Shown here: positions 1-64,000 of the stretch, in pieces | Numbering within the stretch: position 1 is the stretch's first letter | How the letters are laid out: every line of letters begins with the position of its first letter | Assembly (NCBI GenBank): GCA_025765595.1 | Contig: JAIVFH010000059.1 | Coordinates: 1-64,000 of the forward strand | Direction of reading: 5' to 3' | Length of the DNA: 64,000 bases | Source: Obelidium mucronatum | Lineage: Eukaryota; Chytridiomycota; Chytridiomycetes; Chytridiales; Chytriomycetaceae | Made by a program: the position numbers and the translations under genes | The notes under the pieces: model-generated | Seen by the model: only the letters and a program-made list of their open reading frames with translations | The model's database searches: none | What the model was told of the DNA's origin: nothing

Positions 1-458
1 ATTGGGTAATGTTCTATGGTGCTGTTTCCTTCGGTAATCTCTGACACTGAATCAACGTCATACAACTGAATACTGCAGCTCAAATTCACACAGCTGGATT
101 TGTACAGAAGACCCGATTTAGCTGAATCTGCATCCAAGATTGTGACTTCTTGCCATCTCCCAATCTTTAGATGGCTCTGACACTTGATGCAGTATGTAAA
201 CGGAGCTGACAGGATAATAGGTACATTTGGGGTAATTGTTTCGTGAATTCTTGAATCAAAGACAGCCTCTGCAGTTTGTTTGGCTGCCAGGATGGGAACA
301 CCAAAAGAAGTAGCAACAAGCTGAATGAAATCCCGCAAACAGAGTGTCTTGTTGTAAGTCTTTTCAAAACTGCCGTAGATTGAAAACTCAGCTTGGAAGG
401 CTGGGAACTGTTCTGCCAGCTGAGCTCCCATCTTGACATGTGAGGCAGGGATTTTCAT
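1..458 (-). pseudogene. CxC cysteine-cluster protein related to KDZ transposases, N-terminal part (copy 1)
   Basis: The first real ATG in this frame reads from base 458 leftwards and the frame is open to the window edge. The protein has a CxxC pair (YCIKC) and a CxxxxC pair (SCVNLSC), followed by LYDVDSVSE and an HYPMNT motif. The same order (CHRC, CTKC, WYNVDSVAY, MYPLET) occurs in the KDZ transposase at 32776-34920, so the two are homologous over this segment. This is the cysteine-cluster part that precedes the KDZ catalytic domain. The catalytic part would lie outside the window. The start lies only 24 bp from the divergent gene's start. Copy 2 shows that the gene is cut short, so I treat this as an inactive remnant. 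Confidence 0.6.
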
Positions 459-482
459 TTTTTTCGGCAAAGTTTTTTCCCC

Positions 483-3400
483 ATGCAATCACCAACACTG
501 CCACTGCCAGACACACTGCCATCCCTCAGAGTCAGCAACGACCCGAACAGACTGTCCATCCAGTTCTCTTTCGATGAGATCAAGAATGGCTTGTGGAAAC
601 AGGCTCCTTACAAGACCTTGGATGACAAGAAGACCATCTTCATCTTGTGGAGTGATCTGCGAGAAGTCACCAAAGAGCTCTGTCCTGACCTGCACCAAAG
701 AGTCATGGAAACCAAAGGGTCTCCTAAAGAGCTTGTAGAGGAGGCCACTGAGGCACTGGACAAGATGTTGAGGTCTGGGTTTATTTGTTTGTGTTTGACA
801 GGTGATCGCTGACACACCACTCCCAACCACAACAGATACATCAATTCCAACAACACATGGAAGCTAGTGTTTTTGGATAAAACCAAATGTACAGTCCACA
901 TCCCTGGGCTGAAGAACAAATCCCAGGCAGAAGTGTACAAGTGGATCAAAGACACAAACCAGGATTTAACAGCACTGGAGGACCTCTGCTTCAGTGGGAT
1001 CGTGGATATAGATGGAAATCGTTCCGAAAATGATGAGGAACGCGCAGCGGCGCTGGCGAAATACATATATGGTGAGTCTTATTCATTTTGGTGTGATGCG
1101 CGATTCGCGATCCGATTCGCGATCCGATTCGCTTCCGATTCGGAACGCTATTAGGAGCGCTATTAGGAGCACGATTAGGAGCCGATTTGGAGCGCGAATC
1201 GGATCGCGATTAGGAGTGCGATTAGGAGTGCGATTAGGAGCGCTATTAGGAGTGCGATTAGGAGTGCGATTAGGAGCGCGAACCGGAGCGCTATTAGGAG
1301 CCGATTTGTAGCGCGATTAGGACCACAATTACAGCCCTTTAATTTTCTAATAATCTAACCCTTTTTATTATTTATTTATCTTTTAGCTGGAAAAAATTCA
1401 AACAACAAGTACCATGTTGTTTTTGCTCCTACTCCTGCTGACACCAATGCCACCAAGATTGCCAAGAAGGCTACTGCTCGTGCCGCAAGACAACAGGCTG
1501 CTAATGAGGTTAGGTCTGATAGTGAACCTGATATTCCTCCTATCAGCCAGCTTCCAGGTTCTGCTGCAGAAAACGAGCCTAGAAGAGCTATCAAGTCCAA
1601 AATTTCATTTCCACTCTTGGGATCTGATGATCCAATTGGTTTGGGTATTTATAGTCTCATTTTTTTGATTGAATTACAAATATTTAATTTAATTATGTGA
1701 TAGGAACACCAACCAAACAAGCTGGTTCTTCTTCCAATTCCACGATTCCTGCTCATACTTCACCAAGTTCTTCAAAGGCTAATCCTTCTCCAGCTCCTCC
1801 TGGTTCTGCTAAGACTACTCCTGGTGCTGGCAAGACTGGGTCCCCCATCTGTTTCCCCCAAGACTTTGACCAGTTCTGCTTCCAAGGCCACTACAGATCC
1901 CAAGGCTACTACAGTTCACAACACTGCTAAAAATACTACTCCTGCTTCTCAATCTGGTTACCACTTCTGGTTCCAAGGCCACTACTGTTCCCATGGCTAC
2001 TTCAGCTTCCAAAGTGTCCAAGGCAATGCCAGCTCCCAAAGTGTCAAAGGCAATGCCAGCTCCCAAGACAGCAGACAAGACAGCTAATTCCAGTTCCAAG
2101 CCAGTGCCAAAAACAGCTGTCCTCAAGCCAAGATCTGCTGTCAATGTCTGTTCTCTAATCTCAGGCTTCTACGGTGGTATCTCCCGCAGTTGCTGAAAGC
2201 ATTGATAATCTCAAGGCTAGCCTAAAGGCTTGGGCAGAAACTCACAGAAAGTCAACAGATGCTGACGATTCAGAAAGTGAGTTAACACCACTTGACAATG
2301 CGCCTGAAGGGTCTGAAGCTGATGAAGATGATGACATTGGAGATGTTGATGGTGGAGAAAATGAGCTTGATGCTGAAGAGGAAGAGGAGCAGGAGGGGGA
2401 TGAGGAGGAGCGGGAGGTACCAGTCCAGCAAAGAAAGAAGGTTCAAGCAATTGTGATTGAAGATGATGATGATGAAATTGAGGTGGTGGAGCCAGTTGTA
2501 CAAAAGAAGCGTCGTGTGGAGAACATAGATGCCGAGGAAGATGAAGTTGAGGATGATGAGGATGTGGTGGATGAAGAAGAAGTGCAGGCTCATCCCAAAA
2601 AGAAGCGATGTGTCATGAATCTTTTGGGCAGTGATGGAGAAGAAGAAGCAGAGGTGAAAAAGATGGTTTCTGTTAAATGCAAGTTTCAGAATCAAGGAGC
2701 AGTTTTTCGTTGTAATGTGGAAGGGACACTTGCTGAGGGAAACAAGGCAAAAGGTGAGACCAAGTTGTTGTCTATATTGTGCATTTTTAACAATCAATCC
2801 ATTATTAGTTTTTCTTGCTGATGTTTTGGCTGCTGCAAAAGTCCATCCAGCCACAACCCACTTTCGCAGGAAGGTCCACAGTGTTAGTTGGTTCTGCCAA
2901 GAGGAGTACTAACATGAGCTGAATTTTGTAATAAACACTTTGTCGAACTGTTAATCCCCTCCAATTTCTTAAAACGGTTTAACAAGACTAATTCGGAGCC
3001 TATTTGGCCCCAATTGGAGCTCCAATAGGAATTCTGATTAAAAAACGCGTTTTTTCATTGCTCCTAATCGGATTTTTTGCTCCTAATAGGTATCTCTTCC
3101 AAGCAAAGCCGCCAAGTCCCCACGTCTGTTGCTGAAGTTGTTGCCAAAGCCAAAGGACGCACCGGCACCCAAGACAAGTTCATTAGTCAAGTGAAAGAAG
3201 TTGGTATCCGCTTTTCTTACCTGACGCAGGATCGAGAGCCACCAATGACCAAAACTCTTGCTGCTGCAACCCTGTCAAAGGAATTTCCCAACTTTGGAAA
3301 TACTGTGGAAATTTTTCGGGCCTATGTTGGAGTCTTCTTTGCTGATTTGGAATTCCAAAGAGTAAGATTTTATTTTAGTATCACTTCAAGCAATTTCTTT

Positions 3401-3660
3401 TAATAATCCTTTATTTATTATACTAGCTCTTTCCAAAAACATACACGAGCTACTTTGACAAAGAAGATTGCATCTTCTCTTACAGCAATGTTGGGAAGCA
3501 CATGTCAAAGTTCAATGCAAGATTGGTCCCAAAGCATCAAATATATAGTTGGAGTCCTACAGGTTTTCAAGATGTTGAAAAGTACTTTCAAGGGTGCCAG
3601 GAGGGAGTATTGGGAAATTCTTGGAAGAGGCAACCTGTTGTTCAGAAGAAAACCCAGTGA
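483..3660 (+). pseudogene. Transposon-borne acidic nuclear-type protein, broken copy 1
   Basis: Exon 1 (483-772) encodes a helical segment with LWSDLREVTKEL. A 63-nt in-phase intron removes a TGA, then exon 2 runs to about 1071 (KYIYG). A roughly 315-nt intron full of 12-bp repeats follows. The long next exon encodes Ser/Ala/Lys-rich sequence with KVSKAMPAPK repeats, then strongly acidic Glu/Asp stretches with basic KKKR clusters that resemble nuclear localisation signals. The last exons give a conserved-looking C-terminus (SYFDKEDCIFSY) ending at 3658-3660. Breaks: a frameshift near 1843 in a C run, loss of an exon block after 2910, and an early stop there. I do not recognise the family. Confidence 0.55.
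1087..1335. repeat. 12-bp ATTAGGAG tandem array inside an intron (copy 1)
   Basis: About twenty degenerate units of the form (G/C)(C/T)(A/G)(C/T)(G/T)ATTAGGAG, preceded by palindromic GATCCGATTCGC blocks, fill most of the intron between the donor GTGAGT at 1072 and the acceptor near 1386. The six-frame translations of the array are open by chance because the 12-bp period keeps frame. The same motif recurs near the element ends. Confidence 0.85.
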
Positions 3661-3844
3661 TATTTTGAGTGTTGTTTTTCTTTGATACTTCTTTGATTTT
3701 TCTTGGTTTTTTGGATTTTTCTTATTTTTTTTTTGAATTTTTCTTGGATTTTTGGATTTTTCTTTGATTTTTGCATAGTTGTATAAAAAAATCTTGTAAA
3801 ATTTTATTTACCCTTTAAATGCATTTATTTTAGATGTTTTACAT

Positions 3845-4139
3845 TCAATAGTGCTAATAGGGCCCCAATAGGAGTCCTACTAGGAGTTGTATTAAAGCCA
3901 TTTGGTTTCCAATTGGCAGAGCAAAATGCTATTAGGAGTGCTACTAGGAGCAGACAAATGCTACTAGGAGCAGTCCTATTTGCTCATTTGCAATTAGGAG
4001 AGCTACTAGGGCCCCTAATCGGCCCTGATTAGGCTCCGAATTGGACTAAATCCTAATCGGATCCGATTAGGAGCCCTATTCGGACCCCGAATCGGGCCCT
4101 ATTCGGACCCCGAATCGCGCGTGCCGCTCGGACCCCGCG
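3845..4139. repeat. Subterminal ATTAGGAG/CCTAAT repeat region (copy 1, right end)
   Basis: Repeated CTACTAGGAG, ATTAGGAG and palindromic AATCGGATCCGATT blocks, ending in alternating ATTCGGACC/CCGAAT units. It matches 45897-46183. A sub-block of about 80 bp (about 3997-4085) also matches 42060-42143, in the same orientation. Confidence 0.8.
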
Positions 4140-4591
4140 CTGGTAGTTGCTACGGCAGCTGAAATGCAAAGAATAGTTATCGAGCATGTTTATTTTCCTG
4201 CCCTAAGTGGCAGGACAGACATTTTCCTCCGGCTTCCGCAAAAAATTTTCATTAGCAACCCCCACTCCTTGCCTTGCGGCGCGTGGAAATTGTTAATTGA
4301 CACTCTGTTTTGAAGGGAGTTTAGTTGGATTGGATGGGGGTTGTTGTTTTATGGTGGTTTAGGTACTTGAATTGTTGGTTGCTGTGCTTGGCTTTGACTT
4401 GGGGTTCTGACACTGCTTGTTCTTGTCTTTGAACGGAAAGGTAATTATAGAATGCAAAATTGTCGGAGCACAGCTTGCAAGGAAGTGAGAACCCACTACA
4501 TTACATTGTGCTATTGTGTTATTGATCACATATTTATGTCTGAGAACGTTCTTGACTGAATAAGATTTTATCTAGGCGTATAAAAGCATAT
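4140..4591. other. Intergenic, no gene seen
   Basis: About 450 bp between the transposon copy and the 3' end of the coiled-coil gene. I see no open frame with coding character and no repeat. It should hold the 3' UTR and terminator of the minus-strand gene. Confidence 0.6.
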
Positions 4592-7500
4592 TTATTTCAA
4601 TGCAATTGCATTTAAAAGAGCCATGAGATCTCTTTTCAGCCTTTTTAATTTATCCTCATCTGATTTTGTCTGGTGAACTGTCTGGGGTAATTTTGCTGCT
4701 AAATTTATGATTCTTCTGTCAGCAGCATGCTCTTCAAGAGTTTTGCAAACAAATAAAAGTAGCCTGTCATGGTCTTGTTTGGTTTGCCTTTCTTTTTTTG
4801 CAATTCTTGAAAGCTTGAGCTGGTCTTTCAAATTTTTCTGAAGATCTGTTTCCGTGGAATATGTCATTTGAGGTTCACAAACAAGAGCTTCACGTCTGTA
4901 GGTTTCCACCAAATCAGTTTGTTTTTGAAGCGCATCTTCTGTTAAATGAAGCTTTCGCTGCAATTTTATAAGCTGAATCTGCTGTATTTTGTTTGTGTTG
5001 GTCAATTCCATCAGCCGACTTGCATTCACTTCATGGCTTTGTATTGAAACATAGAGTTGCGATTGAATTTCTTCAATTTTGGTTGTTAATGTATGGATTT
5101 CATGCTTTTGCTGTTCAGCCTTATTTGCTGTTTGCAACATGTGGGAAAGCTCTTGATGTAAGCTGTTATTTTGATGTTCAAGTGAGACAACTTTGGTTGT
5201 ACTGTGGTCTTTCAACTTTGTTGTTTGGTTCAGGTCATCTTTGAGCTTAGCATTGTCAGCTGAGAGATTCTCCAGGATGATTTTCAGCTTAAATAATTCT
5301 AATTCAAGATTCTGAGAGCCTTTCAAAAGTTTTTCATTTTCCAAAGCATATTTTGCTGACTCGTTTTGTTTTTCAGTGATAGTTTTGTTTAGGCCCTTCA
5401 CAGTTTCTCTTTCTTGCTGAATTTCAGTTGTAAGGAGAGAGACTGTGCTTTGAAGTTCCTTGATCGTTTTGCTTATAGGAGTCAGCCCTCTTGACAAAGA
5501 TTCAAACTCAGATGATAACATCTTCTTAATGTCTAAATTATGGGAGGAACTAGTTTTCATGTGGTCTTCAAGACTAGCACTGGCACTATTACTAAAATTA
5601 GCAGTATTAGTCAAGCACTGTATACAGTTCTTGACATCTTTCAACAGTTGAGTGAGCTGATTATCAGTTTGGTTCATGAGAAACACATCAGTCATAGATG
5701 TCTACGCAGCTCATCAGATAAATATATATCAAATGCCATACATACCCCTTTGTCAAACAACCCAGACTCTTGGCACAAGATTTTTTGCTTTAGACGCTTG
5801 TTGCTCTGCTCTAAGTCATGATTCTGAATCAAATATGTGAGTTTGGGTTCCAGTTAGTATATATGTATGTGCAAGACCTTTTCCATCAGATGAGTGATTT
5901 CTGCCTTTGTTTCTTCATATTTTTCTTGCACATAGTGCAATTCTCGCTGATGGGAACTTTGCATTCTTGCAGATTCATATGAGGCCTATCAAGCTTATTA
6001 AATATCTGTAATGCATGATACTCTTACATCCTTACATGTGATTTGGCCTTATGGTTGTCGTTTTCAAGGTTGATGGCTCTGGCTTCTAACTCTTGAGCCC
6101 GTTGCTCTGCTTCTTGTTTAATTTGTTGATTCTTTGATGGTATACTATTAATTTTAGCACCAGCAAACTAGGTCATACCTTTTTCTGCAAGATTAACACT
6201 TGAGTTTGTAGATCTGCATTGTTTAAAGTCAGGATCTGATTCTTTTCCTGCTGGTAGGCTAATTCTTGTCGACTTTGCAACAAGTCTTTGTCAGCCTGAG
6301 ATTTAGCAATCACAAGCTGATTTTTCTGAAAAAAATGTTAATTATGATTCTTCCTTATTGGGTCTTGCCTCTTGTTTTGCAGTATTTAGCTCATGTTGGC
6401 TGCAGATCCTTTCATTCAAGACAGACTCAATTGATATACGCTGTTGCTTGATTTGGGTTTCAAAGTTTTCTGCAGCGGCTTCTGCTGTCGATAAAGCAGA
6501 AGCAAGGTGGTTGTTCTTTAACTTCAGGTTTTTAATTTCCTGTGTTTGCTTGCTGTTTAAGTGTTCCAGAGATTGGATTATTTCAACCAGCTCCTGGTTG
6601 AATGAGTTCATGGATTGTTGTACTAGCTTTTTAGCTGTTGCCAACTTTGTTTTTGTTGCAATGTTCCTTTCATATTGAGTCCCAAAAACACCTTTGATGG
6701 CATCTTTCATGCTACTCTCTACTTCATTATCCATATTTATCTCTTTCATTATTGCTGACATTTTTGATGTATCTTCTTGAATGGAGTCTTCCAGGTGTGA
6801 GAGGCGCATCACAACTGTTTTTGCTTCATTGTTTAACATGGATTGCAACCCATTCAATGATCCCAAGGATCCAGACAATTGCGATCCTTGTTTTGAAGCA
6901 TTATACTTTGATGGCGTTTGAAGCTCGTCAGTTAATGTTTCTGTTGATTCAATTGTACTGGAATGATTTTGGTGGCCTCCACCCTGCAGTTTCTCCAAAC
7001 AGCTTTCTGAGCTTGAGAGATTTGCGGCTAAAGACAAGGAAGATAAGTGGCTTTGGAGACTCTGGTATCTTTGTGATTTGGTTTTCTCCTCATCCAGTTG
7101 AAGTGTCAACGTTGCCACAGAATGTCGTAGTGCTTCCAAATCTGAAATAGATATCAAAGTCATGAATTTTGAAGATTTTAGCTCTTGATTCAATTGTGAT
7201 TGGTTACAGTCCAAATTTGCCTCTTTGGAAGTATTCCCAACTTTCTCTTTAGCGTCATCAGGTTGAAGCTTCGTAATAATATTTTCTAGAATATCAATCT
7301 TCATTTTATACTCCCTCAGATCTTGGCGATAAATAGCAGATTCATTTAGGGCTGCTGTGAGTTGTTCGTTTATATTTGTATTTTCTTGCTGGAGATTCTC
7401 GATGTCATCAATTTCATATAAAGAGCGTGATATTGAGCTTTCTTCAAACCTGGCGTTAATGTTGGCATTGGTTGAAGCCATCTCTTTGCAATGTTGTTGG

Positions 7501-10500
7501 GAAATCCTGAGCTCCTCTTGCAAAGTTTTGTTACATTCAATCAACAATTTTAGGTTGAGTTGTTGATCATTGTGTTCACTTGTTTCGGTTCTTTCTGCCC
7601 CTGCCACATGGAGGTTCTGAATTGTTTCTTCAAGCAAATACACTCGTTTTTTCAAAGTGTCACATTCGTTTTGCAAGCATGAGTTATCCACAATGGCTTC
7701 ATCCAATTGCTTCTTGGCAAGAAGTTTTGTGCCTGGGTCAGATCTCCATTTCTCTGAATCAGATGAAACAATGCCAGGTTGTATATAATTGATAATAGAT
7801 ACTCGACCACTGGGCTTTTGAGCCTGAGCTTCCATTGGATCCGACATTTGGTTGGTTACATCCAGATCCTTTATGTCATGATAAGAACTTCTCCCTTCTT
7901 GCAAGCAGTCATCTTTTTTTTCCCACTCTGAGACTGGATTTTTACAAATTTTCGAAATCAGATGTGGCATCTCGGCATCTCCAATCTGCGTTTGGAGCAA
8001 CTCAATTTCGACCGTAAGTGTCCCGACTTTTTTTTCCAGCGCAGCGTTGCTTATTGCTAATTCATGGACCTGTTCCTGCAGATTTGAGCTCAAAACACGA
8101 GAGGACGCGACTTCGGCTCTAAGGTCAGCCTCAGTAGATGGCCAAGCCAGCTGACGCTCTTCAAGAGACCCTTCTCTTAATTTCGACTTTGCAAGCTGCT
8201 CTTGGAGAGACTCGGTTTCGACGACGAGGCCCTGGAGTTTTGTTGTCAGTGCAGCATTATTCGCCTCCAATTCGTCAACGTGTTGCTCCAGGCTTGATAC
8301 TAGAGCTTGTGCGCTCACGATTTCTTCTCTAAGTGTGGTTTCCACGGTTTTGGAAGCGCCTTGCATATCCAAAAGAACCCCTTCGTGGTTTTTAGCATCT
8401 GCAAGCTGCGTTTGCAGAAACTCAATTTCGACTGTAAGTGTCTCAACTTTTTTGTCCAGAGTAGCGTTGCTTATTGCTGATTCATTGACTTGCTCCTGCA
8501 GATTTGAGCTCAAAACACGAGAGGACGCGACTTCGGCTCTAAGATCAGCCTCAGTAGATAGCCAAGCCAGCTGGCGCTCCTCAAGAGACCCTTCTCTTAA
8601 TTTCGACTTTGCAAGCTGCTCTTGGAGAGACTCGGTTTCGACGACGAGGCCCTGGAGTTTTGTTGTCAGTGCAGCATTATTCGCCTCCAATTCGTCAACG
8701 TGTTGCTCCAGGCTTGATACTAGAGCTTGTGCGCTCACGATTTCTTCTCTAAGTGTGGTTTCCACGGTTTTGGAAGCGCCTTGCATATCCAAAAGAACCC
8801 CTTCGTGGTTTTTAGCATCTGCAAGCTGCGTTTGCAGAAACTCAATTTCGACTGTAAGTGTCTCAACTTTTTTGTCCAGAGTAGCGTTGCTTATTGCTGA
8901 TTCATTGACTTGCTCCTGCAGATTTGAGCTCAAAACACGAGAGGACGCGACTTCGGCTCTAAGATCAGCCTCAGTAGATAGCCAAGCCAGCTGGCGCTCC
9001 TCAAGAGACCCTTCTCTTAATTTCGACTTTGCAAGCTGCTCTTGGAGAGACTCGGTTTCGACGACGAGGCCCTGGAGTTTTGTTGTCAGTGCAGCATTAT
9101 TCGCCTCCAATTCGTCAACGCGCTGCTCCAGGCTTGATACTAGAGCTTGTGCGCTCACGATTTCTTCTCTAAGTGTGGTTTCCATGGTTTTGGAAGCGCC
9201 TTGCATATCCAAAAGAACCCCTTCGTGGTTTTTAGCATCTGCAAGCTGCGTTTGCAGCAACTTGATTTCTTCAGAAAGTTCGGCGACTTGTATATCCATC
9301 AAATTCTTGTTGCCCTCCAATTCATAGATCTGATCCCGCAGCGCTGAGCTTGAACGATGAGATGACTCTATTTTCTCTCTCAGTTCGGTTTCTTTGAGTT
9401 GAAAACTCTGCATCGAGTTCTTGCTGTTTTGTAACAGGTTGTCTACATTTTCTTTAGAGGCTGAAAGCTGGATTTGTAGAGAATTGACGGTATCTTGAAG
9501 TTGGGTTTTCAAGCCTTCGTTGTGGCTGCGGAATAAATCATATTCCTTTTGAAGCAAGTTAAATTCAGCCTGAATATGGCTTTCCCTACTCAATGCTTCA
9601 TCAAGTTTCTGTTTGATGGAATGCTGAGAGAGAATAGATTCTTCATAAAGACTGTTCAATTTCTGGATATTCTTTTCCAATGCAAGAATTTCCAATGAAA
9701 GATTTTCTGAGCCATATTCCGCAGCCTTCAATCTAGCCTCTAGTGAAGCATTCTGAGTTCTAAAATCTGACAGAATCGTTTCTGTGTCGGTCAATTGAAT
9801 CAACGCTAATTCTTCCTTTTCGTGGTACAATTTGATTTTGGTTTCATATTCTGCCATGACACGTTGAGCGTTTCTATAGGTTTCATTTAGCTCATTTATC
9901 TCTTGTTCCCGTTTTGTGATAACCAATTTATGTTCCTCTTGTGTAGACGTAGATTGGATCTGTAATTTCAAATACGCGTCTTCAAGCTGGGAGATTTTCG
10001 TTCTTTTCATCTCATCGGCTTGTTGAAGAATGACTAGCTTTGATTCGAAATCTGCTGTAGATATTGCCAACTGCTGCTTGCTTAGTCTCTGCAAGTCTGA
10101 GACTTCTTGATGATGGTGACCAAGCTTGGCCTTAAATTCTACTTGAGATTCCTCCCACAGTTTCCGCAAATCCAGTTTTTCCTTGTGTGATGCTGAGAGA
10201 GATTTCCTCAGTTCTTGGACTTCTTTTTTGAACGAGGCAATAGATTCTTTAAGACCATTGACTTCATTTATATGAATTTGAACTGTTGTTTCATGTTTAG
10301 CTTTGGAGTCTTCCAATTGTTCCTGCAAATACAGTATTCTAGAATCTGCAGTCGCTTTCATTTCATTACTTTCATTTAATGTAATTCTTTGGGATTCATA
10401 TTTCCGCTGAATCAATGAAATATTTTCCTCCAAGAGCGAAATGTTCGATAGAAGCTGGATGTTTTCGTTGTGGTGTGTAGCTTGTAGCTCGTATTCCTGC

Positions 10501-13500
10501 GAAAGCTTTTGTGTAACATTCGCCAACTCTGCTTCATAGAACTGTACAATATTCGAGCTAATCGGTTTTATCGCAGAGGCTGAGGCTGAGTTTAATTCGG
10601 CATCTCTGACAGTGAGGGCTGTTCCCTGTTGCTCGGCTTTGATTTCTTTCAAATTCTCTCGAAATGCCTCAACCTGATTGTCTCGATTATTAATAATCCC
10701 TTTGCTGATAGCGAGCTCTGTTTTTAATGCGGCAAATTCTGTCTCGAGCTTTACTGAAAGCCGTTGGAACTTCTCCCTTTGCTCAATCTCATATTTCAAA
10801 TTGGCTTCTGCTGAACAAAGCAAAAGAACTTTCTCATCGTATTTGGCCTTTAGAGTTGTAATTTGTAACTGCGAGGACGAGTTCTCGACTTGAAAAGCAC
10901 TGATCTGATTTTCCAAAGTCTTTACTTTCCTGTCCAGTTCCGTCAACTCTCCCTTGCAAGCCAAATACTCTTCAACCGTTTCGCTATTTCGAGTACGGGC
11001 CTCATCGAATTTGCTCTCCAGAACTTGAATGGTTTTGTTGGCCTCGTCAGCTGCCTGAGAGATTCTTAAATTCTCATCCCTCCAAGAACTTAATTTTTCC
11101 GCCAGATCATTCGAAGAGGATTTCATTTGCTCTTGGAGCTCTGAGATAATGAATTGTTGGTCTTCTATGCGATTCGAAAGTTGCTCTGAGTCTTTTAATG
11201 ACTTCGCCAATTTCTGCATCAGGTCATCATTTTCTTTCTTCAATCCATCAACATCTGCATTAACAGCCAATTGACTGTTGGCAGCATCGTCCTCCAGTGT
11301 TTTTACGTTCTTCGATAGATTCAAACTCTTGAGCTCAAGTGCATGATACTTCGTCTCAAATTCTTTCAACTGTTGTTGTAGCACGTTTATTTGCGATTCC
11401 AAACCCGTTGAGCAAACTTCTAAATCTGTTTTTTTTTGCTCAGAGTCGTGGAGCTGTTTCTGGAGTGAGCTGCGAAGAGCTTCCGCTTTGTCAAGTTTCT
11501 CACACAAAGACTGAGCATGAACTATAAAACGTGGTATTACATAAGTTTGTGTGCGGCCACGATAATCAAATCACCTTCTCCAATTTGGATCGCTGCTTTC
11601 AAGTTTGTAATTTCCAACTCTTGGGTGCTAACTTTGGCTTGCAGATGTTCGAGTGATTGATGCAATTCAGTGATGGTACAATCTCTCGTTTTTTCAGCCT
11701 TTCCAGAATCCAGAAGGAGATCTAACTCTCCCTGAAGTTTATTGAGCTTGTTGTATACTTCTTTTTGTTCCCGATCGTGCAAAGTTTGAGTCTGTTCAAA
11801 TGACGTTTTTAATTCACTTGTTTCGGCTTCTTTAATTTCCAAAAGTTCCTGCGTTAACTTTAAAGACGAGTCTAATTCTTTGATTCGAAGCTCGTATTTA
11901 TCGATAATACTTGAATCCGGGCCCGAAATAATTTTGTCGTCAGGTTCTGATATTTGAGCCAACTCGGCTTCAAGAGCTGAAATTTTGGCCACAGAAGATT
12001 TCAACTGAGTTTCATAACAATTCTCCAACTCTTTGATTTTGATTTGAAGACTTTGAATTTGATTTCCATCGGTTGCAGCTTGATTCTGCTGTTCAGAAAT
12101 TTGCGAATTGCAAATAGAGACTGATAGCAGAGGAGCGCCGCTTTCGTGAGGCGAATCAATTTGATTTTCTTGAAGTTCGGTTGACGTATTTGGTTCTGCC
12201 GGCAGAGCATCATTCACTACCACGTTTTCAACCTTTTTCGAAATTCAACAACACATAGGTTCAGAAAAATTCAGTTATACCTGATCCGAAGAATGCATTA
12301 CCGTCTCTTCTAACAGCCCTATTTGGAGCTCATGTATGTCAGAGAGAGCTTGATCATCGTCGTCATCCGCTTCAGACAGTTCGCTTCCAGTGAATGTCAG
12401 TAAAGGACTCTAAGTATTCCACCAGAATATTCAATGCTTTTATGCCAAGATAGATGAATTATCTTACCGTTAGTTCCCTCTCTGGGATGTTGCAACCTGT
12501 AGCTTTGTTGTCGTTCATTGATACATTCTCGACTTGCAGTTCAGGTATTAAAATAATCTCTTCAGCACTTTGGGCTTCCTCTTTATCTGAAACTGCTTTT
12601 GTATCATCATCAACTGCAGTCCCGATCTGTAGTAAATCGGACTGTGACGCCTTGGGCGAAACCAAACTAGCCGCACTCTTGGAAATCAAATTTATAACAC
12701 TCTTTGAAACCTTGCTATTCACTGTATCAGCGAAACTTGTGATGCTCCCAAACATGCTCATTTCGGTCAATGTGAGAAAGTCTACAATCTCCTGGATGGC
12801 ATTATCATACTCGGAGTAGTCGATTCTTTCTACTGGTTTCCTTTTTTCACTGTCGAGAGCGACTGGATTGGCCCCTAAATCAATCAACAGATGTACGATG
12901 GAAGACATGGATTTTTCAACCGCCAGATGAAGAGCAGTGCTATCAATATACTTGTGATAAGTTTCATACTATCTGATTTTTGAAATTAAATACCTGGAAT
13001 CTGGTCCATAAGCCGCGTTGAGTGCTTCGACGGACAATCCTTGAATCAACACTTCGGCCATCTTTTCTCGACTACACTTTATGGCATGGTAAAACAAGGG
13101 AATTCCAGACTACAGTTATGGAAAATAATAATTAAGCGATGTGGAAGTGTCTTGAACTCATGCGAACCTTATCAATCGCTTCAGTTTGTGCACCTCGATC
13201 CATCAAAAGCTTGAAACTACTGATATCACCAAGATAAATAGCATAATGAAGAGCCGTACAGCCAATTATATCTTGTATATTAATATCGGCATGATTCTTA
13301 AGGAGTAAATGTACAATGTCGGAATAGCCTCGTATCACAGCCTTGAACAGCAGAATAAGTCTTTCAAACAGAAAAAAGGCAAATTAAAAAGGTAGGTATA
13401 AATTTACCAGAATCAGAGGCGTTCTTCCTTCGCGATTGACAGCATTAATATTGATTATTTTCAATGCCGATTTTTCAAATAACTCCTTTGTCTTGACATC

Positions 13501-14053
13501 TTTTTCAGCCAGTGCCAACACTGGTTCAATCAATATGGTTGCTACATCATACTTGTTTTCGTCGACTGCGAGATGTAGCGCTGAAAACCCGTGGTATGTG
13601 TCTAATTTGTTCACATCACGAGTTTTCTCGGCGACAAGGGATTTGAGCTTTCTCAAATCTCCGGAATGAACAGCGGCATGAAGCGTATTCAACTTTTTTG
13701 ATTCCAGGTAAGAAGCCGCCTTAATTTTCGCGACTGTGAGTGTTGTAATGTCTTCAATTGGTTTGATTGACAACGGAGGCAATACGGTAGATGTGGATAA
13801 TGCTGGCGATGGTGGGGCTGTAGAGCAATGAGACGCGTTTGATTCTGCTCTGGATCGAAGTTTGGATCCAAGTTTTTCTGGTGGAATCAGATCGGTTGTT
13901 GGATTGGGTGATCGCTTTGGGTTTGGTTGGCCTTCGCAAGGGGAAAAAAGAGGTTAATGAAGCCCGACATCAAGAAACGACCCTACTTGGCGATGGCGTT
14001 TCTGAGGGTCTCCTCTTTCCGAAAAGGGGGCTGCTAAATCCTTTGCCACTCAT
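4592..14053 (-). CDS. Giant ankyrin-repeat plus coiled-coil protein (about 2,900 aa)
   Basis: Exons can be chained in phase from ATG at 14053 to the stop at 4592: 14053-13987, 13931-13409, 13341-13168, 13109-12994, 12939-12468, 12409-12281, 12232-11575, 11521-6369, 6325-6179, then four short exons and a last exon from about 5707. The N-terminus is Pro/Ser-rich and basic. Ankyrin repeats follow over roughly residues 80-310 (TLHAAVHSGD, SALHLAV, TALHYAI, TALHLAV). The rest is almost continuous heptad coiled coil rich in Leu, Glu, Gln and Lys. Three near-identical 140-residue tandem repeats sit in the large exon. The intron after 6369 begins with GC rather than GT. Golgin- or tether-like architecture suggests a cytoskeletal or membrane scaffold, but I recognise no named orthologue. 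Ankyrin assignment is firm; role is unknown. Confidence 0.8.
7981..9260 (-). repeat. Three tandem 420-bp coding repeats in the coiled-coil gene
   Basis: Units at 7981-8400, 8401-8820 and 8821-9240, plus a short partial fourth. The last two units are almost identical base for base; the first is slightly diverged (for example GCAGCG against GTAGCG near 8041). 420 bp is exactly 140 codons, that is 20 heptads, so the coiled-coil register is kept. Confidence 0.95.
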
Positions 14054-14113
14054 TTGAGAATCTCCCAATTTCTGACAATTTTATGAAACTCGAATTATCT
14101 CCAAATATTATTT

Positions 14114-16080
14114 TCACTTCTTATAATCATCACAATATTTTGCAATATGTCCTTGCTGGAGCACAATAAAAAGATTGCTCAGTTCAGCGCACTTCGCAGG
14201 AATCAGATAAAATACAAACCTTGCCGCAGCGAAAACAGGCACCTGGCTCAACATTTCGCCTTGATTTGTCAAACGTATAACTCCGGCTTGAACGAAATGC
14301 ATCATAAGAATCTTGAGCTGGAACTCCAAGGTGTGAATTTACGCAAATAGTCGCTCATTTTGGTTTCCCAACTTCAGAACTTACATTGGAAACCTGAAAA
14401 TTCCATCTGTGTTGGATGGAACGATGAAGCACCATATCCAGAATCTCTCGACTCCCTACTTCGCCAATGCTGTTCAGGAGACGGGCTTCTCCGACGGCGC
14501 TTTCTCCTTGAGTCATCAGAATCGCTACCACTACTTGAATCAGAATCAGTGCCAGAATCATCCTCTTCAAACTCGGGATTAGGCGTCCGTTTCGCTTTCC
14601 GATCGGCCAAAAAGGAATCAATTCTGCCACTTTCCCAACCGCTTTGATCAAATCTTTTCGCGATAGCTGCTTTTGAGTCTTCGTTTTCGGTCTCCTCGAA
14701 AGCGGAAAGGTCTGATGAGACAATGTTGACAATTTTCTTTTGATCCGAAAGGCCCTTATAATATTCTTCGAGTACTTGATCGATATTGGGCACAGTTTGT
14801 GGTGAAGGAATGGAGTTGAATGAAGAAACTCTCACAGAGTCATAATATTTGCTTCCCAGCTAATTCCATATTAATTGTTGGGCATAATGAAGAAGTAATA
14901 GGTTGTAATACCGGTACAACAGAAAACAATAGCCCCGCAGGCAATTCGTAGTGCTTTTTGGGGACAGCAGTTGGCTTTCGCAACTCTGCAGCAATCTTCA
15001 TATTTGCAGCAGATATATCACGCACAGGGTTTTGAGCAAGCGGTGCAACTTCTTGCGGCTCAATATTCTCTGGTTTTGCAGCCGCTTGTGCCAAAAGTTC
15101 GCGAGGGAATATGTTTTTCGTGCCCCAGATCGTGACAATCTTTGAATTTGAGTGTGAGAATTAAATGACTTCAGAATCATAGATATCCAATAAGCTGGGT
15201 CACCTTGTTGATTTTCTCTACATTCGCACTGGCTGCCTGCATTGGGGCTTGCAGAAAAAACCCAAGCAACGGAGCCACAGCATCACGAAACAGGCACGTT
15301 TTTTTCTGGGATCTGTGATAGCTTGTTTTGATGCGGTGCGCAACATAAAAAGCAAAATGAAATTGTGTACTCACTCATACATGAGTATTTCGTTGACCAA
15401 ATATAACACATGCAGTCTCTCTTGAAATATCTCAGACTTCTTAATTGCAGAGACGAAAAGCTCTATTGTGGATTTGATTGACTCTAACGTTTGGCAGTTC
15501 TTGAAAATGAAGTTTTTGGCGTTCTATCAGACCAAATACAAAAACAACAGGTTAAAAAAATAACGATAGTCACGCATCGAGAGAATTAAACCTGAATGTT
15601 ATTTTTCGTACACTCTTTTGTGACGGAATCAATGAGCGATTGAATTTCGGATGTTTTGGATCCTGTTTGGTTTGAAGGAATAGCAGAGGGAGCCATTGAA
15701 GCAATTAAGTTTTTCTGGAGCTGCATGAATTCGACTGTAGCGACAAGGGTTTAGGCCATGTTTCTGAGAGGTGCACCAATTTCGCAGTACCTGGATTTCT
15801 ATATGACCAGACTTTAAACGAAAAGTACGGATATGACGACGAATTCGGCCAAAGAAAGCGACATTGCGTATTTGGGTTCTTTGACTCCTGGTCCATCAAC
15901 AAATAGAGAAACATGTTGTTGTTATTGGCCACTTTTTCCGCAATAGTGTGAATCTGATCTCGCTCGGCCGAGTCTGGAAAGATACTGGAAATGAGCAATG
16001 TTAAAGAAACTCATGACCCTTGTACCTGACGGTGGATGAGGAATAGGACCGATTGGTGCAGGAAAAGTTGCCCACTCCAT
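14114..16080 (-). CDS. CHERP-like SURP and CID domain splicing-associated protein with C-terminal zinc knuckle
   Basis: Start ATG at 16080 (MEWATFPAPIGPIPHPP). A SURP (SWAP) domain follows (AERDQIHTIAEKVANNN, then FLWPNSSSYPYFSFK). A CTD-interacting domain (CID/RPR) is spread over several small exons (IQSLIDSVTKE, KNFIFKNCQ, HVLYLVNEILMYE, KVTQIVTIW). After a linker come acidic-serine and RRKRRRRS segments. SURP then CID is the CHERP order, in a protein tied to U2 snRNP and RNA polymerase II CTD. The final two exons encode CFRCGKQGHIAKYC, a CCHC zinc knuckle, where CHERP proteins carry a G-patch; no G-patch motif is visible. Splice joins were inferred by phase. It lies 60 bp upstream of the ankyrin/coiled-coil gene and 50 bp downstream of the bZIP gene, all on the same strand. 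Confidence 0.8.
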
Positions 16081-16129
16081 TTTATTGAAAACTAAAAAAA
16101 AGCGACTTTTATTCAATGACAGATCAGAA

Positions 16130-17086
16130 TCAAAGAGCTCCAAAGACTCTACGTCTAAAGAAAGCAGTGAGAGGATAAAGTTGCTGACTATGATGAGGAG
16201 CATTAAATGGCCAGAACGATAGTAACGACGAGGCTCTTGATGACACGGATACCGAACGTTGGCTCAGAAGGGATCTGGATTGAGGAGAGCCATTGATTGC
16301 AGTCAAAGCATTCTGAGAAGTAAATAGCGATCCCACAGCATCTGCGCTACCCGTCAGCTCAAGCACGCGTTGCATCAGAGTAGCATTTTGTTTTTCCAGT
16401 AGCCGAACCCGTTGCGTCAACTCTTGATTCGACGATTCCAGTTCTTCTACATGTTTTCGTTTGCGATCTCGACTGACTTGAGCAAATTCCTTGTTCTTTT
16501 CCTTTCTGTGTTGCAATTGGGCGTTCTTCTCCTCTGTCAGATTGGATTGAAGATTAGTTACGCCAGTTCAACAACAACGAGCATAGAACATCAGGACAGG
16601 AAAACAAGATGGAAGAAGCAAGGTATCATGAAGGCTGCCGTCAAACGGCAAAGCCTCTCGCCGATCAAGAGACAACTGAGGCAAAACAGAAAAACAAGAA
16701 ACCTCACCTTCACTCAAAACTTTCGGTTTCCTTCCCCTCGTACTCTTTCCAGCAGGCTGAGATTTCGATAGCGAAGAGTCCGATTCAGAAGGAGACGCCG
16801 GAGCAAACGGTTGTGAGGAGGGGGCTGAAGAAGTGGAACCAGAACCAAAAGTGAATAGAAAGTCAAAGGGGCTGTTTCCAAAGAGAGGTGTTGATCCTAA
16901 GCCAACACCAGAAGTCGGGCTGGTGTTTCCGCTCGACTGGTCCAATTCGGAAGTGGAGGCTTCTAGGAGGAAGCGGTCAATCTCATCCTGTAGTGACTGG
17001 TTGTTGATGGGTAATGGTGGTGAAGATGAGGCGCTTCCAGGGTTTGCGGTATGTAGTATATGCGAGAAGTCAAAGAGTGACGACAT
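16130..17086 (-). CDS. bZIP transcription factor, GCN4/AP-1 type
   Basis: Two exons. The first starts at ATG 17086 and encodes a Ser/Pro/Phe-rich, acidic N-terminus of about 140 residues typical of activation domains, ending in a GRKPK AT-hook-like cluster. An intron of about 170 nt ends at a CTGACAG acceptor near 16548. The second exon holds the basic region with the N-x7-R signature (NKEFAQVSR) followed by DRKRKHVEELE and a leucine zipper (L at heptad spacing through VRLLEKQNATLMQRVLEL). It would bind DNA as a dimer in the nucleus. The short Ser-rich tail after the zipper ends at 16130. The target pathway cannot be read from the sequence. Confidence 0.85.
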
Positions 17087-18404
17087 TTTGTTTTTTATTT
17101 GGTGACGTGGGGCAATAAACTAAAACATGTTCGGAAAAGAAAGCTTCAAAGGTAGAGTTCATTTTGAGCGCAAACCCTTACTGTTTCTGTCCTGTATTAC
17201 ACATAATTGCTACGAAAACTGGCCCGAGGAAGTTGGTGATATCCTCGTCAACTTCCTGTCTTGGCTGCAAGTCCCAACAACTGAGTGAAAAATTCTACAC
17301 TGTAGTAATTAGATCTTTAACGTAACGGTTTTTCTGTCTTTTCATGCTTTCTCTTGTGGTGGTATAGGCTGGGTGGAGTGGCGCAGTAATGGGTTTTGTT
17401 TTCTTTTTTGGTATTTCCTGATTTTCACGACTTTATAGATCTGAATAGTCGAAATGTTGTTGGTGTTGTTGAGGTCTTGGTGGTGACCACTTCGAACATA
17501 ACGGCATTCACCATGACTACAGGAGAGCAATAAGGCTGAAACTGGCTGTTCGTGCGTGCAATTAAATATTATAGGGTGGTATCGATTAATTGATACTGCA
17601 TGGTTTTGAGACTTTATGTGTGGGTTTATACCTCACCTTTCCTTCACGCAGCAATTTGTCACCAGTCCGATTGACTATCCAAACTCATTACTCTTTTCAA
17701 CTTAAGTATGTAATGGAAATCTGTGAGTGGTTCGTTTTTGCCACAAAGTCTTCCACCTAAATCAATTGTTAAGACTCAGCAGCTTCCAATGAATACCGAT
17801 GAAGTCGCTGACGTATTCTAAAGTATTTGAAGGAGTTCGAGCTCTATTTAGCCAGTAGTGAGGAGCCTGCTCATCAGTGGCGCCTTCGAACAGAACTCAC
17901 GACACTAACAATTCAGTCTCCAAGATAGTTTCGAAAATGAAATAAAATGTTTAGGGAAAGGATTAGTTACAACTACTGATCTCTGTATTTGGTCGAAGCT
18001 GTGGTACAGTTACGCGGCACGACGATAACTGCCGACGAAGACCGTCAGGAAGCATCCCACTGTCCAAACGCTCAGCCATGCTCTCTAAAACATACTTATT
18101 CAGTTTTATTATGCCGTAGCCGGTGTGTGCAGCTGCTGAGGGCCTTGAGATGCTGATGCTGTAGTCAGGGCACTTTGCTCCAAAATGTGAGAAATACTTT
18201 TCCCACACAAACAACAAGAAGAAAGCAAACCAAGTTGTTTTCAACTTTTGAAAAGCGCATTAGAACCGCAGTAACGCGTTTGATAGGTTTGCAATAATCT
18301 CCGACGCGTTCTGAAGCGTGGTTACCCCGTTTTCCGGTGCAAGTTCAGATTTCAAGTCCCGCCACCAAAAATTGTCCGAACTGTCAAATATCTGAAAAAA
18401 AGCT
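17087..18404. other. Intergenic, about 1.3 kb without a supported gene
   Basis: Between divergent genes (bZIP on minus, Vac8-like on plus). Open frames here are short, lack codon character and have no recognisable motif. The region should carry both promoters. Confidence 0.6.
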
Positions 18405-18495
18405 GAAAAAGGTATAAATAGGCAGCGTATTCCCCTCTTTTTTCATCTCACACTTCTTCTCTCCTTCAACTCCCCTCTCTCTCTCTCTCGTCAAT
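18405..18495 (+). promoter_or_regulatory. TATA box and pyrimidine-rich initiator upstream of the Vac8-like gene
   Basis: A canonical TATAAATA lies at about 18413. It is followed about 30 bp later by a CT-rich stretch (TTCTTCTCTCCTTC, then CTCTCTCTCTCTC), a common fungal promoter and start-site signature. The nearest plus-strand coding start is 660 bp downstream, so a long or spliced leader is implied. Confidence 0.5.
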
Positions 18496-18502
18496 ACTTG
18501 GA

Positions 18503-18850
18503 AACTGGAAGAAAAGCACCTCTATCCGAAACTACTTTCAGTCCGAGACTCTCTTCAACTCGCCCGACAACTCAGTCAAAAAAAATTCGTAAAAGGTGTA
18601 AAAGGTGTACTTTTGGGTCTCTATTTTTGCATTGGATGGGTTGAGTTGGAGTGTAAAGTGTTGTCTCCTGTCCTTCTCCTCTCCAAGACTCTCTACAACC
18701 TCACTGAGAACATTATCAAAGTGTTTTTGGCTGAGTCGTAGTGTAAAGGTTGTCTTCTTACTCCATACTTGCCTCTACGACTCCATCGAGAGCACAATCA
18801 AAAAGTAATCAATCCCCAAAAGGTGTAAAAGGTGTACTTTTGGGTTTCGA
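18503..18850 (+). repeat. Imperfect direct repeats in the presumed 5' leader
   Basis: Two copies of GGTGTAAAAGGTGTACTTTT (about 18593 and 18821), and three diverged copies of a roughly 75-90-bp block containing GAGTGTAAAG or GACTCTC...CAAC (about 18520, 18642, 18733). No matching coding frame is seen. Confidence 0.6.
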
Positions 18851-19076
18851 TGATGTGTCTTTTGGTGGAGATGGCATAGTATCATTTTTTGCACATTTGA
18901 ATGATATATTTACTTTGGAAGGACGCGATCAAAAAGGTAATGGCGGGATTTTGGGTTCAGGGCCTCCTCGTGGCTCCCGCTGGTAACAGGGCTTCTCCCT
19001 GGCTGACACTGAACCCCCTTCGATTCTTTGTTTTACTTTTCTATTTACTTTGTTTTTATTCTCAATAAAACCGAAA

Positions 19077-21240
19077 ATGCTTTGCAACTGCTTTACCCTG
19101 TGTCTTCCGCTGTTCTCCCGACGTCACAGCAGCAGCAGTAGGGGATACACGGCGCTGGCAACAGCCGATGTGGAGGCGTCCGCCGAGGAGCGCGCGGCGT
19201 TGGCGACGGTGGAGGCAGCGTTGGCGGGTAAGAAAGAAGAAGAGAAAGGAGAAGAGAAAGAAGAGTAACTTATTCCTCTATCGCCGCCGACGCAGACGAC
19301 GCGGCGGCGCTGCTTGTCGCAGAAACGCGCGGCTTCCGCGCGCTCGACGTGCTCGTGTTTTGCAACGACGCCGGCCGCATGCGCGCGGCGGCGGCAGCGC
19401 TGGTCGGCGCGTCGGCGCAGTCGGCGGCCAGCGTCGATGCGCGCGTCGTCGACTGGTGCGTGCACTTGCTGAACAGCGCCGACGCGGACACGCAGCAGCG
19501 CGCGGCGGCGGCGCTCGGCAACCTGGCGGTCAACGGTGATGAGTCAGCGGCGCCGTCCGATTACTAATCAACTCAACGCATCGCATCGCAGAAACAAACA
19601 AAGCGGCGATTGTCGACTTTGGCGCGCTGGACGCTCTCGTGGCGCTGCTGTCGGCGGCCGACGTCGAAGTGCAGTGCAATGCGGTGGGTTGCATCACGAA
19701 TCTCGCAACTCACGGTATTCCATTCTTTTGTATTCGGATACAGCACACACTCAACACTGAGCACTAGATGCTAACAAGGACAAAATCGCTCAATCTGGCG
19801 CCCTCGGACCTCTGACGCATTTGGCTAGATCATCGGATCTTCGCGTTCAACGAAATGCTACTGGTGCCCTTTTGAACATGACACATACTGTCGACAATCG
19901 TCTTCAACTCGTTGCTGTTAATGCGATCCCTACTTTGGTTGATTTATTGACCAACTCTCCAGACTATGATGTTCAATACTATTGTACCACTTGTCTTTCA
20001 AATATTGCTGTTGATTACGTTCATCGGAAATTACTCGCGTCCACTGAACCTCTTTTGGTGCCTAAATTGCTTGTTTTGACGGATTCTCCTTCATTGAAGG
20101 TTCAATGTCAGGCTACCCTTGCGTTACGTAATTTGGCTTCTGATGGTTTGTGGCTTCACCGCCGTAGGCGGTATTGCTTTGCCGACGACGGATTTCTTGT
20201 TTATTCGTCCTCCTTCCGTGGCGAATTCCTTACAATCCAAAACTAACAACTACATTAGACTACTTTCAACTGCAGATTGTAGAAAAAAAGGGACTCACAT
20301 CTTTACGGCAACTAATTCAATCCCAAATCCCTGAAATTGTTGTGGCGGCAGTTGCATGTCTCCGCAACATTTCTATCCACTCATCAAACGAAACGCCCAT
20401 TGTCGAAAGCGGATTCTTGCCGCTCCTTCTTGGTCTTTTAATTGTAGACAACTCAGAAATTCAATGCCATGCAATGAGTACCATCAGGAATTTGGCTAGC
20501 TCTGACGAAAACAAGACGATAATTATTAAAGAAGGCGCAATCTATCGTATTGGCGAATTACTGCGGTTGGAAGATGGCGTGCTTTCGGAATCTGTCAAGA
20601 ATGAAATGACTGCCTGTTTGGCAGTTTTGGCTCTTGTTGGTCAGTGTTTTCTTTATTGCGATTCATTGGAAATAACGTCAGTATTTAGAAGGAGCCAAGG
20701 CACAAATATTGAAACTACTCAAGTATCTGATTCGGCTATGTTTATCATCCCAAGATGGCGACATAACGAGTAACTCGGCATTTACGATTGGAAACTGCGT
20801 CGTTGATTGTAAGCACATCCTTGTCTGTTCACGCGACGTGTTTCTAAGCTTGTGTAATCACATCATCAGTGAATGAACGGGAAACCCAAATGTTCTTGCA
20901 TCATTGGCAAAACTTTAGAAAATACATTGCCAAGTTTATTTCAAGCTCAGATACATCACTACGGCATATTGCAGTATGGACGCTGGTACAATGCATCTCT
21001 GGAAATGGTAACTTGTATACCTATAACAGTTTACTCTTCTATTAACACTGTCATGAAGAAAAAGTTCGTGAAAAGCTGAGCGACGACAAGGAGCTGCTAC
21101 GACTAATTGAGGCAGTATCAAACAAGACACTGCCTAATAGTCGCGAAGTAGCAGCCACCTCCTCTGGCTTAATAGTAGAGAACTCTGTCGAAGAGTTGTC
21201 ACAAACGCTCTTGCATGAACTCCAGTCGCCTCGCGAGTAA
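19077..21240 (+). CDS. VAC8: Vac8-like armadillo-repeat vacuolar protein
   Basis: The start ATG at 19077 gives [11 protein letters not shown], a cysteine-rich N-terminus suited to palmitoylation. Yeast Vac8 also has Gly2 for myristoylation, which is absent here. Armadillo repeats follow across about nine exons: [105 protein letters not shown]. The segment order and spacing match Vac8, which links vacuoles to actin and nucleus-vacuole junctions and to autophagy factors. Introns lie at about 19229, 19534, 19713, 20143, 20638, 20810 and 21007. The first exons are strikingly GC-rich and the later ones AT-rich. The C-terminus ends HELQSPRE at 21240. Confidence 0.88.
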
Positions 21241-21398
21241 ACTTCACCTCTTTTTTTTTGTTAACGCAGTGCAATCTATTATTGTGTGTATTGTTATATA
21301 TATAAAATATTTGTATATTGTAAAAAACGAGATTATTTGTTTTTTGTGGTTATAATAATTCTTTTTTCTTTCTTTCTTTTTTTTTTTTTTAAAAAAAA

Positions 21399-21727
21399 AT
21401 GAGAGAAAGCGAACGTACACCGCTACAAGTACATCGCTGTCGCTTCGTCGATTACGTTCCATCAGCAATCAACGCTTTGAGCTTCATCTCCAAAGACGTA
21501 AAGCGGCCTCTTCTAGCTTGTGCGAGGGCAAATGGAGACATTGAAATCTGGAACCCGATTACCTGGCACATTGAACGGGTAACAACGCATACACCCCTGC
21601 AAGACTTCCGAAAACCTGACATCACATACTTTGGTTTTCAAAAATACAGACGATCCCAGGTATCACTGGCGCTGGATCGATTGAAAGTATCGCTTGGATC
21701 CCTGTCATTGACAAACCAGAAGATGAC

Positions 21728-21759
<32 letters not shown>

Positions 21760-22087
21760 AGAAGAAGACGAAAAAAAACCTTTGACCTCAAAATCGAAAA
21801 GACAACAACAACAACAGTCAAAGATCCTGCACACACCACGGTTGTTTACAGCGGGCCTAGATGGATTCATTACGGAATGGGATCTTGTAACTCTGGCCCC
21901 CATATCTCGCGTGGAATCTGGTGGTGGCGCGATTTGGTCCATGTCTGTAGCTCCCTCTGGAACAGAGATTGCGATTGGATGTGAAGACGGGTGTGTTAGA
22001 ATTTTTGAAGTTGCGCCTGGGGGGGCATCTGATTGTGTTGTTTATAAGGCTGCTTGTGATCGTCAGGATGGTGTGTTGCTTTTTTTT

Positions 22088-22130
<43 letters not shown>

Positions 22131-24290
22131 CGTATTTTTTGGTGTTTTTTTCTGGGGTTGGCGTTGGGCGCTTTATCTCATGTGCTACGTTTCTCTACTC
22201 CCAAAAAAGGTCGAATCCTCTCTGTCGCCTATCACCCCTTCAAACCCATTGTCTCCGCCGGTTCCTCCGACTCTTGTATCCGAAGCTACTCAACCGAGAA
22301 TTTCCGCCTCCTCAACCGCCTCACCGTCGACACTGGAAAACGCAAAGAAGAGACATTAGTATGGACCTTGACATACCTCTCCAATGGCACACTTGTTTCC
22401 GGAGACTCGATCGGAGCCGTCTCGTTTTTCGACGACGAGTCCCACACCTTGATCAAATCGATTAAATCACACTACGCGGATGTCCTTTGCTTGGCAGGCG
22501 GTTCCAACGGAGACGTTGTCTATTCGAGTGGTGTAGACAGACGCGTGATTCAATACCGCCTTGTGGACAACACGCTTCAGAACCAAGCCACCTATATGAC
22601 AGCCATGCAAAAGACGCAGACGCGGCGGCAGTTCCAACAAACGTGGGTTCTCTCTGGAGATCGCCGGTTCCATTCCCATGATGTACGTGCGTTGGCGCTA
22701 TGTGAGACGAAACCGATTGATTCGCTGGTTTCGGGGGGCATGGATACGACTTTTGTTGTTTCACGGACGGTTTCGTTGTTTCCGGATAGTAAGCAGGAGA
22801 GGCAGAGTCCGTTTCCGCAGCGGGCGTTGGTTTCTTTGGCGGCGGAGGGGAGGTTGTTGTTGGCAAGGTTTGATGATCATGTCAAGGTGTGGGCGTTGGG
22901 GCAGAGTGCGGGGGATGTGGAGGATTTTGGGGGTGTTGATGCGGTTGGGGAGAGAGTTCCGATTGCTAGGAAGGAGCGGCTTTTGGCGGAATTGAAAATC
23001 AAGGTGAAATAATGGGCTGATTTGATTAGCCTCTTCTTCTTTTTTTTTCAATTAACTCTTCTTTTCGCAGTGTGTAACCAATCTGGTTTCTTCTGCGATT
23101 TCTCCCGATGGATCATTCATTGCCGTGTCGGATCTATTTTGTACTCGCTTGTTTTCAGTCTCTGTAGAACCAGCCAGAGTGGTTCGCCAGAAGCGATTCC
23201 CTTCACCATCCATCATTCCAGGATCCACCACCATCGTATTCACACCCGATTCTAAACGTTTAATCCTCGCTGGAACTGATTCCATCATTCGGGTCGTGGA
23301 TATCTCGAACCCTGACTTTGAAACTGTCGCCGAGTTTACAGAGCATCGGGGAACAACCCGGACTATGGAAGGAATTGAAGTGAATGGAGTGGCTGTATCA
23401 CGGAAGCAGCAATTTACTGGCACAGAGCTGGTTTCTAGTCTTGCTGTCAGTACGGATTGTCAGTGGTTGGCGACTGGCGATATGGCGAACCGCATCAACG
23501 TTTATAACCTGGATGGATTGAAAGTGAGTATTTTTCTTGTACTGCTGCAGTTTTTTTTCCTGGGAATTGTGTTTCTAAACATCAACTCTATTTTTTGTTT
23601 TTTTGTAGCATCACGCAACGATTCCCCAACTTACATCACAACACACATCACTTACATTCAGCTTCAATTCATCAAACTTGATTGCGACGCTCGACTCGAA
23701 TGAAGTATTCATCTATGATGCTGAACACGCGCGTCTATCTGAATGGTCACGACACAACTCTCATGCATTGCCGTCTCACTTTTTGCAACGGACAGATACA
23801 ATTATGGGTGCTGGATCTTGTGAATCTGCGCCGCAAAAGGTTGTTGTTTGGGGAGCCAATTATTTGGTTAGCATAGATACGAGCAAGGTAAGAAGGTTTT
23901 TTTTTATATGAAGGGAGAGTCTTTACAGTGGTATTAATGCATTTTATTGGAATCAAGTCTATTCTCCACAAGCAATCCTCAAATAAGAGGAAATTGGGTG
24001 CCAAGAAAGCAAACCCCACCGACAAAAAGTCATCCGTTCCGAATGGCCACAGCAAACCAACCAACAACAACAACAACACTCATCACTCTTCTGAAGAGGA
24101 TGACTCGTCCATGAATGCTACTACAAAATATGAAAACAAGGGTGCATTCTCGATTCAATTCAAATACGGACCAACAATGTTTTTCGGATTCCTGGCTGGT
24201 GGGACGGAAGCTGTTGTTGTGGAACGACCCGTGTTGAGTGTGATGGATGCTTTGCCGACTGGATTCTACAGGAAAACCTTTTCCGCATGA
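21399..24290 (+). CDS. UTP4: UTP4/Cirhin-like WD40 protein of the SSU processome
   Basis: Starts VHRCRFVDYVPSAINAL, the diagnostic UTP4 N-terminus, then DIEIWNP. WD40 repeats follow (LFTAGLDGFITEWDL, IAIGCEDGCVRIFEV, PIVSAGSSDSCIRSYS, LVSGDSIGAVSFFD, DVVYSSGVDRRVIQY). UTP4 belongs to the t-UTP subcomplex that starts pre-18S rRNA processing in the nucleolus. A run of 12 or so Asp encoded by GAC/GAT repeats (about 21722-21765) and a poly-Gln block sit between repeats. Introns: about 21580-21649, a large one with homopolymers (about 22072-22209), about 23009-23070, 23524-23609 and 23890-23957. The tail is basic then Ser/Asn-rich and ends YRKTFSA. Confidence 0.88.
22079..22130 (+). repeat. Long poly-T/poly-G homopolymer in a UTP4 intron
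   Basis: About 19 T followed by about 33 consecutive G, shortly after the donor GTGTGTTGC. A G run of this length on the transcript strand can form G-quadruplexes and is prone to slippage and sequencing error. Confidence 0.9.
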
Positions 24291-24363
24291 GGATGAGCAC
24301 ATTCTCTCTCGCTCCCTCGTTTTTTTTTACAGTTTATATAAAACAAAAACAGATTACATCTCG

Positions 24364-25938
24364 CTACTTTCTCCAATCCAAAAATTGAATCCCATTGGAA
24401 GTCATCCAATCAACAAGTGCACCCAAATCATATCCTTTAGTTCCATGCAAGTACAGAAGCTCTAGTTTCGGTAATGATTGAATTACATTCAAGTTGAGTA
24501 GCAAATTGCTGTCTCCACCACCACCGCCGCCACGGACTCCAATGTGCAATATTTTCAAAGACAAAAGATGCTTGAGTGGAGACAACAAGCCGTTTCCCAT
24601 ATTTAACGTCTCTGCTCCAACAGAAATGTGTAATTCCACAAGTCTTGTCATGCCACTTAAAAATTCAAAGTTGGTAATACTCGTCAAATTAGTCAAATGG
24701 AGTATTTCCATGTTTCCAAGTGAATCAAGACAACAAGAAAGATTCACATCACTTATTTTGGTATGAGAGAGTCGAAGTTGCTTCAAATTCGAAAGTGCGG
24801 CAAGTGGCGCAACACTAGAGACATCCGCCGCAACAGCAGACAGAATACAGAGCGATTTCAAATTCAAAAGAGCCGCAAAACTTCTCACTCTTGTTTCATC
24901 CATAGTCAATTCGACCAAGTTGTATAGTTTGGAGAGTGGTTGCAAGCAATCGACGCCTGTTCCATCGAGGTAAATATAACGCAGGTTGTATAAAGTAGAG
25001 AGTGGATTCAAATCATCGACATAGGTATGTGAAATGTTCAATTCGACCAACTTTGTCAACTGAGAGAGAGCGGTTACGTCGGATACAAATGTGAGAGAAA
25101 TGTTGAGGTTTTTGAGTATAGAAATGTTTCCCAGGGGTGTGATATCGCTTAATGCGGACTCTGACAGATTCAATGTGTGTAATTTTGGTAAATCTTTGAG
25201 TGGGTGAATATCGCTTAATGGACACCTCACGATCCATAATTCTCTCAATTCGGTCAAGACTGTTAAACTGGATACATCTGAAATGTTTGTATCGTTCAGC
25301 TGTAAGCAGTGTAATCCTTGTAAGCCGGAAAAGACTGATAAATCGCGTATTCCACGGCCAGTAATACATAGTTTTTCGAGTTTTTTCAAATGATTCAAGT
25401 TGGCCAAATCAACATCGGACGAGTCTCCTGCCGGTGGAACATGGAAACTCAAGTGTTGTAATTGCTGGAGACGCGTGATTGGCGCGAGACTCGCCAAGCA
25501 GGTATTGTTGACGACGAGAGACTTGAGAAGCACCAGATCCTCGACCACCGACAGATCCAAGGGAGTGTCCGCAAGAGAAGAGTCGCTTGTGATCTCCAGA
25601 TTGCGCAGCTGGTCCAGCACGCGCAGGACGTCCAGGTTAGCAGCGGCTGGCAGGGCGAGACTTGTCAGGTGTGCAAACATGGGCAGCAGCAGTGCCTGGT
25701 GCGTCTGCGGGGCGTGTCCGAGCGGCAGCACGACTCGGCGCACGTGGGCGGCTGCCCGCGTCCAGCGCGTCTTGAAGTCGCCCGCGGCGGCGTGCGGCGG
25801 CACGCGGACCACGCAGCGGCGCAGCGCGGCGGCGCGGGCGGCACGTGCGAGCAGACGGCACGTGGAAAACAGCGCGAGCGCGTCGCGCGGCGCAAGCGCG
25901 TCGAGCAGCGGCGCGTGCACGATCGCGAGCGTGTCCAT
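24364..25938 (-). CDS. F-box-like leucine-rich repeat protein (internalin-type LRRs)
   Basis: Single open exon. I choose ATG 25938 (MDTLAIVHAPLLDALAPRDA) because the extension to 25944 starts with GTG. Residues 1-45 resemble a degenerate F-box (LLDALAPRDALALFSTCRLL). From about residue 80 there are some 17 leucine-rich repeats of 21-23 residues with the pattern LxxLxxLxxLxLxxTxISDVSxL (LQLNDTNISDVSSL, LNLSESALSDITPL), the SDS22/internalin type. It is probably a ubiquitin-ligase substrate adaptor or a protein-interaction scaffold; there is no direct evidence of partners. The first 300 bp of coding sequence are very GC-rich, the rest is not. It converges on UTP4 with a 73-bp gap. Confidence 0.75.
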   Translation of the reverse strand: MDTLAIVHAPLLDALAPRDALALFSTCRLLARAARAAALRRCVVRVPPHAAAGDFKTRWTRAAAHVRRVVLPLGHAPQTHQALLLPMFAHLTSLALPAAANLDVLRVLDQLRNLEITSDSSLADTPLDLSVVEDLVLLKSLVVNNTCLASLAPITRLQQLQHLSFHVPPAGDSSDVDLANLNHLKKLEKLCITGRGIRDLSVFSGLQGLHCLQLNDTNISDVSSLTVLTELRELWIVRCPLSDIHPLKDLPKLHTLNLSESALSDITPLGNISILKNLNISLTFVSDVTALSQLTKLVELNISHTYVDDLNPLSTLYNLRYIYLDGTGVDCLQPLSKLYNLVELTMDETRVRSFAALLNLKSLCILSAVAADVSSVAPLAALSNLKQLRLSHTKISDVNLSCCLDSLGNMEILHLTNLTSITNFEFLSGMTRLVELHISVGAETLNMGNGLLSPLKHLLSLKILHIGVRGGGGGGDSNLLLNLNVIQSLPKLELLYLHGTKGYDLGALVDWMTSNGIQFLDWRK

Positions 25939-25988
25939 CGTCACTGGTTGTTTTTTTTAATCAATCAGTTCAAATTAATCAACTTTAT

Positions 25989-26858
25989 TCACTCCTCGGA
26001 ATCCAACTGCGCATCAATCTGATCAAAGTCCACATTCGACGCAATCGACATGGCACTTTCAGGGCGAAGCGTGAGATCCAAGTCGGGAACCTTGTACGTC
26101 TTCCAGTCAATTGTTGCGATATCAATCGGCTCGTAACGCAGCCCCTCGCGTGCATACTCCTCTTGAATAAACTCTTCCAGATCCGCACGTGCATCCTCCA
26201 AAGAACGAAGCCCACCAAAATCAACTGGGATCTGGGAAACATCCATGTAATTGGACAACTCTGATGGTTTGATGAAGTGGGTTGAAAACCCTGAACTCTT
26301 TGGTCATGCGAATATATGTGTTCCAAAGTTTTGTGGTAAACTTGCTGGCGTTCAAAATATAGGCAGTCCCAGCAGAAGATGGAATCGGCCGGCAGGCAAC
26401 AGATTCATCAGTCAGTTTGTATTGACTTGGGCGGAAGTGCTTTAACTTGAATCCTTCGAGGTTGATCAGAGTACAAAAATCGCCGTTTTCATGGCCTGAC
26501 TTGCATCAACCAGAAATGAAACCACATTAGGTAGTTGGCAAAGTGTTGTTTAGGAATTGCTCTTGTATCTTTGGTGCCACGGAATAAGTATATGGGTCGG
26601 CCTTCAGGGTCTTTGGCGTTTGGTACAATCGCGGAGCTCTCCACAAGCAAGAAGGCGTGGACATGGACAATGGATACTCTCTTGCTTTGATGCCCAAAGA
26701 CTTCCTTATGCCACTTTGCACAATTTGTCAGAGCCTTAACCGTTGCATCGACATCGTTCTTGTGGTAGGCGAGAGACTTGGTTACAATGTATGGTTCGAA
26801 GGAAAGCATCCTGCTTGATGGATTCCTGCAGGGTAGTGAGAGCTTGATCAAAGGACAT
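25989..26858 (-). pseudogene. Sec14-like (CRAL-TRIO) phosphatidylinositol-transfer protein, frameshifted
   Basis: A CRAL-TRIO protein is clear in pieces: an N-terminal helix (VTKSLAYHKNDVDATVKAL), GRPIYLFRG, LINLEGFKLKHFRPSQYKL, AYILNASKFTTKLWN, and PSELSNYMDVSQIPVDFGG, the lipid-pocket end of Sec14. The pieces lie in three frames. Single-base shifts are needed near 26812, near 26505 (after WFHFWLMQ) and in the TTTT run near 26295, and no splice sites explain them. ATG at 26858 (MSFDQALTTLQES) is the likely original start. The body is otherwise well conserved, so the loss is recent, or the indels are sequence errors. The C-terminal piece from 26258 to 25989 is fully open. Confidence 0.7.
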
Positions 26859-27140
26859 CTTGGTTTTCGAAATTTGAGCTCTTGAATCCTTTTGGGAATC
26901 TGGTTAAATACCAGGGAATTTGAGTTCTAAAGGCTTGAGCAATGCCAAGGGGGGCAACTTACAATTCCTTTAGCACCTTCTCTTGGTTTTGGAGGACTTT
27001 ATATATAGAGAATTTCCATTAATGGCTTAGTGGAGGTCGGTAAGAGCTTGATCAAAGTAAGAAAGGACGCATTGTTTATATTTGAGTTGATATACGTTGC
27101 CAATAACCAATTTCAGGTGACATACGTCACACACACAAGA
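26859..27140. other. Intergenic with a short duplicated motif
   Basis: No gene. AGAGCTTGATCAAAG occurs at about 26841 and again at about 27040. The second copy is a detached repeat of the start region of the Sec14-like gene. Confidence 0.5.
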
Positions 27141-28106
27141 TCATAGCGTAATCATCAATCCATCAAACGCAACAGCAGCTTCAATGCCCCTCTCTTTAAA
27201 CCCGCTCTGCTTCTCCAAATACCCTTCAAACTCATAATGATCCAGTTCATCATTCAACCCCATGAAAAAGACGCGTTTCGGCGCCAACTCGAAAACAAGA
27301 GGAATCGCAGACTCGTATCCCATGTGTGAAGCAAAGTCCTTTTCACGCAAGCAGTCAAGAACAAGAACATTCCCATCATTGCGAATAAGGTTCTTGGCTT
27401 GTTCGGGAACACGACTCGCATCGCTAATGTAAGTCAATCCAGGCAGTTGGAACGCGTTGCAATAGTAAGGCTCGTTTCCCTTCCGTCCGTGTTCCACAAG
27501 GAACGGCACGACGGGGACGTGTTCCGAGTCTGAGAGTGGAATGCTGAAGGGTTTGTTTTCCTCAAACACGATAAACTCGAGTGCCGGCAAGTGCCCGCCG
27601 CCCGTTGCCACAGCGGCATCGACCATGTACGGAAACACTCGCTTGACAACGTCCAGCGTGCGCTGGCTCAGAAACACGTTGATGGACTGCTGCACTTTCC
27701 CGTTGAGCGTCCACGCGCGCAGGTCGTCCAAGCCCAGGATTGCGTCAGCGTGGTCGTGCGTGAGCAGCACGGCGTCGATGCGGCGCACGCCGACGCGCGC
27801 AAACCAGGCGAGCGCCGCCGCGTAGAACGTCTTGCCGCAGTCGAGCAGAACGTGGCGCAGGCCGCCGCCGGCGGGCGCGAGCCGCAGCACGCCGCTTGTG
27901 TTGCCGCGCCGGTTCTTGTTGAACAGCGGCGCCGCGCCGACGCGTGCGTGCGCCTGCGACGCCATGCGGCCGTCGCGCGGCTCCTCTGCAGGCTGCGTGG
28001 CCGCAAGGCAGACGGCGCAGGTTGGCGGGTCAGCAGTCAGGCATGTCACGTCGGGAATGCCATTCGACGGTCCTGTGCCAAGGAATAGAAATGAATGCGG
28101 CTTCAT
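27141..28106 (-). CDS. MBL-fold metal-dependent hydrolase, PhnP/RNase Z-like
   Basis: Intron-less, 321 residues, ATG at 28106. The N-terminus LFLGTGPSNGIPDVTC is the first beta-strand of the PhnP/tRNase Z branch of the metallo-beta-lactamase fold. LLTHDHADAILGLDD is the metal-binding HxHxDH motif, preceded by HVLLDCGKTF. Later motifs are LTYISDASRVPE (metal-bridging Asp) and LDCLREKDFASHMG with the distal His. The family hydrolyses phosphodiesters, usually cyclic nucleotides or RNA ends; the substrate is not predictable here. The 5' half is very GC-rich and the 3' half is normal. A truncated relic of the same gene lies at 28987-29166. Confidence 0.82.
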   Translation of the reverse strand: MKPHSFLFLGTGPSNGIPDVTCLTADPPTCAVCLAATQPAEEPRDGRMASQAHARVGAAPLFNKNRRGNTSGVLRLAPAGGGLRHVLLDCGKTFYAAALAWFARVGVRRIDAVLLTHDHADAILGLDDLRAWTLNGKVQQSINVFLSQRTLDVVKRVFPYMVDAAVATGGGHLPALEFIVFEENKPFSIPLSDSEHVPVVPFLVEHGRKGNEPYYCNAFQLPGLTYISDASRVPEQAKNLIRNDGNVLVLDCLREKDFASHMGYESAIPLVFELAPKRVFFMGLNDELDHYEFEGYLEKQSGFKERGIEAAVAFDGLMITL

Positions 28107-28245
28107 GCAAACCTTTTATTATTCAAGAAAGAGGAATAATTTGATCTCAATACGGGGCACAACGGAATAGCCTATATGGGACGGCCTTCAGGGAATCAGG
28201 GCCTATGGCGTTTGGTACAAATGTGGAGCTTTCCGCATCTCTCGG
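28107..28245 (-). pseudogene. Relics of the SNX4 last exon and of the Sec14-like gene
   Basis: 28110-28165 (AATAATTTGATCTCAATAC...) is a degraded match to the last SNX4 exon at 29172-29235 (AATAATCTGATCCCAATAC...). Next to it, 28168-28240 (GGCGTTTGGTACAA, CGGCCTTCAGGG) matches the Sec14-like coding region at 26586-26655. Neither is translatable. Together they mark an old tandem duplication. Confidence 0.65.
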
Positions 28246-28986
28246 ACTCTACCTTTATATTTCTGACATCTAGAGTATTCGGAAACAACAAACACGCGCG
28301 CATAGCACCAGTGGCGTTGTAAAACGTTCCATTATTGTATTTAATTAATAGTTGCTTTGCTTTTGAAGATAAAAATAAAAAGTAAATATTAAAAAACACA
28401 TGTCAAACTTAAGTGGCAAAGCCAACAATAATCCGTGACCTCCGCTGGATTCTCGTTCCATATTCACATGCTCACTGGAAGGTTTGAAGTGATTAAGATA
28501 AGTACCAATGCACCATCTTCCTATTTTTGGTTGCCGAAGGATGTTCATCCGCCCGCCCCTCACCTTAATTGATGATGACTCAATGATGAGGCTCCGGTTC
28601 TTTTCAAAAGATGTTTGTACCGATTCTCCCCAAATATTTGAAGTGTATTAGCTTTTGTATTTGCTCTTGGTCAAATTTGAACTGCGATGTAGTGTCGCCG
28701 CCCTCCCCTATTTTAATGGACGCGTTTGATCAAATCTCTCCAAAATATGTGTAACAATACTACCATTTTGCTCTTGGTCATGCGACGTTTTTGTCGCTCA
28801 CGCTCCGCTATTTAAAATAGACCGCGCCTAAAAAAAAATTCCGCCATTCCCTCTATCACCTTGCAGCAGTTGATTTTTTAACTGTTCGGGATAAACTTTG
28901 GTTTAATTCAGAGATTCTTCCCTTGATATTTCAATATCAAGCTCTCTCTTGAATAGCGAATTTGCCCTTTTATCCTGCCGCGTTGT
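28246..28986. other. Intergenic, no supported gene
   Basis: About 740 bp, AT-rich, with only short unconvincing frames. By position it would be the decayed middle of the duplicated Sec14-MBL segment, but I could not match it to the intact genes by eye. Confidence 0.5.
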
Positions 28987-29166
28987 TTATTGTTTATTGT
29001 CACCTTTTACTGATAACTCTTCTCTGAAATAGAATCCCCTTGTTTTCTGGTGGCCGCAAGGGAGACCGGCCGTTGGCAGGTCGGCCGTCAGGCATGTCAT
29101 GTTAGGAATGCCATTCGACGGTCCCGTGCCGAGGAATAGAAATGAGCGCTGCTTGATGTAAAACTC
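28987..29166 (-). pseudogene. N-terminal relic of the MBL-fold hydrolase gene
   Basis: Encodes RSFLFLGTGPSNGIPNMTC and a diverged LTADLPTAG, matching the first 35 residues of the intact gene (28106 leftwards). It then shifts out of alignment and stops. The HxHxDH motif is absent. It directly abuts the stop codon of SNX4. Confidence 0.8.
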
Positions 29167-29171
29167 TTTAT

Positions 29172-31020
29172 TCACTCAAAGTCATCAGCAACTCGTATAT
29201 TTTCCAAAATGGGAATAATCTGATCCCAATACTGTGCACACTGTTCGAAAACAAAAAATAAGTTCAGAGAAAGGCTATTGAAATTATTTTTTTTCGCTAT
29301 ACTTGACCTTATCGTAATACTCCACTTGATTGGCTGCATACGCTTTCAAATCTCTTTTAATGTCATCCAGCTTTGTCTTTTGGAAAAACTCCATTTCTCG
29401 CAGCATTTCCTTGTTGAAGGCCTTTGAAACTTCATCGGATGCTTGTACCGCTTCTTGAAGCTTTTTTTTTTAAATGTTAAATGGTTATTAAACGAACGTA
29501 AAAAGGAATACATAAGGTTATCAAAAACCTCTGTAATCTTGCTAGAAAGCTTCAAAATCTTTTGCTGCCTTGCTCGCTCCTGATCTACACCCTGAATCTC
29601 TTGGAACTTGTTCGTCAAAAACGATGCGATTCCACCGCCTCCGCGTTGAGGATTCAAAGCCTTCTCGCGTTCGGAAACATGATTCGCCAAATAAACTGTC
29701 AATTCTTCGAAATCTGTTTGCTTTTGGTCTCTCATGCGAAGTGTTTCCTTAAAGGTTTTTAGAATTCCACCCAAAAAAAAAAAAAAAAAATCAACCTTTG
29801 CTGCCATACAGTTCCCGATATACTCTTGAACGTTTGTCAAATAAACCAAATCCTCATGATTAATCCTCTCGCGGAGGATCGTGCACAAGTTTCTCAATAT
29901 ATTCCCAAAGTCAGTCAAGGGGCCAGTGATTTGTGTTTCCATAAGCCCTAGCGTGCTGATACAGCCTCCAAACTCCAACATATCAAGTTCATATTCTTTT
30001 TTTTTTTTTTGTCGTTCGTCAATGTGTCAGAAATACCGAGGGCACAGAAACAAACCAGTTTCGGCACGGATCAACTTGGAATGCAGTCTCTCCAAAGAAA
30101 TTAACGTGTCTTGGAACTTGTCCAAGTGTTCTTTAAACTCAGTGAATCGAGGATCAGGCTGCTTGACTTTGATGAATGCATTCAAAAGCACGTCGCTAAT
30201 GTTGTCAAAGACGTGAGTTTGTGCCGCCTTGGCGACCAATTCTGGGACCTGAAGAAAAGGAGAGGAGTCAAAAATCGGATTGACGAACCAAAAAAAAAAG
30301 GGCATTACAATCTCATTTGTTTCAAGGAATCGACGTAGAACTTGTGATTTGGCAATTAAAGGATGAGTTGCTAGTCGTTTCAAGTAGTTTTCAAGAGATA
30401 TTTTCCGCTTTTCGATAAACTCTGGGCTGAACCGATCTCCTGTCAGGTATTCTGTGATGTTTCCGAATATGAAATGTCAAAGGTGTGAATAACAAAAAAA
30501 GAGAAGATATACTCAACCCATTCGGTGTTTTCCTGGTAAAGCGGCAAGAATCACATGAGGGTATTCGTCAGAAAGAGCTTTGTGCAACCATGCAAAGTCT
30601 TGGAATCTTCTTCGAACAGATACTTCAGGCGATGAGAAAGATTCAAGACTCGTCTTTTTTTTAAAATGTGGTTCGTTTCAGCCTTTTGTAAATCAAGTGA
30701 CCCCAGAAAGAGAGTAGTACCTTTGTAGTGACCAAATAGTTCACGAAAGAGGCTGTTCCTTCCCCATGTCTCTGTGGATCTGAAACTGAGATATCGAGAT
30801 CCGTGCAGACTTCGAGTGGCAACAGAGGTGCCTGTGAGATTGATTGGCTGAGGGAGGGTTGGGTCTCGTCTTCGTCCTATAGTTTCAAAAGAGTCAGCTG
30901 GATAGAAAGAAAAGATTAGAGACAATTCCAATACCTGCGCTGACGATGAGTGGTTCCAGTTGTTGTTTGTGGGCGGAGTTGCTGTTCCTTCGGTAGTGCT
31001 GGAGTCATTATTCGTGGAGG
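29172..31020 (-). CDS. SNX4: Sorting nexin SNX4/Atg24-type, PX-BAR
   Basis: A chain of about eight exons. The PX domain reads ISVSDPQRHGEG, VNYLVTTK, VRRRFQDFAWLHKAL (phosphoinositide-binding RRF), ALPGKHRM and FIEKRKISLENYLKRLATHP. A BAR domain follows (HLDKFQDTLISLERLHSKLI, LDMLEFGGCISTLGLMETQ, LKTFKETLRMRDQKQTDFEEL, ERARQQKILKLSSKI) and the protein ends CAQYWDQIIPILEN...DDFE. SNX4 acts on endosomes in retrieval of SNARE proteins and in selective autophagy. The amino end is unresolved: the frame upstream of NNDSSTTEGT has no ATG before a TAA, and only about 70 bp separate it from the neighbouring HEM4 stop. Several introns contain poly-T or poly-A runs. Confidence 0.82.
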
Positions 31021-31090
31021 CTTTTGGTTAACTTTTTAAATCATCTTCTAATATTCTATATACACACTCTCTTCATTTTTGTAATATATA

Positions 31091-31864
31091 TTAATTCGCA
31101 TTGATAATTTGAGCTTCTATTATTGCGCTCATGAGCGATTCCGCATTGGGCGACTGGGCAACTGCGTGTACATCAACACCCATATCAACCAACGCCTTTT
31201 TCGTAGTCTGTCCAATACATGCAATGCAGACTTTATGTTCCCACTCGTTTCTGAATTGGAGAAGGATTGAAACTCCAGAAGGACTGAAAAAGGATATCCA
31301 GGTTTGCTGCGTAGACAGCACATCCGTCAACGACTGCCGAACCACCTCAACGCTCTCAGAAACAGTTTCATACACAACCAGAGACTCGACAGTGATGCTT
31401 CGATCCGTGTGTTGACTCAACCGTTTGGTCAAAGTGTCCAAAGTTTTGTCTCCCCGCAGAAACAGTATCCGCGACGGGCTTGCTTCGTGATGGATAATAA
31501 ATGAAGCCAAATCGTCTGCGTTTCCAGTTTCGGATCCTTCTGGGTGGAAGCCGAGTTGTTCAAGCAGTTGGTTTGACGATGGTCCGACGACAAAGAACGG
31601 TTTCCGAGTCCAACTCTTTTGGAGTGTGCTGTCAATGTGCGACCACGCGTTTGATAGAGATTCGATGGCTCGCTTGCTGGTTGCGACAATGGCGTCGGTT
31701 TGTTGGGGTTTTGATGGGTTGTTGAGAAGTGATTCTAAGGCGTTGCTGGAGAGCTGCGTTCGGAGCAGCGGCAGGTTGAAGCTTTCGAAACCTCTTTTAC
31801 TGGCTGCTGTCGTATACGCATCTGGTTTGTCATCGTCGTTGGATCGCAGAAATACAACAAGCAT
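31091..31864 (-). CDS. HEM4: Uroporphyrinogen-III synthase
   Basis: Intron-less, 257 residues, ATG at 31864. The HemD fold signatures are VVFLRSN at the start, DAIVATSKRAIESL, PFFVVGPSSNQLLEQLG, SRILFLRGDKTLDTL, VESLVVYETV, WISFFSPSGVSILL and CIGQTTKKALVDMGVDVHAVA, then SPNAESLMSAI. The enzyme cyclises hydroxymethylbilane to uroporphyrinogen III, the fourth step of haem synthesis, in the cytosol. Length and motif order are those of a complete enzyme. Confidence 0.88.
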   Translation of the reverse strand: MLVVFLRSNDDDKPDAYTTAASKRGFESFNLPLLRTQLSSNALESLLNNPSKPQQTDAIVATSKRAIESLSNAWSHIDSTLQKSWTRKPFFVVGPSSNQLLEQLGFHPEGSETGNADDLASFIIHHEASPSRILFLRGDKTLDTLTKRLSQHTDRSITVESLVVYETVSESVEVVRQSLTDVLSTQQTWISFFSPSGVSILLQFRNEWEHKVCIACIGQTTKKALVDMGVDVHAVAQSPNAESLMSAIIEAQIINAN

Positions 31865-32121
31865 TTTCTATCTCTTCTATAAAAAATCTATATCAACATT
31901 CTTCTACTGCATAATTTACGCGTTTCAATTATCCATAATTTGAGCATGCGATTGAGTAACGCGCTTATATTTATTTAGTTATTCTTCCTAATTTGAACAC
32001 GGCTCTTGTAAACTTGGAAGTTTCGACCCTATGGAGATGAGTAGACATTGTAACCAAAACAAATACGAAAACCCACTTATCGGATAGATAACAGTCAGCG
32101 CAAACGCTTAAGAATGAGATC
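31865..32121. other. Short intergenic stretch
   Basis: About 260 bp upstream of the uroporphyrinogen-III synthase gene and before the hairpin array. AT-rich, presumably the promoter. Nothing else seen. Confidence 0.5.
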
Positions 32122-32508
32122 ACCCTCCCATAACAACAAAAGGCCTGGAATCCACCAGGAGGAGTAGCCGTTTAACCCAACAGCGCACAAAAGTGCAGGG
32201 CCTGGAATCCACCAGGAGGAAGAAGTTGTTTAACCCAACAACGAAAGGGCCTGGAATCCACCAGGAGGAGTAGCTGTTTAACCCAACAGCGCGCGCAACA
32301 GCGCAGGGCCTGGAGTCCACCAGGAGGAAGAAGTTGTTTAACCCAACAACGAAGGGCCTGGAATCCACCAGGAGGAGTAGCTGTTTAACCCAACAGCGCG
32401 CGCAACAGCACAGGGCCTGGAGTCCACCAGGAGGAAGAAGCTGCTTAACCCAACAGCGAAATGGCCTGGAATCCACCAGGAGGAAGTTGTTTAACCGGAT
32501 GGGAGGGT
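32122..32508. repeat. Double-hairpin tandem array bounded by a perfect 10-bp inverted repeat
   Basis: Seven units of about 48-59 bp. Each begins with the hairpin CCTGGAATCCACCAGG and continues with a second hairpin around the loop TAACCC. Long and short units alternate, giving a higher-order period of about 107 bp. The second stem is GCTGTT/AACAGC in long units and GTTGTT/AACAAC in short ones, so both arms change together. Long units add a GC-rich third stem (GCAC-AAAA-GTGC in the first unit). The array is flanked by ACCCTCCCAT (32122-32131) and its exact inverse ATGGGAGGGT (32499-32508). Confidence 0.92.
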
Positions 32509-32526
32509 ATGTCTATAGTTGGTAGT

Positions 32527-32710
32527 GATGAATGGGCTTTCTCATTCTCCTACTTCGCAGATACTCAGATGATGAATGGGCTTTCTCATTCTCTCTGTCC
32601 TGCGGCGCCAGTTTGTTGTTTGATTCAGTGGTGATGAATGGGCTTTCTCGTTCTCCCGCTCCCCAAACACTTCTATCCAGATGACAAATGGGCTTTCTCA
32701 TTCTCTCTGT
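32527..32710. repeat. Four interspersed copies of an AATGGGCTTTCTCATTCTC motif
   Basis: Copies start at about 32528, 32571, 32634 and 32681, separated by unique spacers of about 20-37 bp. Two copies carry one or two substitutions. The core has a weak AATG/CATT dyad. It lies between the hairpin array and the 3' end of the transposase gene. Confidence 0.85.
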
Positions 32711-32775
32711 ACTGTGTTTCTCACTGTCGACGCAAGCGGCGCAAAAACAAAGTTTGTAAAGGTGAGTTTTGTTAT

Positions 32776-34920
32776 TTATTCATCCTCTTCTTCCTCTCCT
32801 TCACCATCATCTTCGTTGGTGTCTTCATCATCCTCCTCGTCATCCTTTTCTTGTTGTTCCTCCTCCGCCTCCATTTTGTCTTCGCTTTCGTTTCTAATAA
32901 CTCTTTTCTTCTTTGAGATTCCGCTCTGGATGTCCGCGTTTCTCAAGTCTGCGAGACACCACATAATGAAATCCGCTTGGACAGGCTTGTGGAAGCGAAT
33001 CAGGTGAGCGGTTTGATCGAACCACTTGGCACAGTGTTCTGCCGCGGACGTGTTAAACCTCCCCTTTCCATTTGCAGGCCCTCCTGACGTCAATTCCTTG
33101 AATTTTGCTGGATCGCAATGCTCTGTACAGAAGTCGTCCCTGTGCATCCGAAAGTGGAACCTGTCAACCACAAACGTAACAGTCTTGTACAAGAACCTGA
33201 TTCCAACAAAGATTGGTGGTAAGTATAAGAAGAGAACACTATATAATGAACAGAGCGCGTAATAATAAATAAGTTAAGTGCACCTTTCATATATTGTGAA
33301 TTTTCCTGCTACGTGTCGGGCCCGTAGGGATTGGAGCAAGCGGCAGGCTCTATCGTAGAAAACAAAGGTCGGTACTTTGCCCATTCGCGCAAAACAGTGG
33401 CATAAGAAGCGTGAAATAAAGGTAGAAGACTCAAAAGAGTACATCTTAGATATTCCAATGATCATGCCGCAGCTCCACACAGCCATAAATATTCCAGGCA
33501 GGAACCGCTGCTTCAGACTGTACTTGAACCGCTGATCCGCTACTAACTCTTTTTCTTGTGTATCAATATGCACTGTAGATGTTCGCGTTTTCTTGGACTT
33601 TCGCGTCACTTTAAAGTCCTTGTTCCACTGTTTCCCAATGATTTCCTGGACAGTCGCGTTGTGAGCGCTGAGTCCGCAAGTATGCAAAACAGTGTCTGTC
33701 TTTTTTCGCTTGCAGCCAGAGATGATGCACTCATTCCTCAGCTGGGCATGTGATGAGCAGAACAATGTGTTCACACCAAGAATAGGCAACACACACCCAG
33801 GCACAGAGCACAATAGATGCCCCATGACTTTCCCATCCATTACACTGCCAGAGATTTCCTTTCCGTTGTAAAACTGGTGGTAGCCGTTGCAGCGGTGCTG
33901 CCACTTCTTGCTGAAGTAATCAGTCATGAACGTGACGTATTCCCGCATCGCGGGTCTGATGTCATGAATAGAATCACCTGTTTTTGGTAAGTATGGACCC
34001 AGAAATAGGGAGTTGTTCCACAAATGTGTTGTTTTGGGGGCCCAGGAAGGTCTGAAGTGAGTGTACCGCATATGTTCATAGTCATCATTGGCAGCGATCT
34101 TGGAGATGTACTGCTGTAGTAGTAGCATGTGATACACGTAAAATCCACGTTTGAAGATCACTGCGGTGTCTGGATCAGGCACTTTGATGGTAGGGAAGGC
34201 CAGTGAATATGTGCGCTGCTCACGATACAGCTTCACCCTATGTGTGAAGTATGAGTAAAAGATCAATTTAGTATTTACCATGCAAGGAAAGACTAACAGA
34301 AGGCCAGACGGCAGGTGCTTTAGCCAGAGATCCGCAAAAGGTATGGTGACGTAGTACTGCTCATTGATCTTGAGGAAGCCAACTGACATGATAGTTTCAA
34401 GCGGATACATCTCTATCAGCTGCTTCTGTTTGTCTTCGCTCATGTACGCGACAGAATCCACATTGTACCACATGCGGCATTTAGTGCAGTTGCCCTTGAA
34501 CAGCGACGCGTGGTATGGGCCTTCCATCCCCAACACCACTACTTGTGTGCTGCTGAAAGTCAAGTTTTTGGTGCACCTGTGGCATTGCGAGAATGGAGCC
34601 ACAAGGACAGATGGCTGGACAGGTTTCCAGTGATTGACCGCGTCCATGCCTGGACACTGGAATACTTTGTCTGCCAAGGTAAATACTGTTTCATTGGTCA
34701 AGGAAAACTGCTTGGAGATGTGATCACAGATCGCCCTCATGCGGTTGTTGTCATATAGTTTGACTGCAGTCTTGAACCTATGCAGGAACGGCTTGACTTT
34801 CTGCAACTCGTTGGCCAGCACAACTACAGCTCTTGCTTCATCTATAAAGGACATGATGGTTGTTTTTACTTTTGTTGTTCTGAACATTCCAGAATGCCTC
34901 CCTTCTTTCCAATTCATTTT
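32776..34920 (-). CDS. CxC-KDZ transposase
   Basis: Two exons (34920 to about 33281, and about 33192 to 32776) joined in phase across an 88-nt intron (donor GTGCAC, acceptor GGAATCAG), restoring FTIYERFLYKTVTFVVDRFH. ATG 34920 (MNWKEGRH) is the first real start; MSFIDEARAV is an alternative. The N-terminal cysteine clusters (CHRC, CTKC, then SVPGCVLP, CSSHAQLRNEC, SGCKRKK, HTCGLSAH) are the CxC zinc-like modules that precede KDZ domains. The RNase H-fold core shows FVFYDRACRL (catalytic Asp in the YDxAC motif), VVDRFHFRMHRDDFC and NTSAAEHCAKW (catalytic Glu). The tail is a long acidic run. The frame is uninterrupted, so the protein may be functional. Confidence 0.85.
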
Positions 34921-35064
34921 TGATAAGTTTGCGTTCAGCCTGTTGGGGCAAACCAAACAATTGCAATCAACGCGACGCTATAGGTCCAGTATATTGGCAA
35001 TAAATAATTCTTTAATTGTGTCATAGGGTTTTCCTTTATTGCATGTGCTTCTATAGTTATGATA

Positions 35065-36221
35065 TCACTTTCTCTTTGATCCTCCCACTTTTGCATGTCT
35101 CACCCTTTCCATCTTCTCCCTATTTACTTGTTTTGCTTTCAGCCTTTTTGAAACACCTTGCTTTGCTGCTTTGGCTGCAGCTTCCCTTTTGGCATCACCC
35201 CGCACTGTCCAACTTGACACTAACTCCGCCACCGCATCCCTCACCCCATCAAACCTGCAATCGCTATACTCTTCTATAGTTAGCAAGTCCCCTTCCAACT
35301 CATGACAACCACCATTGGCACCCTTGAAGATAGTAGAGCGGAAATAAAACCAAACCATGTAGTAGTGGTGCTTGATGTTGGTGTTCCCCCAAAGGTAAGT
35401 GTGCTTGCTGGCACAATTGTACTTGTACACATACAGGTAGTCCTTTGGAAAGATGACGTGGGCGCCGCCCATGATGGATGTCGCGTCCCTGGTTGTTGAG
35501 ACTGTGATCACAGCGTGTGGGTAGCCAGAAGGAATGACGGAGAGATCGCCAGGCCTCTTTACAAAGCAGATCCTTGCTGTGTATGTGCAGGAAGGGCCCA
35601 CCTCCAAAGCCATGGCTTGAGCGAAAGACAGGGGATTAAGGGTAGGGATGATGGCTGTAGGGTCGCTGGGGACAAGCACCACCCACAGCTTGAATAGCTG
35701 CTGATTGGTGGGTAATTGAAGGAGGACGTTGATGGCTGTTCCATAGTCCTGATGGAGGGGGGAGTGGCGGTACTGGTTGATGGGTTGACACAACATGATT
35801 GGAGCGGAAAACACCTGCATGCTGCAGCTCCCATTGCTCCAATGGATCAAAAAACCCAGAGACAAAGCTCCTTTTGTGTGGTTGACTGTTCGTGGTAGCA
35901 GGCTGTGGGATAATACTCCCCTGACGTCAAGCGATCTGCAGGAATATTGGAGGATGGCAGGAATAGAATCTTGCCAGGATTGGCAAGAAGGAGGCATTCC
36001 AAGCGCGTAAGATCCAGGTTGCAGTCCGACAGGATATAGATGCGGCTGCGATCCAACAGGACTTGCTCAATTTGATCCAGAGTGGCAAGGATCTCAGCAG
36101 GAGCAGCAGGACACGCTCTAATTGCTGTGATCGGGTTGATAGAAGAGGTTGATGCTGTTGTATGTTTGGTTGAGGCTGTGGCAGCGGCGGCGGCTTGGCG
36201 TTGTCTTGTTGAGCGTCGCAT
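35065..36221 (-). CDS. JmjC/cupin-type Fe(II)/2-oxoglutarate dioxygenase-like protein, reading frame disputed
   Basis: ATG at 36221. The first frame (to about 35945) has a Thr/Ser/Ala-rich start and LLANPGKILFLPSSN. The last frame (from about 35776 to 35065) contains SPLHQDYGTAINVLLQL, where HQD is the HxD metal motif, FKLWVVLVPSD (like the JmjC GxKxWxLxP strand) and GDLSVIPSGYPHAVITVS, a typical distal-His strand. Spacing between HxD and distal His is about 90 residues, as in small JmjC proteins. A basic, Lys-rich tail ends the protein. Between the two frames a stretch in a third frame (SFVSGFFDPLEQWELQHAGVF) also looks coding. The first join fits a 44-nt intron; the second would need a 19-nt intron or a frameshift. 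The gene may therefore be mutated. Confidence 0.55.
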
Positions 36222-36380
36222 TCTTCAAGTCAAAGTGATGAGGGAGAACACAACAACGCAGAGAATACTTTATTACAGCTTTGTAGCCGTTGATATGCAA
36301 GGAATACTTTGATTCAATAAATTACCTTAGTATTGTTGAGTTAACTTGATTATTTATTTATTTATTTATCTATTAATGCA
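36222..36380. promoter_or_regulatory. Divergent promoter region between the two dioxygenase genes
   Basis: The 159 bp between the two ATGs must hold both promoters. It is AT-rich and ends in a (TTTA)n tract at 36350-36370, like the tract downstream of the plus-strand gene at 37680. Confidence 0.45.
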
Positions 36381-37660
36381 ATGGACAAAACGCGTAACAA
36401 ACGAAAACGCGTCAAAAAGTCAGCATCCACCGCTGCACACCAGATGCTGAAACGCCAAAAGCACATGTCTGAGCAGGGATTGAGCCGCGCTGATATTATA
36501 GGTTGGTGGGCCAACTTCTTTTTTTTGCTGTGGTTGGTGTTAAACATTTTCAGCAACAAAACCTGCAGAGCTGCGAGTGCTGGATGACAGAACCAAGGGA
36601 CAGGAGTTTGTGTACGGTCTAAACACAGACGGAGTTGAAGAGCTTGTTGCAGGGAGGTGAGGGTTTTTTTGGTGTTGTTGCAGTCCAAGCGTTGCTAACA
36701 ACTTGGGAGTGCTATTAGAATCAAACTGCCGCCCTATATACTCAAGGACGCCATGCCGCACATCCGCGATCTCGCAGCTATCTTTCGACGCTCGCAGCCA
36801 AAGGTCAAGACGCGCGGCAACATGCGAGTCATCAACCTGTGCTCCTGGACTGGAGTTGCAGACGGCATCAAGGACCCGCACTACCCAGCAGATGTAGCGT
36901 CTGTCAAGGTAAAAGAACATGCCGAAAAAGTAGCGAACGGGCTGGCGGTGTTTGGAAAGGAGAACATCAAGCCAGAGCTGCTGCCCCACTTTGAGGGCCT
37001 TCAGCCGCTGGTCGCTTACCTCACTGGGCGTTGTGGAGTCTCTGGTACATCGGGAGGCAGTTCGAGATGGTGGCCAACATTACAAAGGTATGTGTTTGTT
37101 ATAGTTTAGTGCTTACCTTCTAATTGCGAAAACGAGACCAATAGGAAGTTGCAACCACATGTGATCCCATCTTTGGGATCTTCACGTCCTCGTTTCTTGC
37201 GTGCTCAAACAACGGGGACTTCAAGTTCCACCTGGACAGCAAGAATTCGACTTTCGGGATCAACTTCAGTGTTGTGGTGGATGAGGAAGACGCGGAACCG
37301 CCCGTGGTATGGCCAGCACTGTACCTACCAGATCGAAATGTGGTGATCCCAGCGGTTCATGGGGAGGCGATTGTTTCCATGTTCAAGCATGAAAAACATG
37401 GGACCAGGATGTGGCATTCAGGGGAGAGACGATTTGCGGAGGCAGCGGAGTTGGTGGCGGAGGTAGATACTAGAAAGCGGAGAATCTCGCTGATTCTGGC
37501 AGATGGAATGGGAACAGCGAGTTGGGCTGTGAAGCACAACCAGGACAGGTTTGTGGGAAGCGCTGTGGTGGAGAAGCGGGGAGTTACCTTCAACATTAAT
37601 CGCGATGCCACAGATCGCAATCGGAAGATACGGGAATCGGTTTTGCAAGCCCTGGGTTGA
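36381..37660 (+). CDS. TET/JBP-like Fe(II)/2-oxoglutarate dioxygenase
   Basis: ATG 36381 (MDKTRNKRKRVKKS, strongly basic). Intron 1 runs from about 36502 to 36565. Intron 2 (about 36658-36718, with a TGCTAAC branch site) joins VEELVAGR to IKLPPYILKDAMPHI. The body reads MRVINLCSWTGVADG. After an intron at about 37088-37144 the catalytic half reads FHLDSKNSTFGINFSVVV (HxD), VVIPAVHGEAIVSMF, HEKHGTRMW (distal His) and RKRRISLIL (2-oxoglutarate Arg). This is the TET/JBP layout, an enzyme class that oxidises 5-methylpyrimidines in DNA. Near 37015-37050 the frame shifts between VAYLTG and LWYIGRQFEMV with no obvious intron, so one indel or unrecognised splice is present. Ends RESVLQALG. Confidence 0.65.
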
Positions 37661-37674
37661 GCAATGTGTACTTA

Positions 37675-37990
37675 TTTACTTATTTACTTATTTATTTATT
37701 TATTTATTGATAATAAACAGCCTTAATAAACAGCCTTATTTGATACATTTTTTGTGGCTTATTCTTGAGTTTTAGTGACAGTTGGGGGTTAGCGGCCTGT
37801 GAACAAGTGGCTTGCGGCTCGCGCCCCACATAAAAAGGTACAGAGCGGCCTGCCAACAGGCCGTGGCACAGGTCGCAAGCGGCCCGCTAGCGGCTTGTCA
37901 GCAGGTCGCAAGCGGCCCGTGAGCGGCTCGCAACGCGACCGGTATCGCGACTCGCGAGGTCCGGCCCGCATCCCCAATTGTTTTTGTGTG
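37675..37990. repeat. ATTT simple repeats and GC-rich degenerate tandem repeat
   Basis: 37676-37710 is (TTTA)n, followed by a duplicated AATAAACAGCCTTA. 37790-37980 is a sharply GC-rich block with repeated CAGGTCGCAAGCGGCCCG and AGCGGCTTG/AGCGGCTCG units, ending in CGACCGGTATCGCGACTCGCG. It separates the KDZ genes from the LINE remnant and may be the element end. Confidence 0.75.
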
Positions 37991-38010
37991 GTCCCTGTCG
38001 CATTTGTCCA

Positions 38011-39249
38011 TTATGATAGCCCTTTAAATTCACTGTTATAGGCGTGCATCAGTTTTTGGGCTTGCTTGTCAGTGCACTTTGTTTCTTGTAGTAGTAGGAC
38101 GTCAACACATTGTTCTTTTATTAACTGGGATATCTCGATCATTGTGATGTCAGTAAGTCCTCTACAGTTGTATGTTGCCACTCTCAATGTTTTTTCCGAT
38201 TTTGTTCGCATTTGGCTAAGTTTTCCTATAAATTTGTTGTTATGTTGATCTGTTTCGTGGCCTATTAGTTCAATGATATGCTGATCTGTTTCGTGGGTTC
38301 CATGGTTGTCTTGGCGTTTTGTTGTGTCCGCCAGAGGTGTTACTGGCCTCTCAGGTTCACTGGTGTCTCCTCCTGTTTTGTTTTGGGCCAATAGTTTCTC
38401 TGGTTGTGTTCTGAGCAATGTTTTCATAAGTTTATCAATTTTCTTTCTGACATCTTCACTAATTGTGGTTGCAATTCTTTGAGGTTGAGGTGTTTCCGCT
38501 CTTTCAGTCCCTTTTGCGAGGTCTGCATGGTTGAATTTCTGAAGCTCTAGCCATTGTGTTCTTTTTAAGTTTAGGTGGTTCTGTTGTTCTATGCTGGAGC
38601 CACCCGCCTGCGGGTATTGGTTTTTGGCGGTTTCCAGTTGTTGTACTATCGCCGCAGATGTTTCTGATAGGTTCTGTTGTGTGTTATCACTTCTACAATG
38701 ATTTTTTGGATCATTGTGTTCCTTTTTTCCCTCGAGTCCAATTCTACAAGGCTTGGGGTTGGTCTCATGAATTGGGATGGTGTGTGTTTCCCTTTTGTTT
38801 CGTTTACCCCTGGCTTATGTTCTCTCAATTTCCTCTTTTTTGTTGCGTGGCTGAGGTTTTGGCAGGTATCATTTTTTCTTTTCTTTAAGGTTGGTGGTGT
38901 TAGTGGCGTTCAATGTTATGGTTTCTGCAAGTGCCTTGTTGTTTGGGACTGTTGCTTGAACTGTTGGGCTGTTTTCGGTGTTCTTTCGAAAGTTGAATAG
39001 GGATTCAACGCCTTCCATTTGTGGGCGTGTTTTGTATTTTCTCCTTTGGGTGGAATCATTTGTTCCCGTCTTTTCCTTTATTGTGATGTTCCCCTTGTAT
39101 TGTTTGCAGTAATGTCTGTTTTCTGATTCTACTTTGGTGTAACATGTTCCAGTAGTATTTCTTCTTTTATTTGTGTTTTTCTCCCTTTCGTTCTCCTTGT
39201 TCTCGCCCCCACTTTCTTCCCTCCCCCGCTTCTTTTCCGGTTTACTCAT
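38011..39249 (-). pseudogene. LINE ORF2, endonuclease start only, frameshifted
   Basis: ATG 39249 overlaps the ORF1 stop. The first 126 residues are Lys/Asn/Glu-rich, then the frame breaks (stops at 38869 and several further shifts between 38830 and 38430). Open again from 38427, it contains LRVATYNCRGL and DVLLLQETKC, the first two motifs (Asn, Glu) of the apurinic-type EEP endonuclease. It ends at 38011, before the remaining endonuclease motifs and the reverse transcriptase. Not functional. Confidence 0.75.
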
Positions 39250-41734
39250 TTTTGGTTCGGCCCAGTTTCAGGGCGTTTGGGGTTGTCACTTCCGCGTCCT
39301 CGTCTTCGATGTCCATCGCCTCTTCGTTGATGTCAAAGACCACTCCCTGTGCAACCCCAGTCTCCACTTCAAGTCTGTCAATGTTCCGGTCAATTCTTTC
39401 TATGTTTTGGTCGGTTCTGAGCTGGTTTTCCTCCATGCGGCTGATAGCTTTGTCCACGGCTTCCATCCACGTCGACGATGGGCTACTTCTTGGGTGGGTT
39501 TCTTCTTCCCTCATTTCGTCCATTTTCTCCCCCTCTTCCGCCAGTCTTTCATCTCTTTCCCGCCCAAATTCGTTTTTCCACTCTTCCAACTCCTCCGCGA
39601 TTCTGCTGTTAACCAGGTTCTCCATCACGTTTGTCATCTCTTCACTGATCACTTTCTTGACTAGCTCGCGGATCTGGGCCTCCAGTGTGTTGGTGATGGC
39701 AGCATTGGTGTGGTTAGCGGTGGCGTTGTAGGCTACACATGGCTGGAATCCGGTGTTGTTGGGTTGAGCGTTTGGCCAGGCATTGTCCATCCGTCGTCCC
39801 AGTGCTGGCTTGGTTGGTGGTTGCGTTGGCGGCACTGGTCTTGGTCGTTGGTGGTGTCTCCCGTCTTCTTTTTGAATCCATGCTGCGTCGACTTTGATGC
39901 GTACTGTCTGGCATCCGCTCGCCTCCGCCTGGGTTAGGCCTCCATTGCGTTCTGCGTACCCTCTAACCGATTTTTCAATTCTCTTGATGTTGGCGCTGCT
40001 GAAGTTGTAGACCAGATGTTTGTCGGCTACTCTTTGCCAGTCCAGTTCTTCCTGCTCGCGTTGGCTTTGGCAGAGGTGGCTCGGATGGTCTTTCTGGCAG
40101 TATCTGCAGTGGTCTCGGAGGCGGTAAGTCCCTTGGTCCATTACGTATTTGCGGTAGACTGTTGTTTGGACTTTGTATCCATTTGCTTGTGTGGTGATCT
40201 GTTGTGTTTTTTTTGGGATATTGTTTTTCTTTAGTTTTCGATTTTTTTCCCAAGTGCAGATCTCGCTCACCTGTTTCCCATCCCATCTGCATGCTTCAGC
40301 CGTGGTTGTCACCAGGATTTCAAGCCCGTCACGGGTAATTTTGATGCGTTGGTATTCGATGCTTTTGACTTTGAACCAGTCTTTAAGTTCTGTTCCATCA
40401 TCCAGGTCAGGTGCTATCAACCACCTTGGTCTTTCCCTGTCAATTCTCATCTGGATCGGCTCGTTAGGGTCGACCGGGTATACGTGATGGCCATTGAATG
40501 GTATTCCGGACACCTCCAGTGCCTGGATCTTCTCCGCTTCCGTGCTGTAGCTCAGTGTGACAACCACTTTGCCACTGCGGCTGTTAGGGTCTTCTTTTCT
40601 GTATTGGTCGTTTGACTTGACTCCAGCAAACTTGTCGAAGGCTTCCGCTACTTCTTTGGCAACAGTTTGGGCGTTCTTCCTGAGTGGGTTTGTGACTTCC
40701 ATTATCATTACTGTTGGTCTCATGGTTTCGTCTTCCTGGCTCATTTCAAAGAATATTCTTGGGTCTCCTCGTAGGGCGATTTCCTGGTTGAGGAAGTGGA
40801 ACTGGCTGCGTGTGCATTTGAAGGTGAGCCTATTTCCCAAAGTAGTTTCCGCGATTGTTGGTACTGTAATTCCCACTGAGTTGAGTATTCTGCCGAGCTT
40901 TGCTTTAGACGATCTTTCTTTAATTCCTCCCGCCTCAGCAAGTTCGTCAATGTGTGTTTTCTTAATGTGCGCGTTGATGGTCTGGTTTAAGTCTTCGGTC
41001 GCGCTCATTTCGTATTTTCTCGTGTTCCGGTGGTTATCACTTTGTTTATTTTGGTTGGTTCTTTGTCTGGATTTTCCCGCCATGTTTTTGCTCTTCGCTG
41101 TTTCCTTTTTTCCCGCCCTTTTTGATGTGTCGTTTTTTGAGTGCTTCAATTGGTCTTTTACCTTCCTCTTTTTTATTCCGTCTTTGTTTGTATTGTTTCG
41201 GTTTACTCTTCTTGGTATTTGGTGTTGGCTCTTGTTCATTCCACTTTCCATCGTTTTTTTCCTTATATGTCTACGTTTTGGTTCAATAAAACTCCTTTCA
41301 TCCTTCTGACTTGTGTTAGTGCGGTCGCTTGCGGTGTTGTTGCTATTGGGAGAGTTATTTAGTTTATCTTTTCTTCTTTTCTCCCTTTTTCTTCTCTCTT
41401 TTTCTATAACGTTTCTTTTTATTCTTTCTGTTGGGTCTGTGTACTTGGTGGGGTCGGTGGGGTCAGAGGGGTCTGTGGGGTCACGTTGGTTGGTGGTGAT
41501 GTTGTGCAGGACTTGTTCTGGCGTCGACTGGGCAAATGCATCGTGCACAGCCAGGGGCCCCATTTCGGCTGCCCCTTCTCCGTCCCTTCTTCTTGGGTTC
41601 GACAGTCGTCTGTCCCCCCCCAGATCCCGCCAGCGATCACCTCTTGGCACTGACGTCGACGGGGCATATGCATCATGCATAGCCGGGGGCCCCGTTTCGG
41701 CTGCCCCCTCTCCGCCCCTTTTCCAAAAATCCAT
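39242..41734 (-). CDS. LINE ORF1, gag-like RNA-binding protein
   Basis: Intron-less, 830 residues from ATG 41734. The N-terminus holds two copies of a GEGAAE(T/M)GP..HDA segment. A long Lys/Arg/Asn-rich region is followed by an ordered part (LTFKCTRSQFHFLNQEIALRG, VVVTLSYSTEAEKIQALEVSG, which looks RRM-like), and CRYCQKDHPSHLC, a CCHC-type zinc knuckle. The C-terminal third is acidic coiled coil (VMENLVNSRIAEELEEWKNEF). This matches ORF1 proteins that coat retroelement RNA. The frame is fully open, so the element is not ancient. Confidence 0.7.
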   Translation of the reverse strand: MDFWKRGGEGAAETGPPAMHDAYAPSTSVPRGDRWRDLGGDRRLSNPRRRDGEGAAEMGPLAVHDAFAQSTPEQVLHNITTNQRDPTDPSDPTDPTKYTDPTERIKRNVIEKERRKREKRRKDKLNNSPNSNNTASDRTNTSQKDERSFIEPKRRHIRKKTMESGMNKSQHQIPRRVNRNNTNKDGIKKRKVKDQLKHSKNDTSKRAGKKETAKSKNMAGKSRQRTNQNKQSDNHRNTRKYEMSATEDLNQTINAHIKKTHIDELAEAGGIKERSSKAKLGRILNSVGITVPTIAETTLGNRLTFKCTRSQFHFLNQEIALRGDPRIFFEMSQEDETMRPTVMIMEVTNPLRKNAQTVAKEVAEAFDKFAGVKSNDQYRKEDPNSRSGKVVVTLSYSTEAEKIQALEVSGIPFNGHHVYPVDPNEPIQMRIDRERPRWLIAPDLDDGTELKDWFKVKSIEYQRIKITRDGLEILVTTTAEACRWDGKQVSEICTWEKNRKLKKNNIPKKTQQITTQANGYKVQTTVYRKYVMDQGTYRLRDHCRYCQKDHPSHLCQSQREQEELDWQRVADKHLVYNFSSANIKRIEKSVRGYAERNGGLTQAEASGCQTVRIKVDAAWIQKEDGRHHQRPRPVPPTQPPTKPALGRRMDNAWPNAQPNNTGFQPCVAYNATANHTNAAITNTLEAQIRELVKKVISEEMTNVMENLVNSRIAEELEEWKNEFGRERDERLAEEGEKMDEMREEETHPRSSPSSTWMEAVDKAISRMEENQLRTDQNIERIDRNIDRLEVETGVAQGVVFDINEEAMDIEDEDAEVTTPNALKLGRTKNE

Positions 41735-42010
41735 AGTCCAGGTTCCGCTCCAGATCCAGATCCAGTCAGGCGTCTATCAATCCGGCGCTGCCCGTCGCTG
41801 CTTTTCCTACAGTAAAGAGTGTGGTAAGTACTGTAGTGGTGAGTACTTACTTCGATGATCGCCCATCGTCCAGATCCAGATCCAGAGTTTTGCCCGGCCC
41901 CCGCGCGCTCCGCTGCCGCCACGTCATCCCACCCACCGTGGACAGCAGCGGCAGACGCACGAGGACCCCCGTTGTAGGGATTTTCGTTTGTCTGCTGCAT
42001 TCGGTGGTAT
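41540..42010 (-). repeat. Tandem-repeated 5' segment of the LINE
   Basis: Blocks with GGGGCCCC(A/G)TTTCGGCTGCCCC occur at about 41555 and 41686, 131 bp apart. CCAGATCCAGATCCAG occurs at about 41752 and 41870. It resembles the monomer-type 5' regions of some LINEs that act as internal promoters. Confidence 0.6.
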
Positions 42011-42059
42011 GGTTTGTTTGTTTTGGTTGCACACGTCGGAGTTTTAAAGATTTTTTTTT

Positions 42060-42232
42060 GAGCTACTAGCGCCCCTTATCGGCCCTGATTAGGCTCCGAA
42101 TCGGACTAAATCCTAATCGGATCCGATTAGGAGCCCTATTCGGAATTGCTCTCCGATTCGCTTCCGATTCGGAACACTATTAGGAGCGCGATTAGGATTG
42201 CTATTAGGAGTGCTATTAGGACCAACACTTAC
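42060..42232. repeat. ATTAGGAG repeats at the left edge of copy 2
   Basis: 42060-42143 repeats the roughly 80-bp block seen inside the right end (about 3997-4085; 46050-46130), in direct orientation. 42150-42225 holds 12-bp ATTAGGAG units that appear to be the intron of the minus-strand gene: a perfect GTAAGT donor (minus strand) lies at about 42227-42232. Confidence 0.7.
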
Positions 42233-42792
42233 AGCATTACAGACGGCACATTCTTCAGCCACAAATTTGCAAATGCAACAGTCATGTAGTATTTAGAATT
42301 GATTCCAATGACTTTTTGCTTTCTGATTGTATTCATTGGGTAATGTTCTATGGTGCTGTTTCCTTCGGTAATCTCTGACACTGAATCAACATCATACAAC
42401 TGAATACTGCAGCTCAAATTCACACAGCTGGATTTGTACAGAAGACCTGATTTAGCTGAATCTGCATCCAAGATTGTGACTTCTTGCCATCTCCCAATCT
42501 TTAGATGGCTCTGACACTTGATGCAGTATGTAAACGGAGCTGACAGGATAATAGGTACATTTGGGGTAATTGTTTCGTGAATTCTTGAATCAAAGACAGC
42601 CTCTGCTGTTTGTTTGGCTGCCAGGATGGGAACGCCAAAAGAAGTAGCAACAAGCTGAATGAAATCCCGCAAACGGAGTGTCTTGTTGTAAGTCTTTTCA
42701 AAACTGCCGTAGATTGAAAACTCAGCTTGGAAGGCTGGGAACTGTTCTGCCAGCTGAGCTCCCATCTTGACATGTGAGGCAGGGATTTTCAT
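42229..42792 (-). pseudogene. CxC cysteine-cluster protein related to KDZ transposases (copy 2, truncated)
   Basis: ATG 42792 (MKIPASHVKMGAQL). It shows the same YCIKC and SCVNLSC pairs as copy 1, then YYMTVAFANLWLKNVPS, aligning with YYVTIPFADLWLKHLPS of the intact KDZ transposase at 34330. An exon boundary (GTAAGT) follows, leading into the repeat-filled intron. No downstream exon exists because the LINE sequence begins within about 170 bp. The catalytic domain is therefore missing. Confidence 0.7.
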
Positions 42793-42816
42793 TTTTTTCG
42801 GCAAAGTTTTTTCCCC

Positions 42817-45712
42817 ATGCAATCACCAACACTGCCACTGCCAGACACACTGCCATCCCTCAGAGTCAGCAACGACCCGAACAGACTGTCCATCCAGTTC
42901 TCTTTCGATGAGATCAAGAATGGCTTGTGGAAACAGGCTCCTTACAAGACCTTGGATGACAAGAAGACCATCTTCATCTTGTGGAGTGATCTGCGAGAAG
43001 TCACCAAAGAGCTCTGTCCTGACCTGCACCAAAGAGTCATGGAAACCAAGGGGTCTCCTAAAGAGCTTGTAGAGGAGGCCACTGAGGCACTGGACAAGAT
43101 GTTGAGGTCTGGGTTTATTTGTTTGTGTTTGACAGGTGATCGCTGACACACCACTCCCAACCACAACAGATACATCAACTCCAACAACACATGGAAGCTA
43201 GTGTTTTTGGATAAAACCAAATGTACAGTCCACATCCCTGGGCTGAAGAACAAATCCCAGGCAGAAGTGTACAAGTGGATCAAAGACACAAACCAGGATT
43301 TAACAGCACTGGAGGACCTCTGCTTCAGTGGGATCGTGGATATAGATGGAAATCGTTCCGAAAATGATGAGGAACGCGCAGCGGCGCTGGCGAAATACAT
43401 ATATGGTGAGTCTTATTCATTTTGGTGTGATGCGCGATTCGCGATCCGATTCGCGATCCGATTCGCTTCCGATTCGGAACGCTATTAGGAGCGCTATTAG
43501 GAGCACGATTAGGAGCCGATTCGGAGCGCGAATCGGATCGCAATTAGGAGTGCGATTAGGAGTGCGATTAGGAGCGCTATTAGGAGTGCGATTAGGAGTG
43601 CGATTAGGAGCGCGAACCGGAGCGCTATTAGGAGCCGATTCGTAGCGCGATTAGGACCACAATAACAGCCCTTTAATTTTCTAATAATCTAACCCTTTTT
43701 ATTATTCTTTTATCTTTTAGCTAGAAAAGTTTCAAACAACAAGTACCATGTTGTTTTTGCTCCTACTCCTGCTGACACCAATGCCACCAAGATTGCCAAG
43801 AAGGCTACTGCTCGTGCCGCAAGACAACAGGCTGCTAATGAGGTTAGGTCTGATAGTGAACCTGATATTCCTCCTATCAGCCAGCTTCCAGGTTCTGCTG
43901 CAGAAAACGAGCCTAGAAGAGCTATCAAGTCTAAAATTTCATTTCCACTCTTGGGATCAGCTTCCAAAGTGTCCAAGGCAATGCCAGCTCCCAAAGTGTC
44001 CAAGGCAATGCCAGCTCCCAAAGTGTCCAAGGCAATGCCAGCTCCCAAGACAGCAGACAAGACAGCTGATTCCAGTTCCAAGCCAGTGCCAAAAACAGCT
44101 GTCCTCAAGCCAAGATCTGCTGGTGCCTCCAAGACTGCTTTATCCAAGTCAATGTCTGTTCTCGAATCTCAGGCTTCTACGGTGGTATCTCCCGCAGTTG
44201 CTGAAAGCATTGATAATCTCAAGGCTAGCCTAAAGGCTTGGGCAGAAACTCACAGAAAGTCAACAGATGCTGACGATTCAGAAAGTGAGTTAACACCACT
44301 TGACAATGCGCCTGAAGGGTCTGAAGCTGATGAAGATGATGAGATTGGGGATGTTGATGGTGGAGAAAATGAGCTTGATGCTGAAGAGGAAGAGGAGCAG
44401 GAGGGGGATGAGGAGGATGAGGAGGAGCAGGAGGTACCAGTCCAGCAAAGAAAGAAGGTTCAAGCAATTGTGATTGAAGATGATGATGATGAAATTGAGG
44501 TGGTGGAGCCAGTTGTACACAGAAAGAAGCGTTGTGTGGAGAACATAGATGAGGAGGAAGATGAAGTTGAGGATGATGAGGATGTGGTGGATGAAGAAGA
44601 AGTGCAGGCTCATCCCAAAAAGAAGCGATGTGTCATGAATCTTTTGGGCAGTGATGGAGAAGAAGAAGCAGAGGTGAAAAAGATGGTTTCTGTTAAATGC
44701 AAGTTTCAGAATCAAGGAGCAGTTTTTCGTTGTAATGTGGAAGGGACACTTGCTGAGGGAAACAAGGCAAAAGGTGAGACCAAGTTGTTGTCTATATTGT
44801 GCATTTTTAACAATCAATCCATTATTAGTTTTTCTTGCTGATGTTTTGGCTGCTGCAAAAGTCCATCCAGCCACAACCCACTTTCGCAGGAAGGTCCACA
44901 GTGTTAGTTGGTTCTGCCAAGAGGAGTACATCTTTGACGAATCAGTTTTGGTGGACATTGCTTTGGATCCACACAGCCCTGATTACTTTGATGTTGCCTA
45001 CACTGATTCTGGTAGGATGCCATTTTGTTTAAACATATTTCTCAGTATTTTTGGTATTTAGGAGCAATGTTTGATCCATTTGCAAGTTCTCCATTGATTA
45101 ATTCATCTGTGACTGGGCCATCTCTGCAAGAAAAGCCATCTTCCATCGCATCCAAACAGCGTCGCCAAGTCCCCACGTCTGTTGCTGAAGTTGTTGCCAA
45201 AGCCAAAGGACGCACCGGCACCCAAGACAAGTTCATTAGTCAAGTGAAAGAAGTTGGTATCCGCTTTTCTTACCTGACGCAGGATCGAGAGCCACCAATG
45301 ACCAAAACTCTTGCTGCTGCAACCTTGTCAAAGGAATTCCCCAACTTTGGAAATACTGTGGAAATTTTTCGGGCTTATGTTGGAGTCTACTTTGCTGATT
45401 TGGAATTCAAAAGAGTAAGTTTTATTTTAGTATCACTTCAAGCAATTTCTTTTAATAATCCTTTATTTATTATACTAGCTCTTTCCAAAAACATACACGA
45501 GCTACTTTGACAAAGAAGATTGCATCTTCTCTTACAGCAATGTTGGGAAGCACATGTCAAAGTTCAATGCAAGATTGGTCCCAAAGCATCAAATATATAG
45601 TTGGAGTCCTACAGGTTTTCAAGATGTTGAAAAGTACTTTCAAGGGTGCCAGGAGGGAGTGTGGGCAAATTCTTGGAAGAGGCAACCTGTTGTTCAGAAG
45701 AAAACCCAGTGA
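42817..45712 (+). CDS. Transposon-borne acidic nuclear-type protein, better preserved copy 2
   Basis: Exons chain in phase: 42817-43106, 43170 to about 43405, 43721 to about 44774, about 44861-45011, about 45061-45415 and about 45479-45712. The 63-nt first intron removes an in-frame TGA. Protein of roughly 750 residues: N-terminal helical domain (FILWSDLREVTKEL, TWKLVFLDKTKCTVHIPGL), three KVSKAMPAPK repeats, Glu/Asp-rich middle with KKKR clusters, and an ordered C-terminal half (HPATTHFRRKVHSVSWFCQEEY, DKFISQVKEVGIRFSYL, KTYTSYFDKEDCIFSY, EKYFQGCQEGVWANSW). I do not recognise the family. It may be a transposon accessory or DNA-binding protein, given its divergent pairing with a KDZ-type gene. 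Confidence 0.6.
43424..43665. repeat. 12-bp ATTAGGAG tandem array inside an intron (copy 2)
   Basis: Equivalent to 1087-1335 with only a few substitutions (for example CAATTAGG for CGATTAGG). It fills the intron between the GTGAGT donor at 43406 and the TTTTAG acceptor at 43720. Confidence 0.85.
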
Positions 45713-45896
45713 TATTTTGAGTGTTGTTTTTCTTTGATACTTCTTTGATTTTTCTTGGTTTTTTGGATTTTTCTTATTTTTTTTTTGAATTTTTCTTGGA
45801 TTTTTGGATTTTTCTTTGATTTTTGGATAGTTGTATAAAAAAATCTTGTAAAATTTTATTTACCCTTTAAATGCATTTATTTTAGATGTTTTACAT

Positions 45897-46183
45897 TCAA
45901 TAGTGCTAATAGGGCCCCAATAGGAGTCCTACTAGGAGATGTATTAAAGCCATTTGGTTTCCAATTGGCAGAGCAAAATGCTATTAGGAGTCCTACTAGG
46001 AGCAGACAAATGCTACTAGGAGCAGTCCTATTTGCTCATTTGCAATTAGGAGTGCTACTAGGGCCCCTAATCGTCCCTGATTAGGCTCTGAATCGGACTA
46101 AATCCTAATCGCATCCGATTAGGAGCCCTATTCGGACCCCGAATAGGGCCCCGAATTGCGCGTGCCGCTCGGACCCTGCGCTG
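45897..46183. repeat. Subterminal ATTAGGAG/CCTAAT repeat region (copy 2, right end)
   Basis: Matches 3845-4139 and ends at the same GCGTGCCGCTCGGACC block. Follows a low-complexity TTTTTCTTGGATTTTTC tract (45735-45830) shared by both copies. Confidence 0.8.
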
Positions 46184-46395
46184 TCATGGGTGGCATGTCA
46201 TCTTTCCAAAGGACTACCTCTATGGGTACAAGTATAATTGCGCCAGCAAGCACACCTGCCTCTGGGGGAACAAAAACGTTAAGTACCACTAATACATGGT
46301 TTGGTTTTATTTTCACTCTACTATCTTCATGCCAATGGCAGTTGTCAAAAGTTGGAACAGGACTTATTAAGTATAGAAGAGTATTGATACACAAG
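46184..46395 (+). pseudogene. Fragment of a second JmjC-like gene
   Basis: Plus-strand translation reads HVIFPKDYLYGYKYNCASKH and MVWFYFHSTIF with stops between, matching HVIFPKDYLYVYKYNCASKH and MVWFYFRSTIF of the JmjC-like gene at 35490-35320. DNA similarity runs on to about 46392 (TATAGAAGAGTAT in both) and is lost after that. Only the C-terminal third survives. It begins exactly where copy 2 of the transposon unit ends. Confidence 0.85.
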
Positions 46396-47170
46396 AAAAG
46401 GGGTCTTTAGCTAGAGAAGCCTGAGTTACGCCTCGACAGTCAGAAAGTTGGTTAGGTCGTTTAAAGGGGAGAAGTCTGGGTCATTAGGAGTGTTTTGGTA
46501 AATAGCAGAACTGACAGGCAGGCCAATACTGCCCAGAGTCTTTTGTATTTCTTGAAACCATTTGAGGTAGTATGCTGTGTTTGTTGAGTTTAGCTGAGTC
46601 TTTTGGTTTGCTGTACGTGGCAAGCATTTTAGTTGTAGTTGTGTAGGGGATGGTTGGTGCTGATAACACTTGAAATTACATGAAAGTTCTTATTTTATCG
46701 CACAACATAATAAAGGTTAACAAACTGTAGCAGCTGCCAAAAACGTGGAGCGGACAAACACACTTCAGGCACTTGAGACAACAGCCAATTGCACAGTAAG
46801 AATCAAGCCGCAGCAATCCCCAGCTGAAATTCATTAAACTGGGCGGTAACAGAACCAAACCTGGTGCTTTCAGTAAAGCTTGATGAGGCAGGAGTGGTGG
46901 AGTTGCGTATGCTGAGGGGAGAGAAGAAGCAATCCGAGCATGACTCCACAAGCCTGGTGTTGGGATAGGTTATGGTAAAGGTGAGTTGAGTCGTTTTTCA
47001 TCTATTTTCGAAAAAGCAAAGGAGGACCATAGCACAACACACCAATTCTAAACAGACCACCAATGCTGGTATTGTTTTATTTCATTTTGAAAATGGCGTA
47101 AATATGTAAATGGAAGAATAGTAGTCCTTGTCTTATTTCTGCCTGGAAAAACAAATATACAAAAGCAGCT
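46396..47170. other. Mostly non-coding; two short unassigned minus-strand frames
   Basis: A frame at 46980-46806 (minus) reads like protein (TRLVESCSDCFFSPLSIRNS, FGSVTAQFNEFQLG) but lacks an ATG. Another at 46623-46426 (LKWFQEIQKTLGSIGLPV) is open to a stop. They may be exons of a decayed transposon gene. I cannot identify them. The end of the dynein gene follows. Confidence 0.35.
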
Positions 47171-50100
47171 TTAGCTGGTAGCACAAAGCAGTGCAACTCC
47201 TCTCAAAATCCAGTAGTCAGGACTTTGAACCGTTTTGAGCTCCACCATAAAGACATAATTTAAATCTGTTCGTCTTGGTCTTCTGTAAACTGGAGCACAA
47301 TACAATTTTGGGTCTCCTTCATCCTGGGTGAAGATAGCTGAGACATGGATAACAGGCATCAACTGGTACAAAATCTTAGGTTGAGATTCTGTTAATCTTA
47401 TGTTTTTGCGGTCCCAGCCTGCTCCTTCAATGTACAGTCCATGTATGTAAACACCTTCAGCAGGGGGTGCAGTAATGTCTTCTTTCATTTGCTTCATTAC
47501 TTCGCAAGCCAATTTCACACCATCTAAAGCCCAGTTTTGGGCTTGATGCGCACGAGTAATCTCCTGTCGTACAGCTGTTAAAAATCCTTGGGCATTGAAG
47601 AAACCAGATAGCCAAAACACAAGTGGTCGCCCATCAAAACACCACGTCTGGAACTGTGCAATACGTTGGAGCATCTCAGAGTACCATAAACCAAGTGTGG
47701 CACTCTGCCATGAAATTTTTGTCCAAGTAGGAGGTACTCTTGCATCATACAAGGCATCCAATGCATCTTGCAGTTGGGCACTACAAATGATAGTTCCGTC
47801 AATTGCAAGTTTCAAGTCATTTAAGGTAGATCGCACAACACTGATGACAGCTTGCATACGGTCAATTTCCTGAGCAAGAAAGATTGAGAGTGGTTTAAGA
47901 CTCCCTTGCTTTGCAATTGCTGCTTTAACTTTGTTTTTATCAAAGTCTTCTGGCAGCTTGCTCAAATAATCGTTTGCCATTCTTTTGACTGTATCTTCTC
48001 GAGTTTCTCCTGATCCTGTGTTTGAATCCTTTGGTTGAATTGACATAATGGTATCTTAATAATTCAATTGAGTTAACTTGAAAGTTATTTTTGATGAATT
48101 TTTGAAGACTCACCAAGCATTCCTTGTGAAACTTTTGTTTGACATGAAATATCCGCATTAGGATGGAGACCAAATACATCTGGGGTGTCAACCAGAGGTA
48201 AAGATTCAATTGACGTTCGATATTCCTCCACGGTTTTGAGATGTGGAATTACGTATCCCTTGTAGAACATGAAGCTATCTGCAAACATATGGTCTCCAAA
48301 CCACACTTTGCCATATGTTGTTAACAGGCGTCTATCACAAAATTACATTAGTTCAAAAAGCACTACTCTCAAGCAATATACTACCTATCATAATCATCGG
48401 TGACACGGCCTCCATAATGAACTTCACAAAACATGTATCTGGCTGTGACCCATGATATACTAGCTTTGGGAGCCAATTCATCAACATGATTTTGTACAAA
48501 CTGAACAGAAGCGGCCAAGTCTGATTGATTGAATTCATACGGAATATTCCATCCAAGGGGACCAAATTTACGACGCTCCTGAACAACAGAATGAAGAAAT
48601 GCCAATCCATAGAGCAGTGGCTTGTACTGAGGGCGAGCACTCATATCCAACATATCCTGTGTTAACCACGCATACGTTCTCTTCAAACCTGCTTTTACTC
48701 CTTGTGGGGGCTCATTGGTGAACTTAATGGACATTTGCAAGAATGTAATGGGAAACTTAGGGCTGATGTCAACTGTGATCCAGAGCCTGAATTTTTCATG
48801 AACAGTTTCGGTTTCGGTGATCATGAGCAGTAATTCATCCATGAATGGGAGACCCAGGTGACAGTTTTGCAATAATGCCCAACCGCCACTCGTCATGAAT
48901 GTTTGCAGAAGTTTTCTAGCATGCACTTCTTGTCCTTGGCCCATTGATATAGCCTTAATATCAGTCTTATACTTTTTGCAAAGATTTTCAATATCAGCAG
49001 AGGGATCTGAACCTTGGGATAACAAACAAATCATTGGTGTTCTGTTGTCAGACTCGCCCAACAAGGCATCCAAGTCCAAAATCTGAGATTCAGCAAACCG
49101 CGCGCTCAACGAGCTGGCAATGTATTGCTTCGCCATCATGATGGTTCTGTCTAAACACCATGATCTAACAAGAAGCAATCTTCGAAAAGTGTCCAACGAG
49201 TTATGATAGCCACTTGGCAGCATTTCATTTTCTGGGGCATCTTTTTCATACCAGGCCTTCCAAGCCTTCTCATTCTTTCCAACTTGGTTTAAGACATCAT
49301 TAAAACCTGGCATTTTGCTCAAAGCCACTAAGTTCAGCCATGTTATATCTGGGATCCAATTGAATGGTTTCTTCACAACAGCATTGATGTCAAGAGCAGC
49401 CCCTCCCTTGATCAAACACCGGAATTCATCATGCGTTAGTTTTCCCATAAAAATATCAATTTTTAGGGCCTGGAGTAGCACAAATAGAACCTTATGTACT
49501 TCGTAGAGGCCTCGGGACATATATGCAAATGATCTGAAAGTACAATATTCGATGATGTTTTGAATTCTCTTGCTCGGAATAGGAGATGGCGCCCCCTTTT
49601 CCATGCTTTCATCAAAGAGTCCCAAAAATTGCTTAAGAGACGTTTGATACATAACATTAACCATGCTCATTTCAGCAATTAAGAAATAGATGATACTTCC
49701 GCGGGAGGCAACAGGTCTATATTCCTCACGAGCAATAGAAATCTTCTTCTGGGTATCGGCTGCCACCACAAGTTTCTCATTAACTTCCTCTGCTGTGGTC
49801 TTTGTGACTGCCAAAACTTCAATTAACGATTCATCGTCTACCAAAGACCCTTTTGTTGAAGTGAGACGATGTAGTAAATTGTCTTCGAGTTGCTTCATTT
49901 TCCTCTTGTTTGTGTTCACTTCTTCCATGAGTTTTGCCCGTTCGGTTTCCAACTCTTGCTTTTCGCGCATAATCACACGACCAAGTAGTTGCTCTTCTAA
50001 ACCCTTGGAAGTTACAGTAAAGTCGATGATACTGGTTTTAGCATAGACTTCAGGGTTGTAGTTCGGGTTGGGAAGCTTTGTTGTGAAGAACAAGTAGAAT

Positions 50101-53100
50101 CCTTCACAGAAATCGACTTCTTTGTCACCGAAAACCACTTTCCAGGCGCGCCCTGCTTTTATCAAATTTTTTTCCAAGATGTTATCAAGTGTGGGATCCA
50201 ATGCCTCTTCGACGTCCTCAATTAGTAGGGGGCGGCCTTGACTGACACAGTCCTCAACGTGTTGACGGAAGTATTTATTGGACAGAGTTGTGACTTGAAG
50301 CTTGTTGTTTGCTTCACGATTCTTGATCCATGCCTTTGCTTGAGTTTGAGGATCTATCAGCAGAGGATATCTGGTTCCCTTGGTTACAATGATACCATTT
50401 TGAGTGGATAGTTCGTCGGTTGGAAGTCCCTGAATGTTCCACTCGCCAACAGTTGTGTTATCGACGAGCAACCCTATAATGTCCAAGTCATCTGTGTGAG
50501 GGATTTTTCTTCGACTTAGTTCTTTTTTCCATCCTTCTAGCATTTGACCTCTGAAAGTCTGGTTGTATGGGCCACTGTATGACAAAAAAGCGACAGCCAA
50601 GATGACGTCTCCCACCAAGCGTCCAATACGCTCAGCAAATTCTTTGCTTTGAATGGTCCATCGATCTTTTTCGCCTTTCAACCCAGAAATAAGAGCAGTA
50701 GCTGCAGTCATCTTTCGTTTGCAACCATCAGCATCCGCTTGAAGGGCTTGCTTTTGACCAATGGCAGCTCGATAATTCTCATTAAACACATCCAACTCAG
50801 CCTGCTTCTCGTCAAGCATGGCTTGGGCTTTGTTCAAATCATTCATCGCGATAGTCAGTTTGGCTTCTTGGACAATTAAATTCGCTTTCAGCGGGATAAC
50901 TTTCTTGTTGATTGAAAAGTAAAACGCCATTGCCCTGACCCATGAAGCAAGACCGGCAACATCAGCGGATACTTTTTTGGCGCCCTCCAAGTTAAAATCC
51001 GGCATTTCAATGAGTGGTTCCAACAGCTCCACCGTTTCTTCGTTGATTTCATCTTTTCCAAAAGTTGTAAGTGAAACTAGGAAATCCGAAGCTGACATAA
51101 GTTTCAATGATTCAGACCAGGATGGCTTGCAGCATGGTTTATCTGGATCTTGAGTGACAGGGTCGACTTTTCTTTTTTGCAGAATCAACACACCGTCCAT
51201 AATTCTCATGATAAGATGAGGAGGTTTCGCGAGCTTTCTCACAGTCGAAATATGAGATGCTTGAATGGAGTTCAATGCATTTGTAGCCTCCTCCAATGCG
51301 GGCTTTGCCGCTTCAAGTTGAGATTCTGCGTATATTTTATCGGCCTTAATGACATTGGCTATTCCCTCCGACTTTGTTTTGACCTTTAACACTGCATCTT
51401 TAACCTTTTCGGCTGCGGCAGTCGATGTTGTGACTTCTGTTAACACTATATCTGCTGCTTTAGATGCAACCGCCAAATCCTTTTCCTTGACAACAAGCTG
51501 CTCTTGCAAAACTGCCACTGACTTCGATGCTTCAATCAATTTCGACAGACCCATATTCATTCTATCAGACGAGCCACCAACTTCCGCTCTTTTTTCAGTA
51601 TAAAGAGACTTGTATGATCCCAAGAAGGACAAGTATGACTTGGGGGTCACATGGGTTCTACGACGGAATTGCGAGAAGTAATTGTCACAAGCCTCAGTGA
51701 CAAGATCGTGTACATAAGCCATGTGATAAACCACTTCCTTCTTCACAGTCTCTGTGCAAGCTATTTCCATTTCCCCCAAAAATTTTTCGGCCACGGCCCG
51801 TAATGCCTCATTGGGCCAACGCGTGAACCAATCCATCGTGCAACCCGAAATTAAACCGGGAAATTTGAGTGATCGATTTCGGAATTTATCGCCAACTGTG
51901 TGGTTCGTTTAGCCAAAAGTTTGTCAGTTCAAAAACTATAATACCTGGTGAGAAACAAAGAACAACATGCAGATTTGCTTTGACTCGGTCGATAAAGAAT
52001 TGCCACAAATTTTCGATAGAGTCCAAGACGGTGGGTCTCGCTTTCTTAAGGGCGGGGCGCAAATCGGATGCAATTGCAATGACTTCGTCTTTGGGGAACA
52101 AGTTGGTAACCTCACCGGAGGTCAAGATGTTGTTAATAAATCCAAGAAATCCTTCTTCCTTGATTTCGTTGTCAGTAAAGATGAAAGTCATAGATTTTCC
52201 AGCAGCGCCAGCTATTTTGAACATGAATTTCAAATCTTCCATTAAGTTCGAAGTACTGTAGTTTTTAGAAATAGCGATTTGGAAAACTTGACTCTTAGCG
52301 ATAAAAGCAGCCAGCTTTGTAAGTGATTGTTTTCCAGATCCTCCAACCCCTACTAAAAGCGCACTTCCCCGAGAGGTTCGAATAATGCGAGAAATACGAA
52401 CGATATGCCTCATTGCGTCTTCGAATAAAACAAGATCCATTTTCGAACCTCTCACATTCTCATTGTATTGTTTCATGTAATCTGTCAGTCTTTCGCGTAA
52501 AACTTCAAAGCTGGGAACCTTTTCGTAAACTTTAATAGACTCCAAATCGATTTCAACTTCCGGGTCATCAATTTCAGGGGGCTCTCTTAAAAAGTCAACA
52601 AATAGACTTTTGGAAGCAACAATTGGACCATATTCTTCTCCAATCTCTTTTGCTGCAATATTTGATTGAGCTTTGTTGAACCAGTCGACGTCTTCAGATG
52701 TAATAAATCGATCCGGAATGACTCGAGAGCATTCATGCTCCCACAACATCATGAGCATCTTTGTGTTGCTGATTTCTTCGGCATGTGAGTTCAACATTCC
52801 CTCAATAATACGACTCAAGTCTCGCAGATTGAAAATATAGTGGAATTTCGCAGGAGTCGGTAGCATTTTCGTTTTTGTTTGTTGCCAAAGTCTTCGAGTG
52901 AGTCCCGGTAGCCTGGCAGCCAAGGCTTGAACGTCCTCAGCAAAGTTCCGTGCTGCTGAAAAGTGACCTTCAAGCATAGTTCCGAAAATCAAGTCGACAG
53001 AAACATCAGAGGGTATAGTGCAGTTTAAAACGAGGAATTGTCTTTTGAGACGACTAGGAATATCGTTTCTTCCGCCTCCTGGGTGCATCATAGCCGCTAA

Positions 53101-53880
53101 ATATTGCAGATCAACAATGCCAGTCCAATCACCAGGTCTATCTAAACTATAGAACCCTTGCCATTCCACTAACTGCCGCACAATTTCACCTGTTACTTGA
53201 TCACCCCATTCATTGATTTCGGGCATATTGACATCATCGATAAAGATTATCATTTTCTTTCCTGCAGGGGGGCCATACGTTGAGCCCATTCTCTTATCCA
53301 AATAGGACTCAATAGTGCGTTGAAAAATCATTGGCGTAGTCGCACTTGAAAAAGACATATTCTTATACAGATGCGTTTCGGCAGATAACTTGGCCAGGTA
53401 TTTTCGAATTGTTACAGTTTTGGCTGTACCAGGTTCACCAATCAGCAGCACATGTTTTATCTGTTTTGTACAAGTTTCTATCAAAAACTCACAGCGAACG
53501 TTATCGACAGTTGGAATAATGATGCTGGAAAATTCCGGTGTCATATCTTGTGGATAAGCCCAATTGGGTACTTTGTCTTTCCAATGTTGCCATTGTCCTG
53601 CATCATTGACGAAAAACTCATAAACTGTATCTTGCGAAGATGGATCAATTGGTGGGTATTTTAAGTGGGGTGCCTATCGAGGAATAAGTATTAATCGAGA
53701 ACTCAGATAACAGAATTCCTTACATTTGCCATAACATGCTGTTGCAACTTCTTGCGCTCGTCCAATTCAAGTAGGGCACCCATTGACCAGAATAGTGAGA
53801 ATATATAGAGCCTTTCCAAATGATCGGGTGCGATTTGGGATTTGTTGGCTTCGACTTTAGGAATTAAGCCGGGACCACCA
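47171..53880 (-). pseudogene. Outer-arm axonemal dynein heavy chain (DNAH5/8 type), 5' half missing
   Basis: The 3' half is intact through at least five exons with good splice joins (for example [20 protein letters not shown] across the intron ending near 51904). Present: LERLYIFSLFWSMGALLELDE; AAA3 with P-loop GEPGTAKT and IIFIDDVNMP; AAA4 with GVGGSGKQS; the stalk coiled coil and microtubule-binding region; AAA5-AAA6; and the C-terminal domain ending YWILRGVALLCATS. The tail, AAA1 and AAA2 (the main ATPase) are absent. Coding similarity stops at about 53870, where an unrelated repeat ORF begins on the other strand. No stops or shifts were seen in what remains, so loss is recent, or the missing part was moved elsewhere. 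An active axonemal dynein would power zoospore flagella. Confidence 0.75.
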
Positions 53881-54504
53881 AGTTCTGCCGTTATTCAAGG
53901 ACAATCCTCTGTTGACTCAGCTACTCTGTTATCCTACCAGCAACTAGCAAAAGTTGCATTGAATGTGAGCAATGGACTCAGAGAATATGACCTGCAAAGA
54001 GTAAGAATGGGTCAAGTGGTTGAACGTGCTGAGGGACCACCAAGTTCTATAGTCATTCAAGGACAATCCTCTGTTGACTCAGCTACTCTTTTATCCTACC
54101 ACCAGTTAGCAAAAGTTGCATTGAATGTGAGCAATGGACTCAGAGAATATGACCTGCAAAGAGTAAGAATGGGTCAAGTGGTTGAACGTGCTGAGGGACC
54201 ACCAAGTTCTACAGTTATTCAAGGACAATCCTCTATGGAATCAGCTACTCTGTTATCCTACCACCAGTTAGCAAAAGTTGCATTGAATGTGAGCAATGGA
54301 CTCAAAGATTCATCAATGGGTCAAGTTATTGAAAGCGCTACAGTCACTGCTAACCGCCAGCTAGCAACCGTTGCATTGAATGTGAGCAATGCACTCAGAG
54401 AGTATGACCTGAGAAAAGCTCAGATTGCCACACGTGCGACTGCGGTTGATAAACCTATTGTTGAACTTGGAGTGAATGCGGGCACTCAAGAATGGTTTGA
54501 ATGA
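53842..54504 (+). pseudogene. Unknown ORF built of 54-residue repeats, start missing
   Basis: Three near-identical 162-bp units start at 53871, 54033 and 54195, followed by a shorter diverged one. Each encodes a unit containing VIQGQSS, QLAKVALNVSNGL and REYDLQRV. The C-terminus ELGVNAGTQEWFE ends at 54504. There is no ATG before about 54008, inside the first repeat, and the upstream bases are antisense to dynein coding sequence. This is therefore probably the 3' end of a gene whose front is lost. The helical pattern suggests a structural repeat protein. I do not recognise it. Confidence 0.5.
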
Positions 54505-54771
54505 TCCGCTTGTTGCGTGACTTTGAGAGGAAAAAGTTTTCTTGCGATTGTTATTTTATTCCTATCATTGAAATGCTTGAAATTTGGTCTGAAATGCATG
54601 TACCTTGGTACCTACTGTAGCCTTGTGGAATTTATTGCGGATAAGATATTGTTGGATGTGAAGGATAAGATACTATACATCGGCAACTCTCGGGATGATT
54701 TCATTGGCTGACGTTCCAACATATTTAAAGTGGGAATATAAACCAAGGACCCATCTGCCTGCCAAGAAGAA
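54505..54771. other. Short intergenic stretch
   Basis: About 270 bp, AT-rich, presumed promoter of the acetyltransferase. Nothing else seen. Confidence 0.5.
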
Positions 54772-55359
54772 ATGAACGCCAAAAGCGAGGAGCAGCTTGA
54801 AATCGAAATACGCCGCACGTCGCTGCTGACGCCGGTCGCGCGCGATCTGATTACGCAGCTGAACGAGGAGCTCGCGCGCGCCAACCCGGACCCCGCAGCG
54901 CACTCGTGGACGCTGGACGCTGCGGACGTGGCGCCGGGCGCGGGCGCGTTCGTCGTGGCGTTCGCACGGTGCGGCGCGTGCGGGGGCGGCGGCGGGCGTG
55001 GCTGCGGCGCGTGCGGCGGCAGCGGGCGTGCGGCGGCCGGCTGCGGCGCCGTGCGGCGGCTTGGCGGGCTTGGCGGGCTTGGCGGGCTTGGCGCGCCTGG
55101 GCTTGGCGCCGCGGAGCTGAAGCGCATGTTTGTAGTTCCGGGCTTGCGCGGCCGCGGCGTTGCGACGCGGCTTGTGGCGGCGCTCGCGGAGATTGCGCGG
55201 ACCGAGTGCGGCGCGCGGACGCTGCTGCTCGAGACGGGTCCGTATCTGACCGACGCGATCCGCCTCTACGAGAGCTGCGGCTTTGTGCGCGTGCCGCTGT
55301 TTGGGGAATACAAGGACAAGGGCGATGCCTTGAGCGTGTGTTTTGGCAAGGACATATAG
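54772..55359 (+). CDS. GNAT-family N-acetyltransferase with Gly-rich insert
   Basis: Intron-less, 195 residues, ATG 54772. The GNAT core is in the second half: AAELKRMFVVPGLRGRGVATRLVAAL, the acetyl-CoA-binding R/Q-x-x-G-x-G/A loop (RGRGVA), then TLLLETGPYLTDAIRLYESCGFVRV, the typical last strands. Residues 65-110 are a Gly/Ala/Arg/Cys-rich low-complexity insert with GLGGLGGLGG repeats, between strand 3 and the core. Substrate unknown; the fold resembles small bacterial-type acetyltransferases. Coding sequence is extremely GC-rich compared with its flanks, so horizontal origin or local GC bias is possible. Confidence 0.8.
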   Translation: MNAKSEEQLEIEIRRTSLLTPVARDLITQLNEELARANPDPAAHSWTLDAADVAPGAGAFVVAFARCGACGGGGGRGCGACGGSGRAAAGCGAVRRLGGLGGLGGLGAPGLGAAELKRMFVVPGLRGRGVATRLVAALAEIARTECGARTLLLETGPYLTDAIRLYESCGFVRVPLFGEYKDKGDALSVCFGKDI

Positions 55360-55500
55360 TTGACTCGGAGTATCTGACAAGGGAAGAAACGAATAAATAG
55401 TACGGGTTTGATTAATAATAATAAGTATTATCAGATTGAGGGAGAGAGTCAAAAAATGAAGAAAAAATATAATAAACTCATCATAAATAATTTCTAATAA

Positions 55501-56121
55501 ATGCTCCGTTTGTTGTCACGCAATCCAGCACCATTTTGCATCCGTCGCTCTACCGGAGCCAGACTTTACTCTGGCGCTGTCACTGACGAAGCGACAAGGT
55601 GACAGTCATCAACAAGAGAGTAATTGTGTTTCTCAAACACCTTTCCATCAACTACAAAAGACGATTTCACGAAGTCGCAGATATTCGTATGCATTCATTG
55701 CTGGATGACTTTGATGCAATCGGAGAGAAATGCGATCATCCGAACTTTGACGTTGTCTACAGTGTACGATAAGCTTGGAGGTGCAAGTTTTCGTAGCTAA
55801 CCTGCTTTTTGCTTATGGCTTAGAATGGAGTCCTCACCTTCAATACTGGGGTATCAGGAACATATGTTATCAATAAACAGCCACCAAATAAGCAGATATG
55901 GCTTTCATCCCCCATCAGGTGCGGCCCATTTCTAACCTTGCAATCATGTTCTAAAGTCAAGGAAAAAAAACAAAAACATACCGTACTGCAGTGGACCCAA
56001 ACGATTCGACCACATCAAAGACGAATGGATTGATTCCAAGAGAACAGACAAGCTGGAAGAGTTGTTGGAAGGCGAATTGAAGACAATTTTCAAAGGAATA
56101 GAAGTAACAATTACAAAATAA
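55501..56121 (+). CDS. YFH1: Frataxin, mitochondrial iron-sulphur cluster assembly factor
   Basis: Four exons: 55501-55599, about 55663-55759, about 55825-55917 and about 55993-56121. The N-terminus [17 protein letters not shown] is a mitochondrial presequence (Arg-rich, amphipathic). The mature part reads [13 protein letters not shown] with the acidic helix, [41 protein letters not shown], the frataxin hallmark, and ends [14 protein letters not shown]. Frataxin binds the NFS1-ISCU complex in the matrix and promotes Fe-S cluster formation. All introns are short (65-75 nt) with GT-AG ends. The gene converges on bL9m with a 90-bp gap. Confidence 0.9.
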
Positions 56122-56211
56122 TAATAAAAAAGCGCGTCTCTGCTTTTAACCGTTCGACAATAATCATTTTTTGATTTGTGTTTTGTATGTTTAATTCCAA
56201 TCAACATTTGA

Positions 56212-57001
56212 TTACTCGCTAATCACTTTCACTTGCACGGAAATCTGAGACCCTGTTGGCGTACGGATCGAAACATTGTGATCCCCAATCTCCTTGATTC
56301 TTCCTCCATCAACGATAATTTCTGATCGTTCCACAGATACTCCATGCGATGTTTTCAACAGTGCAACAATATCATCCGGGGACACTGATCCGAAAGTACG
56401 TTTTCCTTTTGGATCAATCAATGGTCGTTTGAATTCCAGGACACCCAATCGAGCAAGAATTGCAGACGAAGCGTCATCGGTTTTTCCAGATTTCTTGTTG
56501 GCGAGTGGATTGGCGATGGAAGAAGATGAAACTGTTTGTGGATTGAAGAAGGCAGGTAGAACCTAAACCAAAAAAAAAACGAACATCAAAGATCCATCAT
56601 TCCCCTCTGCCCGCCTATCTCCATTTCCTTACAGTTTGAATAGCATTCTTTCCAATATCGTCTTTTCGTTCCCAAGTCTTGGGGATCACTGCCTTTCCCT
56701 TCAATCGCGGCGCATAATAACCAAGTTTGAATGGAACCAAATAGTTTCGAGCAAGACCCACTGGCAAAGACCAAAGCAAACACAAAAAGCGAATTTAGAT
56801 TTTAAATTGTAGAGTAATGAGCTTGTTTTACATGATGTTTGGACAATTTCCCCTGTTTAGAAAGAACAATCATTTTAGCGCTTTCGCTCCCTGACACAAG
56901 AACAAGCTTTCCAACAGAAAGGATGATTTCTAACCCTTTGCGCCTAGTCCAGGTATGCTTTCGTAGAGCAATACATGTATGTCTGATTTGCGAAAAGGCA
57001 T
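56212..57001 (-). CDS. Mitochondrial ribosomal protein bL9
   Basis: Exons join in phase: VLLYESIPGLGAKG, then EIVQTS and LGLARNYLVPFKLGYYAPR give the conserved N-terminal L9 sequence (V-LL-D-PGLGxKGxxVxVxxGxARNYLxPxxLA). A linker follows, then the C-terminal L9 domain (FGSVSPDDIVALLK, IKEIGDHNVSIR). ATG at 57001 (MPFRKSDIHVLLYE) leaves almost no targeting peptide, so either an upstream exon or internal import signals are used. Introns at about 56966-56854, 56822-56770, and 56633-56562. It abuts the kinesin 3' end. Confidence 0.82.
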
Positions 57002-57172
57002 TTTTTGATGGAGCTTTCAACAAATTTAAAAACAGAAAAAGGCAAAAAAAAAAAAAGAGATGAAATAAGAAATCCAAAGATATAAGATGGAAATCCCAGA
57101 AAAAACAATCCCAACGACATGTTCTTTTTTTCTTGTACAATAAAATAATAACAAGGAACTACTGTATTCATT

Positions 57173-60100
57173 TTATTTCTTGAGTAAGCTAACATACCAG
57201 CTCTGACGGCTATTGAATGCATCATTCACTTCAGTGAGATCTTCCGCTTCCCCTGCAACTGGGTTACCACCTCCGCCACGAAGTGGTTTCGCAATTCTAG
57301 CCGATGAATACAGCCAGCTTGAAGCTTGTGGGTTTGCAGCTGATGCCGCAAAAAAAAAAAAAAAATTAGAACCACAAAAAAAAAACCATCAACAAAAAAA
57401 ACACTCACATCTAGCTTCTTGAAGCTTCTCTCTCATTGAGGCAAGTTGGGCATCAAACTTTTGAGTCTGGAGCTCCAGCTTGGTTTGTGTGTCGTGGAGG
57501 AGTGTCTCCAAGTTTTGAATTCGCTCATTTCGAGCAGCCATCTTGCGTTCCGCAACTGAAAATTCCTTTTTCAGGGTTGAGTTTTGCTCTACAAGTTGCT
57601 TTTGGACGTTGGTGAGTTGTTCCAAGTTGCGTTCCAAGAAGGCCATTTTTTGTTGTTGCGCTCGACTGTTGCTGTTTCTCAGAATGTTGTTGTACTAGTA
57701 ATAACAAGGCACAATGTGAGACGAAAAAAATAAAAAACTTGCTAAACACTGAATAGTATTCACCTGATCACGAGTTTCATCAAGAGAAATTTCAAGCTCT
57801 ACAACTTTTTCGCATCGGTTTTGAAGATCCCGCATGAGTTTCTTCTTCATGGCATCAAATTCTCCGAGCTGGGTGGCCATTGTTTTGCGCATCTTCTCAA
57901 TCTCCTCGTCTTTCTGGGAAGAGTCTCCAGTGCCGTCGCTTTTTAACGCAGAGAGCATTGTTTTCATCTCTTCGTTGGACTTTTGCGCCACAGCAAGAGT
58001 GCTTTTTTTTTTAAAAAAACGTAGTTATTTAGTAAAATAACGCTTGTTCCATTGAAACTCAAGTTTTTTACCTTTGAAGTTGAAGAATATTGTTATCTCT
58101 CTTGGCAACAGTTTCTCTCAATTCCATGATTTCTCTCAATTGAGTCTCACGTTTGGAATTGAACTGCGCTTCCAATCGAGACTTGATGTCCTGGATTGTT
58201 TTCGACAATTGAGGACCACCCTGGACTTCCTCATCATGTATTGTCTTGTCCAAAAGCTCCTGGTACTCGGCTTCCAAGGCATGGATCTTCTTCTCCTGCT
58301 CCTCCTTCTTCTTTTTGAAAGCGTGGGCTTCGTCCTGGATGGCGTTTATTTTCGCAGTCAATTCATTGATTGTTTGGTCTTGTTGGAGGAGTTGCGTCTT
58401 GGTTTCAATGAGTTCAACGTGTTGGGATGCGATTTCATCTGGAGTGGATGGGGGCTGGAGGTTCTCCTTCATGTGTGCTAGTTTGATCATGGTCTCTCGA
58501 ATTTGCTTTTCCTTTTCGGTCATGAATCCCTGGAAAGTTGTAAGATACTCGTCAGTTTGTTTCTTTTTCCAAAAAATAAGGAGGGGGAGGGGGTGGCTTA
58601 CTGATGGATCAAATTCAGCCATCATTTGTTGCATTTTCTCTTGCTTGCGGAATTCCTTCTCTTCAGCATTAAGTTTGGCGACAGCGGGATCCTCAACAGG
58701 GGTTGCCGCGACGGTGCTTTGAATATCCACCAATTGTTTCTGAAGAAGGCGTGCATCAGCCAAGAACGTTTACACCAAGAAAAAAAAAAATTCCAAAAAC
58801 CTTCAACACATCCACTTCCTTGACCAAATCGCCATTCGCGTCTCTCAGACTCTCGATTGTAATAACGCTTTCCTTGTTTTCGCATGAAACTTTCTCAAGC
58901 TGCAACTTGAGCTCGTTCAAAGTGCTGCTCATGGCTTTGTTTTCAGCTTCAGTGTCACCGTCTCTGCTCTTCAAGAAGCTCAATTCTTCGGCCAGAGTTT
59001 GGACCTTGGCTTGCGCATCTCTCATGGCTGCTTGCGCTTCAGCCAATTGATCACCAAGCTCTGCCTCGCGTTGCAAGAAGGCATCCCGCTCGTCTTGAGA
59101 AATAGGAGGCAGTGGCGTCGACGCTCTACCATCAATCATTTGCTGAATATGAGAAGGCAAAGCACTGGCAGCTGCTGGAAGATTGCCATTCGAAGCCGCA
59201 GCCGCTCCATCCCCAACAAGAGCTGCCACATTAATGGGTTGCACCCAATCCACTCTTGGAACCGAGCTTCCACTGCGCCAAATTTTGACTTCGTTTTCCA
59301 GAGATGTAATATATATTTGGAGTTGAGACATGTCGTGTTTGGCTTTCTTCAAAAGGTTCTTGAGTTCAGCGGGACTGAGTTCGGCGTTGATTTTGGCCTT
59401 GTTTTTGATGCTCTTTGCTCTGTTTTAATTTTGAAGGTAAATCGTATTGACGACACACATACAAAATCAGTCTCACCTCATTCCGAATCGGAGGGTGGAC
59501 AATGTTTCGGCTTCGTTGAATGAGGACGGAGATGCATTAATGACCAGTGTGGTTCGGGAGTTACCACCAAGAGATTCTTGCAAGATACGGGTGAGCTTCG
59601 AATCTCTGTAGGGAACGTGTTGGGCCTAGCAGTGGGGGGGTACCATTGATTAAGAAAGCAACTCCACCACCGATATATAATTTTCAACACCAACCTTTCC
59701 GTCAGTCAAAGCGTTGATGACCATACCCAGAGCTGAAAGGGACTTGTTGATCTTTTTGGCTTCTTCCAAAGTTTGGCCAGTGGCACCCGTCTTTCCAATT
59801 TTTTCGGAACCTGCCAAATCAACCAAGTAGAGTTTACCGGTACGGCTGCTACCATCAACAAGGTTCTTCAGATTGATTTGGAGAACAAAAATAGAGTGCG
59901 ATCGAGAACTTTCGGCGTTCATATCTGGTGATACCACATTAAAAAAAAAGATGGGCGTATATAAATGTACAAAAAAGACAACTCAACTGGTGGACGCAAC
60001 GATACGAGCTTGTTGACCACGCTTCATGACGTCATATACTTCATCAACGGAACCCACAAAGACTTCCAAGAGACCTTTTACGTAAACTCCTTTCCCTTTT

Positions 60101-61074
60101 TCTTCGTGAACAGGCAGGTTGTCGTTTGCAGCTGTTTTGATTGTAATTTTGAGTTACATAAAACCAAAAAACAAATAAACTATCCCTGTCACTTACGATT
60201 CAACAAATCTCTGATTTTCTCCATGTAAATTTCCATGAATGACACTTTAACTGTGAATTCCATTGTTGCTGGAGCATTGAAAATGGTCGAGAAGATGGTT
60301 TCCACCAAACGTGGAGTCAAACCCTTCCACTCCTCGCTTTCCATATCTCCCTGTTGATCAAATAGAATAAGAATCGGACTGAATTTACGTTATCGTCCCA
60401 GCTTGTGGTTACCATCATTGTGTGGGTCTACGAAAGCAATTGGGAAACATCCAAGTTAACAAAACACAACTGCAACTATACAAGTTGAATTCACCTTTCC
60501 AGAACCAGTTTGACCATAAGCGAAAATCGTTCCGTTGTATCCCTTCATCACATCTAAGTGAAGATTCCAAACCAAATAGATTATTAATGGGAGGGGGGGT
60601 TTGTTAAATTGATATCACCTTCAATAACAGCTCCTGCCGCATAGTCAAACACTTGCCGCTGCGTGGTGCTCCAATCAAAGATCTTATCGAATGCAAATTG
60701 TCCAGGATACTCTTTACTCTGCAAGTGGCGTGGGGAAGCGGGGATACAAGGTTAGCAAATAAGACTGCAAGACACCAAACTGATCATCACTCCCTCTCCA
60801 TTCCCTTTCCACGCTTCTTTTCACGACGCCTCATATCAACTCAAAACAAAGAATCGAATGCAAGCCGACACTCAGAATGGAGCCCATAGGAAGTCAGTCT
60901 TACCTCAAACTTGACTGATGTCATCTCATCATCGAAAGAGACAACAGGCACACCGCCCTCAGCAATCTCTCTCTTGTTCTGGGGTCTGAATCGACAGACA
61001 ACCCGGATATTATCTATGAATGCATGACTTGTGTTTAGAAGGGAGAAGACAGCACCACAAGACTCACCACCCAT
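57173..61074 (-). CDS. KIN1: Conventional kinesin heavy chain (kinesin-1)
   Basis: ATG 61074 gives MG, then an intron, then [16 protein letters not shown]. Motor motifs across many small exons: AYGQTGSGK (P-loop), [28 protein letters not shown] (switch I), [18 protein letters not shown] (switch II region), [34 protein letters not shown] and FGMRAKSIKN. A neck and long coiled-coil stalk follow. Near the C-terminus [12 protein letters not shown] carries the IAK autoinhibitory motif of kinesin-1, and the protein ends WYVSLLKK. It transports cargo toward microtubule plus ends. Some 14 introns, several with poly-A or poly-T runs. Only 43 bp separate its start from the divergent Cwf18 gene. Confidence 0.9.
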
Positions 61075-61117
61075 TTTGATAAATTGTGAATGAGAATAAA
61101 TTATAGCTTTTATTCAA

Positions 61118-61755
61118 ATGGACCGTAAAGCAAGACTAGCCGAACTGCGCAAGCTGAAGGAAGGCGCTGAATCGAGCGCCGATAAAACGGACGAAGCCAG
61201 CGCTGGAAAGAAGGTGAGTGTTTTCGGCACGCACTGCTTCAGCCAATTCTAACGCAAGTGTTCAGATTACATTCAGAAACTACGACCCGCTCACCGACCA
61301 CGTCAAGTCGCTGAAAGCATCGAGCGAAGGCGCGGCAGATGCGGCGCCAGCTGCCACTCCGGCAAAGACGCTGGAGACTGAGGTAAACACAAGCATCTAA
61401 AACATTTCAATTCATGCAACACTTGTTTCGCAGGCAAAAGCTATTGAAAAAGACGCGCAGGAACTTTTAGCGAAACAAGCCACTGTCAGTGAAACTGTGG
61501 TACGGAACCATCTTTTCTTTCGTGCGGGTTTCATGGACTCACTATTTCTCCCTTCAGGAAATTGCTTCTCTAGCTCCAAGGAAGCCTGGATTTGACTTAG
61601 CTCGAGATTTGGAACGAAGGATGGAGAAACTGGAAAAACGGACTAATTTCGCAATTGCTGAAAACATTCGAAAACGATTCAAAGATACCCACGATATCTC
61701 TGAAATGGGGGGCGCTGCTGGTCAAGACCAGGATGACGGAGAAGACGACGAATAA
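61118..61755 (+). CDS. Cwf18/CCDC12 pre-mRNA splicing factor
   Basis: Exons 61118-61213, about 61266-61382, about 61434-61498 and about 61558-61755. The N-terminus MDRKARLAELRKLKE is followed by ITFRNYDPLTDHVK and the signature IASLAPRKPGFDLARDLERRMEKLEKRTNFAIAENIRKR, which matches the CCDC12/Cwf18 family (LAPRKPxxDLxRD, KRTxxAIxExIRxRL). The protein belongs to the NineTeen/activated spliceosome (Bact). The acidic DQDDGEDDE tail ends at the stop. About 157 residues, as in relatives. Confidence 0.85.
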
Positions 61756-61817
61756 AAGCGTTTGTATTGGTCGAAAAATGAAAAAAAGAACCCAAGCAAC
61801 AACTATCAGCATATTCT

Positions 61818-63940
61818 TCACTTAAAAGTGTGAGCATTATGCAGTCCAATTACTTCTCCAGTAGATGCCATCTTCTTCAATGTACCGTTTCTAGAAGCCT
61901 CCAAATCGTTCAAGTACTTCTCGTCCACATCCCCAGTCACATACTCGCCGTTGAAGACAGAGACATCAAAGCCCTTCAATGCTGGATTAAACTTTTGAAT
62001 GGAGTGGACCAAATCATTCAAATCTTGGAAAATGACTTCGTCTGCACCCAGTTCTTCAGCAACTTCTTGTTCAGTCTTGTTATACGCTATCAGCTCTGTG
62101 CGAGTTGGCATATCAATTCCGTAAACGTTTGGGTAACGGATGGGAGGAGCACACGAAGCAAAGTACACCTTCTTGGCACCTGCTTCACGAGCCATGTTCA
62201 CAATTTCACGAGAAGTTGTACCACGCACAATGGAGTCTGTTCAAAGCTAATAAGAAACGTGTGACAAACCCAATCAGATACAAACCATCAACAATTAAGA
62301 CATTCTTTCCAGCAAATTCCATTGCCATTGGATTCAACTTTCTTCGAACCGACTTCTCTCTCAGTGATTGGCCGGGCATAATGAAAGTTCTTCCGATGTA
62401 ACGGTTCTTGATAAAACCTTCTCGGTAAAGCTTGTTCAATCTGTATGAGACTTGCAAAGCAGCAGAACGACTAGTGTCTGGAACCTTAAGAGTGTCGAAC
62501 TGTCAACACAAACTTAACCAGAGCGACAGGTGCTTACAGGAATAACGACATCGATATCAACGTTTCCACCAAGCTGTTTGGTAACACGGTCAGCAAGAGC
62601 TTCACCCATTGCCAATCGAGATTTGTAGACTGAAACCCCATCCATAATGGAGTCAGTACGAGCAAAGTCTGGTGACAGGTACAATCAGAAACTACAAAAT
62701 TCAACAAGCAATTGCGAAAACATGAACTCACAAACGTATTCGAAAATACATGGAGTAAATTCACGTGGTTCGGCACATTGTCTCTTGAGCAAACCACCAT
62801 GGTTGGTGATGATCAAGGCTTCACCAGGCTTAACATCAACAAAATTGGTGAAACCCAGAGCATCCAAGACGACGCTTTCAGAGGAAACCATATAATCTGT
62901 TCCATAGTGTCCCTTGCGCTCGCCGTAGATCAGAGGTCGAATTCCGTGTGGATCCTATGAAACAATTTTAAAGGTTAACGATATCCTATGACAGGCAAAC
63001 AGGACACATACTCTGAATGCGAAGATACCAAATCCAGCAATCATTCCAGTCACAGCGTATCCTCCCTTGCATTGTTTGTAGACTCCCTCCAAAGCCTTGA
63101 AGATGTCATCTTCGTTCACACTAGAAACTGAATATCAGCATCTCCTGCCACACTTCCCCACTTCCTTTGGCAAAGATAAATGACGAACCGGAATTTGCCA
63201 GTTTGTTGCAAGTGGTGGGCAAAGATATTCAAAAGCAACTCAGAATCGGACTCAGTGTTGACATGGCGATGGGCTTCATGGTCCACAAACGACCGCAATT
63301 CCTTGGTGTTGGTCAAGTTTCCGTTCTATGGTGAAGGGAGACGATTGGAAATTGCAATTTCAAAAAAAAAAAAAAAACCCCCTCTTACGTGAGCCAAAAC
63401 AATACCATAGGGACTGTTCACGTAAAATGGCTGAGCCTCCGAAGTCGATGATGTTCCCGCAGTTGGGTAACGAACTGATGACGCAATTTTTTGATAAGTT
63501 GTTGCCACCCTTGATAGCAGAGAGACATACCATGTCCAACACCCATTGCCCCCGCAAGCGCCATCAGCTGCTGTTTTCCAAAGACATCTCGAACCATGCC
63601 GTTCGCTTTGCATTGATGGAGTCTTCCTTTCTGACCACATGTAATAATTCCAGCAGCATCCTAACAACAATGGTGAGCCAGTCATCACACAAAAAGTACG
63701 AGACATCGCGCGAAAATCAATCAAAACAAGCAATCTGCGAAAAAAGCTGTCGCTGTGCCTTTTTGCAGAACACGCAAGGAAGGGGCAAGTACCTGGCCAC
63801 GGTGCTGTAAGATACCCAACCCTTCGTAGAGTTCAGCGCTAGCAGCGGAGTTTGGATCAGCAAGGATACTGGCGAGGATACCGCACTATTTAATAGAGAG
63901 GTGGTTCAGACATGCGAAGGCAATCTTGCCAACTGACCAT
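61818..63940 (-). CDS. ADE4: Amidophosphoribosyltransferase (purine synthesis, first step)
   Basis: The ATG at 63940 is followed at once by a GTCAGT donor. Splicing to TGCGGT at about 63886 restores [12 protein letters not shown], the N-terminal nucleophile Cys of the class II glutamine amidotransferase domain. Then [63 protein letters not shown] and [13 protein letters not shown]. The phosphoribosyltransferase half has [19 protein letters not shown]... around NVLIVDG, and [12 protein letters not shown] (PRPP site), then [21 protein letters not shown]. The C-terminus ends NAHTFK. Many introns of 50-100 nt; one near 63360 has a long poly-A tract. Complete within the window. It converges on the Cwf18 gene with a 62-bp gap. 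Confidence 0.9.
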
Positions 63941-64000
63941 TCGAGGTTTCGAGCTTTCTGGCTAAAAAAAAAAAAAAAAAAAAAGCCGGAAAATAGTTGA
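63941..64000. other. Upstream edge of ADE4 with a poly-A (poly-T on coding strand) run
   Basis: About 22 consecutive A at 63965-63985. It lies within 45 bp upstream of the ADE4 start, as poly(dA:dT) tracts often do in fungal promoters. Confidence 0.5.

Follow-up and report, generated by a model that had tools for sequence, protein, structure and literature searches.

A KDZ-type DNA transposon of Obelidium mucronatum carries two dioxygenase-like genes that may help it evade host silencing

The window from the flagellated fungus Obelidium mucronatum (the whole analysed stretch of DNA, 64,000 nt of contig JAIVFH010000059.1) contains one truncated copy of a 9.37-kb DNA transposon. Complete copies hold four gene regions in a fixed order: one TET/JBP-like, one JmjC-like, the CxC6-type transposase and a fourth that is acidic. 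That this is one mobile unit with its cargo genes is almost certain, and it is fairly likely that the window element is a truncated, partly decayed copy of an autonomous-looking family of KDZ-type DNA transposons, a name said to go back to Iyer et al. in 2014. The unit is probably a KDZ-type transposon that carries, besides TET, another dioxygenase as additional anti-silencing cargo, this one probably directed at chromatin. Our full reading, to which we give a probability of about 0.4, is a two-layer anti-silencing kit: one dioxygenase would remove a DNA base mark (5mC or 6mA), the other, of JmjC type, would remove or block a mark on a chromatin protein, and the acidic fourth region might aim both at the element.

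The original prediction placed the element at positions 32776 to 37660. The motifs it named do lie there, but the span was too narrow, since homology to other copies covers the following interval and reaches an intact end:

32517..37980, no strand: truncated transposon copy (blastn to L034, L035 and L037, 97.4–99.1% across the span)
37951..37980, no strand: intact right end of the unit, with inverted core CTCGCGAGGTCCGG, terminating in ...CCCCAATTG (identical end, differing flanks in L034, L035, L037, L038 and L045)

A complete element in the window is rejected, because about 3.9 kb present in complete copies is missing at the left side, where the other copies run on together past 32517. Relative to intact copies, the JmjC-like and TET-like frames of the window copy are broken, and its transposase is open after removal of an 87-bp intron. 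Perfect 8-bp target-site duplications, each different, were found in all four copies with both ends read, a count without the window copy, which no longer has its left end. The window copy adjoins a LINE-like fragment and a tandem array.

The arrangement recurs across the genome. The TET-like gene diverges from the JmjC-like gene at 23 of the 25 best JmjC-like places, and a CxC6/KDZ-type transposase lies 3' of the JmjC-like gene at 18 of them, so that the recurrence named beforehand as a check on the JmjC-like partner was found within this genome. Both partners are present, in the same order and orientation, at 16 of the 25, and the three-gene arrangement is therefore not due to chance. The earlier view of three genes in one unit, in which the JmjC-like gene shares the strand of the transposase and the TET/JBP-like gene is divergent, is borne out by the recurrent order and by the duplications. 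A nest of unrelated genes, that is, independent elements lying by chance beside a transposase, might be suspected from the sequences adjoining the window copy; it is ruled out because the gene order recurs and a single pair of ends carries the 8-bp duplications. No relatives were confirmed in viral contigs or prokaryote genomes.

The transposase was modelled as two exons:

33284..34854, minus strand: transposase exon 1, read from one possible start Met and containing the CxC5-like and CxC6 clusters (PF18721, E 3e-13; PF18718 below cut-off)
33197..33283, minus strand: GT-AG intron of 87 bp, inferred from sequence (removal joins frames 33274–34977 and 32776–33273 with no stop)
32776..33196, minus strand: transposase exon 2, with VVDRFHF, NTSAAEHC and an acidic tail (joined frame)

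The predicted CxC-KDZ transposase was recovered in its cysteine-rich part: the CxC6 domain (PF18721) matches the minus-strand frame 33274–34977 at 49.8–50.2 bits (cut-off 27.5), and the CxC clusters associated with KDZ transposases are thus present. Matches to CxC5 (PF18718; 21.8–22.2 bits, cut-off 26.9) and, on the spliced window protein, to the KDZ transposase core (PF18758; 15.4 bits, E 0.016, cut-off 26.6) fall below their cut-offs, and the unspliced L034 transposase frame gave no PF18758 match. We take FYD in exon 1 to be the putative first catalytic Asp, and VVDRFHF and NTSAAEHC in exon 2 to hold the putative second Asp and the Glu.

Between the transposase and the TET-like gene lies the JmjC-like gene:

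35065..36221, minus strand: JmjC-like gene, frame broken in the window copy (384 aa and open in 6/9 fetched copies with a start codon)
35746..35754, minus strand: HQD, putative Fe ligands (sequence; pattern test)
35515..35550, minus strand: GDLSVIPSGYPH, putative distal His (sequence; aligned with a host JMJD6-type JmjC protein)

Both motifs previously ascribed to this gene, LHQD and GDLSVIPSGYPHAV, are found in the minus-strand frame 35065–36066, on the transposase strand. The protein has the layout HxD...KxW...GD...P...H, which arose in 4 of 200000 shuffles with a pattern written after viewing the protein, and which matches the order in JMJD6-type and other JmjC dioxygenases (HxD, KxW, GD/GE, P, distal H). 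In contrast to these, the protein is transposon-borne, has its own N-terminal region and a basic C-terminal helix, and shows significant similarity over 31 columns only. This similarity was detected by hhalign with a two-sequence JMJD6-type profile (E 0.0012, weak but the best among 368 queries); none of 100 shuffles of the protein itself scored as well, one reaching E 0.0035. The JmjC profile (PF02373) did not match at E up to 10, and no sequence match in PDB and no Pfam match were obtained. A single-sequence structure model (mean pLDDT 35.4) displays 11 strands followed by a helix, and a fold search with this low-confidence model returned 55 PDB matches with E values up to 10, of which none reached 0.001. 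In the diverged copy L057, Tyr replaces the first metal His; dN/dS is 0.21–0.22 in all six pairs with this copy (Fisher p 6e-10 for L034/L057) and 0.40–1.52 among young copies. Judging from the sequence, the product is probably a JmjC-fold dioxygenase.

The TET-like gene is read from the opposite strand:

36381..36501, plus strand: TET-like exon 1 (GT-AG model checked on copies)
36554..36656, plus strand: TET-like exon 2 (GT-AG model checked on copies)
36719..37087, plus strand: TET-like exon 3, frame broken in the window relative to L031, L034 and L037 (GT-AG model checked on copies)
37145..37660, plus strand: TET-like exon 4, with HLDSKN, distal KH and RRISLI (sequence; comparison with host Tet_JBP proteins)

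The HLD, KHG and RRISL motifs noted at the outset all lie in the plus-strand frame 37145–37660. The full frame of 368 aa is open in three of nine copies, five others are not fitted by the splice patterns, and the window copy is broken. HxDxxN and the distal H and R are common to the last exon and the Pfam-recognised Tet_JBP genes of the same genome, although only six columns are invariant between the protein and three host Tet_JBP proteins (H29, D31, N34, H85, R113 and I117). The distal His and Arg are 28 residues apart, versus about 9 in host protein L046. None of six TET-like members (set A2) matched the Tet_JBP profile (PF12851) at E up to 10, hhalign against Tet_JBP gave E 0.01, with two unrelated background ORFs scoring better, and a sequence search of PDB yielded one irrelevant match (E 1.3). 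The single-sequence structure model has a mean pLDDT of 36.0. The diverged copy L056 has Tyr in place of the first metal His. For the last exon, dN/dS is 0.05–0.10 in six pairs (Fisher p 4e-9 for L034/L036) and 0.23–1.01 in other pairs. The shared motif columns point to a likely TET/JBP-type dioxygenase. Overall, both accessory frames are open in many copies and are under purifying selection on informative comparisons.

According to the two-layer reading, the transposase would move the unit, the TET-like enzyme would oxidise a methylated base of the element DNA (5mC and perhaps 6mA as well), and the JmjC-like enzyme would demethylate, or hydroxylate, a chromatin protein; with both silencing layers lifted together, the element would be expressed and able to move. 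That both accessory enzymes act against silencing is slightly short of an even chance. The JmjC-like protein could instead be a JmjC- or cupin-fold hydroxylase of a non-chromatin substrate (a translation factor, RNA or the transposase), leaving the TET-like gene as the sole anti-silencing cargo. We consider this rather unlikely: its nearest match is indeed of JMJD6 type, and hydroxylases belong to that group (PDB name ‘arginine demethylase and lysyl-hydroxylase’), but the gene sits on a silenced repeat beside the TET-like gene, which speaks indirectly against this alternative.

Less probable still is that the TET-like protein belongs to a different kind of 2OG-Fe(II) oxygenase, with no action on DNA. 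The lack of a Pfam Tet_JBP match, the hhalign score and the His-Arg spacing would fit such an enzyme, whereas the motif columns common with host Tet_JBP proteins argue against it, as does the TET cargo documented on KDZ elements in the available text of PMC12730594. Finally, it is improbable that the element has no use for its accessory genes, which would then be passengers or remnants; many copies are broken, including that of the window, and dN/dS is weak or neutral in several pairs, but frames remain open in many copies, dN/dS is 0.05–0.22 in the more diverged informative pairs and the gene order is preserved at the 16 places given above.

In old transposon copies, CpG-to-TpG changes are in 4.5-fold excess, as cytosine methylation would leave them, and the excess is also seen in a second KDZ family of the genome. 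Protection of the element from CpG decay by TET is unsupported, since decay is not lower than in that second family, in which no TET was found (tblastn for TET and JmjC in six stretches of ~10 kb). As far as the available text of PMC13297926 goes, 6mA is reportedly favoured over 5mC in the early-diverging part of the fungal tree. The Obelidium genome contains 22 C5-methyltransferase matches, which together with the CpG-to-TpG excess speak for a methylated substrate for the TET-like enzyme.

Plant VANDAL transposons encode an accessory protein, VANC, which is proposed to counter silencing; the Obelidium unit resembles them in this respect and differs in that its accessory proteins are dioxygenase-like, which VANC is not known to be. 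The original prediction held the KDZ and TET/JBP association to be already known from fungal genomes, in agreement with the accessible part of Kojima 2025 (PMC12730594), where TET cargo is documented as a habit of KDZ elements (Kyakuja, Dileera, Zisupton) in rusts, mushrooms and truffles. The Obelidium unit shares with these a KDZ-type transposase and a TET/JBP-type gene in a single unit and, with Zisupton and Dileera, 8-bp target-site duplications. As far as that text describes them, it differs in its host, outside the three reported fungal groups, in the added JmjC-like gene and fourth gene region, in a TET-like gene too diverged for Pfam, and in having HxD where the PE type has HxE. The JmjC-like partner, earlier thought undescribed, has no counterpart in the open-licence PMC articles searched for a KDZ and JmjC pairing, and the main text of PMC12730594 as available contains neither ‘JmjC’ nor ‘chytrid’. 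TET genes on transposons suggest a direct fight of DNA transposons against DNA methylation. If the JmjC-like cargo is what it seems, this contest would reach histone or other protein marks, and the unit would be a compact natural system in which to ask whether transposon expression needs both layers lifted.

The acidic fourth gene region is an additional feature of complete copies and is absent from the window copy. Its best Pfam match, DUF7355 (E 0.007), stays below cut-off. Its DDDVVIV stretch resembles a SUMO-binding motif.

The KDZ-type transposon in the window belongs to a recurrent unit. When window positions 30001–42000 were compared with 15 fetched genome stretches of ~10 kb each, a single block, 32517–37980 or nearly so, aligned with loci L034, L035 and L037 at 97.4–99.1% identity. 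L032 and L038 match this span in pieces, L031, L033, L036 and L045 match only parts of it, and L039–L044, which hold copies of a second KDZ family, show no match to 30001–42000. Past 32517, ~3.9 kb absent from the window copy is common to L032 (where an insert interrupts it), L034, L035, L037 and L038. The last four units start with CAATTGGGGATG and end with TATGGGGACAC, and all 4 of these copies with both ends read are flanked by 8-bp duplications (CACAATTC, AAAACACA, ATGAGAAG and CTGTCCAA, respectively). The unit in L034 is 9373 bp long; its two termini match each other poorly over the outermost 16 bases, after which both have an identical inverted CCGGACCTCGCGAG. The window copy has an intact right end at 37980 and lacks the left part. 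Its truncation junction adjoins a 107-bp tandem array (32132–32496, 3.4 copies), itself next to the inverted pair ACCCTCCCAT / ATGGGAGGGT. A LINE-like element (38011–41773, minus strand) abuts the end at 37980 and may have been the insertion target of the transposon. It has a long frame containing a CCHC-like motif as well as the beginning of an endonuclease frame, which matches PF03372 at E 5e-4 but falls short of the cut-off.

The anatomy of the unit, namely its ends, gene order and the recurrence of its genes, can be read directly from the copies; both accessory genes are predicted to encode Fe(II)/2-oxoglutarate dioxygenases. All exon models were inferred from genomic DNA.

Gene order in the unit, from one end
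TET-like gene: first, reads outward; 4 predicted exons with GT-AG introns, 368 aa
JmjC-like gene: next, reads inward; one predicted exon, 384 aa
Transposase: after the JmjC-like gene, in the same direction; one predicted 87-bp intron
Fourth region: beyond the transposase; acidic frames, one with 74 matching pieces in the genome

The TET-like frame is open in L031, L034 and L037, a count that leaves out L032, L035, L036, L038 and L045, which fixed splice patterns did not fit. Of nine copies with a start codon, six keep the JmjC-like frame open; it is broken in the window, L031 and L037.

We searched the 48.3-Mb genome (694 contigs, including C59, of which the window is bases 1–64000), whose pieces matching chitin synthase (n = 19) and radial-spoke proteins (n = 6) agree with a flagellated fungus, plausibly a chytrid. 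The transposase, JmjC-like protein and TET-like last exon match 99 (including the second family at ~44% identity), 130 and 150 six-frame pieces, respectively, which are not copy numbers. The best 25 of the 130 JmjC-like places were compared with 44 selected TET-like and 33 selected transposase places. A diverging TET-like gene lies within 3.5 kb at at least 23 of these 25, a transposase within 1.5 kb 3′ at at least 18, and both at at least 16; these are lower bounds because a short transposase fragment on contig C72 is missing from the transposase list. Many pieces match only TET-like residues ~106–171, as if short derivatives retained this end of the element. A JmjC-like remnant of another decayed copy, 58–83% identical by pieces, lies at window 46182–46384 (plus strand).

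In Pfam searches, the transposase matches CxC6 well above the cut-off, and CxC5 and KDZ below theirs; its dN/dS is 0.22–0.36 in 6/6 pairs. The TET-like protein has no Pfam match, and none of the eight genomic Tet_JBP (PF12851) matches, one above cut-off, lies inside the element. A second TET-like family, found in L054 (contig C280), L055 (C15), C81 and C441, is 27% identical to the element exon and likewise not recognised by Pfam. Aligning the element last exon with L054 and L055 (23–24% identity) and three host Tet_JBP proteins revealed six invariant columns (H29, D31, N34, H85, R113 and I117), which we take to reflect the HxDxxN motif and the distal His and Arg that such oxygenases should have. 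By profile comparison, kinship of the element protein (L034, L056) with the second family is firm (hhalign E 4.5e-11), and that with Tet_JBP marginal (E 0.01 to 0.08; 0 of 100 shuffles as good, two unrelated ORFs better). For the last exon, dN/dS is 0.05–0.10 when the window is paired with L034, L035, L036 or L038 and when L034 is paired with L036 or L038 (six pairs). Two further pairs, each differing by a single change, give 0, and the other pairs listed give 0.23–1.01; the L056 exon is too diverged for dS. At L049 (C225), a Tet_JBP gene adjoins a candidate transposase frame, presumably of Plavaka/CACTA type by resemblance.

The JmjC-like protein also has no Pfam match. Compared with a profile built from human JMJD6 and a JMJD6-type protein of the host, it ranked first among 368 queries (E 0.0012, 31 columns; one shuffled-profile control reached 0.0035), the alignment placing PGDLSVIPSGYPHAVITV on PGETVFVPGGWHHLVINL. 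Against host frame L058, which we take to be KDM4/5-like, E was 0.31. Its HxD-KxW-GD-P-H layout, a pattern written after the protein was seen, arose in 4 of 200000 shuffles. Among the 458 distinct ORFs in the fetched DNA, 15 show it, namely 13 element-derived ones and two host JmjC proteins. dN/dS is 0.21–0.22 in 6/6 non-independent pairs with the diverged copy L057, in which Tyr replaces the first metal His, and 0.40–1.52 among young copies, which differ by few changes (L034 and L035 are identical).

PMC12730594 describes the combination of KDZ and TET from rusts, mushrooms and truffles; its main text contains neither ‘JmjC’ nor ‘chytrid’. As far as that text goes, the present element shares KDZ and TET with those elements but has a JmjC-like gene of its own; KDZ and JmjC together were not found in the open-licence literature searched.

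Relative to L034, C-to-T changes affect 260/1999 CpG versus 286/9781 other C at 11 old loci, and 94/4060 versus 109/17541 at six young loci, including the whole window; L057 alone shows little CpG excess. Since the second KDZ family has the same excess (ratio 3.9–5.9), the repeats of this genome look cytosine-methylated, and no protection from CpG decay by the TET-like gene was seen between element and second family. The genome contains 22 pieces matching C5-methyltransferases. According to a 2026 review (PMC13297926), early-diverging fungi have 6mA largely in place of 5mC, and CcTet can use both bases as substrates, so either may be the target here.

The second KDZ family, whose fetched copies (L039–L044) share >3.4 kb at ~95%, has no TET-like or JmjC-like gene nearby in those stretches by tblastn; a fragment of this CxC6 family lies at window 42229–42822 (minus strand). 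Elsewhere in the window, the same tandem-repeat series occurs at 1101–3773 and 43435–45828, which suggests a duplicated stretch.
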